From: Bugulina stolonifera
Taxonomy: Eukaryota; Bryozoa; Gymnolaemata; Cheilostomatida; Bugulidae
DNA: 64,000 nucleotides
Assembly: GCA_935421135.1 (NCBI GenBank)
Contig: OW285195.1
Location: 10,756,391-10,820,390, forward strand
Direction: 5' to 3'
The notes under the pieces are model-generated. The model was not told the origin of the DNA, did not search any database, and worked only from the letters and a program-made list of their open reading frames with translations. A program made the translations under genes and the position numbers. Of the stretch, positions 1 through 64,000 are shown piece by piece (positions within the stretch are counted from its first letter, which is position 1; each line of letters starts with the position of its first letter).

Positions 1-247
1 GCACACAACTTATATTAGTGTCACCAAAATCATACCCACATCGTATAGCACCAGCTTCATGCTGGAGAATACGTTTCAAAAAATACATAGGTTCCTTGCC
101 TTGAAACATTATTTTCATATTTCTATTTGTTATCAATAATAATGTGTTTGATAACCCTCAAGTTTGTAGTTAAAACTGTCTAACAAATATATCAGGGCAA
201 TGAGTTAGATGAACTGGTTAGAATCTGGCTATTCTAAATTGCATTAG

Positions 248-3200
248 ACCGCTGCCAAAGATGGATGACGATAAACTGGAAAGGTACGGAGATGGTGTGT
301 TTGATATTTTATGGAAAGGTGCTTTACAGTCTATAATAGAAGAATTTGATGAAGTGGAGAAAGGAAATAGTAAGAAGGTAGGTCACACAGCTTCCCAGAC
401 TGTATTTAGGGCGAAATCACGCTGTGAATTGGTATAACTAGTTTTAGGGGATTTGATAGGGTAGAACTGATGCATCTCCGTATTCATATAAATCTTATCC
501 TTTTCCACAAGCCATTTCGAATTAATTAGAAATCAAACATTATTATACCATCTTCCATTCTTCATGTTGTGGATTCCTTTTAACTATATGGTCTAGATTA
601 TATTCGTGTTTTTATAGGATAGTGGTAAACATGGATGTGAATCCTCAGTGACGGAGAAATGTACGCAAGGTAATGACTAACCAAATAAATTACTCATGCT
701 TTTGATAAGTTGTTAGACAGCTATAAATTAGCACTTCTAAAAGCCCTTTTCTGTGGCGATCTAGTAGCATGTTGGAGATTGGGATGCTAAGGTGGATAAG
801 GGTTTCAAGGGCTGTCTTCAAGTTCAATTCACTTTGGGTTTTAGGCATCTGCCTTGTGGCTATGCTCCTACCACAGGCATGTGCTGTACTTGCTATGCAT
901 GCTGGCATGTTCTAGTGCTTCAGGTTTTTATACTGGTATTTCTAACTCAAAGATTTTTACACCTTTTGAAACATACTTTTTATAGGTATAGTAATTATTT
1001 GCTAATGGTAAGTTGATTTATTCAACTCTTGCGCATTCTAAAATGTGTACAACTCAATATTATTATGGCTATTGTAATATTGTAGCACATATTGAAGAAG
1101 ACTTTGTATCTCAAGACCTTTTATCATCTTCAGAATCTCCTCTTAAGCAGCCAATCAGAAAAAAGAAGAAGACAGCCATCATCCAATCAGATAGTGAGAC
1201 CGATAGTTCTATTGTAAACAATGATGACATCATGGAGAACATAGCAGATGTTATTCTCGACTCAGATTCTGACATTGAACTAGTAGATGAACAGCTGAGG
1301 CCGCCAAGATCACCCCGCTTCGCACTGAATACGTACCCCCAAGAACCTAGGTTAAGTACTGATATATCTGAAGACATGGATAATAGCAGTAGGTCAGAAA
1401 ATTTTGCTTATACGCAATGTAGACTGACAAATGAACCTTCCCAATCAGAGTTTAAAGCCCCACCCCTTCCTTTGGCTCCACCTCGACTACGTTCCGGTTT
1501 ACGGCTCAGGAATAATAACATTCCACCTTCCCATAGTCTACGTTCCTCTAAAAGGACAATCACTAAGACAGCACGTACATCAACTATGTCTGCAGGAAAA
1601 AACTCTTCTCTAGCCGGTGTTACCAAACAAAGTCAACCTTTGAATCACTCAGATATATTTAGTAGTGACGATGAGGACTTTCATGTACGTATAGTGATAG
1701 CCTATTGTTATGAGTATGAAGTAGTTAATATTATAAATTGTAGCCTTAGTCTGTCGTAGTCAAATATCTGTTATACACCCAGCTATTCTCAGTCAGTGTC
1801 ATGTTAGCTTTTATCACTCACATTTACAGCAGTTTGTAAACTCTTACGGTGTTTCTTATAATGTTGATTAAATTGCCGTTTAATATTATAATCTATTCAT
1901 ATGTTAGTTAGTTAACGCTAAACAATCTTAAAAATTTGAAACCCATTTTCTTTTTGTGAGGTCATTAGAAATGGGATAGCAAATTGTGAAAATAATAATT
2001 ATATTGTTATAATTTTTAGTTTAGTTTAGCGAAGAACCCTGCAGTGTTGAGGAAGGGCAGGGTGAGACGTATCCTGAGTGACTCGGATCAATCCAACTCT
2101 GATGAGGAGCAGGTGAGTACTAGCCACTGACTACTATTACTAGTTACTACTAGCAACTGACTAACTAACTATACTAGATGATATCACTAGCAACTAGCTA
2201 CTATTACTAGATACCACTGGCAACTATTGCTAGCTACTACTAGCTACTGACTAACTAACCATACTAGATGATATCACTAGCAACTAGCTACTGCTAACTA
2301 TAACTACTGCTGATGGCTACCAGTTACTATCACTACTACCTATTTTCTCCACCATATTATTATAAATATTATTGATTACAAACTCTGCATTGCATGTCCT
2401 TACTGTCTTTGATATTTGAATACTCCGTCCATTAATGATGTAGAACTCTTTTCAAAATATCATTTTTTGGCCTAGTCTATTTTCTTTCTATAGGGAGCAG
2501 ACTAGAGCTGACTATACCATCTTCCTGTATCATGGATTAGACTACAATTATGATTGTTATAATCAAAGTATCCATCAAACTATATAAGATTCAATCTTTG
2601 TACTATTTCTCAAGTTGTCTGCCCCCAATTGAAGAAAGCAACTCCCAGTTTCTCACATTGATAATGCAACCATGGAGTGGACAGTGCTAGGAGAATCATG
2701 GAGTTGAGCTCTCTGCTCTTACTGCTTTCTCCGTAATGTGTTAAAATATTTGTATTAACAGGTTGTCACCGGCAGTGTACGTAATAAAAGGAGGCGTGTA
2801 CCTATATCATTGGAGGAGGAGCTAGTCGGGGAGGCAGATGTTTCAAGCAGTGAAGATGAGGTTTGTTATTGTATAATTTATCAGTATTAGCTTCCTGTGG
2901 CTGCGGTAGCCGCTCCTCCCCCCCCCCCCCCCCTCAATTATAGTTCCATACAGGAGAGAAGTTGACTCTAATAACCCACTTAAATAGCAGGAGAAGATAA
3001 TTCAAGTATTATTTCTAGTGGATATTAACCAAATATATTATCACATCAAACAAATAGAATTTTACTCACCTGATCTACACTGTGTTATGCCCAATTGAAT
3101 TTTTTTGCTAGAGATAATGCTGGAGTTATCTTCTCCTGGATAAAATATCAATAACACCCTAGTATGTCACTAACTTATATTTGATGTGCATAATTATATG

Positions 3201-4791
3201 CGTTGCAAGTACATTGCAAGCCATGTCAATAGTTATATAGGACTTTTATGGTCTGTGACTTCTTTCTGTCGATGGTTTGTTGGGAAAATGTGTCATGCTA
3301 GTGTGAGAGCAAGCATAAAACCATGTTAGTTATAAAGACTATATTATAATTACACTCTGTTGTATAATACTTATCCTTAATCAAAGGCAATACAACTCCA
3401 GTGAGCCAAAATCTAATGATGCACACGTCTTATCATTGAGTAGATGGTTTTGTGGGAGTTGTCCCTCCTTGTTATAAATGTTATACATGAGGAAAGACAA
3501 TGACCATGTATTATTATATTAGCTAATTCATGCAGGCACAGTTTTGCCATGTCCCATGCATGGTAAAGGGACATTTTGAAAAAGCGGTTTCAAACAGGAC
3601 GTTTCACAACCGGACAGTTCGAAACTGTGTAGATTGCATTTCAAAGAACACAACTCGCAGATAATTAATTTTAATTAAATAAAAAGTAATATTAAAAATT
3701 AACAAATAGTTGAAATTAGGGGTTGGGGTTTGGTGTTGAACTGTCTGATTTCGAAGCGTCCTGTTTCGAACTATTTTTTTCGAACAGTCGCAAATTCTCC
3801 ATTCATTGGTTGATATGGGATTTGAATTTTATGTGTTGGCTACTTTACACTCTGTAGTTACCTTGACCTGGTCATTCCTGCTCCCTACAAGTAATAGGCT
3901 CTTCCTAGCTGTATGCTTACAGTATATTTCTGCATTATGTTGTAGGAATACAAGCAAGACCACAATAGTGCCGTAAGTACAAATCAGTAGTTGTTACACT
4001 CTACTTCCTATTACTAGTCTCAATACATTTGGTTTACCAAACTTTGGAAATATTATTTCTTGTGAAACTCTCTCTAATACCAGTGACCAAACTGTTGTGT
4101 ATTATGGGAACTAGTACTGACTCAATTACACGTCTTGTTTTACCTTGACCTTTGTACTCAATTATACGTCTTGTTTTACCTTGACCTTTGTACTCAATTG
4201 CACGTCTTGTTTTACCTTGACCTTTGTACAGCTGATCGAAACTGAGGCTCAATGTGCATCCATTGACAGTGAAGAGTTTGATTCAGACGGAGAACTTGAG
4301 GAAAGTTTCATCAATGATCAGACAATGCTGTCCCAGCAGTTTTCACAAGGTTAGTGTTAGACTGTGTGTGTTGACTCTGGTGTGGTAGGGTGTAGTGTGG
4401 TGGGGTGTAGTGTGGTGGGGTGTAGTGTGGTGGGGTGTAGTGTGGTGAGGTGTAGTGTATGTGCACGACTATGACTGTGGTGTACCTGTAGTATGATGTG
4501 CTACGCTACGTAGTACTATGCCATGCTGTGATATAACACACTGTGATGACATGCTATGCTGCACTACTATGCTGTGCTATGCTATGTTATACTAATGCTT
4601 GTACTCTACTAATGCTCTGCTACACTATGCTATATGCTATGCTATGCTATGCTATGCTATGCTATGCTATGCTATGCTATGCTATGCTATGCTATGCTAT
4701 GCTATGATAAAGAGCTGATTTACATGTCTTTGTAGACACTATGCATGGATTATACCTGAATAGCCTGGTTAGTGGAGGTTGGAGACGATAG
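248..4791 (+). CDS. 3' part of an acidic Ser/Asp-rich nuclear protein, possibly FANCM-like tail
   Basis: Eight exons can be joined in phase: 248-377, 618-669, 1086-1684, 2020-2112, 2762-2860, 3946-3972, 4232-4349 and 4736-4791 (stop TAG). They give 391 residues, with the first codon split with an exon upstream that I could not place, so the gene probably starts outside the window. The protein looks disordered: a basic KKKK stretch (NLS-like) followed by acidic Ser/Asp clusters (SDSETDSS, DSDSDIE, SSDDEDF, SSEDE), typical casein-kinase-type sites. The end reads FINDQTMLSQ, then MHGLYLNSL. From memory this layout resembles the segment after the helicase core of FANCM/Mph1 proteins, but no helicase or ERCC4 nuclease domain is seen. 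Exon joining is well supported by phase; the FANCM idea is tentative. Confidence 0.6.
2115..2340. repeat. Degenerate minisatellite in intron
   Basis: Intronic tract made of repeated actagctact/gactaactaac/gatatcactagcaactag phrases, at least three imperfect units. Confidence 0.7.
3562..3791. mobile_element. MITE of the TTCGAAC family, copy 1
   Basis: About 230 bp, AT-rich centre, with inverted ends built from repeated CAGTTCGAAAC/CAGGAC phrases. One terminus starts GGTAAAGGGACATTT, the other ends with the complement of GAATTTGCGACTGTTCG. Related copies lie at 17043-17285 and 34183-34396. The flanks ccatgcat and ccattcat match 7 of 8, compatible with a decayed 8-bp target duplication. It sits in an intron. 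Confidence 0.65.
4120..4230 (+). repeat. 36-bp tandem repeat carrying the splice acceptor tract
   Basis: Three copies of a unit starting ctcaattacacgtcttg and ending ttgacctttgta directly precede the acceptor of the exon at 4232. The last copy supplies the polypyrimidine tract and possible branch site, so the intron carries three tandem copies of a splice-acceptor-like region. Confidence 0.75.
4380..4450. repeat. GTGTAGTGTGGTGGG tandem tract
   Basis: Four to five copies of a gtgtggtggggtgtag phrase in the intron between the last two coding exons of the gene ending at 4791. Confidence 0.75.
4628..4706. repeat. (CTATG)n microsatellite
   Basis: About 15 uninterrupted copies of the pentamer gctat/ctatg, in the last intron of the gene ending at 4791. 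Confidence 0.9.
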
Positions 4792-5686
4792 AAGTTGCCT
4801 TCTCTCTCTCTCAAGGACACTTAAGTATACCAATAATATTCCACATCTGACAATATTTCACTAGACTATCACTGATTAAACCATGGGAAGACGTATTGTC
4901 ATTCTGAGATGCCATATTTGGTCACATTATATTATTTATATTTTAAATGTGAAATGATGTAAATTCGGTTTGAGTGTTTTATCTTATTGCCAGTATCAGC
5001 TACTTTACGTATATTAGTACTACATTATATTAGTACTACATGTATGTCATATATATTAGTACTACATGCATGTCATATACATTAGTACTACAGGTATATC
5101 ATATTATCTACCCCATGCTGGCTCTACTAATGCTATGCTGAAAATTTATAACTACATGTAACTCCATTGTCTAGTGATAGCTTTGAATATACAGCAGCAT
5201 CAAAGATGCTTTATATTGTATTATATCCATGATCTTTGGTTTCTCTGGTTGTGAGCTTCGCTGCCGTTGGCTGTCCAGTTTTACACTAATTTGATCATCA
5301 CAATCTATCTAGTCAGTCATATTATATAACATTATTATATATTATAATAATATTACAGTATATTATATTATTATTATATTGTATTGTATAAATGAGTATA
5401 ATACAATGTAATATAATTATAGTGTAATATTGTATAATACAAATGTAAATATTTTATTATTATCCTCTGTTTACATGCATTATACTAGTTAGCATTGTCA
5501 TAGTTCATATCAATGTAAAATGCTGCCTATCTCGTTTATATTCATTATTCGGAGTTTATTTTCAAAGCTCAATAAAATATACAAATTATACCAATGACTA
5601 GCCTGATGATGGTCTCCTGTATATAGCACAATTCTCAAGTGTTAGCCTGGGATCCAAGAATTGCTATCTAGCACCAGTATGTCACT
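4792..5686. other. 3' UTR and convergent intergenic region
   Basis: AT-rich sequence between two convergent genes. An AATAAA at 5571-5576 could serve the + gene. A short repeated phrase tatattagtactacatg occurs three times around 5010-5095. No coding sequence seen. Confidence 0.5.
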
Positions 5687-7717
5687 TCATTTGGTTGGAA
5701 TAGTAGAGGAGGTCCCCTGGTTATTCCCTGAAGACAACAATTTATTACACAGTTGGGAATCATTAATATCAATATACAAGTTACAATTCCTCTGGTTTTC
5801 TCCAACAGTTTGGCTAAGGTCTTCCCTAGCAGAATCAACCACTATATCTGCATTCAAATGAGATAAAGTTATTATAGAGTAACCTGTGGCATGTATACCC
5901 CAATATCGACACCTTACCTTCCTGGGGTCAAAGAATTTACTAGATAGTGGCTTGGATGTCGCTCTTCTATTTCCTTTCTGGTACTCTTCGTTGTCATATC
6001 TGGAATATTTTATACTCTCTGGTCTGCAAGTACAAGAATATATATTATGAAGGGTAGCATAACTTCTGATGAAGTCTACTGACCTCAGTGACCTGTAACC
6101 TGGTAATGTACATGAGAATACAACCCATATACATTATGATATAATATATCCTAATGATGTGTACAACACTGTACCTGTAGCCTAGCAATAACATAACTTC
6201 TCATAGAATGTACTCACATTGCAATGTAGTATACACATGGTGGCATAACTCCTGATAGCAAGAACCTACCTATAATCTAGTATATACATGGTAACACAAC
6301 TCCTGATAGCATGTACCTACCTATAATCTAGTGCTGAACTTATTCTGTTCAATTCATCCTGCTCATTCTCCCACCTCTTCTTTTTTATATCCAAGTACTG
6401 ATAACTCCAAGGTTTGCCTACAATTTACGGTTTGTACTGTGTAATAATCAATAACATTATTTTATATTAGTACTCTATACTAGACAGATATTTGGTCATT
6501 TAACACAATAAACTCCCAAATGGTCCACTATTACTAAACTGTCTCTCTCTATGTCCATAGTTTAATCATCTCATTTGTTTTAAAATAATGTTATACAATC
6601 ATGTAATATAATAATTTCTATTGTATTCTTTCTCACCTATTACTGGATGGTCTGACTTTTCTGGGCTCCAGCCTCCTGTTTTACTTGTGTACATATCAAA
6701 ATACCTGCTGGGAGGGAGCATGTTTTTTCTAGGTACCTACAGTCAACATATTAGTCTATGTATAAAGTGCCTAATTTAGTATAAATGACACAAATAATAT
6801 AAAGAAATATACTAGTTATGGTCAGTTTGGATTTGCACTAGCATTCAGTGAATATGCTGATTTTTTAACAAAATCTGAATGATACCAAAGTTGTCTTTTA
6901 CCCCTCAGTAATATTGGATACCTTATTAAAATCCTCACAGTACTGAGTGTTGTACGTCTGCTCCACAGATTTATGGGAAGGAATTGTAGTCAGCAGATCT
7001 GGTAGACCTTCATCTCTTAAGTGGTACCTGATTGGACAATGGAAACAGTTAGCATTATTGGTACTAATACTAAGTATTTTCCTTCCAGAACACAGTCATA
7101 TTTTATCAAAATTAAACAACTATAACACTGAGTGCAGACAATTTTAGTAGATAAATTTAGTTTGTAATGGTGTAGTATGGGTCCATGATTTTAATTCAAT
7201 TCCCACACACATTTACATGCAGACTATAGAGGGTTGCCCTAAGAACAGCTGTTATAGAATAACATGCTGAATTACACTTCCTCTTTCACAAGTTATTATA
7301 GTTATAAAATACTCAATAAAATCTTATATAATGTTATAATATGTTTTATGGATAGTAGTAGATTAGAAGTTGATTTTACTGTCAATCCGACCAGTATATA
7401 CAGTATATACAATTTCATTAGTGCTATCTAATTATATCACTAACCTGAGTTTTAGTTGTGCACTGCCTGCATTACCTCCATAGTTTGATATCTGGAACTC
7501 TCTACAATATGTAGTCTGGTAGGGGTTATGTCCCTTAATAGGTGTGAAAGTGTCAGAGAAAACCTACAATATATAATTCCATACTAGTCCTGTTACTTAC
7601 ATACATTATGGAAGGTTCAGATACTATCATATAGATTATGGCTACTGTCCTGTGCTATCCAACACTTACAGGAGGTGTGTATCTGTAGTTTTCTTTGCAT
7701 TGCTCTGACCTCACCAT
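5687..7717 (-). CDS. Six-exon gene, 268-residue Tyr-rich protein, axonemal/sperm-type candidate
   Basis: Exons in transcript order: 7717-7670 (starts with ATG), 7563-7445, 7027-6922, 6736-6637, 6417-6321 and 6023-5687 (stop TGA). All phases fit and the sum is 807 nt, 268 residues plus stop. The protein is rich in Tyr, Lys, Asn and Pro, with spaced phrases such as HNPYQTTYCREF, TYNTQYCEDF, GKPWSYQYLD and KYSRYDNEEY. It has no signal peptide or membrane segment. Repeated Y-x-x-x-(F/Y) elements are common in microtubule-inner and axoneme-stabilising proteins, so a cilium or sperm-tail role is a guess. A possible 70-nt intron at 5853-5922 (GTAAGG...CAG) would break the frame and is rejected. I do not recognise the family. 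Confidence 0.7.
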
Positions 7718-9138
7718 CTCAATAATGATGTGATTATGTTAGACTCACAGGTAAACAGTCTAATTAATTCGAGTTAAATTGAAAGTTTGACTTCACAACA
7801 ATGAAACCCTAGAGCTAAAATAATTCTCATTCAAATCAAAATAGTTTAAATATTTTGCATGAAATGTACAAGATCTTGCAATCATGTACATGTACATTGC
7901 ATACAAATGATTACAATATTACTGTTACAGTACAGTACATGCATATTGTGTATTGTAGTGTAAAGTTGCTCTATAATGATGGAGAGAGGACAACTTCATG
8001 CTGTAATCAATGTCGTTGCAATTATGTGCATTTACTCATCGGGCCATTCTTTTTACATGACTGTGATCTTTATAATTTTTTCATATGTCATGTTTAAACT
8101 AGTTATATTGTTTGTGCTACAATGTTTGAGCTGTGTTTAATAATAATGTTAATATTTATCTCAGGCTAATAGTAATGACAGTCACATGGCTGCAAATACA
8201 GTATAATGCACAGTATAATATTGTTAGTGTAAAACAAAATAGCTGTGCAGTATAATGTTGTTGAGGCAATTGGGTTGGGGCCATGTCAGATATAAAGAAG
8301 GCAACTTCCCCGGTCGCAGTTTTAATTGAAGAAATCAGGCTATAGCCAAATCATGTGATGGGCGTATGCAAAATCATGTGATAGGTGTATGAGCTAAGCA
8401 CATTGCTGAGCACCCTTGTAGATAAGATAACAGCTATGGACCTGACCCTAGCACTGTATCTTAGTAACTGCTAGATGGAGTCATAGTTACAATATAAATA
8501 GATTACAAAACACTGTTAGTTACTGCAATACAGGTAATATACATGTACTTGCACTTTACCTAACAAGAAATTATAACTTCTCAGTACATACTGTAAACAA
8601 TTGGCTAATAGGTAATGACAGAACAGAGTAGCCCCAAAAACTTTCTGCTTTTGATTGAGAATGATGGCCTTTTTGGGCACAGCATACCATTGGTAGAATT
8701 GCTGCTGTAATACCAACTCGAAATGTCATGATGTTGCGTTAATTACTACTTACTATGTCCTATACAACATACAGTAAGTAGCTCTCTTCCTTCTCTTATG
8801 ACCTTGAACTTGGCCTATTACCTCGAGGCTATCTCACTCCTACCAACACATAAACACAGTAGTTCACCAATCCTTGTCAGTGTTAGTGTAATTTGCTTTC
8901 ATATACAGTAGTATCACCTATCAGTAGTATACATTGCAATCCTTGGGTCAAGACAAGGAACAGTATCCTATCATCACTAGGATATGGTCAGTTGTGTGTA
9001 ATAATAAAAGTAGTTTTCAAACAGATTTTATGTTTGTTTTCTATAAACAACAATAATTATATAATCTAAAAACTCGTACCTCTCAAAGGGATTATTATCT
9101 ACACTCTTTGAGTAACTTTTGTACAGCCAGTTATACTT
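7718..9138. other. Intergenic region, no gene recognised
   Basis: About 1.4 kb of AT-rich sequence between two minus-strand genes. It should contain the promoter of the gene starting at 7717 and the 3' UTR of neither neighbour can be delimited. Short open frames show no protein-like composition. Confidence 0.4.
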
Positions 9139-10004
9139 TTATGCAAGGCTGAGGCCGAATTGCTCTGGATTTAGTAATTTTGCATCATGGAGTTCCTTAT
9201 AGGACAATCCTCCACTCCAACCTTTTTTGTTATCGGAACCTAATGTTATGTCCTATTTGTCGTCCCCGAGAATATTGTATAGAACCGGACATTTTTTAGA
9301 TGAAATAAATTACTAGGCATTAACGCTCAAAGGCCGATGGCCCATCAGCCCTTCAGGTTCCACTGCCAGAGGTTAGTTTCATATATTATGAGCCGTTGTT
9401 TTCTACATGAGTCAGTTGTAATTTCGAGTACAATGCATGGCGCGTATTCGTGGTTCTTCAAACTATTCTAGTTAGAAGTCTCTCAGCTCAAGTTCCTCAC
9501 AGAACTGGAAACCATTGCAACTAGGATAACCACAGAAGTTAGTTTCATATAATAGGGCCTGGCACATAGTTCACAATTATGATTGAGATATAAATAAATA
9601 GCACAGTCGAACCTGTTGATCATCCAAATAATCACAAGTAGAGAGCACCTTGCCTGTAGCATATGAGGTGTGAATTGAAGCACACGTTACAACACTCTGT
9701 GTTAGTGATAAAATGGAATAAAAGGTAAACACAGCAATATTGGTCTTACTCTTGAATGATGGCAGTACAATTACACCCATGCAATTATGATTGGGCAAAC
9801 AAGGGTGATAGTAATGCACACAGTTACAGCTTGCAATACCCCCACCATGGATCTATTACGTACACCGTTATCTCAGTCCACAATTAACCAATCAAATGTG
9901 AGAAGGAACGACTGAGAGGTGCTGAGCTCACATACTTCACTGTATACCAACTCAATAGTTTGTTGTATAGCACTCAGGATTGCGGGTTTCAAGGATTCGG
10001 CCAT
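9139..10004 (-). CDS. Four-exon gene, 99-residue protein with CGYP zinc-finger signature, RPAP2/Rtr1-like
   Basis: Exons in transcript order: 10004-9936 (ATG, 23 codons), 9696-9613 (28 codons), 9558-9513 and 9239-9139 (stop TAA). They sum to 300 nt, in phase throughout. The middle reads CDYLDDQQ...YETNFCGYPSCN. In the Rtr1/RPAP2 family of RNA polymerase II CTD phosphatases a Tyr-Asp-Val-Val-Glu-Arg-type segment about 13 residues before CGYPLC has the same spacing, so I read this as a divergent Rtr1-type zinc finger. The second Cys pair and the rest of the family domain are absent here, so the protein is truncated, lacks an exon in my model, or is unrelated. The last exon (GWSGGLSYKELHDAKLL) is not recognised. 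Confidence 0.5.
9371..9560. repeat. Short direct duplication around the CGYP exon
   Basis: The phrase gttagtttcatata(t/a) followed by a gggcc/gagcc end occurs at 9373-9398 and again at 9537-9558. The second copy is the start of the CGYP exon on the minus strand; the first looks like a decayed copy of the same exon start lying in the next intron. Confidence 0.5.
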
Positions 10005-10123
10005 TGTGTTAAACTTCTAATGAATTCTATAAAGTGTATTCTGTAGCACATATACATGTACATGTGCTGGTTGCTATGTAAAATATAATTTAAGTATAAA
10101 CTTGACTTTGCACAAATATTCAG

Positions 10124-10207
10124 ACATAGAGCAAAGGCTAGAGGAAGCAAGAATAAAACTGAGGGTCGTGGATTTAAGCAGGAACAAGTTGACCACTTAT
10201 CAGTCAG
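10124..10207 (+). CDS. Possible LRR-encoding exon, head-to-head with the CGYP gene
   Basis: Between an acceptor (attcag) and a donor (gtaaaa) the + strand reads IEQRLEEARIKLRVV, then DLSRNKLTTYQS, matching the leucine-rich repeat core LxxLDLSxNxL. A 5' exon starting ATG at 10020 and ending at a GTATTC donor would join in phase. The frame can also read through the donor for 16 more codons. No further exons were secured, so it may be a gene relic. The 120 bp between it and the minus-strand ATG at 10004 would be a shared promoter region. Confidence 0.35.
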
Positions 10208-10648
10208 GTAAAAGCTGTACGGCTGGTTCTACTTCAGCAACTCAAGGTATCATTGCAAATTAAAAAACTATCTATTTGTGTAAAATTTTCTAAGTTGCGG
10301 CAGGAGGCACACAGATCAATAGATTAGTTGAGCAAAATGTTGTTCCAGAATATTATGTTATGTGCATCCAACATTCCCAGAGGCTCCTCGTCTCTAGAAG
10401 ATATTTTAATATAAGATGTACAGCTTACAACAACAAATATCACTAATAGTTCTACAGCTCACATGGGTCTTATATAGGAGTTTAGGATGTGCTTCTTTAG
10501 ACAGAGAGATCTGGCAGCTCTACTCACTGCATTAAATGTGTGATTTACTCATCAACTACTAATCTACATAATATAATATTATTACTATTTGCAAATTTTT
10601 GATTTATTATTATAAAATACATGACGTAATACTATTATAATAATTACA

Positions 10649-10808
10649 TGTATGTGCTACCATCAAGAGTGGATCCTTGTGAAGCCAGAGTTGTCCGCTC
10701 TGTTGCGAGTGTAATCTGTACCCGGAGTTGCATATCCATTGGTAAACGAATACTCCTATAGAAAACACCTTGTTTTTGATGGAACGAACACCAATCGTTA
10801 CACTAGCC
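10649..10808 (-). other. Possible isolated exon, function unknown
   Basis: On the minus strand, after an acceptor-like tttaaggctag, a frame reads NDWCSFHQKQGVFYRSI then LRVQITLATERTTLASQG and ends at a TAA. The opposite strand is also open over much of this stretch, so coding direction is uncertain. Confidence 0.25.
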
Positions 10809-11383
10809 TTAAATCCTTTTCTGCCAAAATCCACAACACTATACCAAATATGCTAAATACTTGTCAGTGCTTCAAAGTCTCATAGCGCATCAGGCTACAT
10901 AAAATATCACCAGGAAATTCGAACTTTCTGCTGCCCCCATGACTCTGCTGATATAATATGCTGGTATTATGTTCAAATTGCCCAATTTTCCTAAATTGTC
11001 TGTCCATGGCAATGTAAGCATACTTACTTACCCAGCTATTACTGCGCCAAGTGGGGAGTTTTCTTGGGAACTACACCTGCAACTCCCACTCCTGAGGGTG
11101 GAGTTGGTGGTGTGCCATACTTGCCAAGTAACCTGGGTAAAAAATCTGGACACATGCGCGGACCAGTGGGAGGACGGACGACATAGCCGCAGGCCATGCC
11201 AGCCCGCGTAGTGGGCTGCCAGAAAGGGTGCGGGAGAGGCAGAGGAGCATCCACCCGCATTCAAAATATTTTTTGTGAGCCACTAAAATGACAGTAGTTA
11301 GGACAATTTCACTCATATTTGTATGCTGCTCTAGTGGTCAAAAATATGTTCATATTACGTGCATATTGGAATGGTTTTAAAAT

Positions 11384-11708
11384 TGTGATATTCTTGCTCT
11401 TGAGGTTCGGCCTAAATATCAGTATTGAGTGATTTAGGGCTTTTAATGATATTTATTTGTAACCTGGAAAGAAAAAAATGAGTATGAGCGATAAACTCAA
11501 AACTGATCAATAGAACAAAAATCACCTCCTTATATACATGTAGTTATGCAAATTATGACAATCTTATTGGTCCACGTTATGACCAATAAGAAGATAAAGA
11601 TATTTATAATCTCGAAGATAATAATAATAAAGGGTTATGATATATAAAAAATAAGGTCTTGTATCTTTGAGATTAAAGGAAAAAATGGCAGCAATCAAAT
11701 TTATTACA
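11384..11708 (-). repeat. 3' LTR of gag-only retrotransposon
   Basis: 325 bp, TG...CA on both strands, paired with 14987-15311. Confidence 0.9.
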
Positions 11709-11722
11709 GTTGCCCCCACTTT
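11709..11722 (-). promoter_or_regulatory. Polypurine tract of gag-only retrotransposon
   Basis: On the minus strand AAAGTGGGGGCA directly precedes the 3' LTR, the expected site for plus-strand priming. Confidence 0.7.
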
Positions 11723-11950
11723 AAAAAAAGATACGAATACATAAGTAGAATATATATTTGTTTTTTTTTTAAAGTACATCTCATAGATTTGACGAAGTGA
11801 ACAGCATGTGACAATATTCGCAATCATGGTACAAATAAATCTATTGTCAGGTATTCTATTTTGTATATATCGATCTTCTTTTCTTATGTAGACTTATTCT
11901 AGTGTTTTTGTTTGCTGTAAGTAATCGCCATCAAGGTTATACATGGATCG

Positions 11951-12720
11951 ATGAAGATTATAGATACATTGTCTTTATCAGTTGAAGATCGGGGTGAATC
12001 GTCATCGGGTTATAAAAACTGAGCATTAGATGAAGATTCCAGGTTTGTTATCTTCATTAGCTGAAGATCAGGGTGAATCGTCATCAGGTTATAAAAACTA
12101 AGCATAGATGAAGATTCCAGGTGCATTATCTTCATCAGCTGAAGATCAGGGTGAATCGCCATCGTCTTATAAAAACTGAACATTAGATGAAGATTCCAGG
12201 TTTGTTATCCTCATCAGCTGAAGATCAAGGTGAATCGCCATCGTGTTATAAAAACTGAACATTAGATGAAGATTCCAGGTTTGTTATCTTCATCAGCTGA
12301 AGATCAGGGTGAATCGTCATCGGTATATAAAAGCAGAGCATAGATGAAGATTCCAGGTGCATTATCCTCATCAGCTGAAGATCAGGGTGAATCGTCATCG
12401 TGTTATAAAAACTGAACATTAGATGAAGATTCCAGGTTTGTTATCTTCATCAGCTGAAGATCAGGGTGAATCGTCATCGGTATATAAAAGCAGAGCATAG
12501 ATGAAGATTCCAGGTTCGTTGTCTTCATTAGCTGAAGATCAGGGTGAATCGTCATCGGTATATAAAAGCAGAGCATAGATAAAGATTCCAGGTGCATTGT
12601 CTTCATCATCTGAAGATCAGGGTGAATCGTCATCGGTATAAAAACTGAGCATAGATGAAGATTCCAGTTGCATTATCTTCATCATCTGAAGATCAGGGTG
12701 AATTGCCATCGTATTATATA
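11951..12720. repeat. 78-bp tandem repeats (about nine) in the retrotransposon 3' region
   Basis: The phrase gatgaagattccagg recurs at 12029, 12107, 12186, 12265, 12343, 12422, 12500, 12578 (changed) and 12654, spacing 76-79 bp. Each unit holds the near-palindrome CTTCATCAGCTGAAG, able to form a hairpin in RNA. Confidence 0.9.
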
Positions 12721-12827
12721 AAAAAAATGTGTAAGTGAGGATTCCAATTTTATAACCTATGCGTATATAACAATTTTTATCTTCAAGAAATTCAATGCTT
12801 GATAATTGTACTATCCATATGTGTTAT

Positions 12828-13664
12828 TTAAATTTCAGTCGGCTGAGAGCGTTGAGGTGAAAGATTATTCCAAGGGGTCTCCTTGCCAATATAAACCTCT
12901 CTGAGTTGAGCAGCATCTAAAACTCCTTCTAAGGTTAGTTCCATCCTTATTGATAATTCGTATTGTGCAGTTGGAGATTCCAGAGCCATTATGAAATGTT
13001 TTACTGCCATCTTTTCCCTTGTGTCAAAATCTAGCTCTTCATAAACAATGTTTACCATGTTTCTAATGTCACTGGCTAAATCCGCCAGTGTCTCAGAAGG
13101 TTTTCGTTTCCTTCTGGGTAGAGCAAGTTCATATCGTTTCTTTAATAACTGTTCGCCGAATCGAGCCTGTAGCCTATTGCTAATGACACCAGGATCGTTT
13201 GTATCATCGTATAATACATCCCTTGCTTTACCTTGTAAGCACATTTTCAACCATAGTCCTTGTTCATTTTGTAGATGCCAACCATTTAGTCTACATACGT
13301 CCCTGAAGTTACTAAGGAACTTCTTCAGACCATCACCGTCATGAAAAGAGGGTAACGGACAGATAGATGCCTTATATTTGTATGTTGGAGCTGAAGCGGC
13401 GGATGTTTGGAATACCGGATCTACGTATTCTACTTCATGAGCTGGACTTGTAGAACTCACGTTGGCATTCATATTTGTGTTAAGAGTAGAATTTGGAGTA
13501 TTATGGTTTTCATTAACTGTGTCATTTACTATTTTCCTGAGATTTTTTTGTTCCAACTGTATCGTGGTCATGTCCTGGCGAATTTTTTTCAATTCTTCAA
13601 GTAGCAGTGTCGATTCGGTGGTCTCTGTATCCACCATATTCTTGCTTTTCCTAGTCTTCGGCAT
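12828..13664 (-). CDS. Gag-like protein of LTR retrotransposon (278 aa)
   Basis: A single open frame with a coiled-coil-like N-terminus (residues 15-50, LLLEELKKIRQDM) and a retrotransposon Gag/capsid-like middle: CPLPSFHDGDGLKKFLSNF, W at GWHLQNEQ, LWLKMCLQGKARDVL, and LQARFGEQ followed by an Arg/Lys-rich segment. This is the usual Ty3/gypsy-type order of motifs before a nucleocapsid. No CCHC zinc knuckle is seen and the frame ends just after the capsid-like part. It lies between two blocks of tandem repeats and is the only protein of the element. Confidence 0.8.
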   Translation of the reverse strand: MPKTRKSKNMVDTETTESTLLLEELKKIRQDMTTIQLEQKNLRKIVNDTVNENHNTPNSTLNTNMNANVSSTSPAHEVEYVDPVFQTSAASAPTYKYKASICPLPSFHDGDGLKKFLSNFRDVCRLNGWHLQNEQGLWLKMCLQGKARDVLYDDTNDPGVISNRLQARFGEQLLKKRYELALPRRKRKPSETLADLASDIRNMVNIVYEELDFDTREKMAVKHFIMALESPTAQYELSIRMELTLEGVLDAAQLREVYIGKETPWNNLSPQRSQPTEI

Positions 13665-13691
13665 TGTAAGTTGTATTTATCTGCTCTTCTA

Positions 13692-14986
13692 GCAGTTTTT
13701 GCTGATAGGTATGGTGTTCCTTGAACTACCAACCCCCTCACTCTGAGTGAGTTAATACCAGTAGTTCCAACAGGCAAGTGAGGGTTGCCAGGGAACACCC
13801 AATACGGTTTTCTGAAGCCGATATACAACTCAAGGTTGTACCAAAGCCCAGTGTACCTAGGGATTAAAGGTATTAACCTGTCCCTACCGCTAAGTATAGC
13901 AGGGATAACTTCTGATTCACCGAAGTTGTCTGCTCTTGAAGCAGTCCTACCGCTCAGTATAGTAGGAACTCTGTCCAAGGTTGTCTGTTCTTGAAGCAGT
14001 TTTTGCTGATAGGTATGGTGTTCCTTGAACTACCAACCCCCTCACTCTGAGTGAGTTAATACCAGTAGTTCCAACAGGCAAGTGAGGGTTGCCAGGGAAC
14101 ACCCAATACGGTTTTCTGAAGCCGATATACAACTCAAGGTTGTACCAAAGCCCAGTGTACCTAGGGATTAAAGGTATTAACCTGTCCCTACCGCTAAGTA
14201 TAGCAGAGATAACTTCTAATTCATCAAAGTTGTCTGCTCTTGAAGCAGTCCTACCGCTCAGTATAGTAGGAACTCTGTCCAAGGTTGTCTGCTCTTGAAG
14301 CAGTTTTTGCTGATAGGTATGGTGTTCCTTGAACTACCAACCCCCTCACTCTGAGTGAGTTTAATACCAGTAGTTCCAACAGGCAAGTGAGGGTTGCCAG
14401 GGAACACCCAATACGGTTTTCTGTAGCTGATATACAACTCAAGGTTGTACCAAAGCCCAGTGTACCTAGGGATTAAAGGTATTAACCTGTCCCTACCGCT
14501 AAGTATAGCAGGGATAACTTCTGATTCACCAAAGTTGTCTGCTCTTGAAGCAGTCCTACCGCTCAGTATAGTAGGAACTCTGTCCAAGGTTGTCTGTTCT
14601 TGAAGCAGTTTTTGTTGATAGGTATGGTGTTCCTTGAACTACCAACCCCCTCACTCTGAGTGAGTTAATACCAGTAGTTCCAACAGGCAAGTGAGGGTTG
14701 CCAGGGAACACCCAATACGGTTTTCTGAAGCCGATATACAACTCAAGGTTGTACCAAAGCCCAGTGTACCTAGGGATTAAAGGTATTAACCTGTCCCTAC
14801 CGCTAAGTATAGCAGGGATAACTTCTGATTCACCAAAGTTGTCTGCTCTTGAAGCAGTCCTACCGCTCAGTATAGTAGGAACTCTGTCCAAAGTTGTCTG
14901 CTCTTGAAGCAGTCCTACCGCTCAGTATAGTAGGAACTCTGTCCAAAGTTGTCTGCTCTTGAAGCAGTCCCACCGGAGTCGCCAAC
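13692..14986 (-). repeat. Four 304-bp tandem leader repeats plus 54-bp partial units
   Basis: Units start at about 13701, 14005, 14309 and 14614 (spacing 304, 304, 305) and two shorter partial units follow. Each contains small inverted repeats such as ctcactctgagtgag and cctaccgctcagtatagtagg. Open frames inside the units are by-products of their length and are not annotated. They occupy the leader between primer binding site and gag. Confidence 0.9.
14967..14984 (-). promoter_or_regulatory. Primer binding site of gag-only retrotransposon
   Basis: On the minus strand TGGCGACTCCGGTGGGAC lies two bases inside the 5' LTR. It begins TGG, the complement of a tRNA CCA end. The donor tRNA was not identified. 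Confidence 0.75.
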
Positions 14987-15311
14987 TGTGATATTCTTGC
15001 TCTTGAGGTTCGGCCTAAATATCAGTATTGAGTGATTTAGGGCTTTTAATGATATTTATTTGTAACCTGGAAAGAAAAAAATGAGTATGAGCGATAAACT
15101 CAAAACTGATCAATAGAACAAAAATCACCTCCTTATATACATGTAGTTATGCAAATTATGACAATCTTATTGGTCCACGTTATGACCAATAAGAAGATAA
15201 AGATATTTATAATCTCGAAGATAATAATAATAAAGGGTTATGATATATAAAAAATAAGGTCTTGTATCTTTGAGATTAAAGGAAAAAATGGCAGCAATCA
15301 AATCTATTACA
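14987..15311 (-). repeat. 5' LTR of gag-only retrotransposon
   Basis: 325 bp, partner of 11384-11708, adjoining the primer binding site. Confidence 0.9.
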
Positions 15312-16974
15312 AAAATGTTGGGAAGAATTAGAATAAGAATGAAATTGCAAAGAGTGCTTCAAGTTGGATTATCTAAAGAAGACCTATAAAACTTGCTACA
15401 ACATAAAAATTTATTAGACACCAAACTTTTGTTCCATTTTATTAAATTATAAACATATAAATAGCTTTATTTATGAAAACACTGAATTATAATAATAAAA
15501 ATTCAGTATTTTCATAAGTTAAGTTTATAATTATTATATTAACAACTATAATCATAATGTAAGCCTGTCTTTTGAACTTCAGAATCTTTGAGAATAAACA
15601 AATCTTCTAAGCTTTTAGATGACGTGACAGCTTTCAGACAACAGCTTTGATATGCTTCTGGGTCAGGGTGTGCCTGGCTATGTCATTGGTACCACCATCA
15701 GTAATACTAGAAGGTGCAGAAGGCATAATCATTATGATAATGATAATTTTATATTTAATAAAATATTGATATTAAAAACCTAATTTACTTTTAGAAATAA
15801 AATAAATGAATTTGACCCATTGATTTTAAATTTGAAAATTGCCGAGTCTTTTGCTTGTTTGTACTGTGAAAATTGTTTGGCTTAACAGCTAAATTAACAC
15901 CCAATAGACAAATAATGGAAACATTATTTGTACAAGCAAATAATAATAATTATAATATCAATGAGTGAATTTGCATTTGCGCGGTGGTCGTCATTGACAT
16001 TAGAGCGTTTATATAAAATAGCTATCCACTGTTGAGGAGGCTCTAGTACACCACCAACATAGCTTAGGAATTAGTCAGAGTTTGGGCTATCACTAGTGGC
16101 AATTGGCATAGACACGACAGTCACTAGACATCGAACTACTTCAAAAATAAACGGTGTGTAGCATATTTTATATAGCAAAATTCCCCAGGATTTGCGACGC
16201 TCAACCCTTTTTCAGTCAATGTTTTGGAAAATCCAAAGGAAAAAATAAATAAAATTTTTTGGAGCAGCAATTTTTTAATTCCCGGGGTATAAATCAGGAC
16301 ATTGGGACAGTGTAGGGACAATTTTCAAATCCCGGGGGTGTCCCGAGAAACCCGGGACACTTGGCAAGTATGTGGTGTGCACTCCCTAGTTAGGTGCAGA
16401 GCATACTTGCCAAGTAACCTGGGTAAAAAATCTGGACACATGCGCGGACCAGAGGGGGACGGATGACATGGCCGCAGGCCATGCCAGCCCGCATAGTGGG
16501 CTGCCAGAAAGGGTGCGGGAGGGGCAGAGGAGCACCCTCCCGCATTCAAAATATTTTTTGTGAGCCACTAAAATGACAGTCACAGTAGTTAGGACAATTT
16601 CACTTGTATTTGTATGCTGCTCTAGTGGTAAAAAAATATGTTCATATTACGTGCATAGTGGAATGGTTTTAAAATGGTGGGAAGCATACTTGCCAAGTGT
16701 CCCGGGTTTCTCGGGACACCCCCGGGATTTGATAATTGTCCCTACACTGTCCCAATGTCCTGATTTATACCCCGGGAATTAGGAAATTGCTGCTCCAAAA
16801 AATTTTATTTATTATTTCCTTTGGATTTTCCAAAACATTGGCTGAAAGAGGGTTGAGCGCATAGAGGTAGGATAGAGCCAGTACTATATAGAAAGCCAGT
16901 GACGCCGTAAGGACCCACTTTTTTGCTTTAGACAAAGTTCCGGTTTGCATTTTTGCACGTGAATGTAATTAGTT

Positions 16975-17037
16975 ATGCCAAAGTTTTGTGCAGTAATAAC
17001 TCATCCAGGACTCGTGACAAGTCATTTCACACGTAAG
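16975..17037 (+). pseudogene. THAP-domain start of P-type transposase (degenerate)
   Basis: The frame reads MPKFCAVITHPGLVTSHFTR. THAP zinc fingers begin MPxxCAVxxC; the first Cys is present but the second is replaced, so the C2CH finger is broken. It lies 115 bp inside the left end of the P-like element, the expected place for the transposase start. Confidence 0.5.
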
Positions 17038-17042
17038 CTTAG

Positions 17043-17285
17043 AAAAAGACAGTTCGAAACAGGACTTTTCACAGCTGGACAGTTAGAAACAGGACAGTTC
17101 GAAACTGTGTAGATTACATTTAGAAGAACAAAACTTGCAGAAAGTTCATTTTAACTTATTAAATTAATAAAAAAAATATTAAAAATTAGTTAAAGTCTGG
17201 TGGTTTGGGCTTAAGCATTTCGAACTGTCCAGTGCTGAACTGTCCACTTTGGAAACGTCATTTTCAAATAGCAGCACAGTCCTCA
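17043..17285. mobile_element. MITE of the TTCGAAC family, copy 2, inside the P-like element
   Basis: Begins aaaaagacagttcgaaacag and ends with inverted cagtgctgaactgtcc...gtcattttcaaa. Shares the AT-rich centre attaaaaatta with the copies at 3562 and 34183. It lies within the P-like element, so it is the innermost of the nested insertions. Confidence 0.65.
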
Positions 17286-17667
17286 AACTGACAGTCCAGC
17301 AGATGTCCAGTATAGTATTGTCACTTAACCCTAAAGATTCAGTAGCAGATGTCAGCGTGAATGTAGATTATTCATATGGTAGTAATCTAGGTTGGTATTG
17401 GAATTGATGTCTCTTTTTATAGCATTTTATCTTGGAAGATAATAATTTCAGTGTTACCATAATATTTGATGGAATAGGCTATATCATCCACACGCACGTG
17501 TCCATGTAATATATATGTACAAAGGTACAATGTATAAACATACCTATATACATGTATGTTATCATAATATATATAAATATAATATGTATATAACATTCAG
17601 TGTAAAGGTGCGTTGCGTGGGAGTTTCCTAAGTTTTGAATATTTTTTGATATTTTATTGCTACAGAT

Positions 17668-17883
17668 CAGATGCTACTTATTCTGTTACTTTCAGAGTTT
17701 CTCAAGACTTTGTTTAGCAGAATTCATAGAATGGGAGAGCATAACAACAACCCAACTGCTACAGGCTTTAGGGCAGATCCAAGAAAGCTGTTGATGAAGC
17801 GGTCAGTGTCCACTTTAAATGTAGCCAATTCAGCTGACTGTGACTCCAGCTCTGGTTTATTTTCTTTACGGTGGTGCAAGTGA
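17668..17883 (+). pseudogene. C-terminal fragment of P-element/THAP9-type transposase
   Basis: After an acceptor (ttgctacag) the frame reads LSEFLKTLFSRIHRMG then EHNNNPTATGFRADPRKLLM. THAP9/P transposases end in a segment of the form NxFSxIRxxGGxNxNPTxxxFxxAxRxLL; the Phe-Ser, Arg, Asn-Asn-Pro-Thr and Leu-Leu positions match. The preceding catalytic region was not found intact. Confidence 0.6.
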
Positions 17884-18551
17884 AAAGCTCCAATACCTTC
17901 TGTTTAACATCGCTACAAACTTGTAACACTCACCCACTGAATATTCTTGGATATTTCAGGAAAAATTGCAAGAACTCTACACGGCAGTGCGGAAGTGTGC
18001 AGGTGGCTTTGGTGATCATTTGTATGTCGTAGGATGATGAAGGCCAAAAACAGAGGTGGCCTCACTTATGCTACTGATTTAGTAAAGCAGATTGTGGTTT
18101 GATGTGAGCAGGTGTTTATACAGTGTATTTCGATTCTCGACCGATGAATAGACATTTGAAACATTGAACTTTTGCTTCATTTCAATACCTGTAACATAAT
18201 TTTACAATAAGTGTATCATAAATTTCTTATTTTTTTGTTATTTAATTCTTTTATTGCTATGTCTATGACATTTTTGCTAACTTTCAATCTTGTTTGCATA
18301 TACATATTTGTCTGGTTATGATAGTCATATGATTTACCATCCATAATTCTGCACTGCAGATGATAAAACAAAAATATAATACAGTGCAATAATAGATATA
18401 ATGCATATGTAGTTGACTTCTCATTAATTTCAATTATATCAGAAGTTGTATTTTTAATGTATCATAGATAGTTTTTAACTTGCAGAGTATTGATAGCCAC
18501 AAAATATGTGATTTTGTTGAGCAAACGTTATCGATTTCGTATTGTTACAAT

Positions 18552-18780
18552 GGATTTAATAGCAAACCGGAACTGCGTCTAAAGCAAAGAAGTGGGGCCA
18601 GACCGGCTTCACGACCGTAATAGTAATAGCGGTCGAGTCATAGAGGTAACACCCCATAGAGCAGGAACTTAAAAATTTTCCGCTATTGAACGCCGATTGG
18701 CCACTTGATGCCAGTTTTCCCCACGAGCGGCCATGATGCGATGGGGATTTCGTCCGTTTGTTTACATTAGTTACCATTAC
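18552..18780. repeat. Internal inverted copies of both P-element ends
   Basis: 18552-18636 matches the reverse complement of the left end around 16905-16960 (aaaccggaact, gtctaaagcaaa, gtggg). 18637-18780 matches the reverse complement of 21630-21760 (catagag, agagcaggaac, gcggccatgatg, gtttgtttacattagttac). The two ends meet here tail to tail. Confidence 0.7.
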
Positions 18781-20453
18781 AATTATATATAAAACATAAA
18801 ATTTTTCAACGCTGTTATTTACAGATACTATTTGCGTAAAATGTTTTGAATTTATATCTAAACTGTTTAATAATATCTCTGCTTTTTCACAATAATAGTG
18901 ATTTTAAAAATCTCTTTGTAAAATAGGACTTTAAAGAAAAATAAGAATGGATGTTTACTCGACCAAATAATACTAGTAACCGACTAGCACGGCAGCGTAT
19001 ATCGGTAGAAAGTCTGTGAATGCGTTGATTGGTCAACCAAAACAAAACCGCATATTATTGGGTATTAAAATGTCTAATCGCTAACATGATAGGCTTATTG
19101 TACAGAATTATCTACCCATAAAGGACTTTCGATAGCACGTGAACAATTCTCTGTTCATTTCAAAAAATGAGCGTGGAGCTAGTTGTACTAGTGGCATTCC
19201 TGGAACAATAATTATACAATCTGACAATCTCATATAGTTAACATTGGTGTGATTGCAAGGGTGTACTTTGGGTTTCTTTGGACTAACAGTGTGGTTAGTA
19301 GGAATACAGTACGGTTGTTGTGAGTTAGAACTGGAAAGACAATGAAATAAATTCAATTGTTATTTATTCTTAATATTGTAGAATTATTATTATATTATAA
19401 TTATTGTTGTAAAATTAAAAAATTACTCAATAGTAAAATTAGATAATATAATAAGTTATAGCAAGTATAATATTGTTTAAAATTAATAAGCACATTCATT
19501 TATCCAGTAATAGTGGAATCTCTCGGTACTGTTATTGATTGATTGAGGCTGAGTTAAATTAACTTTGCTCACTGTCACTGCTGTACCTATAGTTATTAAT
19601 TATAGTAATGATAATAGGCTACTACTACGTTGTAAATACAGTAATACTATCAGGTGAAGTTGTGATCGCGACTCACTAGCAATTTATTACAATAGTCACA
19701 GATCACAATCACTCACTCATTAGATCAGTGACTACACTATACCTACTAACTATTATCTTATTAATTTAGGTGATTTCCATAGACTACCTATCAACATGAA
19801 CATGTTTATCATTGAATTGATTATATTTATATAATTATTTTATAATTAAATATTAATATTTGTGACTGTAAATTAATTTTTTTGTAATAAATAATAATTA
19901 TAATTAATATAATAGGCTAAAAATATAATAGACCTATCATGATTATAATTATTGTAATTGTGTTGTAGGCCTATCATCATTACTTTGAATGTTAGTATAG
20001 GCTAACTTTATATTGCTAGGAAATTTATTTAAGAAATCTATAAACTATCAATGACTTTGTTTCACAGATGTGAACTTTCCTTTGTCCATTCCTGTCTAGA
20101 GTTTGATTCCGAGGCTTTGTAGTATCTAATTGCCTAGCACAGTTAGTAGCCTAAGTAGGCCTACATTATAATCAAAGATCTACACCAGCTTAGCATAATC
20201 TTAGAATGGTTTCAAGCTAAACTATAACTGAAAGGAAAGATGATGTGGAAGGAAAAATCTAAATTTATTAGGGCTGTTAATTAGTCATTAAACATTATAA
20301 TGTAGAACGTTGAATAGTCTTATGTAAGTTTATAGGCCTACGTCATTTATTTAATTTCTTGGTAACAGTTTGTTTAACCAAAACTTTCCTGGCCTTTCTA
20401 CCTACAATAGAATAGGTGCAGATTGAGTTGTAACATTGATTTGTTATTTATAG

Positions 20454-21101
20454 GTTGGAGATTAAAGTGAAATCTGGATACCACGATGCACATCGCCACA
20501 ACTCTATGTGTGGTGCTCATCCATCATACCCATCAAGTAGGTTACGTTTATGAACTTTTTTCCTGGGACTCGTGCACACACAAACTGGAGCAACTGCTTC
20601 CCAATTAGAAATGGGTTTCACGACTAAAATGAGATGCTTGATTTAATGAAGGCTTGTTGTTTTATATATATGTGTGAGAAGGTACTTGGTAGATTTCTGT
20701 CGTCTATTATAGAGCTGTTATGAATTTAATTCATAGGTAACATCCAGAGTGATCAACTATATCAACATATATGTCTTATCGAAATCGTACTTTATTTTAC
20801 TTTTATATAATGTGATGCCAATTTGGCAAGAATCATGTAACTACTAATAGCTGTACTATTATGGTAGGACAGTAGGCATTGAACATGTTTCGTTACTGCT
20901 TTATTATTTGGATCTAATACCTCTTATATGTCTGTAAACTATTTATCTGTGGTAAGCGTGAAGCATTTATTTATCTGGTATCAATTTCCTAATATAGGTC
21001 TACTAGACAGAATATTGGTCTGTGCTGATGCTGTGAATTTTGAAGAGCTGGCTGACCTTATTCCTAAGAATGGCAAGGAGCGACTTCTGAATATTGAATA
21101 A
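20454..21101 (+). CDS. Two-exon coding fragment inside the P-like element, unknown
   Basis: Exon 20454-20536 (LEIKVKSGYHDAHRHNSM then CGAHPSYPS) joins exon 20998-21101 in phase, giving SLLDRILVCADAVNFEELAD and LIPKNGKERLLNIE then a stop. The composition looks like real protein. Whether it belongs to the transposon or is a captured host fragment cannot be told, and the 5' exons were not found. Confidence 0.35.
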
Positions 21102-23089
21102 GAGTTCTTATGCTATTTTTATTCAGTAAATATTTAAAATAGATTTGGTCAAAATATTGGCATTTATACTCCATGTTATGAATTAGTTTTGTTTGTCTAC
21201 ATAAATGTTTTTATTTGTAATATGCAACTTCTGCAAATCTGTTCTACATATAGAAATACATATATTAATACTTATACTCTATCAATCATGTGATACCAGG
21301 GTAAACCATAGGACATAGGACAATTAACAACTACAGTAGCTTTAGCTGTATTGTAATTTGAGGTAAAAGTAAAGTAATCTTGCCTACTGAAAGCCAAAAT
21401 AACTAGAACTAGGAGCTGGGTAATAATAATTTTGTGATGTACTTATATACTAATATACAATATTTGCAATTATCATGCAGTTACTATCAAAGTTACAAAA
21501 TATAATAAATACAATAATTATGTTGGTCTGAAATAATTGGAAAATATGTGTGCAACAGAAAATTTCAGATTATTGGCAGCAAAGAACAAATTTTGACTAC
21601 TAACTAAATGACTAACTAATCATAGCAGCGCATAGGTAACTAATGTAAACAAACGGTAACTACCCCAACACATCATGGCCGCTAGGGATGAAAAGTGGCA
21701 TCACAAAATTTACCGGAGTTCCTGCTCTAGGGGAGATAACTCTATGGGTCGAGTACTGGCTCTATCCTACCTCTATGGTTGAGCGTCGCAAATCCTGGGG
21801 AATTTTGCTAAATATAATTCTACACACCGTGTAGTTCGATGTCTACTGACTGTCGTGTCTGCGCCAATTGCCACTCGTGATAGCCCAAACTCTGACTAAT
21901 TCCTGAGCTATATTGGCAGTGTACTAAAGCCTCCCCAACAGTGGATAGCTATTTTATATAAACGCTCTAATGTCAATGACAACCACCGCGCAAATGAAAA
22001 TTCACTCATTAATTATTTGCTTGTACAAATAAAGTTTCCGTTATTAGTCTATTGGATGTTAATTTAGCTGTTAAGCCAAACAATTCTCACAGTACAGACA
22101 AGCAAAAGACTCGGCAACTTTCAAAATTAAAATCAATGGGTCAAGTTTATTTATTTTATTTCTAAAAGTAAATTAGGTTTTTAATAATATCAATATAATG
22201 AATATTATAATTATGCCTTCTGCACCCTCTAGTATTACTGATGGTGGTACCAATGACATAGCCAGGCACACGCTGACCCGGAAGCATATCTAAGCTGTTG
22301 TCTAAAAGCTGTCACGTCACTTAAAAGCTTAGAAGATTTGTTTATTCTCAATGATTCTGAAGTTTAAAAGACAGGCTTACATTATGATTATAATTTTTAA
22401 TATAATAATTAATATTATAAACTTAACTTATGAAAATACTGAATTATTAATATTATTATTATAATTCAGTGTTTTCATAAATAAAGCTATTTATATGTTT
22501 ATAATTTAATAAAATGAAACAAAAATTTGGTTTCTAATAAATTTTTATGTTGTAGCAAGTTTTATAGGTCTTCTTTAGATAATCCAACCTGAAGCACTCT
22601 TTGCAATTTCATTCCTATTCTAATTCTTCCCACCATTTTAAAACCATTCCAATATGCATGTAATATGAACATATTTTTGACCACTAGAGCAGCATACAAA
22701 TACAAGTGAAATTGCCCTAACTACTGTCATTTTAGTGGCTCACAAAAAATATTTTGAATGCGGGAGAGTGCTCCTCTACCCCTCCCGCACCCTTTCTGGC
22801 AGCCGCTACGCGGGCTGGCATGGCCTGCGGCCATGTCACCCGTCCTCCCTCTGGTCCGCGCATGTGTCCAGATTTTTTACCCAGGTTACTTGGCAAGTAT
22901 GGTGGGAAGAATTAGCATAGGAATGAAATTGCAAAGAGTGCTTCAGGTTGGATTATCTAAAGAAGACCTATAAAACTTGCTACAACATAAAAATTTATTA
23001 GAAACCAAATTTTTGTTTCATTTCATTAAATTATAAACATATAAATAGCTTTATTTATGAAAACACTGAATTATAATAATAATAATAAA

Positions 23090-23665
23090 AATGATAATAA
23101 TAATAATAATGACAAGGTCGCACAATTAGTGCATTGGAATCTGTGCAGGAGATATGAACTTCCCCATGCTAAGAACTGGTATGAACATAAAACAGAAAAA
23201 GTGACAGAGAATGACAAAGTAAAGATTTTGTGGGACTTCAACATTCAGACTGATCACGTGATACAAGCCCGCAGACCGGACATCGTTGTGAAAGACAAGG
23301 ATATGGACCACACGTGGATTATTGACATCGCAGTGTCTGGGGATGCTAGAGTAGAAGAGAAGGAAAAAGAAAAAGTTGAGAAATATCAAGATTTGGCGAG
23401 AGAGTTACAGAGACTTTGGGAAACATCTGTAAATGTGATCCCTGTTGTCGTAGGAGCACTTGGAGCAGTGGTGAAGTTAGAAGAATATCTGGGGATGATT
23501 GATATACAGCGGAAGGAAGTAGTCGTAGACAGGATTCAATTTTCTGCTCTACTAGGAACGGCAACTATACTGAGGAAAGTGTTGGATGTCTCAGGTTAGG
23601 GGTTCTAACCAGACACTAATTCACACCAGCTGCAGAGCTGAGGAAATCAACATGAATAATAATAA
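23090..23665 (+). mobile_element. 5'-truncated LINE insertion with (AAT)n tail
   Basis: Extra sequence in element A' relative to copies A and B, starting and ending in AAT/AATAAT runs at a site that in copy A reads ataataataaaaattcag. It carries only the last part of an ORF and a microsatellite-like 3' tail, as expected of 5'-truncated target-primed insertion. Confidence 0.65.
23112..23599 (+). pseudogene. Restriction-like endonuclease domain at C-terminus of a LINE ORF
   Basis: The frame reads WNLCRRYELPHAKNWYEH, KILWDFNIQTDHVIQARRPD, then IDIAVSGDARVEEKEKEKV and GALGAVVKLEEYLG, ending SALLGTATILRKVL and a stop. RRPD followed 17 residues later by DIAV is the PD-(D/E)xK-type core (Pro-Asp, then Asp in a hydrophobic strand) of the restriction-like endonuclease found in site-specific LINE clades such as R2/R4/NeSL. 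The 5' part of the ORF (reverse transcriptase) is absent. The N-terminal Asn run is from the AAT repeat, not part of the protein. Confidence 0.65.
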
Positions 23666-24568
23666 TAATAATAATTCAGTATTTTCATAAGTTAAGTTTA
23701 TAATTATTATTATAATAATTATAAACTTAACTTAACATTATGATTATAGTTTTTAATATAATAATTATATTAAAAACTATAATCATAATGTAAGCCTGTC
23801 TTTTGAACTTCAGAATCATTGAGAATAAACAAATCTTCTAAGCTTTTAGATGACTGGAAAGCTTTCAGACAACAGCTTTGATATGCTTCTGGGTCAGGGT
23901 GTGCCTGGCTATGTCATTGGTACCACCATCAGTAATACTAGAGGGTGCAGAAGGCATAATTATAATATTTATATTAAAGACCTAATTCACTTTTAGAAAT
24001 AAAATAAATAAATTTGACCCATTGATTTTAAATTTGAAAATGGCCGAGTCTTTTGCTTGTCTGTACTGTGAGAATTGTTTGGCTTAACAGCTAAATTAAC
24101 ATCCAATAGACAAATAATGGAAACATTATTTGTACAAGCAAATAAGAATAATTATAATATCAATGAGTGAATTTTCATTTGCTCGGTGGTTGTCATTGAC
24201 ATTAGAGCGTTTATATAAGATAGCTATCCACTGTTGGGGAGGCTTTAGTACACTACCAATATAGCTCAGGAATTAGTCAGAGTTTGGGCTATCACTTGTG
24301 GCAATTGGCATAGACACGAGGGTCAGTAGACATCGAACTACACGGTGTGTAGAATTATATTTAGCGAAATTCCCCAGGATTTGCGACGCTCAACCCTTTT
24401 TCAGTCAATGTTTTGGAAAATCCAAAGGACATAATAAATAAATTTTTTGGAGCAGCAATTTCCTAATTCCCGGGGTATAAATCAGGACATTGGGACAGTG
24501 TAGGGACAATTTTCAAATCCCGGGGGTGTCCCGAGAAACCCGGGACACTTGGCAAGTATGGTGCAGAG

Positions 24569-26060
24569 GACGAAGTGGATAAATTTGAGATAGCCAGTTT
24601 GCTCTTCGTCAAAACTAAAGCAGGAGAAGTTCTCTTCTCTGTATTTTGTTGGTCAACTGCCCTTACCCCAGACCCCAACCACAAACAAGGAACTAAGGCT
24701 ATCTAAATTTCTCCGGTACTGCAGTACTGCACCTAACACTACAGCCCGAACCCACGCAGGAAAATTTTTTAATACAAATATATATATTCAATTGATTACA
24801 TAATTATTAATGTTTCTAAGATATACATGGGGTCTATAGTAGCAGCAGATGATGATCTTTGGACCTTGTTTGACTTCAACCATTTCTTCTACGGTGGTTA
24901 CGTTCACTTGACTAGTTCAATTAGTAAGAGTACTTTATTGGTCAGCAGTCGAGTATACAATACAAGCAGCTGAAATAGGAATGGAAAATTGTGCTCCTTA
25001 GCTAGGCTTATGCTTATAAAGTTATACACGAAAATTAGCTCCGGGCAAGGTCAAAAGGTTGATAGGTTGGTCTACAGAAAACTCGGTCTTGGCCTACTAG
25101 AATTACCAGTTAATCAAATTGTCCACAAAAATCTTCAGGTCCAATACAACATTGGGAGAGACAGCTAAGACAGATCATGCTAAACTAGTACATGTACATG
25201 TATATACATTACAATTCGGCTGTCGGCCTTGTATAAAAGGATAATTACAAATAAATGGCTATAATTATAAAATTGCTAAAAGTAATGCACACTAAGCTAT
25301 ATACACACAATATATAAGCCATGTAGTTATTGAGACTCTGGATCACTACAGAATTTTCTCCTTTCACTTGCTTGCTAATGGTACTAAGTCTATCATGTGC
25401 AGTCAATTTCCAATCTACACTGTATGCCCTTATGTATTCATTGATTTCTTTACCTTACATAATATTTTCACTGCAGGACCAATTCAATGGCGTACCTGGA
25501 GAATTATGGAAATGACTAGGAAGGAAGTGTACTGTAATATATCTAGCATGGCTTCCAGAGGTTCATGAACAACAACAATCTGATTCTCTCTCAAGGTAAG
25601 AAGAACCACATGGTACCACATACTCTCCTCGCCTGCCAACTCAGCAGAGTGTTCAGAGAATTCTTGTTTGGATGTCCTTCATCTAACTAGTCTCGGCCCC
25701 AGCATTCTTTCTCCATCATCATAAACAAGTTGACAAAAAATACATTTGTGTTTATAATACACGTATATACTCACAGTCTTCTGTTTCTGAATTGTACTTG
25801 GTCTTTAGCTATAGCCTGAGCACCTACTAGAAATATGACTGTGTGGAGTTATGTATTTTCTCTCTACCACATGGTGACAGGTCTTTGTAATGACAGATAC
25901 TTGAAACTGTATTGATAAGTATGATTGGTTAGATGGGTTATTGGCTAGATATCACATCTTGTATATATTATAATATTATACTGTCTTTATATTATCTACC
26001 TGAACAGTAGTACTGGGTGAGGACAAGCATGTATTAATTAAATATATATTATATGTGCAG
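24569..26060. other. Upstream region of the Roco-caspase gene
   Basis: About 1.5 kb, AT-rich, between the transposon stack and the first coding exon at 26075. An acceptor (atgtgcag) at 26060 implies a non-coding 5' exon somewhere in it. Small open frames at 25330-25570 are not convincing as genes. No promoter motif could be fixed. Confidence 0.4.
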
Positions 26061-26074
26061 GTGGTAGTTACTAG

Positions 26075-26728
26075 ATGAATAACATGGATCCTAATGTAGT
26101 GAAAACCCCCAGACCTCCACCAAGTGAGTAGAAAGTTAATAAAATATTAAAATGTAAACCATGCAGTCTACTTTGTTGTTAGAGTAGACAACTCCTAATT
26201 CCATGTACAAACTAACTAATATTCAATACTAAACTGTAGAGTGTAGCACATACGTCAACATGTACATGTACATGTACATGTAGTGCTGGTTTACTGAGTT
26301 ATAGAGACTTATATGGTGATTAGAATACTTTACCGACTTCCATAGAGTTTTTGTATCTGTACAAAACTGTCACTGTAATACAGTGTACACATATTATATA
26401 ATTATATACCAGTATAATAGTATTAACTATAGTGTATAACTGTGTTATATTAACAGTTATGTATGTTAGTATAAATATTGCTGTAACATGTTATCTCTGT
26501 AGGGTACTGCAAAGTGTGGTTCAGACACGCTGGTGTGGAGCTACCTGATGAGTGGATGGATGAAGATACAAGGGAATACACACTGGATGAACTGAAGAGA
26601 GAGACTGAAGGTCATAAGGTCACTCACATGGTAATAAAGTCCAGTATCCCACCTAACATACATCTGATAGCTCCAGAGTTGACACACCTTAGGCTGACTA
26701 GAATAACGTACAACTCTGGTCTGTCATT
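26075..26728 (+). other. N-terminal exons of the Roco-caspase gene
   Basis: Exon 1 encodes MNNMDPNVVKTPRPPP; exon 2 continues RYCKVWFRHAGVELPDEWMD, an acidic stretch, then LIAPELTHLRLTRITYN, which looks like an N-cap leading into the LRRs. No death-fold, signal peptide or membrane segment is seen, so a cytosolic protein is likely. Confidence 0.7.
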
Positions 26729-29700
26729 GTAAGTAAAGTACATCATATATAATATAATATACATGTACATAATAGTTGTAATACCACATCTGTGTTACCT
26801 GACAGGTCTAAGCCTAATACACCTAGTATATTATACTAATGAAAGTTCATACAAATGTATCTCAAGTGAACTTCCATGATATCAAAAGGCAGTAGTTGTG
26901 TGATAATTTTGCATAATTTTACACCAGACTCTCCACCCTCCATGTAGATGTACGTGTGTATTCTTTCTAACACAGTCTATCACAGTAACAGAGTATCACT
27001 TACTTCCACTAGTATAGATTATTATATAGCATCTCATGAGTGAGTGATGAATAACACATTGACATGAATCACAGGCTATTTATAGTACGTCTGCTGTGCA
27101 TAATTTGTATTCTACTAATTCCACTATATCCATGTTATTGTGTATAATATTGTAGTATGTCTAAGCTGAATAAACTGGAGGTACTGAGGATGTCTGGTAA
27201 TAACTTTGGATCTGAAGGTATACCAGATATATTCACTGACATGATGTCATTGAGAGAGTTGGATATTAGTTGGTGTGAGCTAACAACTCTACCAGTGAGG
27301 TAAGTATATATCATAATATACACTACTTATCATATAATAGTACAATATGTACACTTACAATACACACTGTATACTAGTAATAGTTTCCTACTAAATCTTG
27401 TTATTAGCCTTAGTTCCTACTAGTATTCTGTCTAGTGAGTGTTGAGTGACACATTGACATGAATCACAGGCTATTTATAGTACGTCTGCAGTACATAATT
27501 TATATTCTAGTAATTCCAATATATCCATGTTATTGTGTATAATATTGTAGCATGTCTAAGCTGAATAAACTGGAGGTACTGAGGATGTCTTGGAATAACT
27601 TTGGATCTGAAGATATACCAGATATATTCACTGACATGGTGTCATTGAGAGAGTTGGATATTAGTGAGTGTAGGCTAACAACTCTACCAGTGAGGTAAGT
27701 ATATATCATAATATACACTATTTATCATATAATAGTACAATATGTACACTTACAATACACACTGTATACTAGTAATGGTTTCCTACTAAATCTTATTATT
27801 AGCCTTAGTTCCTGCTAGTATTCTGTCTAGTGAGTGTTGAGTGACACATTGACATGAATCACAGGCTATTTATAGTACGTCTGCAGTACATAATTTATAT
27901 TCTAGTAATTCCAATATATCCATGTTATTGTGTATAATATTGTAGTATGTCTAAGCTGAATAAACTGGAGGTGCTGAGGATGTCTGGTAATAACTTTGGA
28001 TCTGAAGATATACCAGATATATTCACTGACATGATGTCATTGAGAGAGTTGGATATTAGTAGGTGTAGGCTAACAACTCTACCAGTGAGGTAAGTATATA
28101 TCATAGTATACATTACTTATCATATAATAGTACAATGTGTACACTTACAATACACAATGTATACTAGTAATGGTTTCCTACTAAATCTTGTTATTAGCCT
28201 TAGTTCCTACTAATATTCTGTCTAGTGAGTGTTGAGTAACAGATAGACATGAATCACAGGCTATTTATAGTACGTCTGCTGTACATAATTTATATTCTAC
28301 TAATTCCACTATATCCATGTTATTGTGTATAATATTGTAGCATGTCTAAGCTGAATAAACTGGAGGTACTGAGGATGTATGGTAATAACTTTGGATCTGA
28401 AGGTATACCAGATATAGTCACTGACATGGTGTCATTGAGAGAGTTGAATATTAGTGGGTGTAGGCTAACAACTCTACCAGTGAGGTAAGTATATATCATA
28501 ATATACACTACTTATCATATAATAGTACAATATGTACACTTACAATACACACTGTATACTAGTAATGGTTCCCTACTAAATCTTGTTATTAGCCTTAGTT
28601 CCTACTAGTATTCTGTCTAGTGAGTGTTGAGTAACATGAATCACAGGCTGTTTATAGTACGTCTGCTGTACATAATTTATATTCTACTAATTCCACTATA
28701 TCCATGTTATTGTGTATAATATTGTAGTATGTCTAAGCTGAATAAACTGGAGGTACTGAGGATGTCTTATAATTACTTTGGATCTGAAGGTATACCAGAT
28801 ATATTCACTGACATGGTGTCATTGAGAGAGTTGGATATTAGTATGTGTAGGCTAACAACTCTACCAGTGAGGTAAGTATATATCATAACATACACTACTT
28901 ATCATATAATAGTACTATATGTACACTTACAATACACACTGTACACTAGTAATGGTTTCCTACTAAATCTTGTTATTAGCCTTAGTTCCTACTGGTATTC
29001 TGTCTAGTGAGTGTTGAGTAACAGATTGACATGAATCACAGGCTATTTATAGTACGTCTGCAGTACATAATTTATATTCTACTAATTCCACTATATCCAT
29101 GTTATTGTGTATAATATTGTAGTATGTCTAAGCTGAATAAACTGGAGGTACTGAGGATGTCTAGTAATAACTTTGGATCTGAAGGTATACCAGATATATT
29201 CACTGACATGGTATCATTGAGAGAGTTGGATATTAGTGAGTGTAGGCTAACAACTCTACCAGTGAGGTAAGTATATATCATAATATACACTACTTATCAT
29301 ATAATAGTACACTATGTACACTTACAATACACGCTGTATACTAGTAATGGTTTCCTACTAAATCTTGTTATTAGCCTTAGTTCCTACTAGTATTCTGTCT
29401 AGTGAGTGTTGAGTAACATGAATCACAGGCTATTTATAGTACGTCTGCTGTACATAATTTATATTCTACTAATTCCACTATATCCATGTTATTGTGTATA
29501 ATATTGTAGTATGTCTAAGCTGAATAAACTGGAGGTACTGAGGATGTCTGTTAATAACTTTGGATCTGAAGGTATACCAGATATAGTCACTGACATGGTG
29601 TCATTGAGAGAGTTGAATATTAGTAGGTGTAAGCTAACAACTCTACCAGTGAGGTAAGTATATATCATAATATACACTACTTATCATATAATAGTACAAT

Positions 29701-32700
29701 ATGTACACTTACAATACACACTGTATACTAGTAATAGTTTCCTACTAAATCCTGTTATTAGCCTTAGTTCCTACTAGTATTCTGTCTAGTGAGTGTTGAG
29801 TAACATGAATCACAGGCTATTTATAGTACGTCTGCTGTACATAATTTATATTCTACTAATTCCACTATATCCATGTTATTGTGTATAATATTGTAGTATG
29901 TCTAAGCTGAATAAACTGGAGGTACTGTGGATGTCTGGTAATAACTTTGGATCTGAAGGTATACCAGATATATTCACTGACATGGTGTCATTGAGAGAGT
30001 TGGATATTAGTAGGTGTAGGCTAACAACTCTACCAGGGAGGTAAGTATATATCATAATATGCACTACTTATCATATAATAGTACAATATGTACACTTACA
30101 ATACACACTGTATACTAGTAATGGTTTCCTACTAAATCTTGTTATTAGCCTTAGTTCCTACTAGTATTCTGTTTAGTGAGTGTTGAGTAACATGAATCAC
30201 AGGCTATTTATAGTACGTCTGCTGTACATAATTTATATTCTACTAATTCCACTATATCCATGTTATTGTGTATAATATTGTAGTATGTCTAAGCTGAATA
30301 AACTGGAGGTACTGAGGATGTATTGGAATGACTTTGAATCTGAAGGTATACCAGATATATTCACTGACATGGTGTCATTGAGAGTGTTGGATATTAATCA
30401 CTGTGGGCTAACAACTCTACCAGTGAGGTAAGTATATATCATAATATACACTACTTATCATATAATAGTACAATATGTACACTTACAATACACACTGTAT
30501 ACTAGTAATGGTTTCCTACTAAATCTTATTATTAGCCTTAGTTCCTACTAGTATTCTGTCTAGTGAGTGATGACTAATAGATTGACTGAATCACAGGCTA
30601 TTTATAGTACGTCTGCTGTACATAATTTATATTCTACTAATTCCACTATATCCATGTTATTGTGTATAATATTGTAGTATGTCTAAGCTGAATAAACTGG
30701 AGGTACTTAGGATGTATTGGAATAACTTTGAATCTGAAGGTATACCAGATATATTCACTGACATGGTGTCATTGAGAGAGTTGGATATTAGTATCTGTAG
30801 GCTAACAACTCTACCAGTGAGGTAAGTATATATCATGATATACACTACTTATCATATAATGGTACAATATGTACACTTACAACACACACTGTATACTAGT
30901 AATGGTTTCCTACTAAATCTTATTATTAGCCTTAGTTCCTACTGGTATTCTGTCTAATGAGTGTTGAGTAACACATTGACATGAATCACAGGCTATTTAT
31001 AGTACGTCTGCTGTACATAATTTATATTCTACTAATTCCACTATATCCATGTTATTGTGTATAATATTGTAGTATGTCTAAGCTGAATAAACTGGAGGTA
31101 CTGAGCATGTATAGTAATAACTTTGGATCTGAAGGTATACCAGATATAGTCACTGACATGGTGTCATTGAGAGAGTTGGATATTAGTGGGTGTAAGCTAA
31201 CAACTCTACCAGTGAGGTAAGTATATATCATAATGTACACTACTTATCATATAATAGTACAATGTGTACACTTACAATACACATTGTATACTAGTAATGG
31301 TTTCCTGCTAAATCTTGTTATTAGCCTCAGTTCCTACTAATATTCTGTCTAGTGAGTGTTGAGTAACATGAATCACAGGCTATTTATAGTGCGTCTGCAG
31401 TACATAATTTATATTCTACTAATTCCACTATATCCATGTTATTGTGTATAATATTGTAGTATGTCTAAGCTGAATAAACTGGAGGTACTGAGGATGTCTG
31501 TTAATAACTTTGGATCTGAAGGTATACCAGATATAGTCACTGACATGGTGTCATTGAGAGAGTTGGATATTAGTAAGTGTTGGCTAACAACTCTCCCAGT
31601 GAGGTAAGTATATATCATAATATACACTACTTATCATAATATAATAGTACAATATGTACACTTACAATACACACTGTATACTAGTAATGGTTTCCTACTA
31701 AATCTTGTTATTAGCCTCAGTTCCTACTAGTATTCTGTCTAGTGAGTGTTGAGTAACACATTGACATGAATCACAGGCTATTTATAGTGCGTCTGCAGTA
31801 CATAATTTATATTCTACTAATTCCACTATATCCATGTTATTGTGTATAATATTGTAGTATGTCTAAGCTCAATAAACTGGAGGTACTGAGGATGTCTTGG
31901 AATGACTTTGAATCTGAAGGTATACCAGATATATTCACTGACATGGTGTCATTGAGAGAGTTGGATATTAGTAGGTGTAAGCTAACAACTCTCCCAGTGA
32001 GGTAAGTATATATCATAATATACACTACTTATCATATAATAGTACAATATGTACACTTACAACACACACTGTATACTAGTAATGGTTTCCTACTAAATCT
32101 TATTATTAGCCTTAGTTCCTACTGGTATTCTGTCTAATGAGTGTTGAGTAACACATTGACATGAATCACAGGCTATTTATAGTACGTCTGCTGTACATAA
32201 TTTATATTCTACTAATTCCACTATATCCATGTTATTGTGTATAATATTGTAGTATGTCTAAGCTGAATAAACTGGAGATACTGAGGATGTCTGATAATTA
32301 CTTTGGATCTGAAGGTATACCAGATATAGTCACTGACATGGTGTCATTGAGAGAGTTGGATATTAGTGGGTGTAGACTAACAACTCTACCAGTGAGGTAA
32401 GTATATATCATGATATACACTACTTATCATATAATGGTACAATATGTACACTTACAACACACACTGTATACTAGTAATGGTTTCCTACTAAATCTTATTA
32501 TTAGCCTTAGTTCCTACTGGTATTCTGTCTAATGAGTGTTGAGTAACACATTGACATGAATCACAGGCTATTTATAGTACGTCTGCTGTACATAATTTAT
32601 ATTCTACTAATTCCACTATATCCATGTTATTGTGTATAATATTGTAGTATGTCTAAGCTGAATAAACTGGAGGTACTGAGCATGTATAGTAATAACTTTG

Positions 32701-35700
32701 GATCTGAAGGTATACCAGATATAGTCACTGACATGGTGTCATTGAGAGAGTTGGATATTAGTGGGTGTAAGCTAACAACTCTACCAGTGAGGTAAGTATA
32801 TATCATAATGTACACTACTTATCATATAATAGTACAATGTGTACACTTACAATACACATTGTATACTAGTAATGGTTTCCTGCTAAATCTTGTTATTAGC
32901 CTCAGTTCCTACTAATATTCTGTCTAGTGAGTGTTGAGTAACATGAATCACAGGCTATTTATAGTGCGTCTGCAGTACATAATTTATATTCTACTAATTC
33001 CACTATATCCATGTTATTGTGTATAATATTGTAGTATGTCTAAGCTGAATAAACTGGAGGTACTGAGGATGTCTGTTAATAACTTTGGATCTGAAGGTAT
33101 ACCAGATATAGTCACTGACATGGTGTCATTGAGAGAGTTGGATATTAGTAAGTGTTGGCTAACAACTCTCCCAGTGAGGTAAGTATATATCATAATATAC
33201 ACTACTTATCATAATATAATAGTACAATATGTACACTTACAATACACACTGTATACTAGTAATGGTTTCCTACTAAATCTTGTTATTAGCCTCAGTTCCT
33301 ACTAGTATTCTGTCTAGTGAGTGTTGAGTAACACATTGACATGAATCACAGGCTATTTATAGTGCGTCTGCAGTACATAATTTATATTCTACTAATTCCA
33401 CTATATCCATGTTATTGTGTATAATATTGTAGTATGTCTAAGCTCAATAAACTGGAGGTACTGAGGATGTCTTGGAATGACTTTGAATCTGAAGGTATAC
33501 CAGATATATTCACTGACATGGTGTCATTGAGAGAGTTGGATATTAGTAGGTGTAAGCTAACAACTCTCCCAGTGAGGTAAGTATATATCATAATATACAC
33601 TACTTATCATATAATAGTACAATATGTACACTTACAACACACACTGTATACTAGTAATGGTTTCCTACTAAATCTTATTATTAGCCTTAGTTCCTACTAG
33701 TATTCTGTCTAATGAGTGTTGAGTAACACATTGATATGAATCACAGGCTATTTATAGTACGTCTGCTGTACATAATTTATATTCTACTAATTCCACTATA
33801 TCCATGTTATTGTGTATAATATTGTAGTATGTCTAAGCTGAATAAACTGGAGATACTGAGGATGTCTGATAATAACTTTGGAACTGAAGGTATACCAGAT
33901 ATATTCACTGACATGGTGTCATTGAGAGAGTTGTATATTAGTTACTGTAAGCTAACAACTCTACCAGTGAGGTAAGTATATATCATAGTATACACTACTT
34001 ATCATATAATAGTACAATATGTACACTTACAATACACACTGTATACTAGTAATGGTTTCCTACTTAATCTTATTATTAGCCTTAGTTCCTACTAATATTG
34101 TTTGTGTCTACTCGGTGTTTATTGTTATATTGTCAGATTACTGTTGTGTTGGGTGTAGTATGAGGACTCTGTAGCACCTGATTTTGCGGCTGTTCGAAAA
34201 AGACAGTTCGAAACAGGAAGTTTTAAACCTGGACAGTTCGAAACCCCAAACCTCAACCCCCACTATTTAACTAATTTTTATTTTTAATATTAATGATTAC
34301 CTCTGCGTTGTGTTCTTCTAAGCGTATTCTACACAGTTTCGAACTCTTTGGTTTCGAACTGTCCTGTTTCGAGCTTTTTATCGAAATGTCCCTTTACCGT
34401 AGCACCTATAGACACTGGATGTATATATACATGTATATGATGTATATAGTTTTATTAGTAATGTGACACTAGTCCAGGCTTTTAGTTTCTTATTAATATC
34501 AACAATAGTATCTTTATGGACTGATCCCCAGTTGAATCTATCTCAGACCAGTGGTAGGCAGGGCTAGTTGGGTATATATAGAGCTCTGTTCCAGTCTATT
34601 TTTCACAGGCAATAAAGCAACATCTCTCTCTACTTACAACTACTTGTAGCTTCTAGTGCCGGCTAGAAACCTGTTAGTTGGGTTCCTAGTAGGAACTAAT
34701 ACTACTGTAGTAGTGTTTAGGGTACAGTTAGGGAATCACAGTAACAGCTAGGGTCTGACATCCTCACACTTGTAATAATATAACTGTGCATGCTACATGA
34801 TATTAGCTTGTTGTTACAATAAAGAGGTTGGTCCTTGGCTATCATCTGCTAGTATCTGTTCGCTGTCCACTTGACCAGATAATTACACTCTGTACTCTCA
34901 TCTTGGTCCATTCTAGTGTGTGTTTTAGTTAGTGGGCCCTACGTTACCCAGCCCGATCCTTACAGTATGCTACTATTGGTTTCCTACTAAATCAAGTTTC
35001 TAGCCTTAGTTTCTACTGATGTTCTATTTAGTCACTGTTCAACGTCAGATTGACCTGAATCACAGGCTATTTATTGTTTATTGTTTGGATGTGTTGTTAT
35101 ACATGTAATATAATGATATTTTAGTTAGATGTTAGTAATTTATGGATGTTTATAATTTATATTCTATAATGAGTTGCTAAATAAATTAATATAAGCAGTT
35201 ATGACTCTGTGTCCTGAAATGTTTAATCTTGTTTCCACCATTATACGCCCCACTTGTGTAGACATAGTTATAAATATGAATTATGTTTCTATATAGGTGA
35301 CATGTACAATGTAATTACAATGTAAGCTATTGTACATGTTTTAGCATGAAGACCCTGCAGCACCTACAGACGCTGGATATATCAAATAACTCTTTCACCG
35401 CTTTACCTGCTGCCGTGTGCGAGTTGAGGAATCTACTGAAGCTAAACCTTAGTAACAATTGCTCTCTCGTATCTCTGGATGCTAAGATACTACAGCTGAC
35501 CCAGCTTCGGCTTTTGGATGTCGATGACTGCCCCGCTCTTACATCACCACCTACTGAAGTGTGTCAACGTGGACTTTCCGCTATTACCCAGTACTACACG
35601 GATCTGGCTAAAGGTGAAGGTGAAAACTTGCCATTGGTTACCATTGCTATAATAGGGAACACCATGGCTGGAAAAACTAGTCTAATCAGGACATTGCAAA

Positions 35701-38700
35701 GTGATGAAAGGACAAGAGTTCTGACAAATCGTGATGTTGATGCTGTCGTGGATGAAGCAACCAAAGTGTTCAATGTGGAGGAGGTGAAAGTGAATGACAC
35801 TGTGTTGAGACTTATTGATATGGGCGGGCAGGAGGTGTACCACATTACGTATCAACTTACATTGAAACAGAACTGTATACCCATCATAGTGGTGAACATA
35901 CAACAATACAAGGAGCTTTCAGCTACCTCCAATCACAGAGAAGCGGTGAGAAGGCTGGCCTTCGATTGGATGGCTCACCTCTACTTGGCTAACCCTGATC
36001 TTGGCCCTCCAAAGCTGGTCTTTACACACAAAGATAAATTCCCGTTGGCCCAGGTCACTGAATTGAGAAAAAATTTTCTTACAACTGCTGATGCATTGCG
36101 AAAAGAAATTATCGAGGAGGAGAAACATCTAGACAAGCACTTGACACGGATAAAGCATTTCTGCGACACTGAGACACCTCTCTTTGCTCCTGAAGATGTT
36201 TATGAGGTCGGTGATGAAAAAGATGACTACACCGTGTATGATTCGATCAGATCAAACATTTTTCAAGCAAGCCAAAAGTTTGTCAAAACTCTGCCTAAGC
36301 TCTGGGAAGACGTGAGTGATAATATATTGTCTTTGCAAACGGCGTACAGTACTGTAGCTGAAATCCTCGCTGTGTTACATCAATCAAATGTAAACCTCAC
36401 GAAAGATGAACTGAAAACGATTCTGAACTACATGCATGACTGTGGTAAGGTATTGCATTATGAGAAAACAGCAGCTCTTCAGTCTTACATCTTTCACAAG
36501 ATAGAAGTGGTTACCAAACTGCTTACAGTTTTGTACCATCATGGGGAGAAAATCTGGCAAGAGCGACTTGTTGAATTCCTACCTTGTTTTGTGGCTGGTT
36601 ATTCTATGGAGAAAGGACATTGTGAAGCCTTTGTTTCTACTTTCGTGAACACTGGAGTCATGGATGTGCGGCTTTTGTTCTACTTGATAAAGTCAGAAAC
36701 TGTCTTTCAAGGCAACACTGACTTCCAACTAGCTATCACCTTATTGCGAACCTTCCGTCTGCTCCATGGTCCGCTTCCTCTACAGTCAAAGAAATGTTTC
36801 ATAGTGCCTTATTTCTGTTCTGACTATCAGCAGAACTGGTTAGACAATGATGAAGATGTCGTCTTGCGAATGGAGATTCTCTTTCAAGGATTGCGTCTTC
36901 CACAATACGTGTATCATCAGATGGTAGTTGAACTTTTGAGAATGTTTCCTGTCAGGGAAAACTCTGTTGAAGTGAAGAAAAATGGCGCCGAGGTGTTTCA
37001 CAATGGTTCACTGATTCATCTAATTCATGACTCTCAATCCAGGAACGTGACTCTCCAGGTGTCTTCAGCAGTAGAGGAAATCAGTCAGTCGTGGGCAAAC
37101 ATTGTCAACATTACTAGAAGGATCTCCCGGCAAGTAAAGGAGGTGTGGCCAGCTAGTAGATTGGTTCATCAATTCTTCTGTCCCCACTGTCTGCTGAAAG
37201 GTGCCTCTCATCCAAGGAGAGAAGTTCCTCCCACCTGGTGTGATGGTTACTCCTCAGCTGATGCTCCATCTCACAAAAACTGGGAGGGTATGCTGACTGA
37301 TCGCTGTGGTAAAGAGAAGGTACCAAGTCCTCTGCTATATCCATGTAAGTAGTAGATATTACTTGTTCCGTATTGATCACATGACTACAAGACGATTACA
37401 TAGACGATTACATAGACGATTACATAATTTTATATTGTGAACAACCCTCTGATGATGATGATGTATGGATATACATCGAAATATAAGGAGTCAACAAAAA
37501 ATACGAGTCTCGTCTTATTTTTCATCATTTAGATACTTGCTCGCACTAGCATTTTCTTCTTTGTAATAAAATGGCACTCCTTATGTATACTGTCGAGTGT
37601 CAACCAGCCGGCTCCTGGCAGAATCCGGCTGTTACTCGTCTGTTCCTCATTTGCTGTTCGTCTGTTACAATATACTGAGTCATGTTCAGGTTCATCCCTG
37701 AGTGAAGTAGAGACAGAGAAACTTAAATCTGTGGTGGAGGAGCTGAAGGAAAAGAGAAGATCTCTACAGCCTCCAACAAGTCAGTCCATCAGATATACAT
37801 GTTACCTACTTATTACATCATTACTGACTCATGTACATGCGGCTACAAGTGTAACTGTACATATACTCTGCAATAGGATGGTGGATGGAGAGATATGAAG
37901 TAACGCTCTAGTCCCTCCAACTCTGTCCATCATCAGGGTCCCTACGATCTATGAGAATTTCTCTGCCGTTCAACTCTTGCGAATCAGGTCCAGGGATAGT
38001 ACAGTGAGCGTTTTAATGTAGCATCTCTTCTAGGATGCACATCTGGTTGCTCCACAGCTCTGCTGATAGAAGAAAGTTTTTTGGTTACAAGGTTACATAA
38101 CTCTCAATCAGATCTGGACCCTGTCTGTGGGTGCTTGAGGGACACTTTAGAGTGTAGCTTCATATCTTCTCTTCCATTTTCTTGCTCTGTAAATATCCAC
38201 ATCTGGTCACGTGAACATTTGTATTACCATTGAAGACATAATACTGTGTATCCATGTGTGATATTGTAATAAATCAGTTATTTTTCATGTCTAGGCTCAT
38301 CCCTGAGTGAAGTAGAGACAGAGAAACTTAAATCTGTGGTGGAGGAGCCGAAGGAAGAGAGAGAATCTCTACAGCCTCCAACAAGTCAGTCTATCAGATA
38401 TATATGTTATGTAACTATGACATCATCACTGACTCATGTACATGTAGCTACAAGTGTATTCCTCATATAATGTCCACATGTGTTTATGATGTGGAATAGA
38501 TCAGACATTTGTGAATGATTTTGTAATAAACAAGTTTGCTTTACAAGTTTGATGCAGGTGAACTGCTTGTAAAGGATTATAGGAAACGAGGGCACCATCT
38601 ATATGTATGTGTTAAATGCTCGTAACATATTTGAGCATTGTCTATTTGTAAAGGTGGTGAGCAGAGACGACCTGCTTCAACGCTTCCTCTCCAGCGACCC

Positions 38701-41700
38701 AAGCTACAACCCGCTGTAGTGGATGACCTTAGTGACCTTTCTGATGATGACGACTACATTATACCTACTAAGGATCCTAGACAGCAAATGGTTTCTCTTA
38801 CACAACGTGTTGAACCTACCACCTTGCCTAAGATCCAAAGACTGTTCCACAATACAGATAAAGTAAGTAGAGAGTCAACCTGTACGACAGATTTGTAATC
38901 AATATCCATATTGTGGGGTATTTCATTACTACAATATATATCTGTATATTATATCATAGTCATATATTGAATGAGTGTCATCGTCTACCCACTATTATAA
39001 GATTGTATGTAACAGGTGTTCAAGATGACAAAGATTAGAGGAAGAGCTCTGGTAATCAACAATCAAACATTTCTACACTCTCCAGAAAGAGTCGGTTCTG
39101 AAGCTGATGTTCAGAACTTGAAGGATATGCTGACAGCATTCAAGTTTAAAGTCAGCATCGCGACCAATCTCTCGGCTGAGGTACTAACTCTATTCTCATG
39201 GGACATTTCCTAATCTCTGTAGGTGAAGGGGAGTAATTCCTACAAATCAGATGACATATTTGGTAGCGGTGGTGCAGGCGAACTGGCTATAAAGTTGAGA
39301 TATTTATGACTGGTCGTTTTCAGATACCACTGCCAATCATTATGGTGTTCCATAGTCCAGATGTTAGCAAATTTATTCCAGGCGACGGTTATACTGGATT
39401 GCATTGTATGACATCTAAGTGAAGGACATTGGTTGTGTTTTACTTGTATACAACTGAATGATTTGCCGTGCTCTACCTCTTTACAGGATATGCTGCTTGT
39501 TATCAAGAATGAGGTCAAGGATAAACGCCACGCTGATTACGGAGCCTTCTGGTTATTTCTCTGCTCTCATGGTACTGATTCTAATCACATATATGGCTCA
39601 GATGATGTACTGGTTAACCTAAAGGATGTGTATGATCTACTCACACCTCTCAACTTTCCAGGAATGGCTGAGAAACCCAAACTTGTAGTCATTCAGGCCT
39701 GTGCTGGAGGTAAGTGTGTTTATGTTTTTATATTTGCAGTCTGATGAGTTAGGTGGTGATTTCACTCTCGTCAGAGAGGCCTAATAATCTCTTTAAGCTT
39801 CAGTAATTTGTGTCAAAATTATTTTCAAGTACTTTCCGTAAGGAGTTGTAACAGTTGGATTTCGATGTGGAATATATTTTATATTTGTGACGCAACAGTG
39901 GGCTCAAACCTAGCTAATCAGCTGCCAACACCGGTCTCTACTTTCACTGATTATTTGGATTTGGAGAATCTGACCTCCATACCAAAATTTGTTTTTTATG
40001 AAATTGAAAGCAATGATATATTACCAATCATCGATATCTTAGATACAAAGAAAGCCACTGGTTATGATAAAATTCCAGCAAGAACTCTGAAAGAAAATAA
40101 ATTAACCATAACTCCAATTCTAGTGTTTTTAACAAACTTAATTATAAAAAAAATCAATTTTCTCTGACTGTCTAAAAATTGCGCGTGTTACTCCAATATT
40201 CAAAAAGGGTGATAGAACAGATTGTAATAATTACAGACCAATCTCAACAATTTATTTACAGAAAGCCAACGTGGTTTTAGAAAAGGAAGGAATACCACTG
40301 GAGCAATTAACATCCTTATGGAACAGCTTTATGAAAATTTCAACTCGAGCGCAATAACCCAAGGAATATTTTTAGACTTTTCAAAAGCTTTCGATACTAT
40401 TAATCACCAAATTTTAATAGGCAAATTACCCTTTTACGGATTTTCCCTTGGTGCTACAAAAACTATAGAAAGCTATCTTAAAAATAGAAAACAATTTGTG
40501 AATTTTAACAGCTGTGCATCAAACATGCGGGAAATCACTATCGGCGTCCCACAAGGCTCAATTATTGGGCCATTACTTTTTCTTATCTATATCAATGACC
40601 TTTTAAAAGCAGCCCCCTGTCTCAATTCTATACTTTATGCTGATTATACAAATATTTTCTCCACCAACCCGCAAATTTTAAACCAAGAAATTGTCAATAT
40701 TGAAAACTGGTGCATAGCCAACAAGCTGGTTTTAAATTACTCCAAAACTTTCCAAGTACTTTTCAAAGCTCCAAACAAACAATTTAAACAGTCACAGTAC
40801 ACTGTGAAAATGAATAATACCCCTCTGGAATTTAAAAATGAAACAAAATTTCTTGGTATCACCCTCGATGCTAACATTACTTTCAAACCACATTATATTG
40901 GCTTTACTTTATCGAAGACTGAAGCTTATTTTATTAATGATGAAAGCTGTACGATCATTCTTTAACCAAAAAACAATGGTGGAACTTTATTATGCCTTTT
41001 TTTATCCTCATCTTTTATATGGAATCGAATTGTGGGGGCATGCGAATGAGACCGCGCTTAAACACATCGCGGTCCTCCAGAAGGCAGCTGTTAGAGTAAT
41101 TTTAAACATTAAACCGAGAGAACATGTCACCTCTCATTTTAAAACCCTAAAAATCACGCCAATTAAAATGTTTTTTGAATTCACCACTTTAAAACTACTA
41201 CTTAAAACCTTTCCTCCAGAATTTTTATTTTCACTGATGACAAAAAACCATCATAACACACGGCAACAAAGCCTTAAAACAAAGAAAGCCAACAACAAAC
41301 GAGGTAAGAGGTCCTTGTTGAACACAGGAATTGTCCTGTACAACAAGCACCTAATGGGGGTGGAGACTGGCACCGCTGCCTGTCGCGTGGATGGTCTAGC
41401 TGCCCTCATGTGGGTGGTCGCTTAGGGCCGGTGGAGACTGCATGTCCCTGCCGTCCTTGGATGGGGTGGTTCTGCGGCGGTGAAGAGTTTTTTAGTTGCG
41501 CAGCCTTTTCTCTAGCTTCGGACTATCTGGTTTGTCCCTTTGCTTTTTTATATGTCTTTTTAATTAATACCTTTTATATATTTCAAAAATAGCAATAAAC
41601 GCACTGAAAAAAAAAAGTTTATCACCAACATAAATCACCCATGGAACTACATTAGTAAGACTCATAATGTGAGTCTCAACCTACTAACTGGAACTGATTC

Positions 41701-44506
41701 ACTGCTATATATACTAAATACTATACCATACATTTATCCTGTTTTTATACTGATGTGTAGCTCACCATTGTGAGAGTAGACAACTTCTCCAATGAATGTA
41801 ATCTAATACTACTACTTGTATTCATTTCCACATACAGTTTACATACCATATCAGGACATCATGGTCTTTCACTCTCATTGCATCATAGACTTGGTTCTAT
41901 TATTGACTAATAATGTTTGTTGTGTGAGGTACACCCCCCACCCTTTGGGGGTATTATGACTCATTTTAACTTGTCAGTATATCTTCCACATTACATCCAG
42001 TGTATCTTGTAATGTATAAGTATGATGTTTATTTATATTCCACCAGAGAGAGTTGATGGAGGTGATAGAGGTATCCATATGGCTGTTCCTGAGGATGACC
42101 CAGCCTACAGACCCACTGAGGAATTACCTCAAGTTACCAGACCTCCACCTACAGCAGTTGGTCAACGTCTGGTTTCTAAAGAATTGACTAGACTTAATTA
42201 TGACAATATGTTAGTCATAAAGTCAAGTTTTGAGTGTAAGTCATGTTGTATAAATTGTTCAAACTAGCATATGGTTCGCACTAATACTAGCTGTGGTTAG
42301 CAGTGTGTACTAAGCCAATCCCATGAAGTATTAGTAGGTCGCACTAATCGTTTGCATATGGCCAGTTAGCATGACTGCGTACTGAGAGTGTGCACTGGCT
42401 GAGCTCGGCAAATGAGTGCGAGCTGGGTCATCCCATAGCTCTAGCTGAGGTTCAACCACACTGAGTTCGAACCATGGAAACCCTGTGATTAATTATACTA
42501 CTGTTGGATTATGTTGAAATTTCAGGTTCAGCTGAATTCACTGTTGGCATTCATCCATCATTAACTTTTGTAAGGAGCAATCCAAATCCTACACTCCATT
42601 TCCGCAACAGAAACATTTTAGGTCTTTTGATTTTGTGTGATGAATGAAATGGACATTCCATAGTTTGTATGTTAACACATACCTTGTCTATTGTACTCAC
42701 TTCTTATCAAACTTATTTGTCTGTTTGATTGACTTACTTACCTGTCTATCTACTTATGAAAACTAATATATACATATTTCAGCGTTTCTGTCCATAAGAG
42801 ACCCTACTTATGGTTGTCTAATGATCAGATGTCTGGTTAGGACAATGTATAAACACGCCTGTCACAGAGACATGTATGAGATATACAAGATTGTAAGTAC
42901 CTTTCTATTTAATCATTACATCTACCCATGATTTGTTTAATATTATTCCCTGACACACATTCAATATGATGGAGAATATGACCATTCCTTTACATTAACT
43001 GAGAAATATGGATTTAAATGCGTGTATATAATTAGTAGTAAGCTATATGTGTCTTCTGTATTTATACACAACCATGGCTGAGGGGCTGCTATGAAAGTTG
43101 ACCAGAGTTTGAATTCCATACAGAGTCAGGTAGTGCCAAGTAAAACATCCTACTATACTTGCTACATCATATACCTTATTATCAGAATAGTGAAGACAAC
43201 TCCATAGTATCTAGTACCAATTTCTTCCAAGCAATGTGTATCACTTGGAATTGATATTGGGAAGTAAGCTGTGAGTTTTATAGCGTTATACCTGTATATC
43301 AACTGTTTGACCTGACCAGTTTCTACACTCAGGTACAGCACAGAGTAAGAAAATTCTGTCTCAAGAAGAATATGGAGAGTGGACAGTTGGTAGTAGCTCA
43401 AGATACTCTGACTCACATGAGGAAGCTTTATCTATTTCCTGAATACAACGGATCTAGAAGGAGGAATATTCAAGGTACATTAAATTATGCTCAATGTTTT
43501 ATTTTGAAAAACAAGATATATGGGCGTCATGTAACTATGTAGTGTAGTAACCATAGCAACGGCTACTCTTACTGTATCCTGGGTGTTGATGGCTACTTAT
43601 TCATTCATATATGAGACCACACACCACTCTACTCTCCAGACTGGGATACTGACTATTAGTAATCAATCTCATGTCATTCTGTCTGAGAGTTCTAGTGATA
43701 AAACCATTCTAGTCTTTTACTCCACAGGCTGGTATACTCTCATATACATACACACTCCTGGTTCACTTCTTACTTGACTATAAACAGACACCCTGCTGGC
43801 CTTTTGTATTTATAAACTCTACTTTCAGTAATCTAAGCATGCTACCAATATTACTCACATAATTTGGTAGCAGCAGTAGAAGTAGTAATATTTATTATTG
43901 TCATTTTACAGCAAGTATAATTTCTATATTTTGATAATTGGATTGCTGTATCTTCTTTTACGTTGAGTTACTGAAATAGTAGTAGACAGTCGGTTACTAT
44001 TAAGATTAGTATGGTCACAGTCAATCATTAATACAGGATCCACTAATAGTTTGGGAAACATACATTGTACAGTTCAACCTGAATATATTATACCATGTAG
44101 TTTGTGGACTAACAAGAATCTTGGGAGTTGTTTTCCCTTAAAATAGAAATTGGGCATGGAAACACCACTCTGATAGAAATTGGGGATATAAGTGTATAAA
44201 TGTACAATGTACATCCCAATGGGTCTTGTTTAGTGTAGGAATTGAATTTGGTGCTACATTATGTTGTCGGTCGGTTTAACAGTTGGGTGATGTGTTATAA
44301 AATATCTTTTTGTAACAACTCTGTGGCTTGGAGCTGAGATCTCGGTTTGTCTGGCCAGGTGGTTCAATACGTATTCTACATTGTAATAATATTAATATTG
44401 TATTGTGTAATGTAGTAATGTGATTATTGTATCTTGTGATGGAATTCTTTCAGACACTGACCATGGAGAGACAACTACTGATATAGTTCCTAGGGTAACT
44501 GTGTAA
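26075..44506 (+). CDS. LRR-Roc-COR-caspase fusion protein (predicted 2045 aa)
   Basis: Thirty exons joined in phase: 26075-26123, 26503-26728, 18 LRR exons (27156-33971), 35345-37344, 37690-37779, 38295-38384, 38654-38862, 39016-39180, 39487-39709, 42047-42235, 42783-42892, 43333-43474 and 44454-44506 (stop TAA). The sum is 6138 nt. Domains: N-terminal region 1-91, LRRs 92 to about 1025, Roc GTPase about 1050-1235, COR about 1290-1600, linker 1620-1750, caspase 1753-2035, short tail. The family logic is recognition by LRR, a GTP/GDP switch and dimerisation by Roc-COR (as in Roco proteins such as LRRK and MASL), and proteolysis by a caspase. Proximity activation of the caspase by Roc-COR dimers is an inference. 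Every splice junction has GT-AG and fitting phase. A LINE sits in the intron between the two caspase subunits without touching exons. Confidence 0.85.
27156..33971 (+). repeat. Array of 18 tandem 144-nt LRR exons
   Basis: Exon starts: 27156, 27551, 27946, 28341, 28728, 29123, 29510, 29897, 30284, 30678, 31073, 31460, 31858, 32253, 32648, 33035, 33433, 33828; each is exactly 144 nt and encodes 48 residues, two LRRs (MSKLNKLEVLRMSxNNFGS, then IPDIFTDMVSLRELDISxCx and LTTLPVS). All have the same phase at both ends, so any number can be skipped or added in frame. Unit length is 387-398 bp and the introns are nearly identical. Residue 14 of the units reads G,W,G,G,Y,S,V,G,W,W,S,V,W,D,S,V,W,D and residue 39 reads W,E,R,G,M,E,R,R,H,I,G,K,R,G,G,K,R,Y. 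Confidence 0.95.
30822..33971 (+). repeat. Recent tandem duplication of four LRR exons (offset 1575 bp)
   Basis: Exons 11-14 (31073-32396) and 15-18 (32648-33971) with their introns repeat at an exact offset of 1575 bp. Exons 11-13 and 15-17 encode identical proteins; 14 and 18 differ at a few sites. The intron after exon 14 matches the one after exon 10 (atcatgatatac, aatggtacaat), marking the crossover point. Confidence 0.9.
34183..34396. mobile_element. MITE of the TTCGAAC family, copy 3
   Basis: Starts gattttgcggctgttcgaaa and ends gaaatgtccctttacc, with inverted cagttcgaaacagga / cctgtttcgaactg ends. Flanked by gtagcacct on both sides (34172-34180 and 34400-34408), a perfect target duplication of 8-9 bp. 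Confidence 0.75.
34461..34968. mobile_element. Possible solo LTR
   Basis: About 508 bp running from TGTGACACTAG to GATCCTTACA, with a TATA-like gtatatatagagctc at 34573 and two AATAAA signals (34611 and 34819). The layout resembles an LTR, but flanking bases agtaa and gtatg do not match, and no partner is in the window. Confidence 0.35.
35345..37344 (+). other. Roc-COR exon of the Roco-caspase gene
   Basis: One 2000-nt exon. It opens with two to three further LRRs (LQTLDISNNSFTALP, LLKLNLSNN, LRLLDVDDC). The Roc GTPase follows: P-loop GNTMAGKT at 1060-1067, switch II DMGGQE at 1114-1119 and G4 motif THKD at 1183-1186, all matching the Roco consensus. Lys1066 and Thr1067 of the P-loop are intact, so GTP binding is expected. 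The COR domain occupies the rest (PKLWEDVSDNILSL through VPYFCSDYQQNW) and ends in a Cys-rich segment (FFCPHCLLK plus three more Cys) like the zinc-binding end of other invertebrate Roco proteins. No kinase domain follows. Confidence 0.9.
37690..38384 (+). repeat. Duplicated 90-nt linker exon
   Basis: Exons 37690-37779 and 38295-38384 encode almost the same 30 residues (SSLSEVETEKLKSVVEE, then SLQPPT), with flanking intron ends also similar. A Leu/Glu/Lys heptad-like pattern suggests a short helix. Both exons have the same phase and can be included or skipped in frame. Confidence 0.85.
39016..39709 (+). other. Caspase large-subunit (p20-like) exons
   Basis: Exons 39016-39180 and 39487-39709. 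The strand GRALVINNQTF starts the fold; ERVGSEADVQNL supplies the S1-pocket Arg (Arg1777) in the usual R-x-G-x-x-x-D setting. The catalytic His is in FLCSHGTDSNHIYGSDD (His1835) and the catalytic Cys in VVIQACAGE (Cys1879), matching the caspase QACxG box. All critical residues are present, so an active protease is expected. The active-site Cys codon lies eight bases before the intron that holds the LINE. Confidence 0.92.
39795..41620 (+). mobile_element. LINE remnant in the caspase intron
   Basis: Reverse-transcriptase pieces in three frames: TKKATGYDKIPARTLKE near 40050, FLDFSKAFDTINHQIL at 40370, GVPQGSIIGPLLFLIYINDL at 40545 and LHSILYADYTNIF-type motif at 40630. The canonical FADD/YADD site reads YADY, so the second catalytic Asp is lost, and frames break near 40167 and 40900. 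It ends with AATAAA and an A-run (41609-41618), as in poly(A)-tailed LINEs. Length 1.8 kb, 5' truncated. Confidence 0.85.
42047..44506 (+). other. Caspase linker, small-subunit (p10-like) and tail exons
   Basis: Exon 42047-42235 completes QACAGERVDGG and encodes an acidic linker with Asp residues (VPEDDPAYRPTEEL) that could be a processing site. Exon 42783-42892 has FLSIRDPTYGCLMI with Arg1950 in the place of the substrate-binding Arg of the p10 subunit. Exon 43333-43474 has VVAQDTLTHMRKLYLFPEY, the terminal strand pattern (Thr-Leu-x-x-x-Leu-Tyr-Phe-Pro) of caspases. Exon 44454-44506 gives a 17-residue tail and the stop, with AATAAA overlapping it at 44506-44511. Confidence 0.88.
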
Positions 44507-46521
44507 ATAAAGGTAAGTACAATGTATGTAGTGTAATCAGTATTATAGTATATATCTACCAAGTATTAGTATACTTACTGTATCTGTATGTACTATGTAG
44601 TGCACTCAGTATTATAGTATATATCTACCTAGTATTAGTATACTTACTGTATCTGTATGTACTATGTAGTGCACTCAGTATTATAGTATATATCTACCTA
44701 GTATTAGTATACTTACTGCGTCTGTATCTACTATGTGTACTATGGCTATTTACACATTATTGTAATGTTCACCTGTGGGTAACACACAGGCTAGCAGACC
44801 ACATACACTGGAACTGAAGCTAATAAACCATTAGGTAGACCTGATACTGCTAGATTACTAAACAGAGCCTTAGGACCTAGCTTATACAATGTGCCCCTAG
44901 CATCTGACTATTCCAGCTCCGACACTTGTATAAGTTATACTATGTCTACACTAGTTACTCCAAACACTCACTTAGTCCAAGGAGCTATATCTGGGAGACT
45001 CCTACATGTACGTAATCCTATAAGTTTCTATCAAATATGCAGAGCATGTAAGAAGATAGAAGTTATTGTATAGGTGTGTGAATTACAACTGACTAGTATA
45101 GAAAATATAGCACCTTAAATACAGAACTGGCTTCTCCCAGAGTCTGAGGAACCAATTGGCTATCGGTCGAAATATAACACCTAATTAATTATGTATTCTA
45201 AAAACATCAAATACAATTGATATTATATCGGCCCTCAGCCTGCAGTATTTCTACATACAAAAAATAAATTTACACATTAATTAGGAATAAGTTATTACAG
45301 TAGATACATGAAAATTAATGTCAGTCACATTATGCTATTATAGAGATTTCACCAGCAGATCACATTATCAGGTATATTATGCAGTGACTCATGTACGACT
45401 ATGAGCTTGTGTCATATTACAGCTTGCAATATTTAGGAGAGGACCAACTTCAAAATGTCTATCCCTGAATTATTATGTTGTAGGATCATTTAGAAGGTCA
45501 AGGTGGCTAGCAGGTCAAGGTCACACAGGAGCTGGTCATAGTCTATGATAACAATACATTGAGGTCCTGCATATGAAAGTAACGCTAGAGATGATGATGA
45601 ACATACAGTGTATTGTGGTTGTATAAATCACTAAACATTCTACTAGATTACACTAACATTCTACTAATCATAGTACATGTACATACTGTCTATATATACA
45701 TGTAAGATCGGACTATTTTATTATATTCTCTACTACATTATACAATGCTGTGGATACATAATATGATATGGATACCTGTGGTACTTTCTGGTTGTTTACT
45801 ATTAGTTCACGGTTATTATAACCACAGTACATGTCACTAGTTATAATTACTCAAATACTACAGAATATTATATACAGTTATTTTAATCTAGGTGGAGATA
45901 ACTCTCTAATGTATAATATTACAGCTCATGCTAATAGGTGGAGAAATAATACCCAGAGTTTGGTATACAATTCTTCCACATTCTACTTGATTGTAACTGC
46001 TGTACTATGGAGCAAAAGATGCAGTTTGTATTGTACAATCCAGTTTTCAGTTTAAAGGGAGTTTTCTTTCCCTGCACTTCTATCCTGCATATTGTTGTGC
46101 AAGTTATTGTATTATGGCTGTGTGTAGTTGTAGTGCATACCTGTAGCTTCTAGTATTTAGCCATACACATGATGTTCACTCTCTACTAGATTATGTAATA
46201 ATAAACATCCAAGCATCAATTTTAGTGCAGAATCTATAACTACATGTATATACTATATTATATGTACCCTGCAATCATATAACACAAATGTTTATAATAG
46301 AGAGTTTACTACTGTCTGCTAGACAAGTGCAGTGCATGCCAATGGTGTAGTGGTCAACATAAAAACTTCACTTGGTAGATTTCAGGTTCAACACTTGCGT
46401 GCTCATAGTTGAAAGTTGTCCACTCTCAATTATTATGGGAACCTGAGAGAGGACAACTTCTAGCTATGAGCAATAGCTCACGCGGACATACAGTAGTATA
46501 ATATAATGTGAGTATATTGTG
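44507..46521. other. Intergenic region downstream of the Roco-caspase gene
   Basis: Contains a roughly 70-bp tandem repeat, three copies at 44525-44725 (phrase actatgtagtgcactcagta). The remainder is AT-rich with no coding sequence I can support. Confidence 0.5.
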
Positions 46522-47424
46522 CAGAGTTGGGTCCAAGTTGACTTGCAAGTCAACAAGTCAAGTCATTTCTAAAATTTTGGAGGCAAGTCAAGTCAGTGCT
46601 GCCTCAAGTCAAGTCGGCCGTCATGCAAGTCACAAGTCAAGTCAAAGTCAAGTCAAGTCGAAATGCAAGTCAAGTGGAAGACAACTTCAAAAAATTTTAC
46701 ATTTTCCAAAACGTCACCTTTTTCTTTTAGTAGGCATTCCAATCCATGAAAAACCTATGCCAAGGTGTAGCAGAGCATGTACATGTATGTTATGCAATCA
46801 TGGTAAAGAACTAGTCTATATAAGTAGTATTATTGGCACTACGGTCGAGACTGGTCATATAGTATTATATACTGTATATATAATGTAATGGTAATGGTAA
46901 TACAGTGTTACATAACATATAAACAGCATGCATGGTACAGCGCAGAGTGTCCTCTGGCTAGTCCTGCAATTTAAGTCTAGTAATTATTGCACTGTACATT
47001 GTATTCACTACTTACACCACACCTATGCTACACTTACACTACTTGCACTGTGTGTACTTGTGACTATGCATTGTGTAGTCTCACGTACACACAGCCTAGA
47101 TGTTGCCGAGTTGTGTATCCTCATAGCTAACCTTGATATACTCTGAGTGCTGCTAGTCGCACTGATCTAGTAAGAATGATAAATAGGTAGGTAATTGAGA
47201 CCTTTTTTCCATGTTGGCTAAACACTGTACAAACTTTTTATTTGCCAGATTGACTTGGCAGAACCCAAGACAAAATCACAAGTCATTCATGTGTCCAAGT
47301 CAAGTCAAGTCACATTGATGCGCAAGTCAAAGTCAAGTCAAGTTGGCAAGTCCAAGTCAAGTCGACTTGTGACTTGACTTGACTTGGCAAGTCAAGTCAA
47401 ATCTATGACTTGGACCCAGGTCTG
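46522..47424. mobile_element. Non-autonomous hAT-like element with CAAGT-repeat arms
   Basis: Ends CAGAGTTGGGTCCAAGT and its inverted partner ACTTGGACCCAGGTCTG, flanked by the 8-bp duplication atattgtg (46514-46521 and 47425-47432). Both arms are built of many CAAGT/CAAGTCAAGTC repeats in opposite orientation. The 600-bp centre has no transposase. Confidence 0.88.
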
Positions 47425-47432
47425 ATATTGTG

Positions 47433-48087
47433 ATATCTATTTACGCATAAATATTTTGTCAGATTTATATTATTGGCTGAAGCCATTCACGTGGTATATT
47501 CTCTCAGAGTCCAAGGGCATTGGGAGTTTATGAACCATCCTACCCTGTCTCTATATACTTGGCAGTACAAAGCATTGGAATAAACTGTCATTGCTATAAA
47601 TATTTTTATTAAATAATTATAATATATGATATACAGTAGAGGTCATGGATCATTGTCATTAACTGGTATATACATGTAGAGTAGATCAATTATAATAGTA
47701 TTATATTATTATATAGTTTAGAGTTAACAGCACTACATTGTAATACTACTAAAGAAATGTAAACTAAAGCTCCAAAATCAAAAAAATCACTTGCAGTAGA
47801 AAATGTTTTACTTATAAAAAGACAGTTACCACCTGCTTTCAGGACAGAAAACTGTTCCCGGACAAAAAGTAGTATGGCAAGCCCTAGGTAAATGGAAGGT
47901 GGAATCATTGTACAAAAATATTATAATAAAAATAACACAATATAAAATAATATAATAATAATATAATATACAATAATATAATAATAACATAATATAAAAT
48001 AATATTATACTAATACTGTTAGTTTAGTTAATCTAAAGTAATGGAAATGTTACCCTTAGTAACTATCAATGAGCATAATACCTGCTA
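47433..48087. other. Probable 3' flank of the minus-strand membrane gene
   Basis: AT-rich, including an aataat/taatat-rich stretch at 47930-48010. No coding sequence recognised. Confidence 0.4.
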
Positions 48088-51000
48088 TCAACTGTCACCA
48101 TCAACCTGTTGTGACACCTGTTGACTAGTGTCAGCTTGTTCAGTAGAAGTATATGTAGCTGTATGTATATATTCATTATATGAAGGCAGGTGATTGATGC
48201 TGGATGACTCAGTTTGTGAAGTAGTCGGTACTTCAGACTACAGAACACCCATAATATATTGTAGCAGTGACCACAGCCTAAGATATCCACTAGATGACGC
48301 CATATGAATTAAGTATAAGCTATCCAGCAAATGGTAGCAGTGGAACTCAGTAATTAGGAGTTGTCACTCCTTCATTTTGGTAAATTAAATTGAGGTAGAT
48401 CAAATTGAAAGTGGCCATGATAGAATGATGAGTTTGAACGCCACAACTAAAGACTATATAATATTGACAGAAGGTGATAACTCCAAATTAGTGAAGCATA
48501 TCCATCAGTATGTATAATAGTGGATGAAGAGTTATATATAATATATTTGAGTACTGGAGTACCATTACATACAGTGTATATAATATAGAGACTATGAATT
48601 ACACTAACATACATAATACACTTGGACACATGTATATAATTACATACCATGTTACACACATACCTGTGGATTAGATGTCACTTGATCATAAGAGGGAGGT
48701 AACTCTTCTATCAACTCAGCAGTAGAAGTGGGTGGGGCTGTAGGTGGTACAGCAACTCTGTCATCAGGAGCAACTGATAATCTATAGAAAGGATAGCAAG
48801 AGATCTTACAACAGATGACCTGATTCCATGCAGAAACACTGGACAAAGTCATAAAACCCCGTCCACTTATTCAGAACAAGGGCAGATCCCTGCTAAATAT
48901 TAGTCCACCATGTATTACCTTGTCTGACGTTGCCACCTAGCACACTCTAGAAGACTGCGTACTGTCATGTTTACTAGTAAGTTACTGACATAGATGAATG
49001 TAGATGAGTTACCTTGAGGTGTGTAGTCTAGCTGAAGCAGGTGAGCCGATACCACTAGCAGGTGCTCTTGCATGGTGTGTGACATGGTGATCAGGTGAGC
49101 CGATACTACTAGCAGGTGCTCTTGCATGGTGTGTGACATGGTGATCAGGTGAGCCGATACCACTAGCAGGTGCTCTTGCATGGTGTGTCACATGGTGATC
49201 AGGTGAGCTGGGAATAGCTGTGGCCTGTCTCTGTATAGCTTGCTGCTGTATGGTCCAAGGATCACTTTGGGCAGCATAGTCTTCCATCCTGTTAGAGACG
49301 TGTGTTCGGAATCTAAACTCATCATAGTCTTGACCTATGTGAAACACTGTAACAATATTGAATTAATAATTATTATGGAATTATAATGATATTATATATA
49401 TTACATAGCATATGCTATAGCACATGTATTACCACGGTATCAACATTACTGTCACTGAATATATCATTAACACGGCAAAGACACTAGAACAGAAACAGTG
49501 CTAGAATAAATGGTCAACATATTGTAATGGTTTCTGTGTTTTGGTGCGGTCGTCCTTGGACGACTATCGACCCAGAAATGAAGTGCCTATGAGTGGTAAT
49601 AGGACTTCGCATTACATGAAAGATCGAGCGGTCTCAGTAGCCCAAATACTACCAAAGACGACCCATCTGATCTCAAGTCCGACCTTCAGACTATACAGTG
49701 AAAGAGAGTAATTCAACCTAGTAGGCGGTTCGCAAAGCGAATGACCTAGTAAAAGGAAGAGAAAGTCCCTGTATCAAGTATAGATGTGTCTTTATTGAAA
49801 GCCAAGCGTAGACTGAGACAATGAACAGTAAAACAGTGCCCTTTATATAGTATAAGGACTTCCGGCCGACATGACGTCGGGAAAAGACGACGTGTGGTCG
49901 TCCGGAAGTTGCGCAACAAGATGGCCGCCGGAAGCCCGACGGCCGACCCAAAATAGGTCGGGTTCTACAAAAGTTGCTTATAATGGTCCAATTCATGTAC
50001 AAAATGAATATCAATGGATTCTGAGAGGTCGGGCCTCTGTACATGGGTATAAAAGGCATTAAAAGACTTAGAAACATTCATGTGACTATGTATAACAACA
50101 TATAGTAAGATACATGAATAAGGAATGAGCATAAACACATGGAGACATGTATATATAGATGGTAATTAAGTACTTTGGACATGCAATGCAGTTAAGGGTA
50201 AGTATACGAGCACTAATTGTAAGAATGTTAGTGTCAGGTGAGTAGCGCTGTAACAACTACTAGGCACTTAGGGTGCGGTGGAGCTTCGTCCGGGAGTTGG
50301 AGTCGTATACAAATGTCCTGTACCATCACATAGCCCCCCGATCCTTGGCACTATCTCTCCGAGTATGTCTAAGGATCTGCTCCGTGAGCCGTTGGTGGAG
50401 GGATATTTCGTCCTGTACGGCTTCCGTCTGCTGGACTATAGTAAGCCGGTCTCTAACATGTGAGTGAAGAAGTCTCTGCTGGAGTATATGCAATTGGTGC
50501 CTGAGGCGTCCGAGACGATTGTTCAGAGTAGCACACAATCGTTCTCTCTCCTTCTGGAATTCTGCTGTAGGGGTGCGGGATTCAAGAGTCTTCTTTGTAT
50601 TTTTAGCATCTGGAGGGCTGGTCGACAACGGGACGGCCTTGTCTGATCCGGGTCTAGCCTTAGGCGGCCGGGGCCGACGTTTGGGTATGTCGTAAGTATC
50701 AGTCCCTCGGTGATCCAAGGCTGGAGGGTCCATACGAGTCTGTGGTCGCTTTGGACTGCCTAGTCGCTCCCAGGGCGACTTTCTTTTACTTGTTTTCTTT
50801 GGGGCAGGAGGAGGTGTCAGTCGCACCACTGCTGCTCTGGCTTCAGCTTCTGGAGGAGCTGGTATAGTGAAAGGTTTCGGTCCTACGTCTGCTGGGATGC
50901 ATGAGGGGTAAGCGACCCTCTTGTCGAGCTTCATCGCCTTGAGGAAAAGCTGGAACATGTGGGAATCCACTTCATACTGGATGGCTCCGTGGCCTGTCTG

Positions 51001-54000
51001 GCTTTGGTGCCGATAGACAGTCTCCGCATCACGGGCGCTGACTCCACAGGAACAGAAGAACTGGGTAAAGTGTTGGCGTGTGTGAGCCTTGATGGTGTTC
51101 TCCGTCCCTTCTAGCTTACATAGTCGACAATAGGAGTTCCTTCCTTTACATCGGGCTGTCCGACGTATATCACTACTGGTCCGTGGAGAGATCCAGCAAA
51201 GTTGAGACTGCGGCATAGGCGTCTCTGGAGAGGTCTCTATAAGAGAAAGTGTAGATACAAGAGGTTGACTATTTAGATTATCAATGTTTGCGTAGGCCGA
51301 GTCGTCTTCGTCACCCGACTCAGTCACATGGTGTACAATGCTATTGGAGTACATATGCGTGTCCGAGGTCGTCCCGGAGGGGAGGCGGTGCATGTCCGAG
51401 TCGGTTAGGACGGCATCGTCCTGAAGCACCGAAGGTACTTCAGTATGACCCGACCCGACTGGCACGACCTCATCCCTCGAGGAGTTCCCGAGATCAGCAT
51501 ATAAGTCGTCGTCGTCCAAAAGCAACAGTACCTCGTCCAAGTCTATTGGCTCACCTGGCAAGTCCATGAGTAGGCCGACTAGGGAGGACACCGTCCTTGT
51601 TGAGGAGTTTCGAATAGAGTACTCTGTTGTCCGACTAGGTGTTGACTGAGTGGTGGTGGTGAAGGTACTGGGGGATCCATCTGGATCCTGGCCTTTTATA
51701 GGTGTGGGGGCTGCCCTGGTTCTCCTTGTGGTGTGCGACGTTATGCCTGCAACACCTGGCTTCTCACCATGTAGTAGAACTACGTTGCGGCGGAAGTGCA
51801 CTTGTCTGACCCCTGTTGTTGGATCTATTTTGATCTCAAGGTTGTCTGGGTCACCGGATCCGTCTGTGGAGTTGGAGAGTAAACACGGGCCTGGCCGTGT
51901 CGGCCTACGATAGGTAGTCGTCTGGGCAGCCCATTTGTGATGAATTTCTTCTAGTATAACCTCTGGGGGTCGGCCTCGCTTCCACCGGGCCTTCCTCCTG
52001 TATGATAGGGGTCTGTTTTCCCTAGTGTAGGGCGTTAGCATCCGGACGTAGGAGGGTCTACCTTTTGAACCTCTGCCCCAGTCGGGCGGCGGGAATATCG
52101 GGTGCTGGAAATAGTCGACAGCTCCTTCCTCGAGGCGGTTTGCGCCTTGTCTACGCTCCTGGATGCGCGGCTTTTTAGCCTGTCGGCCCTGGTCCTCTAC
52201 TTGCCTCTTTTTCTTCGCTGTTCCTCCCTCGGCTTCTAGCCCCCCTATCGGGTGGCCAGGGCGTCGGCATTGTACTTCGACGCCATGCGGAGTTGTACTG
52301 GGCGGTAATGATCCTTTTCCTCCCTCGGCCCTGGATCCTCTGTGGGGGTGTCCTTGACGTCGGCATTGATCATCGACGTCGGGCGCAGGTGTACTAAGTG
52401 ATGAGCTTCCCGTTCCTCCCTTGGCCCTGGATCCTCTGTTGGGGTGTCCTTGACGTCGGCATTGATCATCAACGTCGGGCGCAGGTGTACTAGGTACTGA
52501 ATTATCCGTTCCTCCCTCGGCCCTGGATCCTCTTGTGGGGTGTCCTTGACGTCGGCATGAGTCATCGACGTCGGGCGGAGGCGTACTAGGCTTCATCTCA
52601 GGCATCGTCCTCAATGTATAAGGGCTTCCCGTTCTACTGACACACGGCCATTGATCTCGGCTGGTGTATACCTTTGCGGTATGGCAGTTTACAGAGCACT
52701 TGTGTTTAGTCAGGTAGGGCATCCCTAGGACGCCATCTTCTGGTATGGAGCCGATGAGGAACAGTTCTTGGCTAAATGTACGACCGACTACCATAGGTAG
52801 CCTTACCATTCCCTCGAACCTGAGAGTCGAGCCGTCGGCCATCTTGCCATATGGCTGACTTACTGGTAGGACCTCTAGGTCGGGTCTCTGCAGCTTCTTC
52901 AGGATGCGGGGTGATATTAGGTTGGTCGTACAGCCCGTGTCCAAGAGTAGGGTTACATCTTGGCTACATAGTCGTCCTTGTATGTACAGGCTAGGTACAT
53001 GCGGCTTCACATACGTCACTTGAGTCACTGTTTTAGAAGGGGGGTCGGCCTTGCCGACCGGATACTTGGGACGGTCTTCCGAGATGGAAATGTGAGAGGT
53101 GTGAGGAACTTGTAGGGCCCGAGTGCCAGCCTCTACTGTCTCGGGCCGGAGCCTTTTCCCGACTCGGGTACTGGCGGCTCAGGATATGTGGGGGGAGTGT
53201 TCCCATTGGTCCGTTGAGGAGGGGGACCAGGCTTTTTGCTGGTCTGCCAGGAGGGTCTGTTCCGAGGTCCTGGCGCTCTGGGGGCGTCTAGTAGTCCTCG
53301 AAGTCGTCTGACTTCTTGGCTGAGTGTCTGGATGGCCTCTTTCAGGTCGTTGATCCAGGTCAGGTCGGAGTCCACTGTATTTATTTGGGGTGTCTCCGGC
53401 TCGGGTTCTGTGACTGCCCTGATTTGGTGTGCTTTACTTCCACGGGAGGGTCCCTTGACGAGCAGGAAGTCATTTCCGGCTCGGACGGCCGAGTCCACGT
53501 CTCTGGGGTTTATTGCCAGGAGGTGTCTCTGTAGGTGTCCATCCTCAAGAGAGTTACTGAAGTTTTCCACAGCCAATACCCGGCGGTGCGCTTCGGGTAG
53601 TTCCTGGAAAGCCACATGTACAAGTTTCTTGACTAAGGTGGCATGTTCTTGTAATGACATGCCGGGATCTTTCCGCAGCTGTATGAGCTGGAGTCTAGCT
53701 TCTTTATCAGTTAACCCGTATCGGGCGCGTAGAGCTTCAAAGATCCCTTCTGAGGTGCCGGGTCGGCCACATTCTTGTGCCGGTCCCTTGAGGGCCTCTC
53801 TTAGGTGAAGGTACATGGCTGCCGGGCTCCAGTCGTTTGCCTCGGCTATAGTCAGGAATTGTTCTATAAAGAACTCGACGTCTCCTTGTCCGTCGAACTG
53901 TGGTGTCTTGAAAGAGGGTTGAGGCGGCTGAGGTCGAGCTACTTCTATGTACTGTCCGATTACCTCTACTAGCCTGTCTATATCGCTAGCCATTGCTGAG

Positions 54001-56266
54001 TATAGATGGAGCCTCTTTAATGGAGGGGACGTGTCGTCCTCGGTTTGATGTCTGTAGGGTGTCGGGTAGCTAGTTAACTACCGTAGTTTGTTAGGCCGGG
54101 TCGGCCTGGTGGTCGTACTGAGTACCGTCAATCTGTTCTGGATCCGAGGTCGGTCTTTGATTGAAGATCCGGCGTAGGTCGGGCTACATCCAGCGGAACC
54201 ACGAGAATTATGGGTGCACTTTAGCGTTTGTCACCTTCTCGTAACCAAGGTTCCCGGGTCCGAGTCCTAGATCGCCGTAGAAGTATTGAAGAATGAGGTC
54301 GGCCGGTCACCCGAGTCCGAGGTCACCTTCCTTCTCTTCGTATCGTAAGAGTACGACCTTAGAATCCCACCGCTGCCACCAATGTAATGGTTTCTGTGTT
54401 TTGGTGCGGTCGTCCTTGGACGACTATCGACCCAGAAATGAAGTGCCTATGAGTGGTAATAGGACTTCGCATTACATGAAAGATCGAGCGGTCTCAGTAG
54501 CCCAAATACTACCAAAGACGACCCATCTGATCTCAAGTCCGACCTTCAGACTATACAGTGAAAGAGAGTAATTCAACCTAGTAGGCGGTTCGCAAAGCGA
54601 ATGACCTAGTAAAAGGAAGAGAAAGTCCCTGTATCAAGTATAGATGTGTCTTTATTGAAAGCCAAGCGTAGACTGAGAGAATGAACAGTAAAACAGTGCC
54701 CTTTATATAGTATAAGGACTTCCGGCCGACATGACGTCGGGAAAAGACGACGTGTGGTCGTCCGGAAGTTGCGCAACAAGATGGCCGCCGGAAGCCCGAC
54801 GGCCGACCCAAAATAGGTCGGGTTCTACAAAAGTTGCTTATAATGGTCCAATTCATGTACAAAATGAATATCAATGGATTCTGAGAGGTCGGGCCTCTGT
54901 ACATGGGTATAAAAGGCATTAAAAGACTTAGAAACATTCATGTGACTATGTATAACAACATATAGTAAGATACATGAATAAGGAATGAGCATAAACACAT
55001 GGAGACATGTATATATAGATGGTAATTAAGTACTTTGGACATGCAATGCAGTTAAGGGTAAGTATACGAGCACTAATTGTAAGAATGTTAGTGTCAGGTG
55101 AGTAGCGCTGTAACAACTACTAGGCACTTAGGGTGCGGTGGAGCTTCGTCCGGGAGTTGGAGTCGTATACAAATGTCCTGTACCATCACAATATTATACA
55201 GTGTAGCTACAATAGGCCTTTGGCCGTTGACCTCCCTTTTACACTGGTATTGGTGATAGTTGGCATTCACAACACAAGATCTGTTGCATTTATTAATTTT
55301 TGCTATTGATTTATTAAAAAAAATAAAAAAGAAAAAAAATTACCAAGTACAAAATATAGCCTATGATTCCAATGAGCAGGTCTATAGCCTAAGTACCTGT
55401 GTTGGACCGTTGAGTATTCCTCCGTCTCTTGATTCTCGATCTGATACAAACAGCACAGACTACTATTAGTATGCCAAGGAAGATCAACCCAAATACTCCT
55501 CCAGTAATTGTACGAGACAGACTTGGAGCATAGAATGCTAGAAGTGTTTAGAATACAAGTGAGTCAGCAGGTATTATTTATGCAATATCTAAACCATGTA
55601 AAATTATTATTACTGAGCAGAGCAGGCCTTATGATTTTTTAGACCAAATTCTGTTAGCAGAGTTCACATAGGTATGCTACGAGTATAATGACAAAAACAA
55701 TATAACCATGATGTTACTTACTTAAATTTTAAAAGAGGGGAAGATTTCAAAATAGTATCATCTAGATTCTAGATCAATACCCTAAAACCTATTGCTCAAC
55801 CAATAATTATAGTAAATAAAATAAAGCAGTAAATAGGAAGACATCTGCCAAGAAACAAGAAAAATCTATCAGTTGCATAATCAATTTATCAGCATGGCCT
55901 TTGCTGGCCTTCACCACTTTGTTTATGTACATGTAGTAAAACACATTTCGAAATCTACTTCCCTGCCTACCTGCCTACCTATCTATCCATCTTAATAATG
56001 CAAGAGCTGCATAATCATTTCATCAGCATGGCCTTTAAATTATTTATGTTTAGGACATGCTAAATAGTTGGAAAATTGTGTTCTACTGAGATATACTGAG
56101 TAGAAATTGGGGGTTGCAGATATGTAATTGTATTACTACTGTTCGCCTTCACATGTGAAAGTATTAATATACCTTCCTACCTTTTCCTGTAGCTCTAGGG
56201 GCATCATAGTATCTCCTTGAAGTCGACCTTCTCAGTGACCTATAGTAGTACTCAGTGGTTGTTTGA
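48088..56266 (-). CDS. Single-pass membrane protein with cytoplasmic PY motifs, 5' incomplete
   Basis: Exons in transcript order: 56266-56181, 55537-55397, 49346-49013, 48954-48919, 48781-48664 and 48237-48088 (stop TGA), all in phase. The first known exon encodes an Arg/Tyr-rich ectodomain piece (TTTEYYYRSLRRSTSRRYY). The second carries one membrane helix, ITGGVFGLIFLGILIVVCAV, followed by the stop-transfer RSRIKRRR. The cytoplasmic part has three 18-residue repeats (SPDHHVTHHARAPASGIG), then ELPPSYDQV, a PPxY motif for WW-domain proteins such as NEDD4-type ligases, and LPSYNEY near the end. Layout resembles Shisa/WBP1-type adaptors but no family was identified. Upstream exons with signal peptide were not found. 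An LTR retrotransposon (49523-55190) lies in the intron after the membrane exon. Confidence 0.7.
49040..49205 (-). repeat. Three 54-bp coding repeats
   Basis: In-frame tandem repeat inside the exon 49013-49346, three units differing at single bases, encoding SPDHHVTHHARAPASGIG each time. Confidence 0.9.
49523..50330 (-). repeat. 3' LTR of gag-protease retrotransposon
   Basis: 808 bp, partner of 54383-55190. Confidence 0.92.
50326..53028 (-). CDS. Retropepsin-type protease with repeats and zinc fingers (900 aa)
   Basis: Residues about 15-115 form a retropepsin-like domain: LYIQGRLCSQDVTLLLDTGC (catalytic DTG), later GVLGMPYLTKH, the second conserved strand. Then come four 32-residue repeats (PDVDDQCRRQGHP...RGSRAEGG), each with a Cys-x3-Gly-His half-knuckle. 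A Lys/Arg-rich and Ser/Thr-rich region follows, then a Cys/His cluster (CRLCKLEGTENTIKAHTRQH and FFCSCG...VYRHQSQTGH) that looks like two C2H2-type zinc fingers, and a basic C-terminal helix. No reverse transcriptase follows where a Pol protein would have one. The stop lies at the start of the 3' LTR. Confidence 0.8.
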   Translation of the reverse strand: MTQVTYVKPHVPSLYIQGRLCSQDVTLLLDTGCTTNLISPRILKKLQRPDLEVLPVSQPYGKMADGSTLRFEGMVRLPMVVGRTFSQELFLIGSIPEDGVLGMPYLTKHKCSVNCHTAKVYTSRDQWPCVSRTGSPYTLRTMPEMKPSTPPPDVDDSCRRQGHPTRGSRAEGGTDNSVPSTPAPDVDDQCRRQGHPNRGSRAKGGTGSSSLSTPAPDVDDQCRRQGHPHRGSRAEGGKGSLPPSTTPHGVEVQCRRPGHPIGGLEAEGGTAKKKRQVEDQGRQAKKPRIQERRQGANRLEEGAVDYFQHPIFPPPDWGRGSKGRPSYVRMLTPYTRENRPLSYRRKARWKRGRPPEVILEEIHHKWAAQTTTYRRPTRPGPCLLSNSTDGSGDPDNLEIKIDPTTGVRQVHFRRNVVLLHGEKPGVAGITSHTTRRTRAAPTPIKGQDPDGSPSTFTTTTQSTPSRTTEYSIRNSSTRTVSSLVGLLMDLPGEPIDLDEVLLLLDDDDLYADLGNSSRDEVVPVGSGHTEVPSVLQDDAVLTDSDMHRLPSGTTSDTHMYSNSIVHHVTESGDEDDSAYANIDNLNSQPLVSTLSLIETSPETPMPQSQLCWISPRTSSDIRRTARCKGRNSYCRLCKLEGTENTIKAHTRQHFTQFFCSCGVSARDAETVYRHQSQTGHGAIQYEVDSHMFQLFLKAMKLDKRVAYPSCIPADVGPKPFTIPAPPEAEARAAVVRLTPPPAPKKTSKRKSPWERLGSPKRPQTRMDPPALDHRGTDTYDIPKRRPRPPKARPGSDKAVPLSTSPPDAKNTKKTLESRTPTAEFQKERERLCATLNNRLGRLRHQLHILQQRLLHSHVRDRLTIVQQTEAVQDEISLHQRLTEQILRHTRRDSAKDRGAM
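53133..53993 (-). CDS. Gag protein of LTR retrotransposon (286 aa)
   Basis: Begins MASDIDRLVEVIGQYIEVA, then a capsid-like core: FKTPQFDGQGDVEFFIEQF, NDWSPAAMYLHLREALKGPA, IFEALRARYGLTDKEARLQL and LVKKLVHVAFQELP. These are the usual retrotransposon Gag landmarks of Ty3/gypsy-type elements. A short coiled-coil (DLKEAIQTLSQEVRRLRGLL) and a Pro-rich tail end the protein, with no CCHC knuckle. It lies just after the 5' LTR and primer binding site; the next frame starts 104 bases downstream. Confidence 0.85.
   Translation of the reverse strand: MASDIDRLVEVIGQYIEVARPQPPQPSFKTPQFDGQGDVEFFIEQFLTIAEANDWSPAAMYLHLREALKGPAQECGRPGTSEGIFEALRARYGLTDKEARLQLIQLRKDPGMSLQEHATLVKKLVHVAFQELPEAHRRVLAVENFSNSLEDGHLQRHLLAINPRDVDSAVRAGNDFLLVKGPSRGSKAHQIRAVTEPEPETPQINTVDSDLTWINDLKEAIQTLSQEVRRLRGLLDAPRAPGPRNRPSWQTSKKPGPPPQRTNGNTPPTYPEPPVPESGKGSGPRQ
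54363..54382 (-). promoter_or_regulatory. tRNA-Leu primer binding site
   Basis: The + strand reads aatcccaccgctgccacca immediately before the LTR. By recall this equals the 3' end, with CCA, of a metazoan tRNA-Leu, so the minus strand forms a perfect-looking primer binding site. Confidence 0.8.
54383..55190 (-). repeat. 5' LTR of gag-protease retrotransposon
   Basis: 808 bp, partner of 49523-50330. Confidence 0.92.
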
Positions 56267-56574
56267 CTACAGAATACAATAAAGGTTGATACACTCGATT
56301 ACTGTATATCATCAGGTTGATAAACAAGAATTATGGCAATACATATATCAGTATCACTTTCACCTTCATTCTACTTTGTAGTGAAATATTTTAACAAAGT
56401 GGTGCCAAAATTTCAAATTTTAAAGAAAGCTGTCATTGTTATAATTTTACTAAGCTACATTATTTGTATTGTGGATATTTCTATTCACAACCTCCCAATA
56501 AAAAACAGTACATAGAGAAGACTATGAGACGGACACACAGACACACAGTATAGAGTTAAGTGAGAATGAGGAGT

Positions 56575-57131
56575 AATGCTTAGGCCACACTGACGCGAAT
56601 TTTCTTGCGAGTAGCGAATTTTTGCCAAAGGCGAATTCGCAAATCGCAAATTTTGTGCGAATTCGCGCAAAATTAGCGATTTCGCACTCGCTGATTTTAA
56701 TCAGCTAATTCGCAACTCGCTAATTTGTGATTGGCCAATTTTTACTTGTCACGTTACTGTCACGTGTTCAGAGCCGCGGATTTTCAATCAATCATGAGTT
56801 TAAATTATTATATTAAAATATTTATTTTAACTGATGAATAAAATGACTACTTCCGTTTGCAAGAATTGTGTAACACGAATGAAAGTAAGAATAAAATAAT
56901 TATTTTATTTTATTCTATTTTATAATTTTATTTTACATTTTTCAGAGTTCTAGTTCTGCAGTGAATGAGAAACGTGACCGAGGATAATAATTTTTGACCT
57001 CTCATTGGGTGAAATCAATGCGAACTCGCTTATAGCTTTTGCAGTGTGGCACGCTCGATTATAATTTGCGAATTCGCCTTTGGCCAAAATTCGCTATTCG
57101 CAAAAAAATTCGCGTCAGTGTGGCCTAAGCT
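56575..57131. mobile_element. MITE with long inverted repeats
   Basis: Ends cttaggccacactgacgcgaa and its inverse ttcgcgtcagtgtggcctaag, with about 60 bp of near-perfect inversion including aaaggcgaattcgc / gcgaattcgccttt. The target duplication is not clear because the ends are themselves palindromic. The centre is AT-rich and non-coding. Confidence 0.8.
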
Positions 57132-57384
57132 TAAGGGGACAGCAGTATAAACTGTCGACATAGTATATATCCACACAGTGTCAAGATTGGACAACGACAT
57201 AGACGTTACACGTACATATTATACAAATGTATAAGCTACCGAAAAACGAGAAAATGACAAAAAACTACAATATATAACAAAAAACAAAAATTAATAAAGC
57301 ACTAAAATAAAAACACTATAAATAAATTAAACTACAACAGTATGCAGCGTGTGGAGAGTGGATGAATGCTACCCACTAACTAAG

Positions 57385-57535
57385 GTGTCGTCTGCACACA
57401 GGCTCAGTTTGCAGTTGACGGCAGCAGGTAGGTCATTAATATATATCAAGACCCAGTACGGAATCCCTGGGGGACTCCTGATGTTACTGGCATCTCCTGT
57501 GATTGGGTGCCCCTGAGAACAACTCTCTGTTTTCG
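57385..57535 (-). pseudogene. LINE reverse-transcriptase relic
   Basis: On the minus strand, broken frames read VTSGVPQG, then INDLPAAVNCKLSLCADDT, the RT motif before and at the catalytic Asp-Asp pair. Frameshifts interrupt it, so it is dead. Confidence 0.65.
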
Positions 57536-57759
57536 ATCAGTCAGGAACATATGGCGATTTAATAATATTTAATTAATATATAATCATTATATTCATTCTT
57601 TCTATTGTTATTGTAATTGTATATTAATATTGTTTCCATATCTACATCACTATTCTTACCTCAATTATTTTATACTAAGCCGTTGAGGCATCTGTTTAGT
57701 ACAGTGGTATTTACAGAATTCTAGCATGTAGCTATTCAGTGATTAATTAATTTTGTTGG

Positions 57760-58085
57760 GACCCTATCCGAAGGTCTCTTATGCTTCGAGGGAGGAAACT
57801 GTTGTAGTATACTGCAGATGATGCTTGGATAGAGGTGGGCTCCCCTCTTTCAGTTGCCCTTATTTTCATGAATGTTTGAGCTCTGAAGCCAAGAATTTCA
57901 TCATAGTCAGCAGATAGAGTTTCTGTGTTTGTTCTGATCTGAGAGAATTCTCATCAAAAGTGTTATTCCATGGGACTTTCTTCTCTCTTGCAGAGTCTGT
58001 AGAGCAAGGCTAGAGCGGCCTTCGGTGATGCCACACGACCTGTCCTTGATATTTTTTATGAAGCGTATAGCTTTATTTTAGATTA
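57760..58085 (-). pseudogene. LINE ORF C-terminal relic
   Basis: Minus-strand frames give IKDRSCGITEGRSSLALQTL, ERRKSHGITLLMRIL and similar pieces, the Leu-x-x-R-R pattern common near the end of CR1/jockey-type LINE ORFs. It may be the continuation of the relic at 57385-57535. Confidence 0.5.
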
Positions 58086-58173
58086 GTTCTAGCTCATCTA
58101 TAGAGACATAATTATTATAATTATATGGTAAATATGTCATATGAGACTGGCTGAGTATACAGAACAGCATCAG

Positions 58174-59933
58174 CAGTGTTGCCAACTCTACGACCTAAGT
58201 CGTATACTTACGACTTTTCTCCCCCTACGTCCTACGACCACGACCTTTTACTAAATACACCTTTTCTACGACCTTGGAGTTATCTTCCCTCAAGGTCTAT
58301 GATTTGGCTGGAATCAACGAAAGTCGTTGATGGAATATAAAAAAGGTTAATGTCAGAGGTGTTTACACTCAAGGAGAGATCAGTGGTCAGTGTTTCTAAG
58401 CTATTTTCTATTAGTAGAGGCTAATGAGAGATCAATGTACTAAAAGTTGGGAAATCCAAATATATTGTAAGATTTGAAGTTATGTTTTTACAGCTTCCAG
58501 TCTAGTTTCATTGTTTGAAAATCTCTCAAGTAAATCCATTGATTAGAAAAATGAAAATGAGTCAAAAAAGGTATCATCAGAAAGTTTTGCAAGATTGGTT
58601 TAAAGATCCTAAGTTCTCTCAGTTTGAAAAATATTCAGATTTCTTGGTAAAATGCCAGCTCTGCAGTACTAAAACTGTAAAGCCAGTTTTGGTAGATGTG
58701 AAAGGCAGGGGAAAGCGTGCTTGGTAAAACATGCCAACACAGAGAAACATCTGAAATTGATGGAAGAGGGAGTGAATGCTGATAAAGTAGTTTTTTTCAC
58801 AATCGACATTGGGTAATCACCAATCTCAATATAGAAAGGTATATAGAATTTTTTATAATATTTTTTCAAAATATTAGACACACTTGTAGTTAATCATTTG
58901 ATAAAAAATAATTGGATGTTAAATAGTAAATTAATAAAAAATGAACAGAATCATTGAACAATGAGCACTCTTTGATTGGAGAAATATATATATATTTGCA
59001 TTTATATAAATATTGAATAGCCTAGGTAAGTACTGGCTAAAATTGTTAACAAGAACATGGTTAACATGGTTAACATGGTTAACATGGTTAACAAGAACAT
59101 GAAGCTGGTTAGGTTTTTCCATAGCGTTGCATCCTTGTATGATATCATATCTTTGTTATTTTGTAGACAAGCGAAGCTGAGCTACTCTTTGCCAATTTCT
59201 TAGTGGAGCATGACATTAGTTTTAATGTAGCTGACCATGTATCTAAGCTATTCAGGAAGATGTTTCCGGACAGCCAAACTGCAACCTCTTTGGGTCCTGT
59301 CACCAAGCAGAAGGTACACTTAACAATTGGAAATTATTGCAACCTTATTATTTGCTTACTGACTAGATTCCAGACCCTGATTTTTATTTACATGAATATG
59401 AAAATAAAGTGACTGTTGGACAGGTTTAAAAGAAACGCATACAAGAAATCACAATCCTTTTATACTATATGAACGATACATTTTATATTCTTCCAAAGTT
59501 AGGAATCTGTCTCAGTTGCAAGTTGAAAGAACTAGCTGAAGAAGGTGCTATTGATGAGGGAGCAAGCGATCTTGCCAGACGTCCATCACTCAGTTTATTG
59601 GCAAACGGCAGCGGAAGACCCCATCTAGCACTGATTTCATCACTTGTGATTTTGTCGTAGAAGATCAGGCTGATAACAGTGAAGACAGTCTTTAGTACTA
59701 GGATTTAATTGTATAGCATAATATTATTCTTGACATGTGTAGCGTACTTTTCATTAGCCAGAATATAGGCTGTAAATACATAGTGATACAGTCAAGTCAA
59801 TGTCTCGATATTTGATTTATGAGGAAAAATGTCAACAATTTTCGCTGCGGGGTGGGGGAGGGGTGCCCACACCCCACCTCCCTCCCACCCAAAAGTTTTC
59901 TAGACCTTTCACTATAATTTGTTGGCAACACTG
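58174..59933 (+). mobile_element. Decayed hAT transposon
   Basis: Terminal repeats CAGTGTTGCCAAC...GTTGGCAACACTG with the 8-bp duplication agcatcag (58166-58173 and 59934-59941). Inside are broken transposase pieces: QDWFKDPKFSQFEKYSDF then KCQLC (58585-58665), a BED/TTF-like finger start, and after a frameshift KHANTEKHLKL; then AELLFANFLVEHDISFNVAD and HVSKLFRKMFPDS at 59170-59270, a segment often seen in ZNF862-like hAT proteins. The catalytic core is missing. Confidence 0.88.
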
Positions 59934-59941
59934 AGCATCAG

Positions 59942-60329
59942 TATTAGCTTGGAGAAACTATGACCGTTACTGAGCCAAAACCAAAACCCCACTTACCCCA
60001 TCTTCTTTAGCAAACATCATTGATACAGTTTACCACTTCATAGGCAACAAAGATGGACACCTTTATAACCAAGTGCATTAGGATTAAGGTACTCATAATA
60101 ATCGTGGTCCTCCTCACTAGGAGTCACGTAATTTTTGCTCGAGGAATTCCCACACCACTTATTTACTTTTAGCTCGAGATTCTACATTTTTTTTAAATGT
60201 TAGGCTATCATTTTAGTTATTTTATTTCTCTGGTACTCCCATGAATTGTCAACAATCTTATTTCGCTCGTGCTATGAGTAGCGAATCTTGCATAAAGTTG
60301 CAGTAACAAAAGTAAGGGAGATGCTGATT
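59942..60329. other. Spacer with no recognised gene
   Basis: Contains one strong minus-strand donor-like site (ccccacttac at 59987) but no exon that could be put in frame. Confidence 0.3.
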
Positions 60330-61180
60330 TGAGGGAAGGCCTAAAAGGGATAACAGATTTTCACCAGATTGCGCAATTAGGCTATGGACCTAAATACTGA
60401 AGACGGGTGAGACTTTATCATTCATTACAGGTCAAGGTTACTAAACAAAAAGGATATCTTTGGGGATAACACATTTTCACACTTGACACACGGTTGACAT
60501 GTATAATATTATTGTATATTATGTAATTTTAATTTTCTAAAGGGGATCAAACATTTGCACACAATATTTTATATTTTAATTTTTTTTCAGTAATCTAAAC
60601 GCATTTCTACACCCTATATTTACCATTGTGATTATTATATTATTAGAATTATAGCTAGTACTTACGTAGTGTAAATAAAAACTAAAAAAAGGATAACACG
60701 TTTTCACACTAGACACTCACACTGTATAGCGTATATTATTATAGAAGTCTCGAGGGATGACATATTTTCACACGGTTTTATTTTGTATTTTAATTTTATT
60801 TTAGCAGTCTAAGGGTATGAAGCATTTCCACACCCTATTATTATTATCATCATAATCATTCATTGTGATTGTTATGATTAATTTATATTATTATTTATAT
60901 TTATATTACTAATTTCATTATTAATTATAGTTAATAGTCTAAAAAGGATAACACATTTTTACACTAGATATTTTATATTTAGTTTTATTTTAGTAGGCTT
61001 AGTCTATAGGGAATAACGTACTTTCACACCATATTACTTTAAGGTAATCTAAAGGGGATAGGGATAGCACAGTGACAGTGAGTTTCACATTGTATATTAT
61101 CATAGCAGTCTAAAGAGTATGAGTATGACCCATTTTCACGCTAAAGGTCTATATTATGGTAGCCTAAAGGGGATAACCCT
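60330..61180 (-). repeat. Left arm of foldback-like structure: diverged minisatellite
   Basis: Scattered diverged copies of (t)ctaaa(a)gggataacacattttcacac, about ten over 850 bp. They are the reverse complement of the unit in the right arm at 61815-62640. Confidence 0.7.
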
Positions 61181-61814
61181 ATGTAACTGTGCATGACAAA
61201 ACTTGATAGATATGCATTGTTATATGTGCATGATCACTGGATGATGGACCATCTACATTCATCAAGTATGTCGTTTGGAGATCATATTATCTGCCTACTT
61301 CACGTTGTTGCACAAACCTGACAACTGTAAATATCAGGTTTAGCTTTGGTTCATTGTCTACACATTCTAGATTGAATGTAATTCCAAACATTGATCTGGG
61401 TGTGTTGCTGCTGAACTATTGCGACAAAATCTATCTACGCTGAAATCAATGACAAAACTTGTGAGGTATACTGCAGTAGTACATATACAGATTGTAGTAC
61501 TGCATGGTGGACCCTCTACGTTCAACGGGCACCGTTCTGGTTCACGCTGTGGTGAGCTAGTCAGCAGTCGCACAGACTCGAGACTTGCAGTCTGGTAGGG
61601 ATTCGTGGCCACACAATTCGATCTGAAAGACACTTCTACTTTTACAGCATTTATTCTTGTAGGTGGGCTTCTCTCTACAACCAGAATTGGACAAAGGAGT
61701 TGTGCTCTCTCTTCAACATGTGCCATGCTACCCTGGCTGCCCCTCCCCACTACTCTCTAGCGCTACTCTCCTGGTACTCTGGCCTGTATGTTGTGCGGTT
61801 GCACCTCTGGTACT
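61181..61814. other. Centre of foldback-like structure
   Basis: About 630 bp of more balanced base composition between the two inverted arms. A 127-codon minus frame (61367-61750) shows no recognisable domain and is not called as a gene. It may be unique cargo. Confidence 0.35.
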
Positions 61815-62640
61815 GGGACACAACAATATACAGTGTGAAAATGTGTTATCCCTTTTAGACTGCTATAATATACAGTGTGAAAATGTGTTATCCATTTTTA
61901 GACTATTATAATTTATTACATTTGCATGTATAGTGTGAAAATGTGTTATCCCTTTTAGACTGCTATAATATACAGTGTGAAAATGTGTTATCCCTTTTTA
62001 GACTACTATAATATACAGTGTGAAAATGTGTTATCCCTTTTTAGACTACTATAATATACGGTGTGAAAATGTGTTATCCCTTTTTAGACTACTATAAGAT
62101 AGTGTGAAAATGTGTTATCCCTTTTTAGACTACTATAATATACAGTGTGAAAATGTGTTATCCCTTTTAGACTACTATAATATACAGTGGGAAAATGTGT
62201 TATCCCTTTTTAGACTACTATAATATACAGTGTGAAAATGTGTTATCCCTTTTTAGACTACTATAATATACAGTGTGAAAATGTGTTATCCCTTTTAGAT
62301 TACTATATTATACAGTGTGAAAATGTGTTATCTCTTTTTTAGACTACTATAATATACAGTGTGAAAATGTGTTATCCCTTTTAGATTACTATAATATACA
62401 GTGTGAAAATGTGTTATCCCTTTTTAGACTGCTATAATATACAGTGTGAAAATGTGTTATCCCTTTTTAGACTGCTATAATATACAGTGTGAAAATGTGT
62501 TATCCCTTTTAGACTGCTATAATATACAGTGTGAAAATGTGTTATCCCTTTTAAATTACTAAATATACAGTGTGAAAATGTGTTATCCCTTTTTAGACTA
62601 CTATAAAATACAGTGTGAAAATGTGTCATCCCTTTAGACT
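61815..62640 (+). repeat. Right arm: about 19 copies of a 42-bp minisatellite
   Basis: Unit: cagtgtgaaaatgtgttatc then cctttttagactactataatata, 41-44 bp, highly uniform. It is inverted relative to the left arm. Confidence 0.92.
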
Positions 62641-64000
62641 GCAGATTCCAAGAATATACCAGTGAAATTATTATCCTTTGTAGTTAACTAGTAGCCAGAG
62701 TATAAAGCATCATAATTATATACAATGTATAGTAAGAGATGTAACTTTATTAGAAGCCAATAAGTAACTGAAAAATATAAAAAAACTGGGGCAATGTTAA
62801 GGAAAAATATAGTCTCATATCCAACATGAATAAGCAAGAGTTGTGTGAATGTACGTAAAAGTCCTCAGCAGATCAAAAATATATATCAGTTTGAGATAAA
62901 AGTGCGCAACATAGGGACAATGTAAGAATGGGCATGCACATTATGGAATAATACAAAAGTAGATGTCAAGACGGCACTACCAATAATATCAGATTGGTCC
63001 TACCAGACCTGAACATAACAATGAAACAAAACAAGTCAGTACATATAGGTCAGTACGATAACATCACCGCAAGATACAATTATATATGAGGATACAAGGA
63101 TTTGAATGATACACATGATTTGTGTCTTTGGAGTCGAGTTGGACTTCTAATTCTTGTAATGATCCATATAACCCATACATGTATATAATGTAGATGCGAG
63201 GCATATACAATAGTCACTAACCATACGTAGGTCTGTTCACTTGATATCCTGTTAGTTGCTTCAGAAAACCTAAAACAAGAATAAACCCAATTCATAAAGT
63301 ATAAACTGGCAACGCATGCATAGTTTTAGTCTTATGTCAATTCACATGTATATCTATAACTTTTATTCACAAAGCATTGGCTAGTAATGTATATTGAATG
63401 TAAAATAATAGACCAGGGAGGCCCAATAATTTTTGGTAGGGGGCCAAATAGCAGACTGGGCCCCAAGCTTGGCCAGGTATTAGTACAAAGATAGATATAT
63501 TATGTATGTTTACGTGTGTTTCAATGTGTAAGCATGCATAAGATGTATTCGAATGTGACATGAATGTAGCCATCAGATTTACACTTCTCAAATAAACATT
63601 TATTACAAGTGGATTTGATTTTCAACATAATCAATTGTACAAGAGAAGTAGTGAGGGTGACAGGTGAAAACGATTTTGATTTCAGTAAATAATTGGCAAA
63701 CCCTCGGCCAAACGAGCTTGTCGGAATTTATATGAAACAACATCAATCGTACTCTGCAGTAACATGATGATACAGGTGGAAATCTTTAGGCCCTTAGTTG
63801 AGACAGGCTCAGTTACTACCATGGATATACCCATATGGTATATCTGAACATCACATCTGTGCTCACTTCAATGTTAGTAGCGTCGATTCCACAAATAGAA
63901 GGTTAGAGGCTCCTATAGGTTGCATTATACCATTCTACCGTAGATTCTGGGTACACCATCTGAACGACGAGATATAACAGGCACCAACAAACAGTACTCA
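62641..64000. other. Right edge, possible exons of a minus-strand gene
   Basis: One short minus exon at about 63216-63268 (FSEATNRISSEQTYV) has GT-AG borders. Near 63830-63990 minus frames read QMVYPESTVEWYNATY and CGIDATNIEVSTDVMFRYTI, which look protein-like but are separated by a stop. A gene could enter from the right edge; no product is proposed. Confidence 0.25.

Follow-up and report, generated by a model that had tools for sequence, protein, structure and literature searches.

CARD recruits caspases, and in both the apoptosome and the inflammasome the sensor and the protease are separate chains linked via CARD, DED or PYD. IPR009003 is a peptidase domain that we take to be trypsin-like and hence of another fold than the caspase domain. 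It forms the C-terminal domain of group 3 of the brown algal ROCO proteins, a family marked by exon shuffling and diversifying selection according to the available text of the paper, in which caspase is not mentioned (PMC11378527). At least 17 putative ROCO genes were reported for Trichoplax in the available part of PMC4104024, and a legend to a figure on Dysidea names CASc and COR among the domains shown with NLR categories (PMC12909245, available part). No published description of a Roco–caspase fusion was found among the search results and passages covered; the animal ROCO figure of PMC11378527, which covers up to forty domain combinations according to the available text, may list one.

Group 1 Roco proteins, such as human MFHAS1 and the Rocos of Chlorobium tepidum and Methanosarcina, carry LRRs directly before Roc-COR together with the G1, G3 and G4 motifs. 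The gene described here, which lies in a 64,000-nt stretch of the Bugulina stolonifera genome (the window), shares this layout, with a weakly matched, putative COR. However, group 1 proteins stop after COR, as far as the available text of PMC6337361 describes them, whereas in the window gene a caspase domain comes next.

Gene Model and Domain Architecture

Thirty exons joined on the plus strand between positions 26075 and 44506 gave 6138 nt encoding 2045 aa, with one terminal stop and no internal stop, and all 29 introns were GT-AG (Table 1). The original prediction had proposed 30 phase-compatible exons, and all of them were found with small boundary corrections, for example in exon 2 and in the two p20 exons of the caspase (corrected positions in Table 1). 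The domain search that it had suggested for the 2045-residue model returned LRR, Roc, COR-A (weak) and Peptidase_C14 in the claimed order, and the motifs GNTMAGKT, DMGGQE, THKD, SHG and QACAG were all present. The Pfam scan covered residues 1–187, 956–1623 and 1624–2045; the intervening residues 188–955 consist of further LRR exon copies. In these three pieces, no CARD, DED or PYD prodomain and no NACHT was matched at E up to 1, with Roc in the place of NACHT, and neither a kinase nor a death domain was found.

Table 1. Features of the window gene (positions in the window)
Feature	Position	Strand	Remarks
Exon 1, start codon of the model	26075..26123	+	ATG, donor GT; predicted start
Exon 2, N-terminal module (VWFRH...PELTHL) ahead of the LRRs	26503..26728	+	single copy in the window
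18 tandem LRR exons, 144 nt each (48 aa, two LRRs)	27156..33971	+	phase 2-2; introns 243–254 nt
Recent segmental duplication	31073..33576	+	LRR exons 31073, 31460, 31858 recur at 32648, 33035, 33433
2000-nt exon with the final LRRs, the Roc GTPase, COR and a Cys/His-rich tail	35345..37344	+	683 open codons; exon end CCAT, donor GTAAGT
Roc domain	35643..35921	+	PF08477
GNTMAGKT; DMGGQE	35655–35678; 35817–35834	+	within Roc
THKD	36024–36035	+	just past the Pfam Roc match
COR region	36231..37265	+	COR-A best match about 36294–36518
90-nt linker exon (beginning SSLSEVETEKLKSVVEELKE)	37690..37779	+	phase 1-1
Duplicate of the 90-nt linker exon	38295..38384	+	phase 1-1
Linker exon with acidic motif DLSDLSDDDDY (38725–38757)	38654..38862	+	phase 1 to 0
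Caspase p20 exon 1	39016..39180	+	specificity Arg 39088–39090
Caspase p20 exon 2	39487..39709	+	catalytic His 39568–39570; catalytic Cys 39700–39702 (QACAG)
Intersubunit linker and p10, three exons	42047–42235, 42783–42892, 43333–43474	+	specificity Arg 42797–42799
Last exon, stop TAA	44454..44506	+	least certain exon

At the N-terminal end, the exon 2 module was recognisable in five fetched paralog loci (L020, L021, L023, L036 and L038) with 39–76% identity. The last exon had no clear counterpart among the fetched paralog loci, and an AATAAA hexamer starts at 44506, the final base of its stop codon. No tRNA was detected by a tRNA scan. NCBIfam gave bacterial LRR effector matches that were confined to the LRR part and scored far below their cut-offs, as well as a small GTP-binding match that was also below the cut-off.

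The Roc domain was identified by PF08477 (E value, 2.4e-8), which matched all 13 aligned family members; the G1, G3 and G4 motifs were present. The evidence for COR is weak on its own, yet COR recurs across paralogs: COR-A (PF16095) matched the window protein with an E value of 3.7e-5 and 24.1 bits, under the Pfam cut-off of 35.3, and among 13 COR-only sequences COR-A was found in 12 and COR-B in five, with weak scores (E up to 0.1). The COR-only profile matched no convincing PDB chain (two matches; E values, 0.45 and 0.47). Among the best 60 of 167 PDB matches, the family profile retrieved LRRK1 and LRRK2 over LRR and Roc, along with a "Rab family protein", presumably the Chlorobium Roco, over these two parts as well. 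Single-sequence structure prediction of the Roc-COR exon was unusable (mean pLDDT, 39). A search for prokaryotic relatives with the Roc-COR profile yielded 79 pattern matches and no confirmed one, based on two short peptide patterns that would miss distant Rocos.

Hypervariable Codons in the LRR Array

Apart from codons 14, 39 and 41, which hold six, nine and five different residues, respectively, the 18 LRR exons hardly differ from one another, and no additional copy of the exon was found elsewhere in the window. These three codons, which were chosen after the variation had been inspected, have a pN of 0.52 compared with 0.033 for the LRR introns, and their residues occupy predicted exposed positions. 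The LRR exons of the segmental duplication are identical. Its 1575 nt contain no mismatch over the first 1050 nt and 115 mismatches in the remainder, 100 of them within the last 175 nt. Ligand sensing by the LRRs had been proposed in the original prediction, and the hypervariable codons strengthen that proposal.

A Roco–Caspase Family in the Genome

Judging from the sequence, the window gene is one member of a large Roco–caspase family in the B. stolonifera genome. At no fewer than 39 loci, i.e., 39 of the 42 examined out of at least 70 listed caspase loci, Roc-COR precedes a caspase encoded on the same strand. This number includes 18 of 20, four of four and two of three fetched caspase loci, 14 unfetched loci with a Pfam Roc match, and the window gene. 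The other three examined loci (L033, L035 and L045) showed no Roc-COR in the stretch read. Throughout the genome, at least 112 Pfam Roc matches were present, of which 32 lie in frames that stay open for 200 aa or longer; the Roc total and that of the caspase exons (70) are both lower bounds. For 29 of the 32 large-frame matches, a listed caspase exon follows on the same strand no more than 15 kb downstream, whereas none of the 32 had one of the 70 or more listed exons upstream on the same strand, or on the other strand, within that distance, and none of the 80 short-frame matches had one downstream. Therefore, the pairing of Roc and caspase is not due to chance. None of the 32 large-frame Roc matches lies within 15 kb of 33 more distant caspase places (one of which overlaps a listed locus), so not every caspase in this genome is of the Roco–caspase kind.

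The structure is repeated on several contigs, and Roc-COR identity among family loci, where read, is about 36 to 90%; the Roc-COR copies of L025, L026, L028, L030, L037 and L042 are interrupted or partly seen. Going by the window gene and those sister loci that were read, the members encode the N-terminal module, an LRR array, Roc-COR, a linker and a CED-3-like caspase domain. These dozens of like-built sister loci suggest that the genome holds many related death receptors, each made in one piece and serving immunity or self-recognition.

Possible Alternative Products

The most serious rival to a locus making only the full fusion is a mixed locus, where alternative polyadenylation or splicing yields a protease-free LRR-Roc-COR protein, acting as a decoy or regulator, in addition to the fusion. 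Three AATAAA hexamers occur in the 1671 nt between COR and the caspase in the window, two of which align in the neighbour paralog L019. The phase 1-1 linker and phase 2-2 LRR exons also allow in-frame skipping, and alternative splicing of LRR exons is known in brown algal ROCO genes (PMC11378527, available text). However, about one hexamer is expected by a rough estimate, which makes three only slightly above chance for the base composition, and the alignment of two of them with L019 could reflect the general similarity of both copies. We regard the mixed locus as somewhat unlikely, although it retains more weight than any other alternative.

Caspase Domain

Peptidase_C14 was matched in the window protein with an E value of 7.5e-37. 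Both p20 and p10 were present with the catalytic His and Cys (SHG and QACAG) when aligned to CED-3 and caspase-1, and CED-3 was the closest PDB chain to the catalytic domain. The original prediction had claimed both pocket arginines, and the specificity Arg of p20 and of p10 indeed align with those of CED-3 and caspase-1. The P1 Asp pocket is complete in the window gene (Arg of ERVGSEAD, Gln of QACAG and Arg of SIRDP), but its residues are not present in every family member. The acidic motif of the preceding linker exon, a possible self-cleavage or phosphorylation site, recurs as DLSDLSDD or ELSDLSDD in L019, L020, L022, L024 and L025.

It is also conceivable that the caspase domain serves mainly as a non-proteolytic assembly module. 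EASSG, which lacks the catalytic Cys, was found at three of the 20 loci L019–L038 (L029, L033 and L035, which are three distinct places) and EACSG or ETCSG at six others, and the window gene itself has QACAG compared with the common QACRG. On the other hand, the window gene retains His, Cys and Gln as well as the two specificity Arg, and in each of the six paralog comparisons no other exon compared had a dN/dS as low as that of the exon carrying His and Cys (0.06–0.17), which makes a pseudo-caspase distinctly unlikely. The dN/dS of Roc-COR against six paralogs was 0.18–0.30; by these ratios, the Roc-COR and caspase halves are both constrained.

One Gene or Two

The COR exon ends at a splice donor in 14 of 18 paralogs, its end not being seen in the other four, and no conserved stop was found at its end. 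The 90-nt phase 1-1 exon was present in six fetched loci and the acidic exon in five, and close paralogs have kept phase-matched linker exons between the halves. Of 21 scan rows, which represent 20 distinct places, 19 gave an in-frame acceptor at caspase exon 1, and in the remaining two (L020 and L024) the acceptor was visible in the flanking context. In addition, the Roc-COR and caspase distances of 13 loci correlate with an r of 0.893, a value reached in none of 10,000 permutations. The donors, the linker phases, this co-divergence and the recurrence at 39 or more loci support the single fused gene of the original prediction, and so does a caspase exon 1 that opens at an acceptor rather than at a start codon.

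Two adjacent genes, LRR-Roc-COR and a separate caspase kept together through tandem duplication, could account for the three AATAAA hexamers between the halves, for the Met at the fourth residue of caspase exon 1 in most copies, and for the caspase units without adjoining Roc-COR at C9:8.971 and 8.987 Mb. However, this arrangement is very improbable because of the COR-exon donors, the phase-matched linkers and the in-frame caspase acceptor, and the order and strand of the halves are constant at 39 loci over the whole range of Roc-COR identity. A reverse transcriptase fragment in intron 39710–42046 and several interrupted sister copies might point to a gene that is decaying or chimaeric, or to an error of assembly, but this reading is barely credible given the intact 2045-aa frame, dN/dS below 1 in both halves and the like structure on several contigs. 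A two-gene locus, decay and assembly artefact were thus rejected on frame, splice-site, dN/dS and family evidence.

Proposed Mechanism and Significance

We consider it probable, from the domain content of the predicted protein, that the 2045-aa LRR-Roc-COR-caspase model represents a receptor whose single chain unites hypervariable LRRs with a GTPase that switches assembly and a caspase as the effector. From the hypervariability of the LRRs, we infer that their ligand would be microbial, damage-related or non-self. By analogy with known Roco proteins, ligand binding may alter the nucleotide state of Roc-COR and the way it associates with itself. The caspase domains of adjacent chains would then meet, cleave themselves and possibly the linker too, and set off cell death or inflammatory processing, as the proximity activation of initiator caspases would suggest. 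Monomerisation with GTP has been reported for a bacterial Roco (PMC11052575, available part), so Roc-COR may switch in the opposite sense to a simple GTP-driven dimer.

More tentatively, the family may comprise dozens of single-chain death receptors that together form a repertoire undergoing diversification, a reading that we hold to be possible but short of probable. As part of it, we propose that the LRR exons supply specificity through duplication and change at exposed positions, while a GTP-driven Roc-COR switch takes the place of NACHT and the caspase is triggered in cis with no need of adaptors. In the well-known animal systems, separate adaptor chains or domains connect the sensor to its caspase. 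An LRR sensor with hypervariable exons, a GTPase switch and a caspase in one chain would mean direct, adaptor-free wiring. If true, this would be a third way of wiring a sensor to a caspase beside the apoptosome and the inflammasome, possibly for self/non-self or symbiont discrimination. Control of assembly by the nucleotide state of Roc-COR is debated for LRRK2 and DAPK1, and the Roco–caspase family offers a simple system for testing it. The family is also a candidate for the molecular machinery through which recognition leads to cell death in an animal.

Comparison With Known Systems

The ROCO proteins of Trichoplax that bear CARD, death or TIR domains resemble the window family in that a Roco repertoire is tied to cell-death signalling (PMC4104024, available part). 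The Trichoplax proteins carry adaptor domains, whereas in the window gene the protease is part of the chain itself, and the scanned pieces showed neither CARD nor DED nor a death domain. Brown algal ROCO genes, like the window gene, have tandem phase-2 LRR exons, but these are 72 nt long with one LRR compared with 144 nt and two LRRs here (PMC11378527, available text). DAPK1 likewise places Roc-COR inside an animal cell-death protein. Unlike the window gene, it has a kinase ahead of Roc-COR, no LRRs and a terminal death domain, as described in the available text of PMC6337361. The proposed analogy for activation is with the initiator caspases CED-3, caspase-9 and caspase-1, which undergo receptor-driven proximity activation with the apoptosome or inflammasome. 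The NLRs of the sponges Amphimedon and Dysidea are, like the window family, expanded LRR immune receptors, and the two differ in the switch, which is NACHT in the sponge NLRs and Roc-COR in the window gene.

Gene Structure and Domain Composition

The window gene, rebuilt exon by exon, comprises 30 exons and 29 introns, all GT-AG, with 6138 nt encoding 2045 residues and a single terminal stop; the 30-exon, 2045-residue model of the original prediction was thus borne out with small boundary corrections only. LRRs, Roc, COR, and caspase had been claimed for this protein. Pfam analysis of residues 1–187, 956–1623, and 1624–2045 (the rest being further LRR copies) confirmed LRRs, Roc (E value, 2.4e-8), and Peptidase_C14 (E value, 7.5e-37), but matched COR-A weakly, below the curated cut-off (E value, 3.7e-5); CARD, DED, and NACHT gave no match in these segments at E up to 1. 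The best PDB match of the caspase part was CED-3 (1.1e-25), with whose p20 and p10 specificity arginines those of the window caspase were aligned.

We accept COR as a putative rather than proven assignment because of where it lies, how long it is, and how repeatedly weak matches recur. Across 13 aligned members, Roc was matched in 13/13 and COR-A in 9/13 at E up to 0.01, and COR-only sequences matched COR-A in 12/13 and COR-B in 5/13 at E up to 0.1, all weakly. The profile of the full COR exon (35345–37344) matched LRRK1, LRRK2, and other Roco chains in the PDB across LRR and Roc, and the COR-only profile did not reach these chains. A structure model of the Roc-COR exon failed (pLDDT 39). The exon ends in a Cys/His-rich tail (CPHCLLKG..HP..PPTWC), in which C612, H614, C615, and H622 are invariant in 13 members and which possibly binds metal.

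A Gene Family Across the Genome

The genome (235 Mb, 27 contigs; window at C9:10756391-10820390) contained at least 145 exon matches to the caspase part, and 70 caspase p20 loci, the window's own among them, were taken from the matches listed. The Pfam Roc family had at least 112 matches; for 29 of the 32 in open frames of at least 200 aa, one of the listed caspase exons lies 2.9 to 11.1 kb downstream in the same orientation. As controls, none of the 32 had such an exon upstream on the same strand or on the opposite strand, and none of 80 short-frame Roc matches had one downstream. Two of the three unpaired matches, in frames 204 and 220 aa long, could represent ordinary small GTPases; the third is C11:3170658. 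None of the 32 large-frame Roc matches lay within 15 kb of 33 more distant caspase places (one overlaps a listed locus), indicating that other kinds of caspase are present in the genome as well.

Of 20 caspase paralogs taken from among the best (L019–L038), 18 had a same-strand Roc-COR upstream by tblastn, at about 36 to 90% identity, and none was found in L033 and L035; in L026, the Roc part is located beyond the upstream end of the 10-kb stretch read. Additional loci contained it in 4/4 and 2/3 cases, with none in the 3.5 kb read of L045. In total, Roc-COR accompanied 39 of 42 loci examined, a count that takes in the read loci, 14 loci paired through Pfam Roc alone, and the window, with 28 of the 70 listed loci outside it. 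Judged from these sequences, the gene is a family member and no single oddity. The nearest copy, L019, adjoins the window: its Roc-COR exon is 90% identical and starts 14.4 kb past the right end, with none of its LRR exons inside. Roc-COR was interrupted or only partly seen in L025, L026, L028, L030, L037, and L042. At another locus (C9:8962487-9016212), a single Roc-COR is apparently followed by three successive caspase units (exon 1 at 8967081, 8971353, and 8987388), all with EASSG and no catalytic Cys.

Evidence for a Single Fused Gene

The predicted fusion was supported by COR-exon donors, caspase exon 1 acceptors, shared linker exons, and co-divergence of the halves. In 14/18 paralogs, the COR exon runs straight into a splice donor: CCAT/GTAAGT in nine (L019–L027), a few bases later in four (L029–L032), and GTACGT in L038, and the reading frame ends 6 to 120 nt inside the intron. 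In L028, L034, L036, and L037, the COR match inspected stopped elsewhere than the exon end. Of 21 scan rows (20 distinct places) for caspase exon 1, whose fourth residue is Met in most copies, 19 list a phase-0 acceptor in frame; CAG/GTG is visible in L020 and L024 though unlisted, the acceptor listed for L036 differs from the visible one, and the L037 match begins within the exon. The 90-nt phase 1-1 linker exon was recognisable in L019 (twice), L020, L022, L026, L027, and L028, and the acidic exon (DLSDLSDD or ELSDLSDD) in L019, L020, L022, L024, and L025; an exon scan of the fetched loci found neither in distant copies. Parts of the linker were matched by tblastn in L021, L023, and L034, and the N-terminal module was found in five fetched loci. 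Roc-COR distances correlated with those of the two p20 exons (r = 0.893, 13 loci), a value reached in 0 of 10000 permutations.

Evidence on the other side comes from three AATAAA hexamers situated between Roc-COR and the caspase, two of them aligned in L019, so a shorter transcript could be made beside the full fusion. Two separate genes in place of one fusion are unlikely given the donors, acceptors, and linker exons.

Sequence Variation and Active Sites

Nei-Gojobori dN/dS against six paralogs was 0.18 to 0.30 for Roc-COR, 0.06 to 0.17 for the His/Cys exon, 0.28 to 0.72 for the linker exon, 0.21 to 0.73 for caspase exon 1, and 0.16 to 0.75 for the p10 exons, values that are noisy for short exons with few changes each.

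The 18 LRR exons (144 nt, 48 aa apiece) carry six, nine, and five different residues at codons 14, 39, and 41, respectively. These codons had pN 0.52 and pS 0.20, an effect inflated by their selection after inspection; the remaining codons had 0.034 and 0.030. Overall, LRR-exon pN (0.067) exceeded intron divergence (0.033). Placed by the LxxLxLxxNxL consensus, codons 14 and 39 would be the exposed residue just before, and codon 41 that just after, the Asn/Cys on what is predicted to be the concave face. Three LRR exons (31073, 31460, 31858) recur identically at 32648, 33035, and 33433, in a 1575-nt duplicated block whose first 1050 nt, introns included, are free of mismatches, a sign of recent turnover, with assembly error less likely.

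Among the 20 paralogs, the catalytic motif was QACxG in 10, EACSG in five, ETCSG in one, and EASSG, without the Cys, in three distinct places (L029, L033, L035); in L037, QAC was seen and the remainder was unaligned. In L033 and L035, the portions of p10 that were read lack the specificity Arg. These motifs suggest probable non-protease members and others with an altered pocket. Glu replaces the Gln of QACxG in L029–L036 and L038 wherever p20 exon 2 was read, and the P1 pocket appears altered or lost in these subfamilies.

Other Features of the Window

The reverse transcriptase fragment probably belongs to a non-LTR element that is no longer active; another open frame, which overlaps it, had no Pfam match. 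Long minus-strand frames with a weak aspartyl protease match lie between the repeats of the candidate LTR element, and the two frames scanned gave no reverse transcriptase domain. Alongside the tandemly repeated open frames, a 282-aa frame had no Pfam match.

Additional features of the window
Feature	Position	Strand	Description
Reverse transcriptase fragment	40231-41422	+	PF00078, 5.5e-26; within caspase intron 39710-42046
Candidate LTR element	49523-54682	-	Pair of 300-nt direct repeats with 100% identity, their starts 4860 nt apart
Tandemly repeated open frames	12831-14921	-	Near-identical peptides FKEHHTYQQKLLQEQ...

Proposed Mechanism and Comparison With Known Roco Proteins

Initiator caspases are activated by proximity. 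In the simplest reading, whose steps all go beyond the anatomy, a ligand would be met by the LRRs, the Roc-COR assembly would change, whichever nucleotide state is the assembled one, and the caspases would then dimerise and cleave themselves, perhaps within the acidic linker. Nucleotide influences the oligomer state of the human Roco MFHAS1, according to PMC6337361, and GTP makes a bacterial Roco monomeric, according to the title of PMC11052575.

No description of Roc-COR-caspase was found in the covered part of long literature result lists, and its novelty is judged from the literature only. Trichoplax ROCOs bear CARD, death, or TIR domains (PMC4104024), and brown algal ROCOs have phase 2 LRR exons and, in group 3, a C-terminal peptidase domain, IPR009003 (PMC11378527). 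The Roco classes described in PMC6337361 end after COR, with a kinase, or with the death domain of DAPK, whereas the window gene ends in a caspase.
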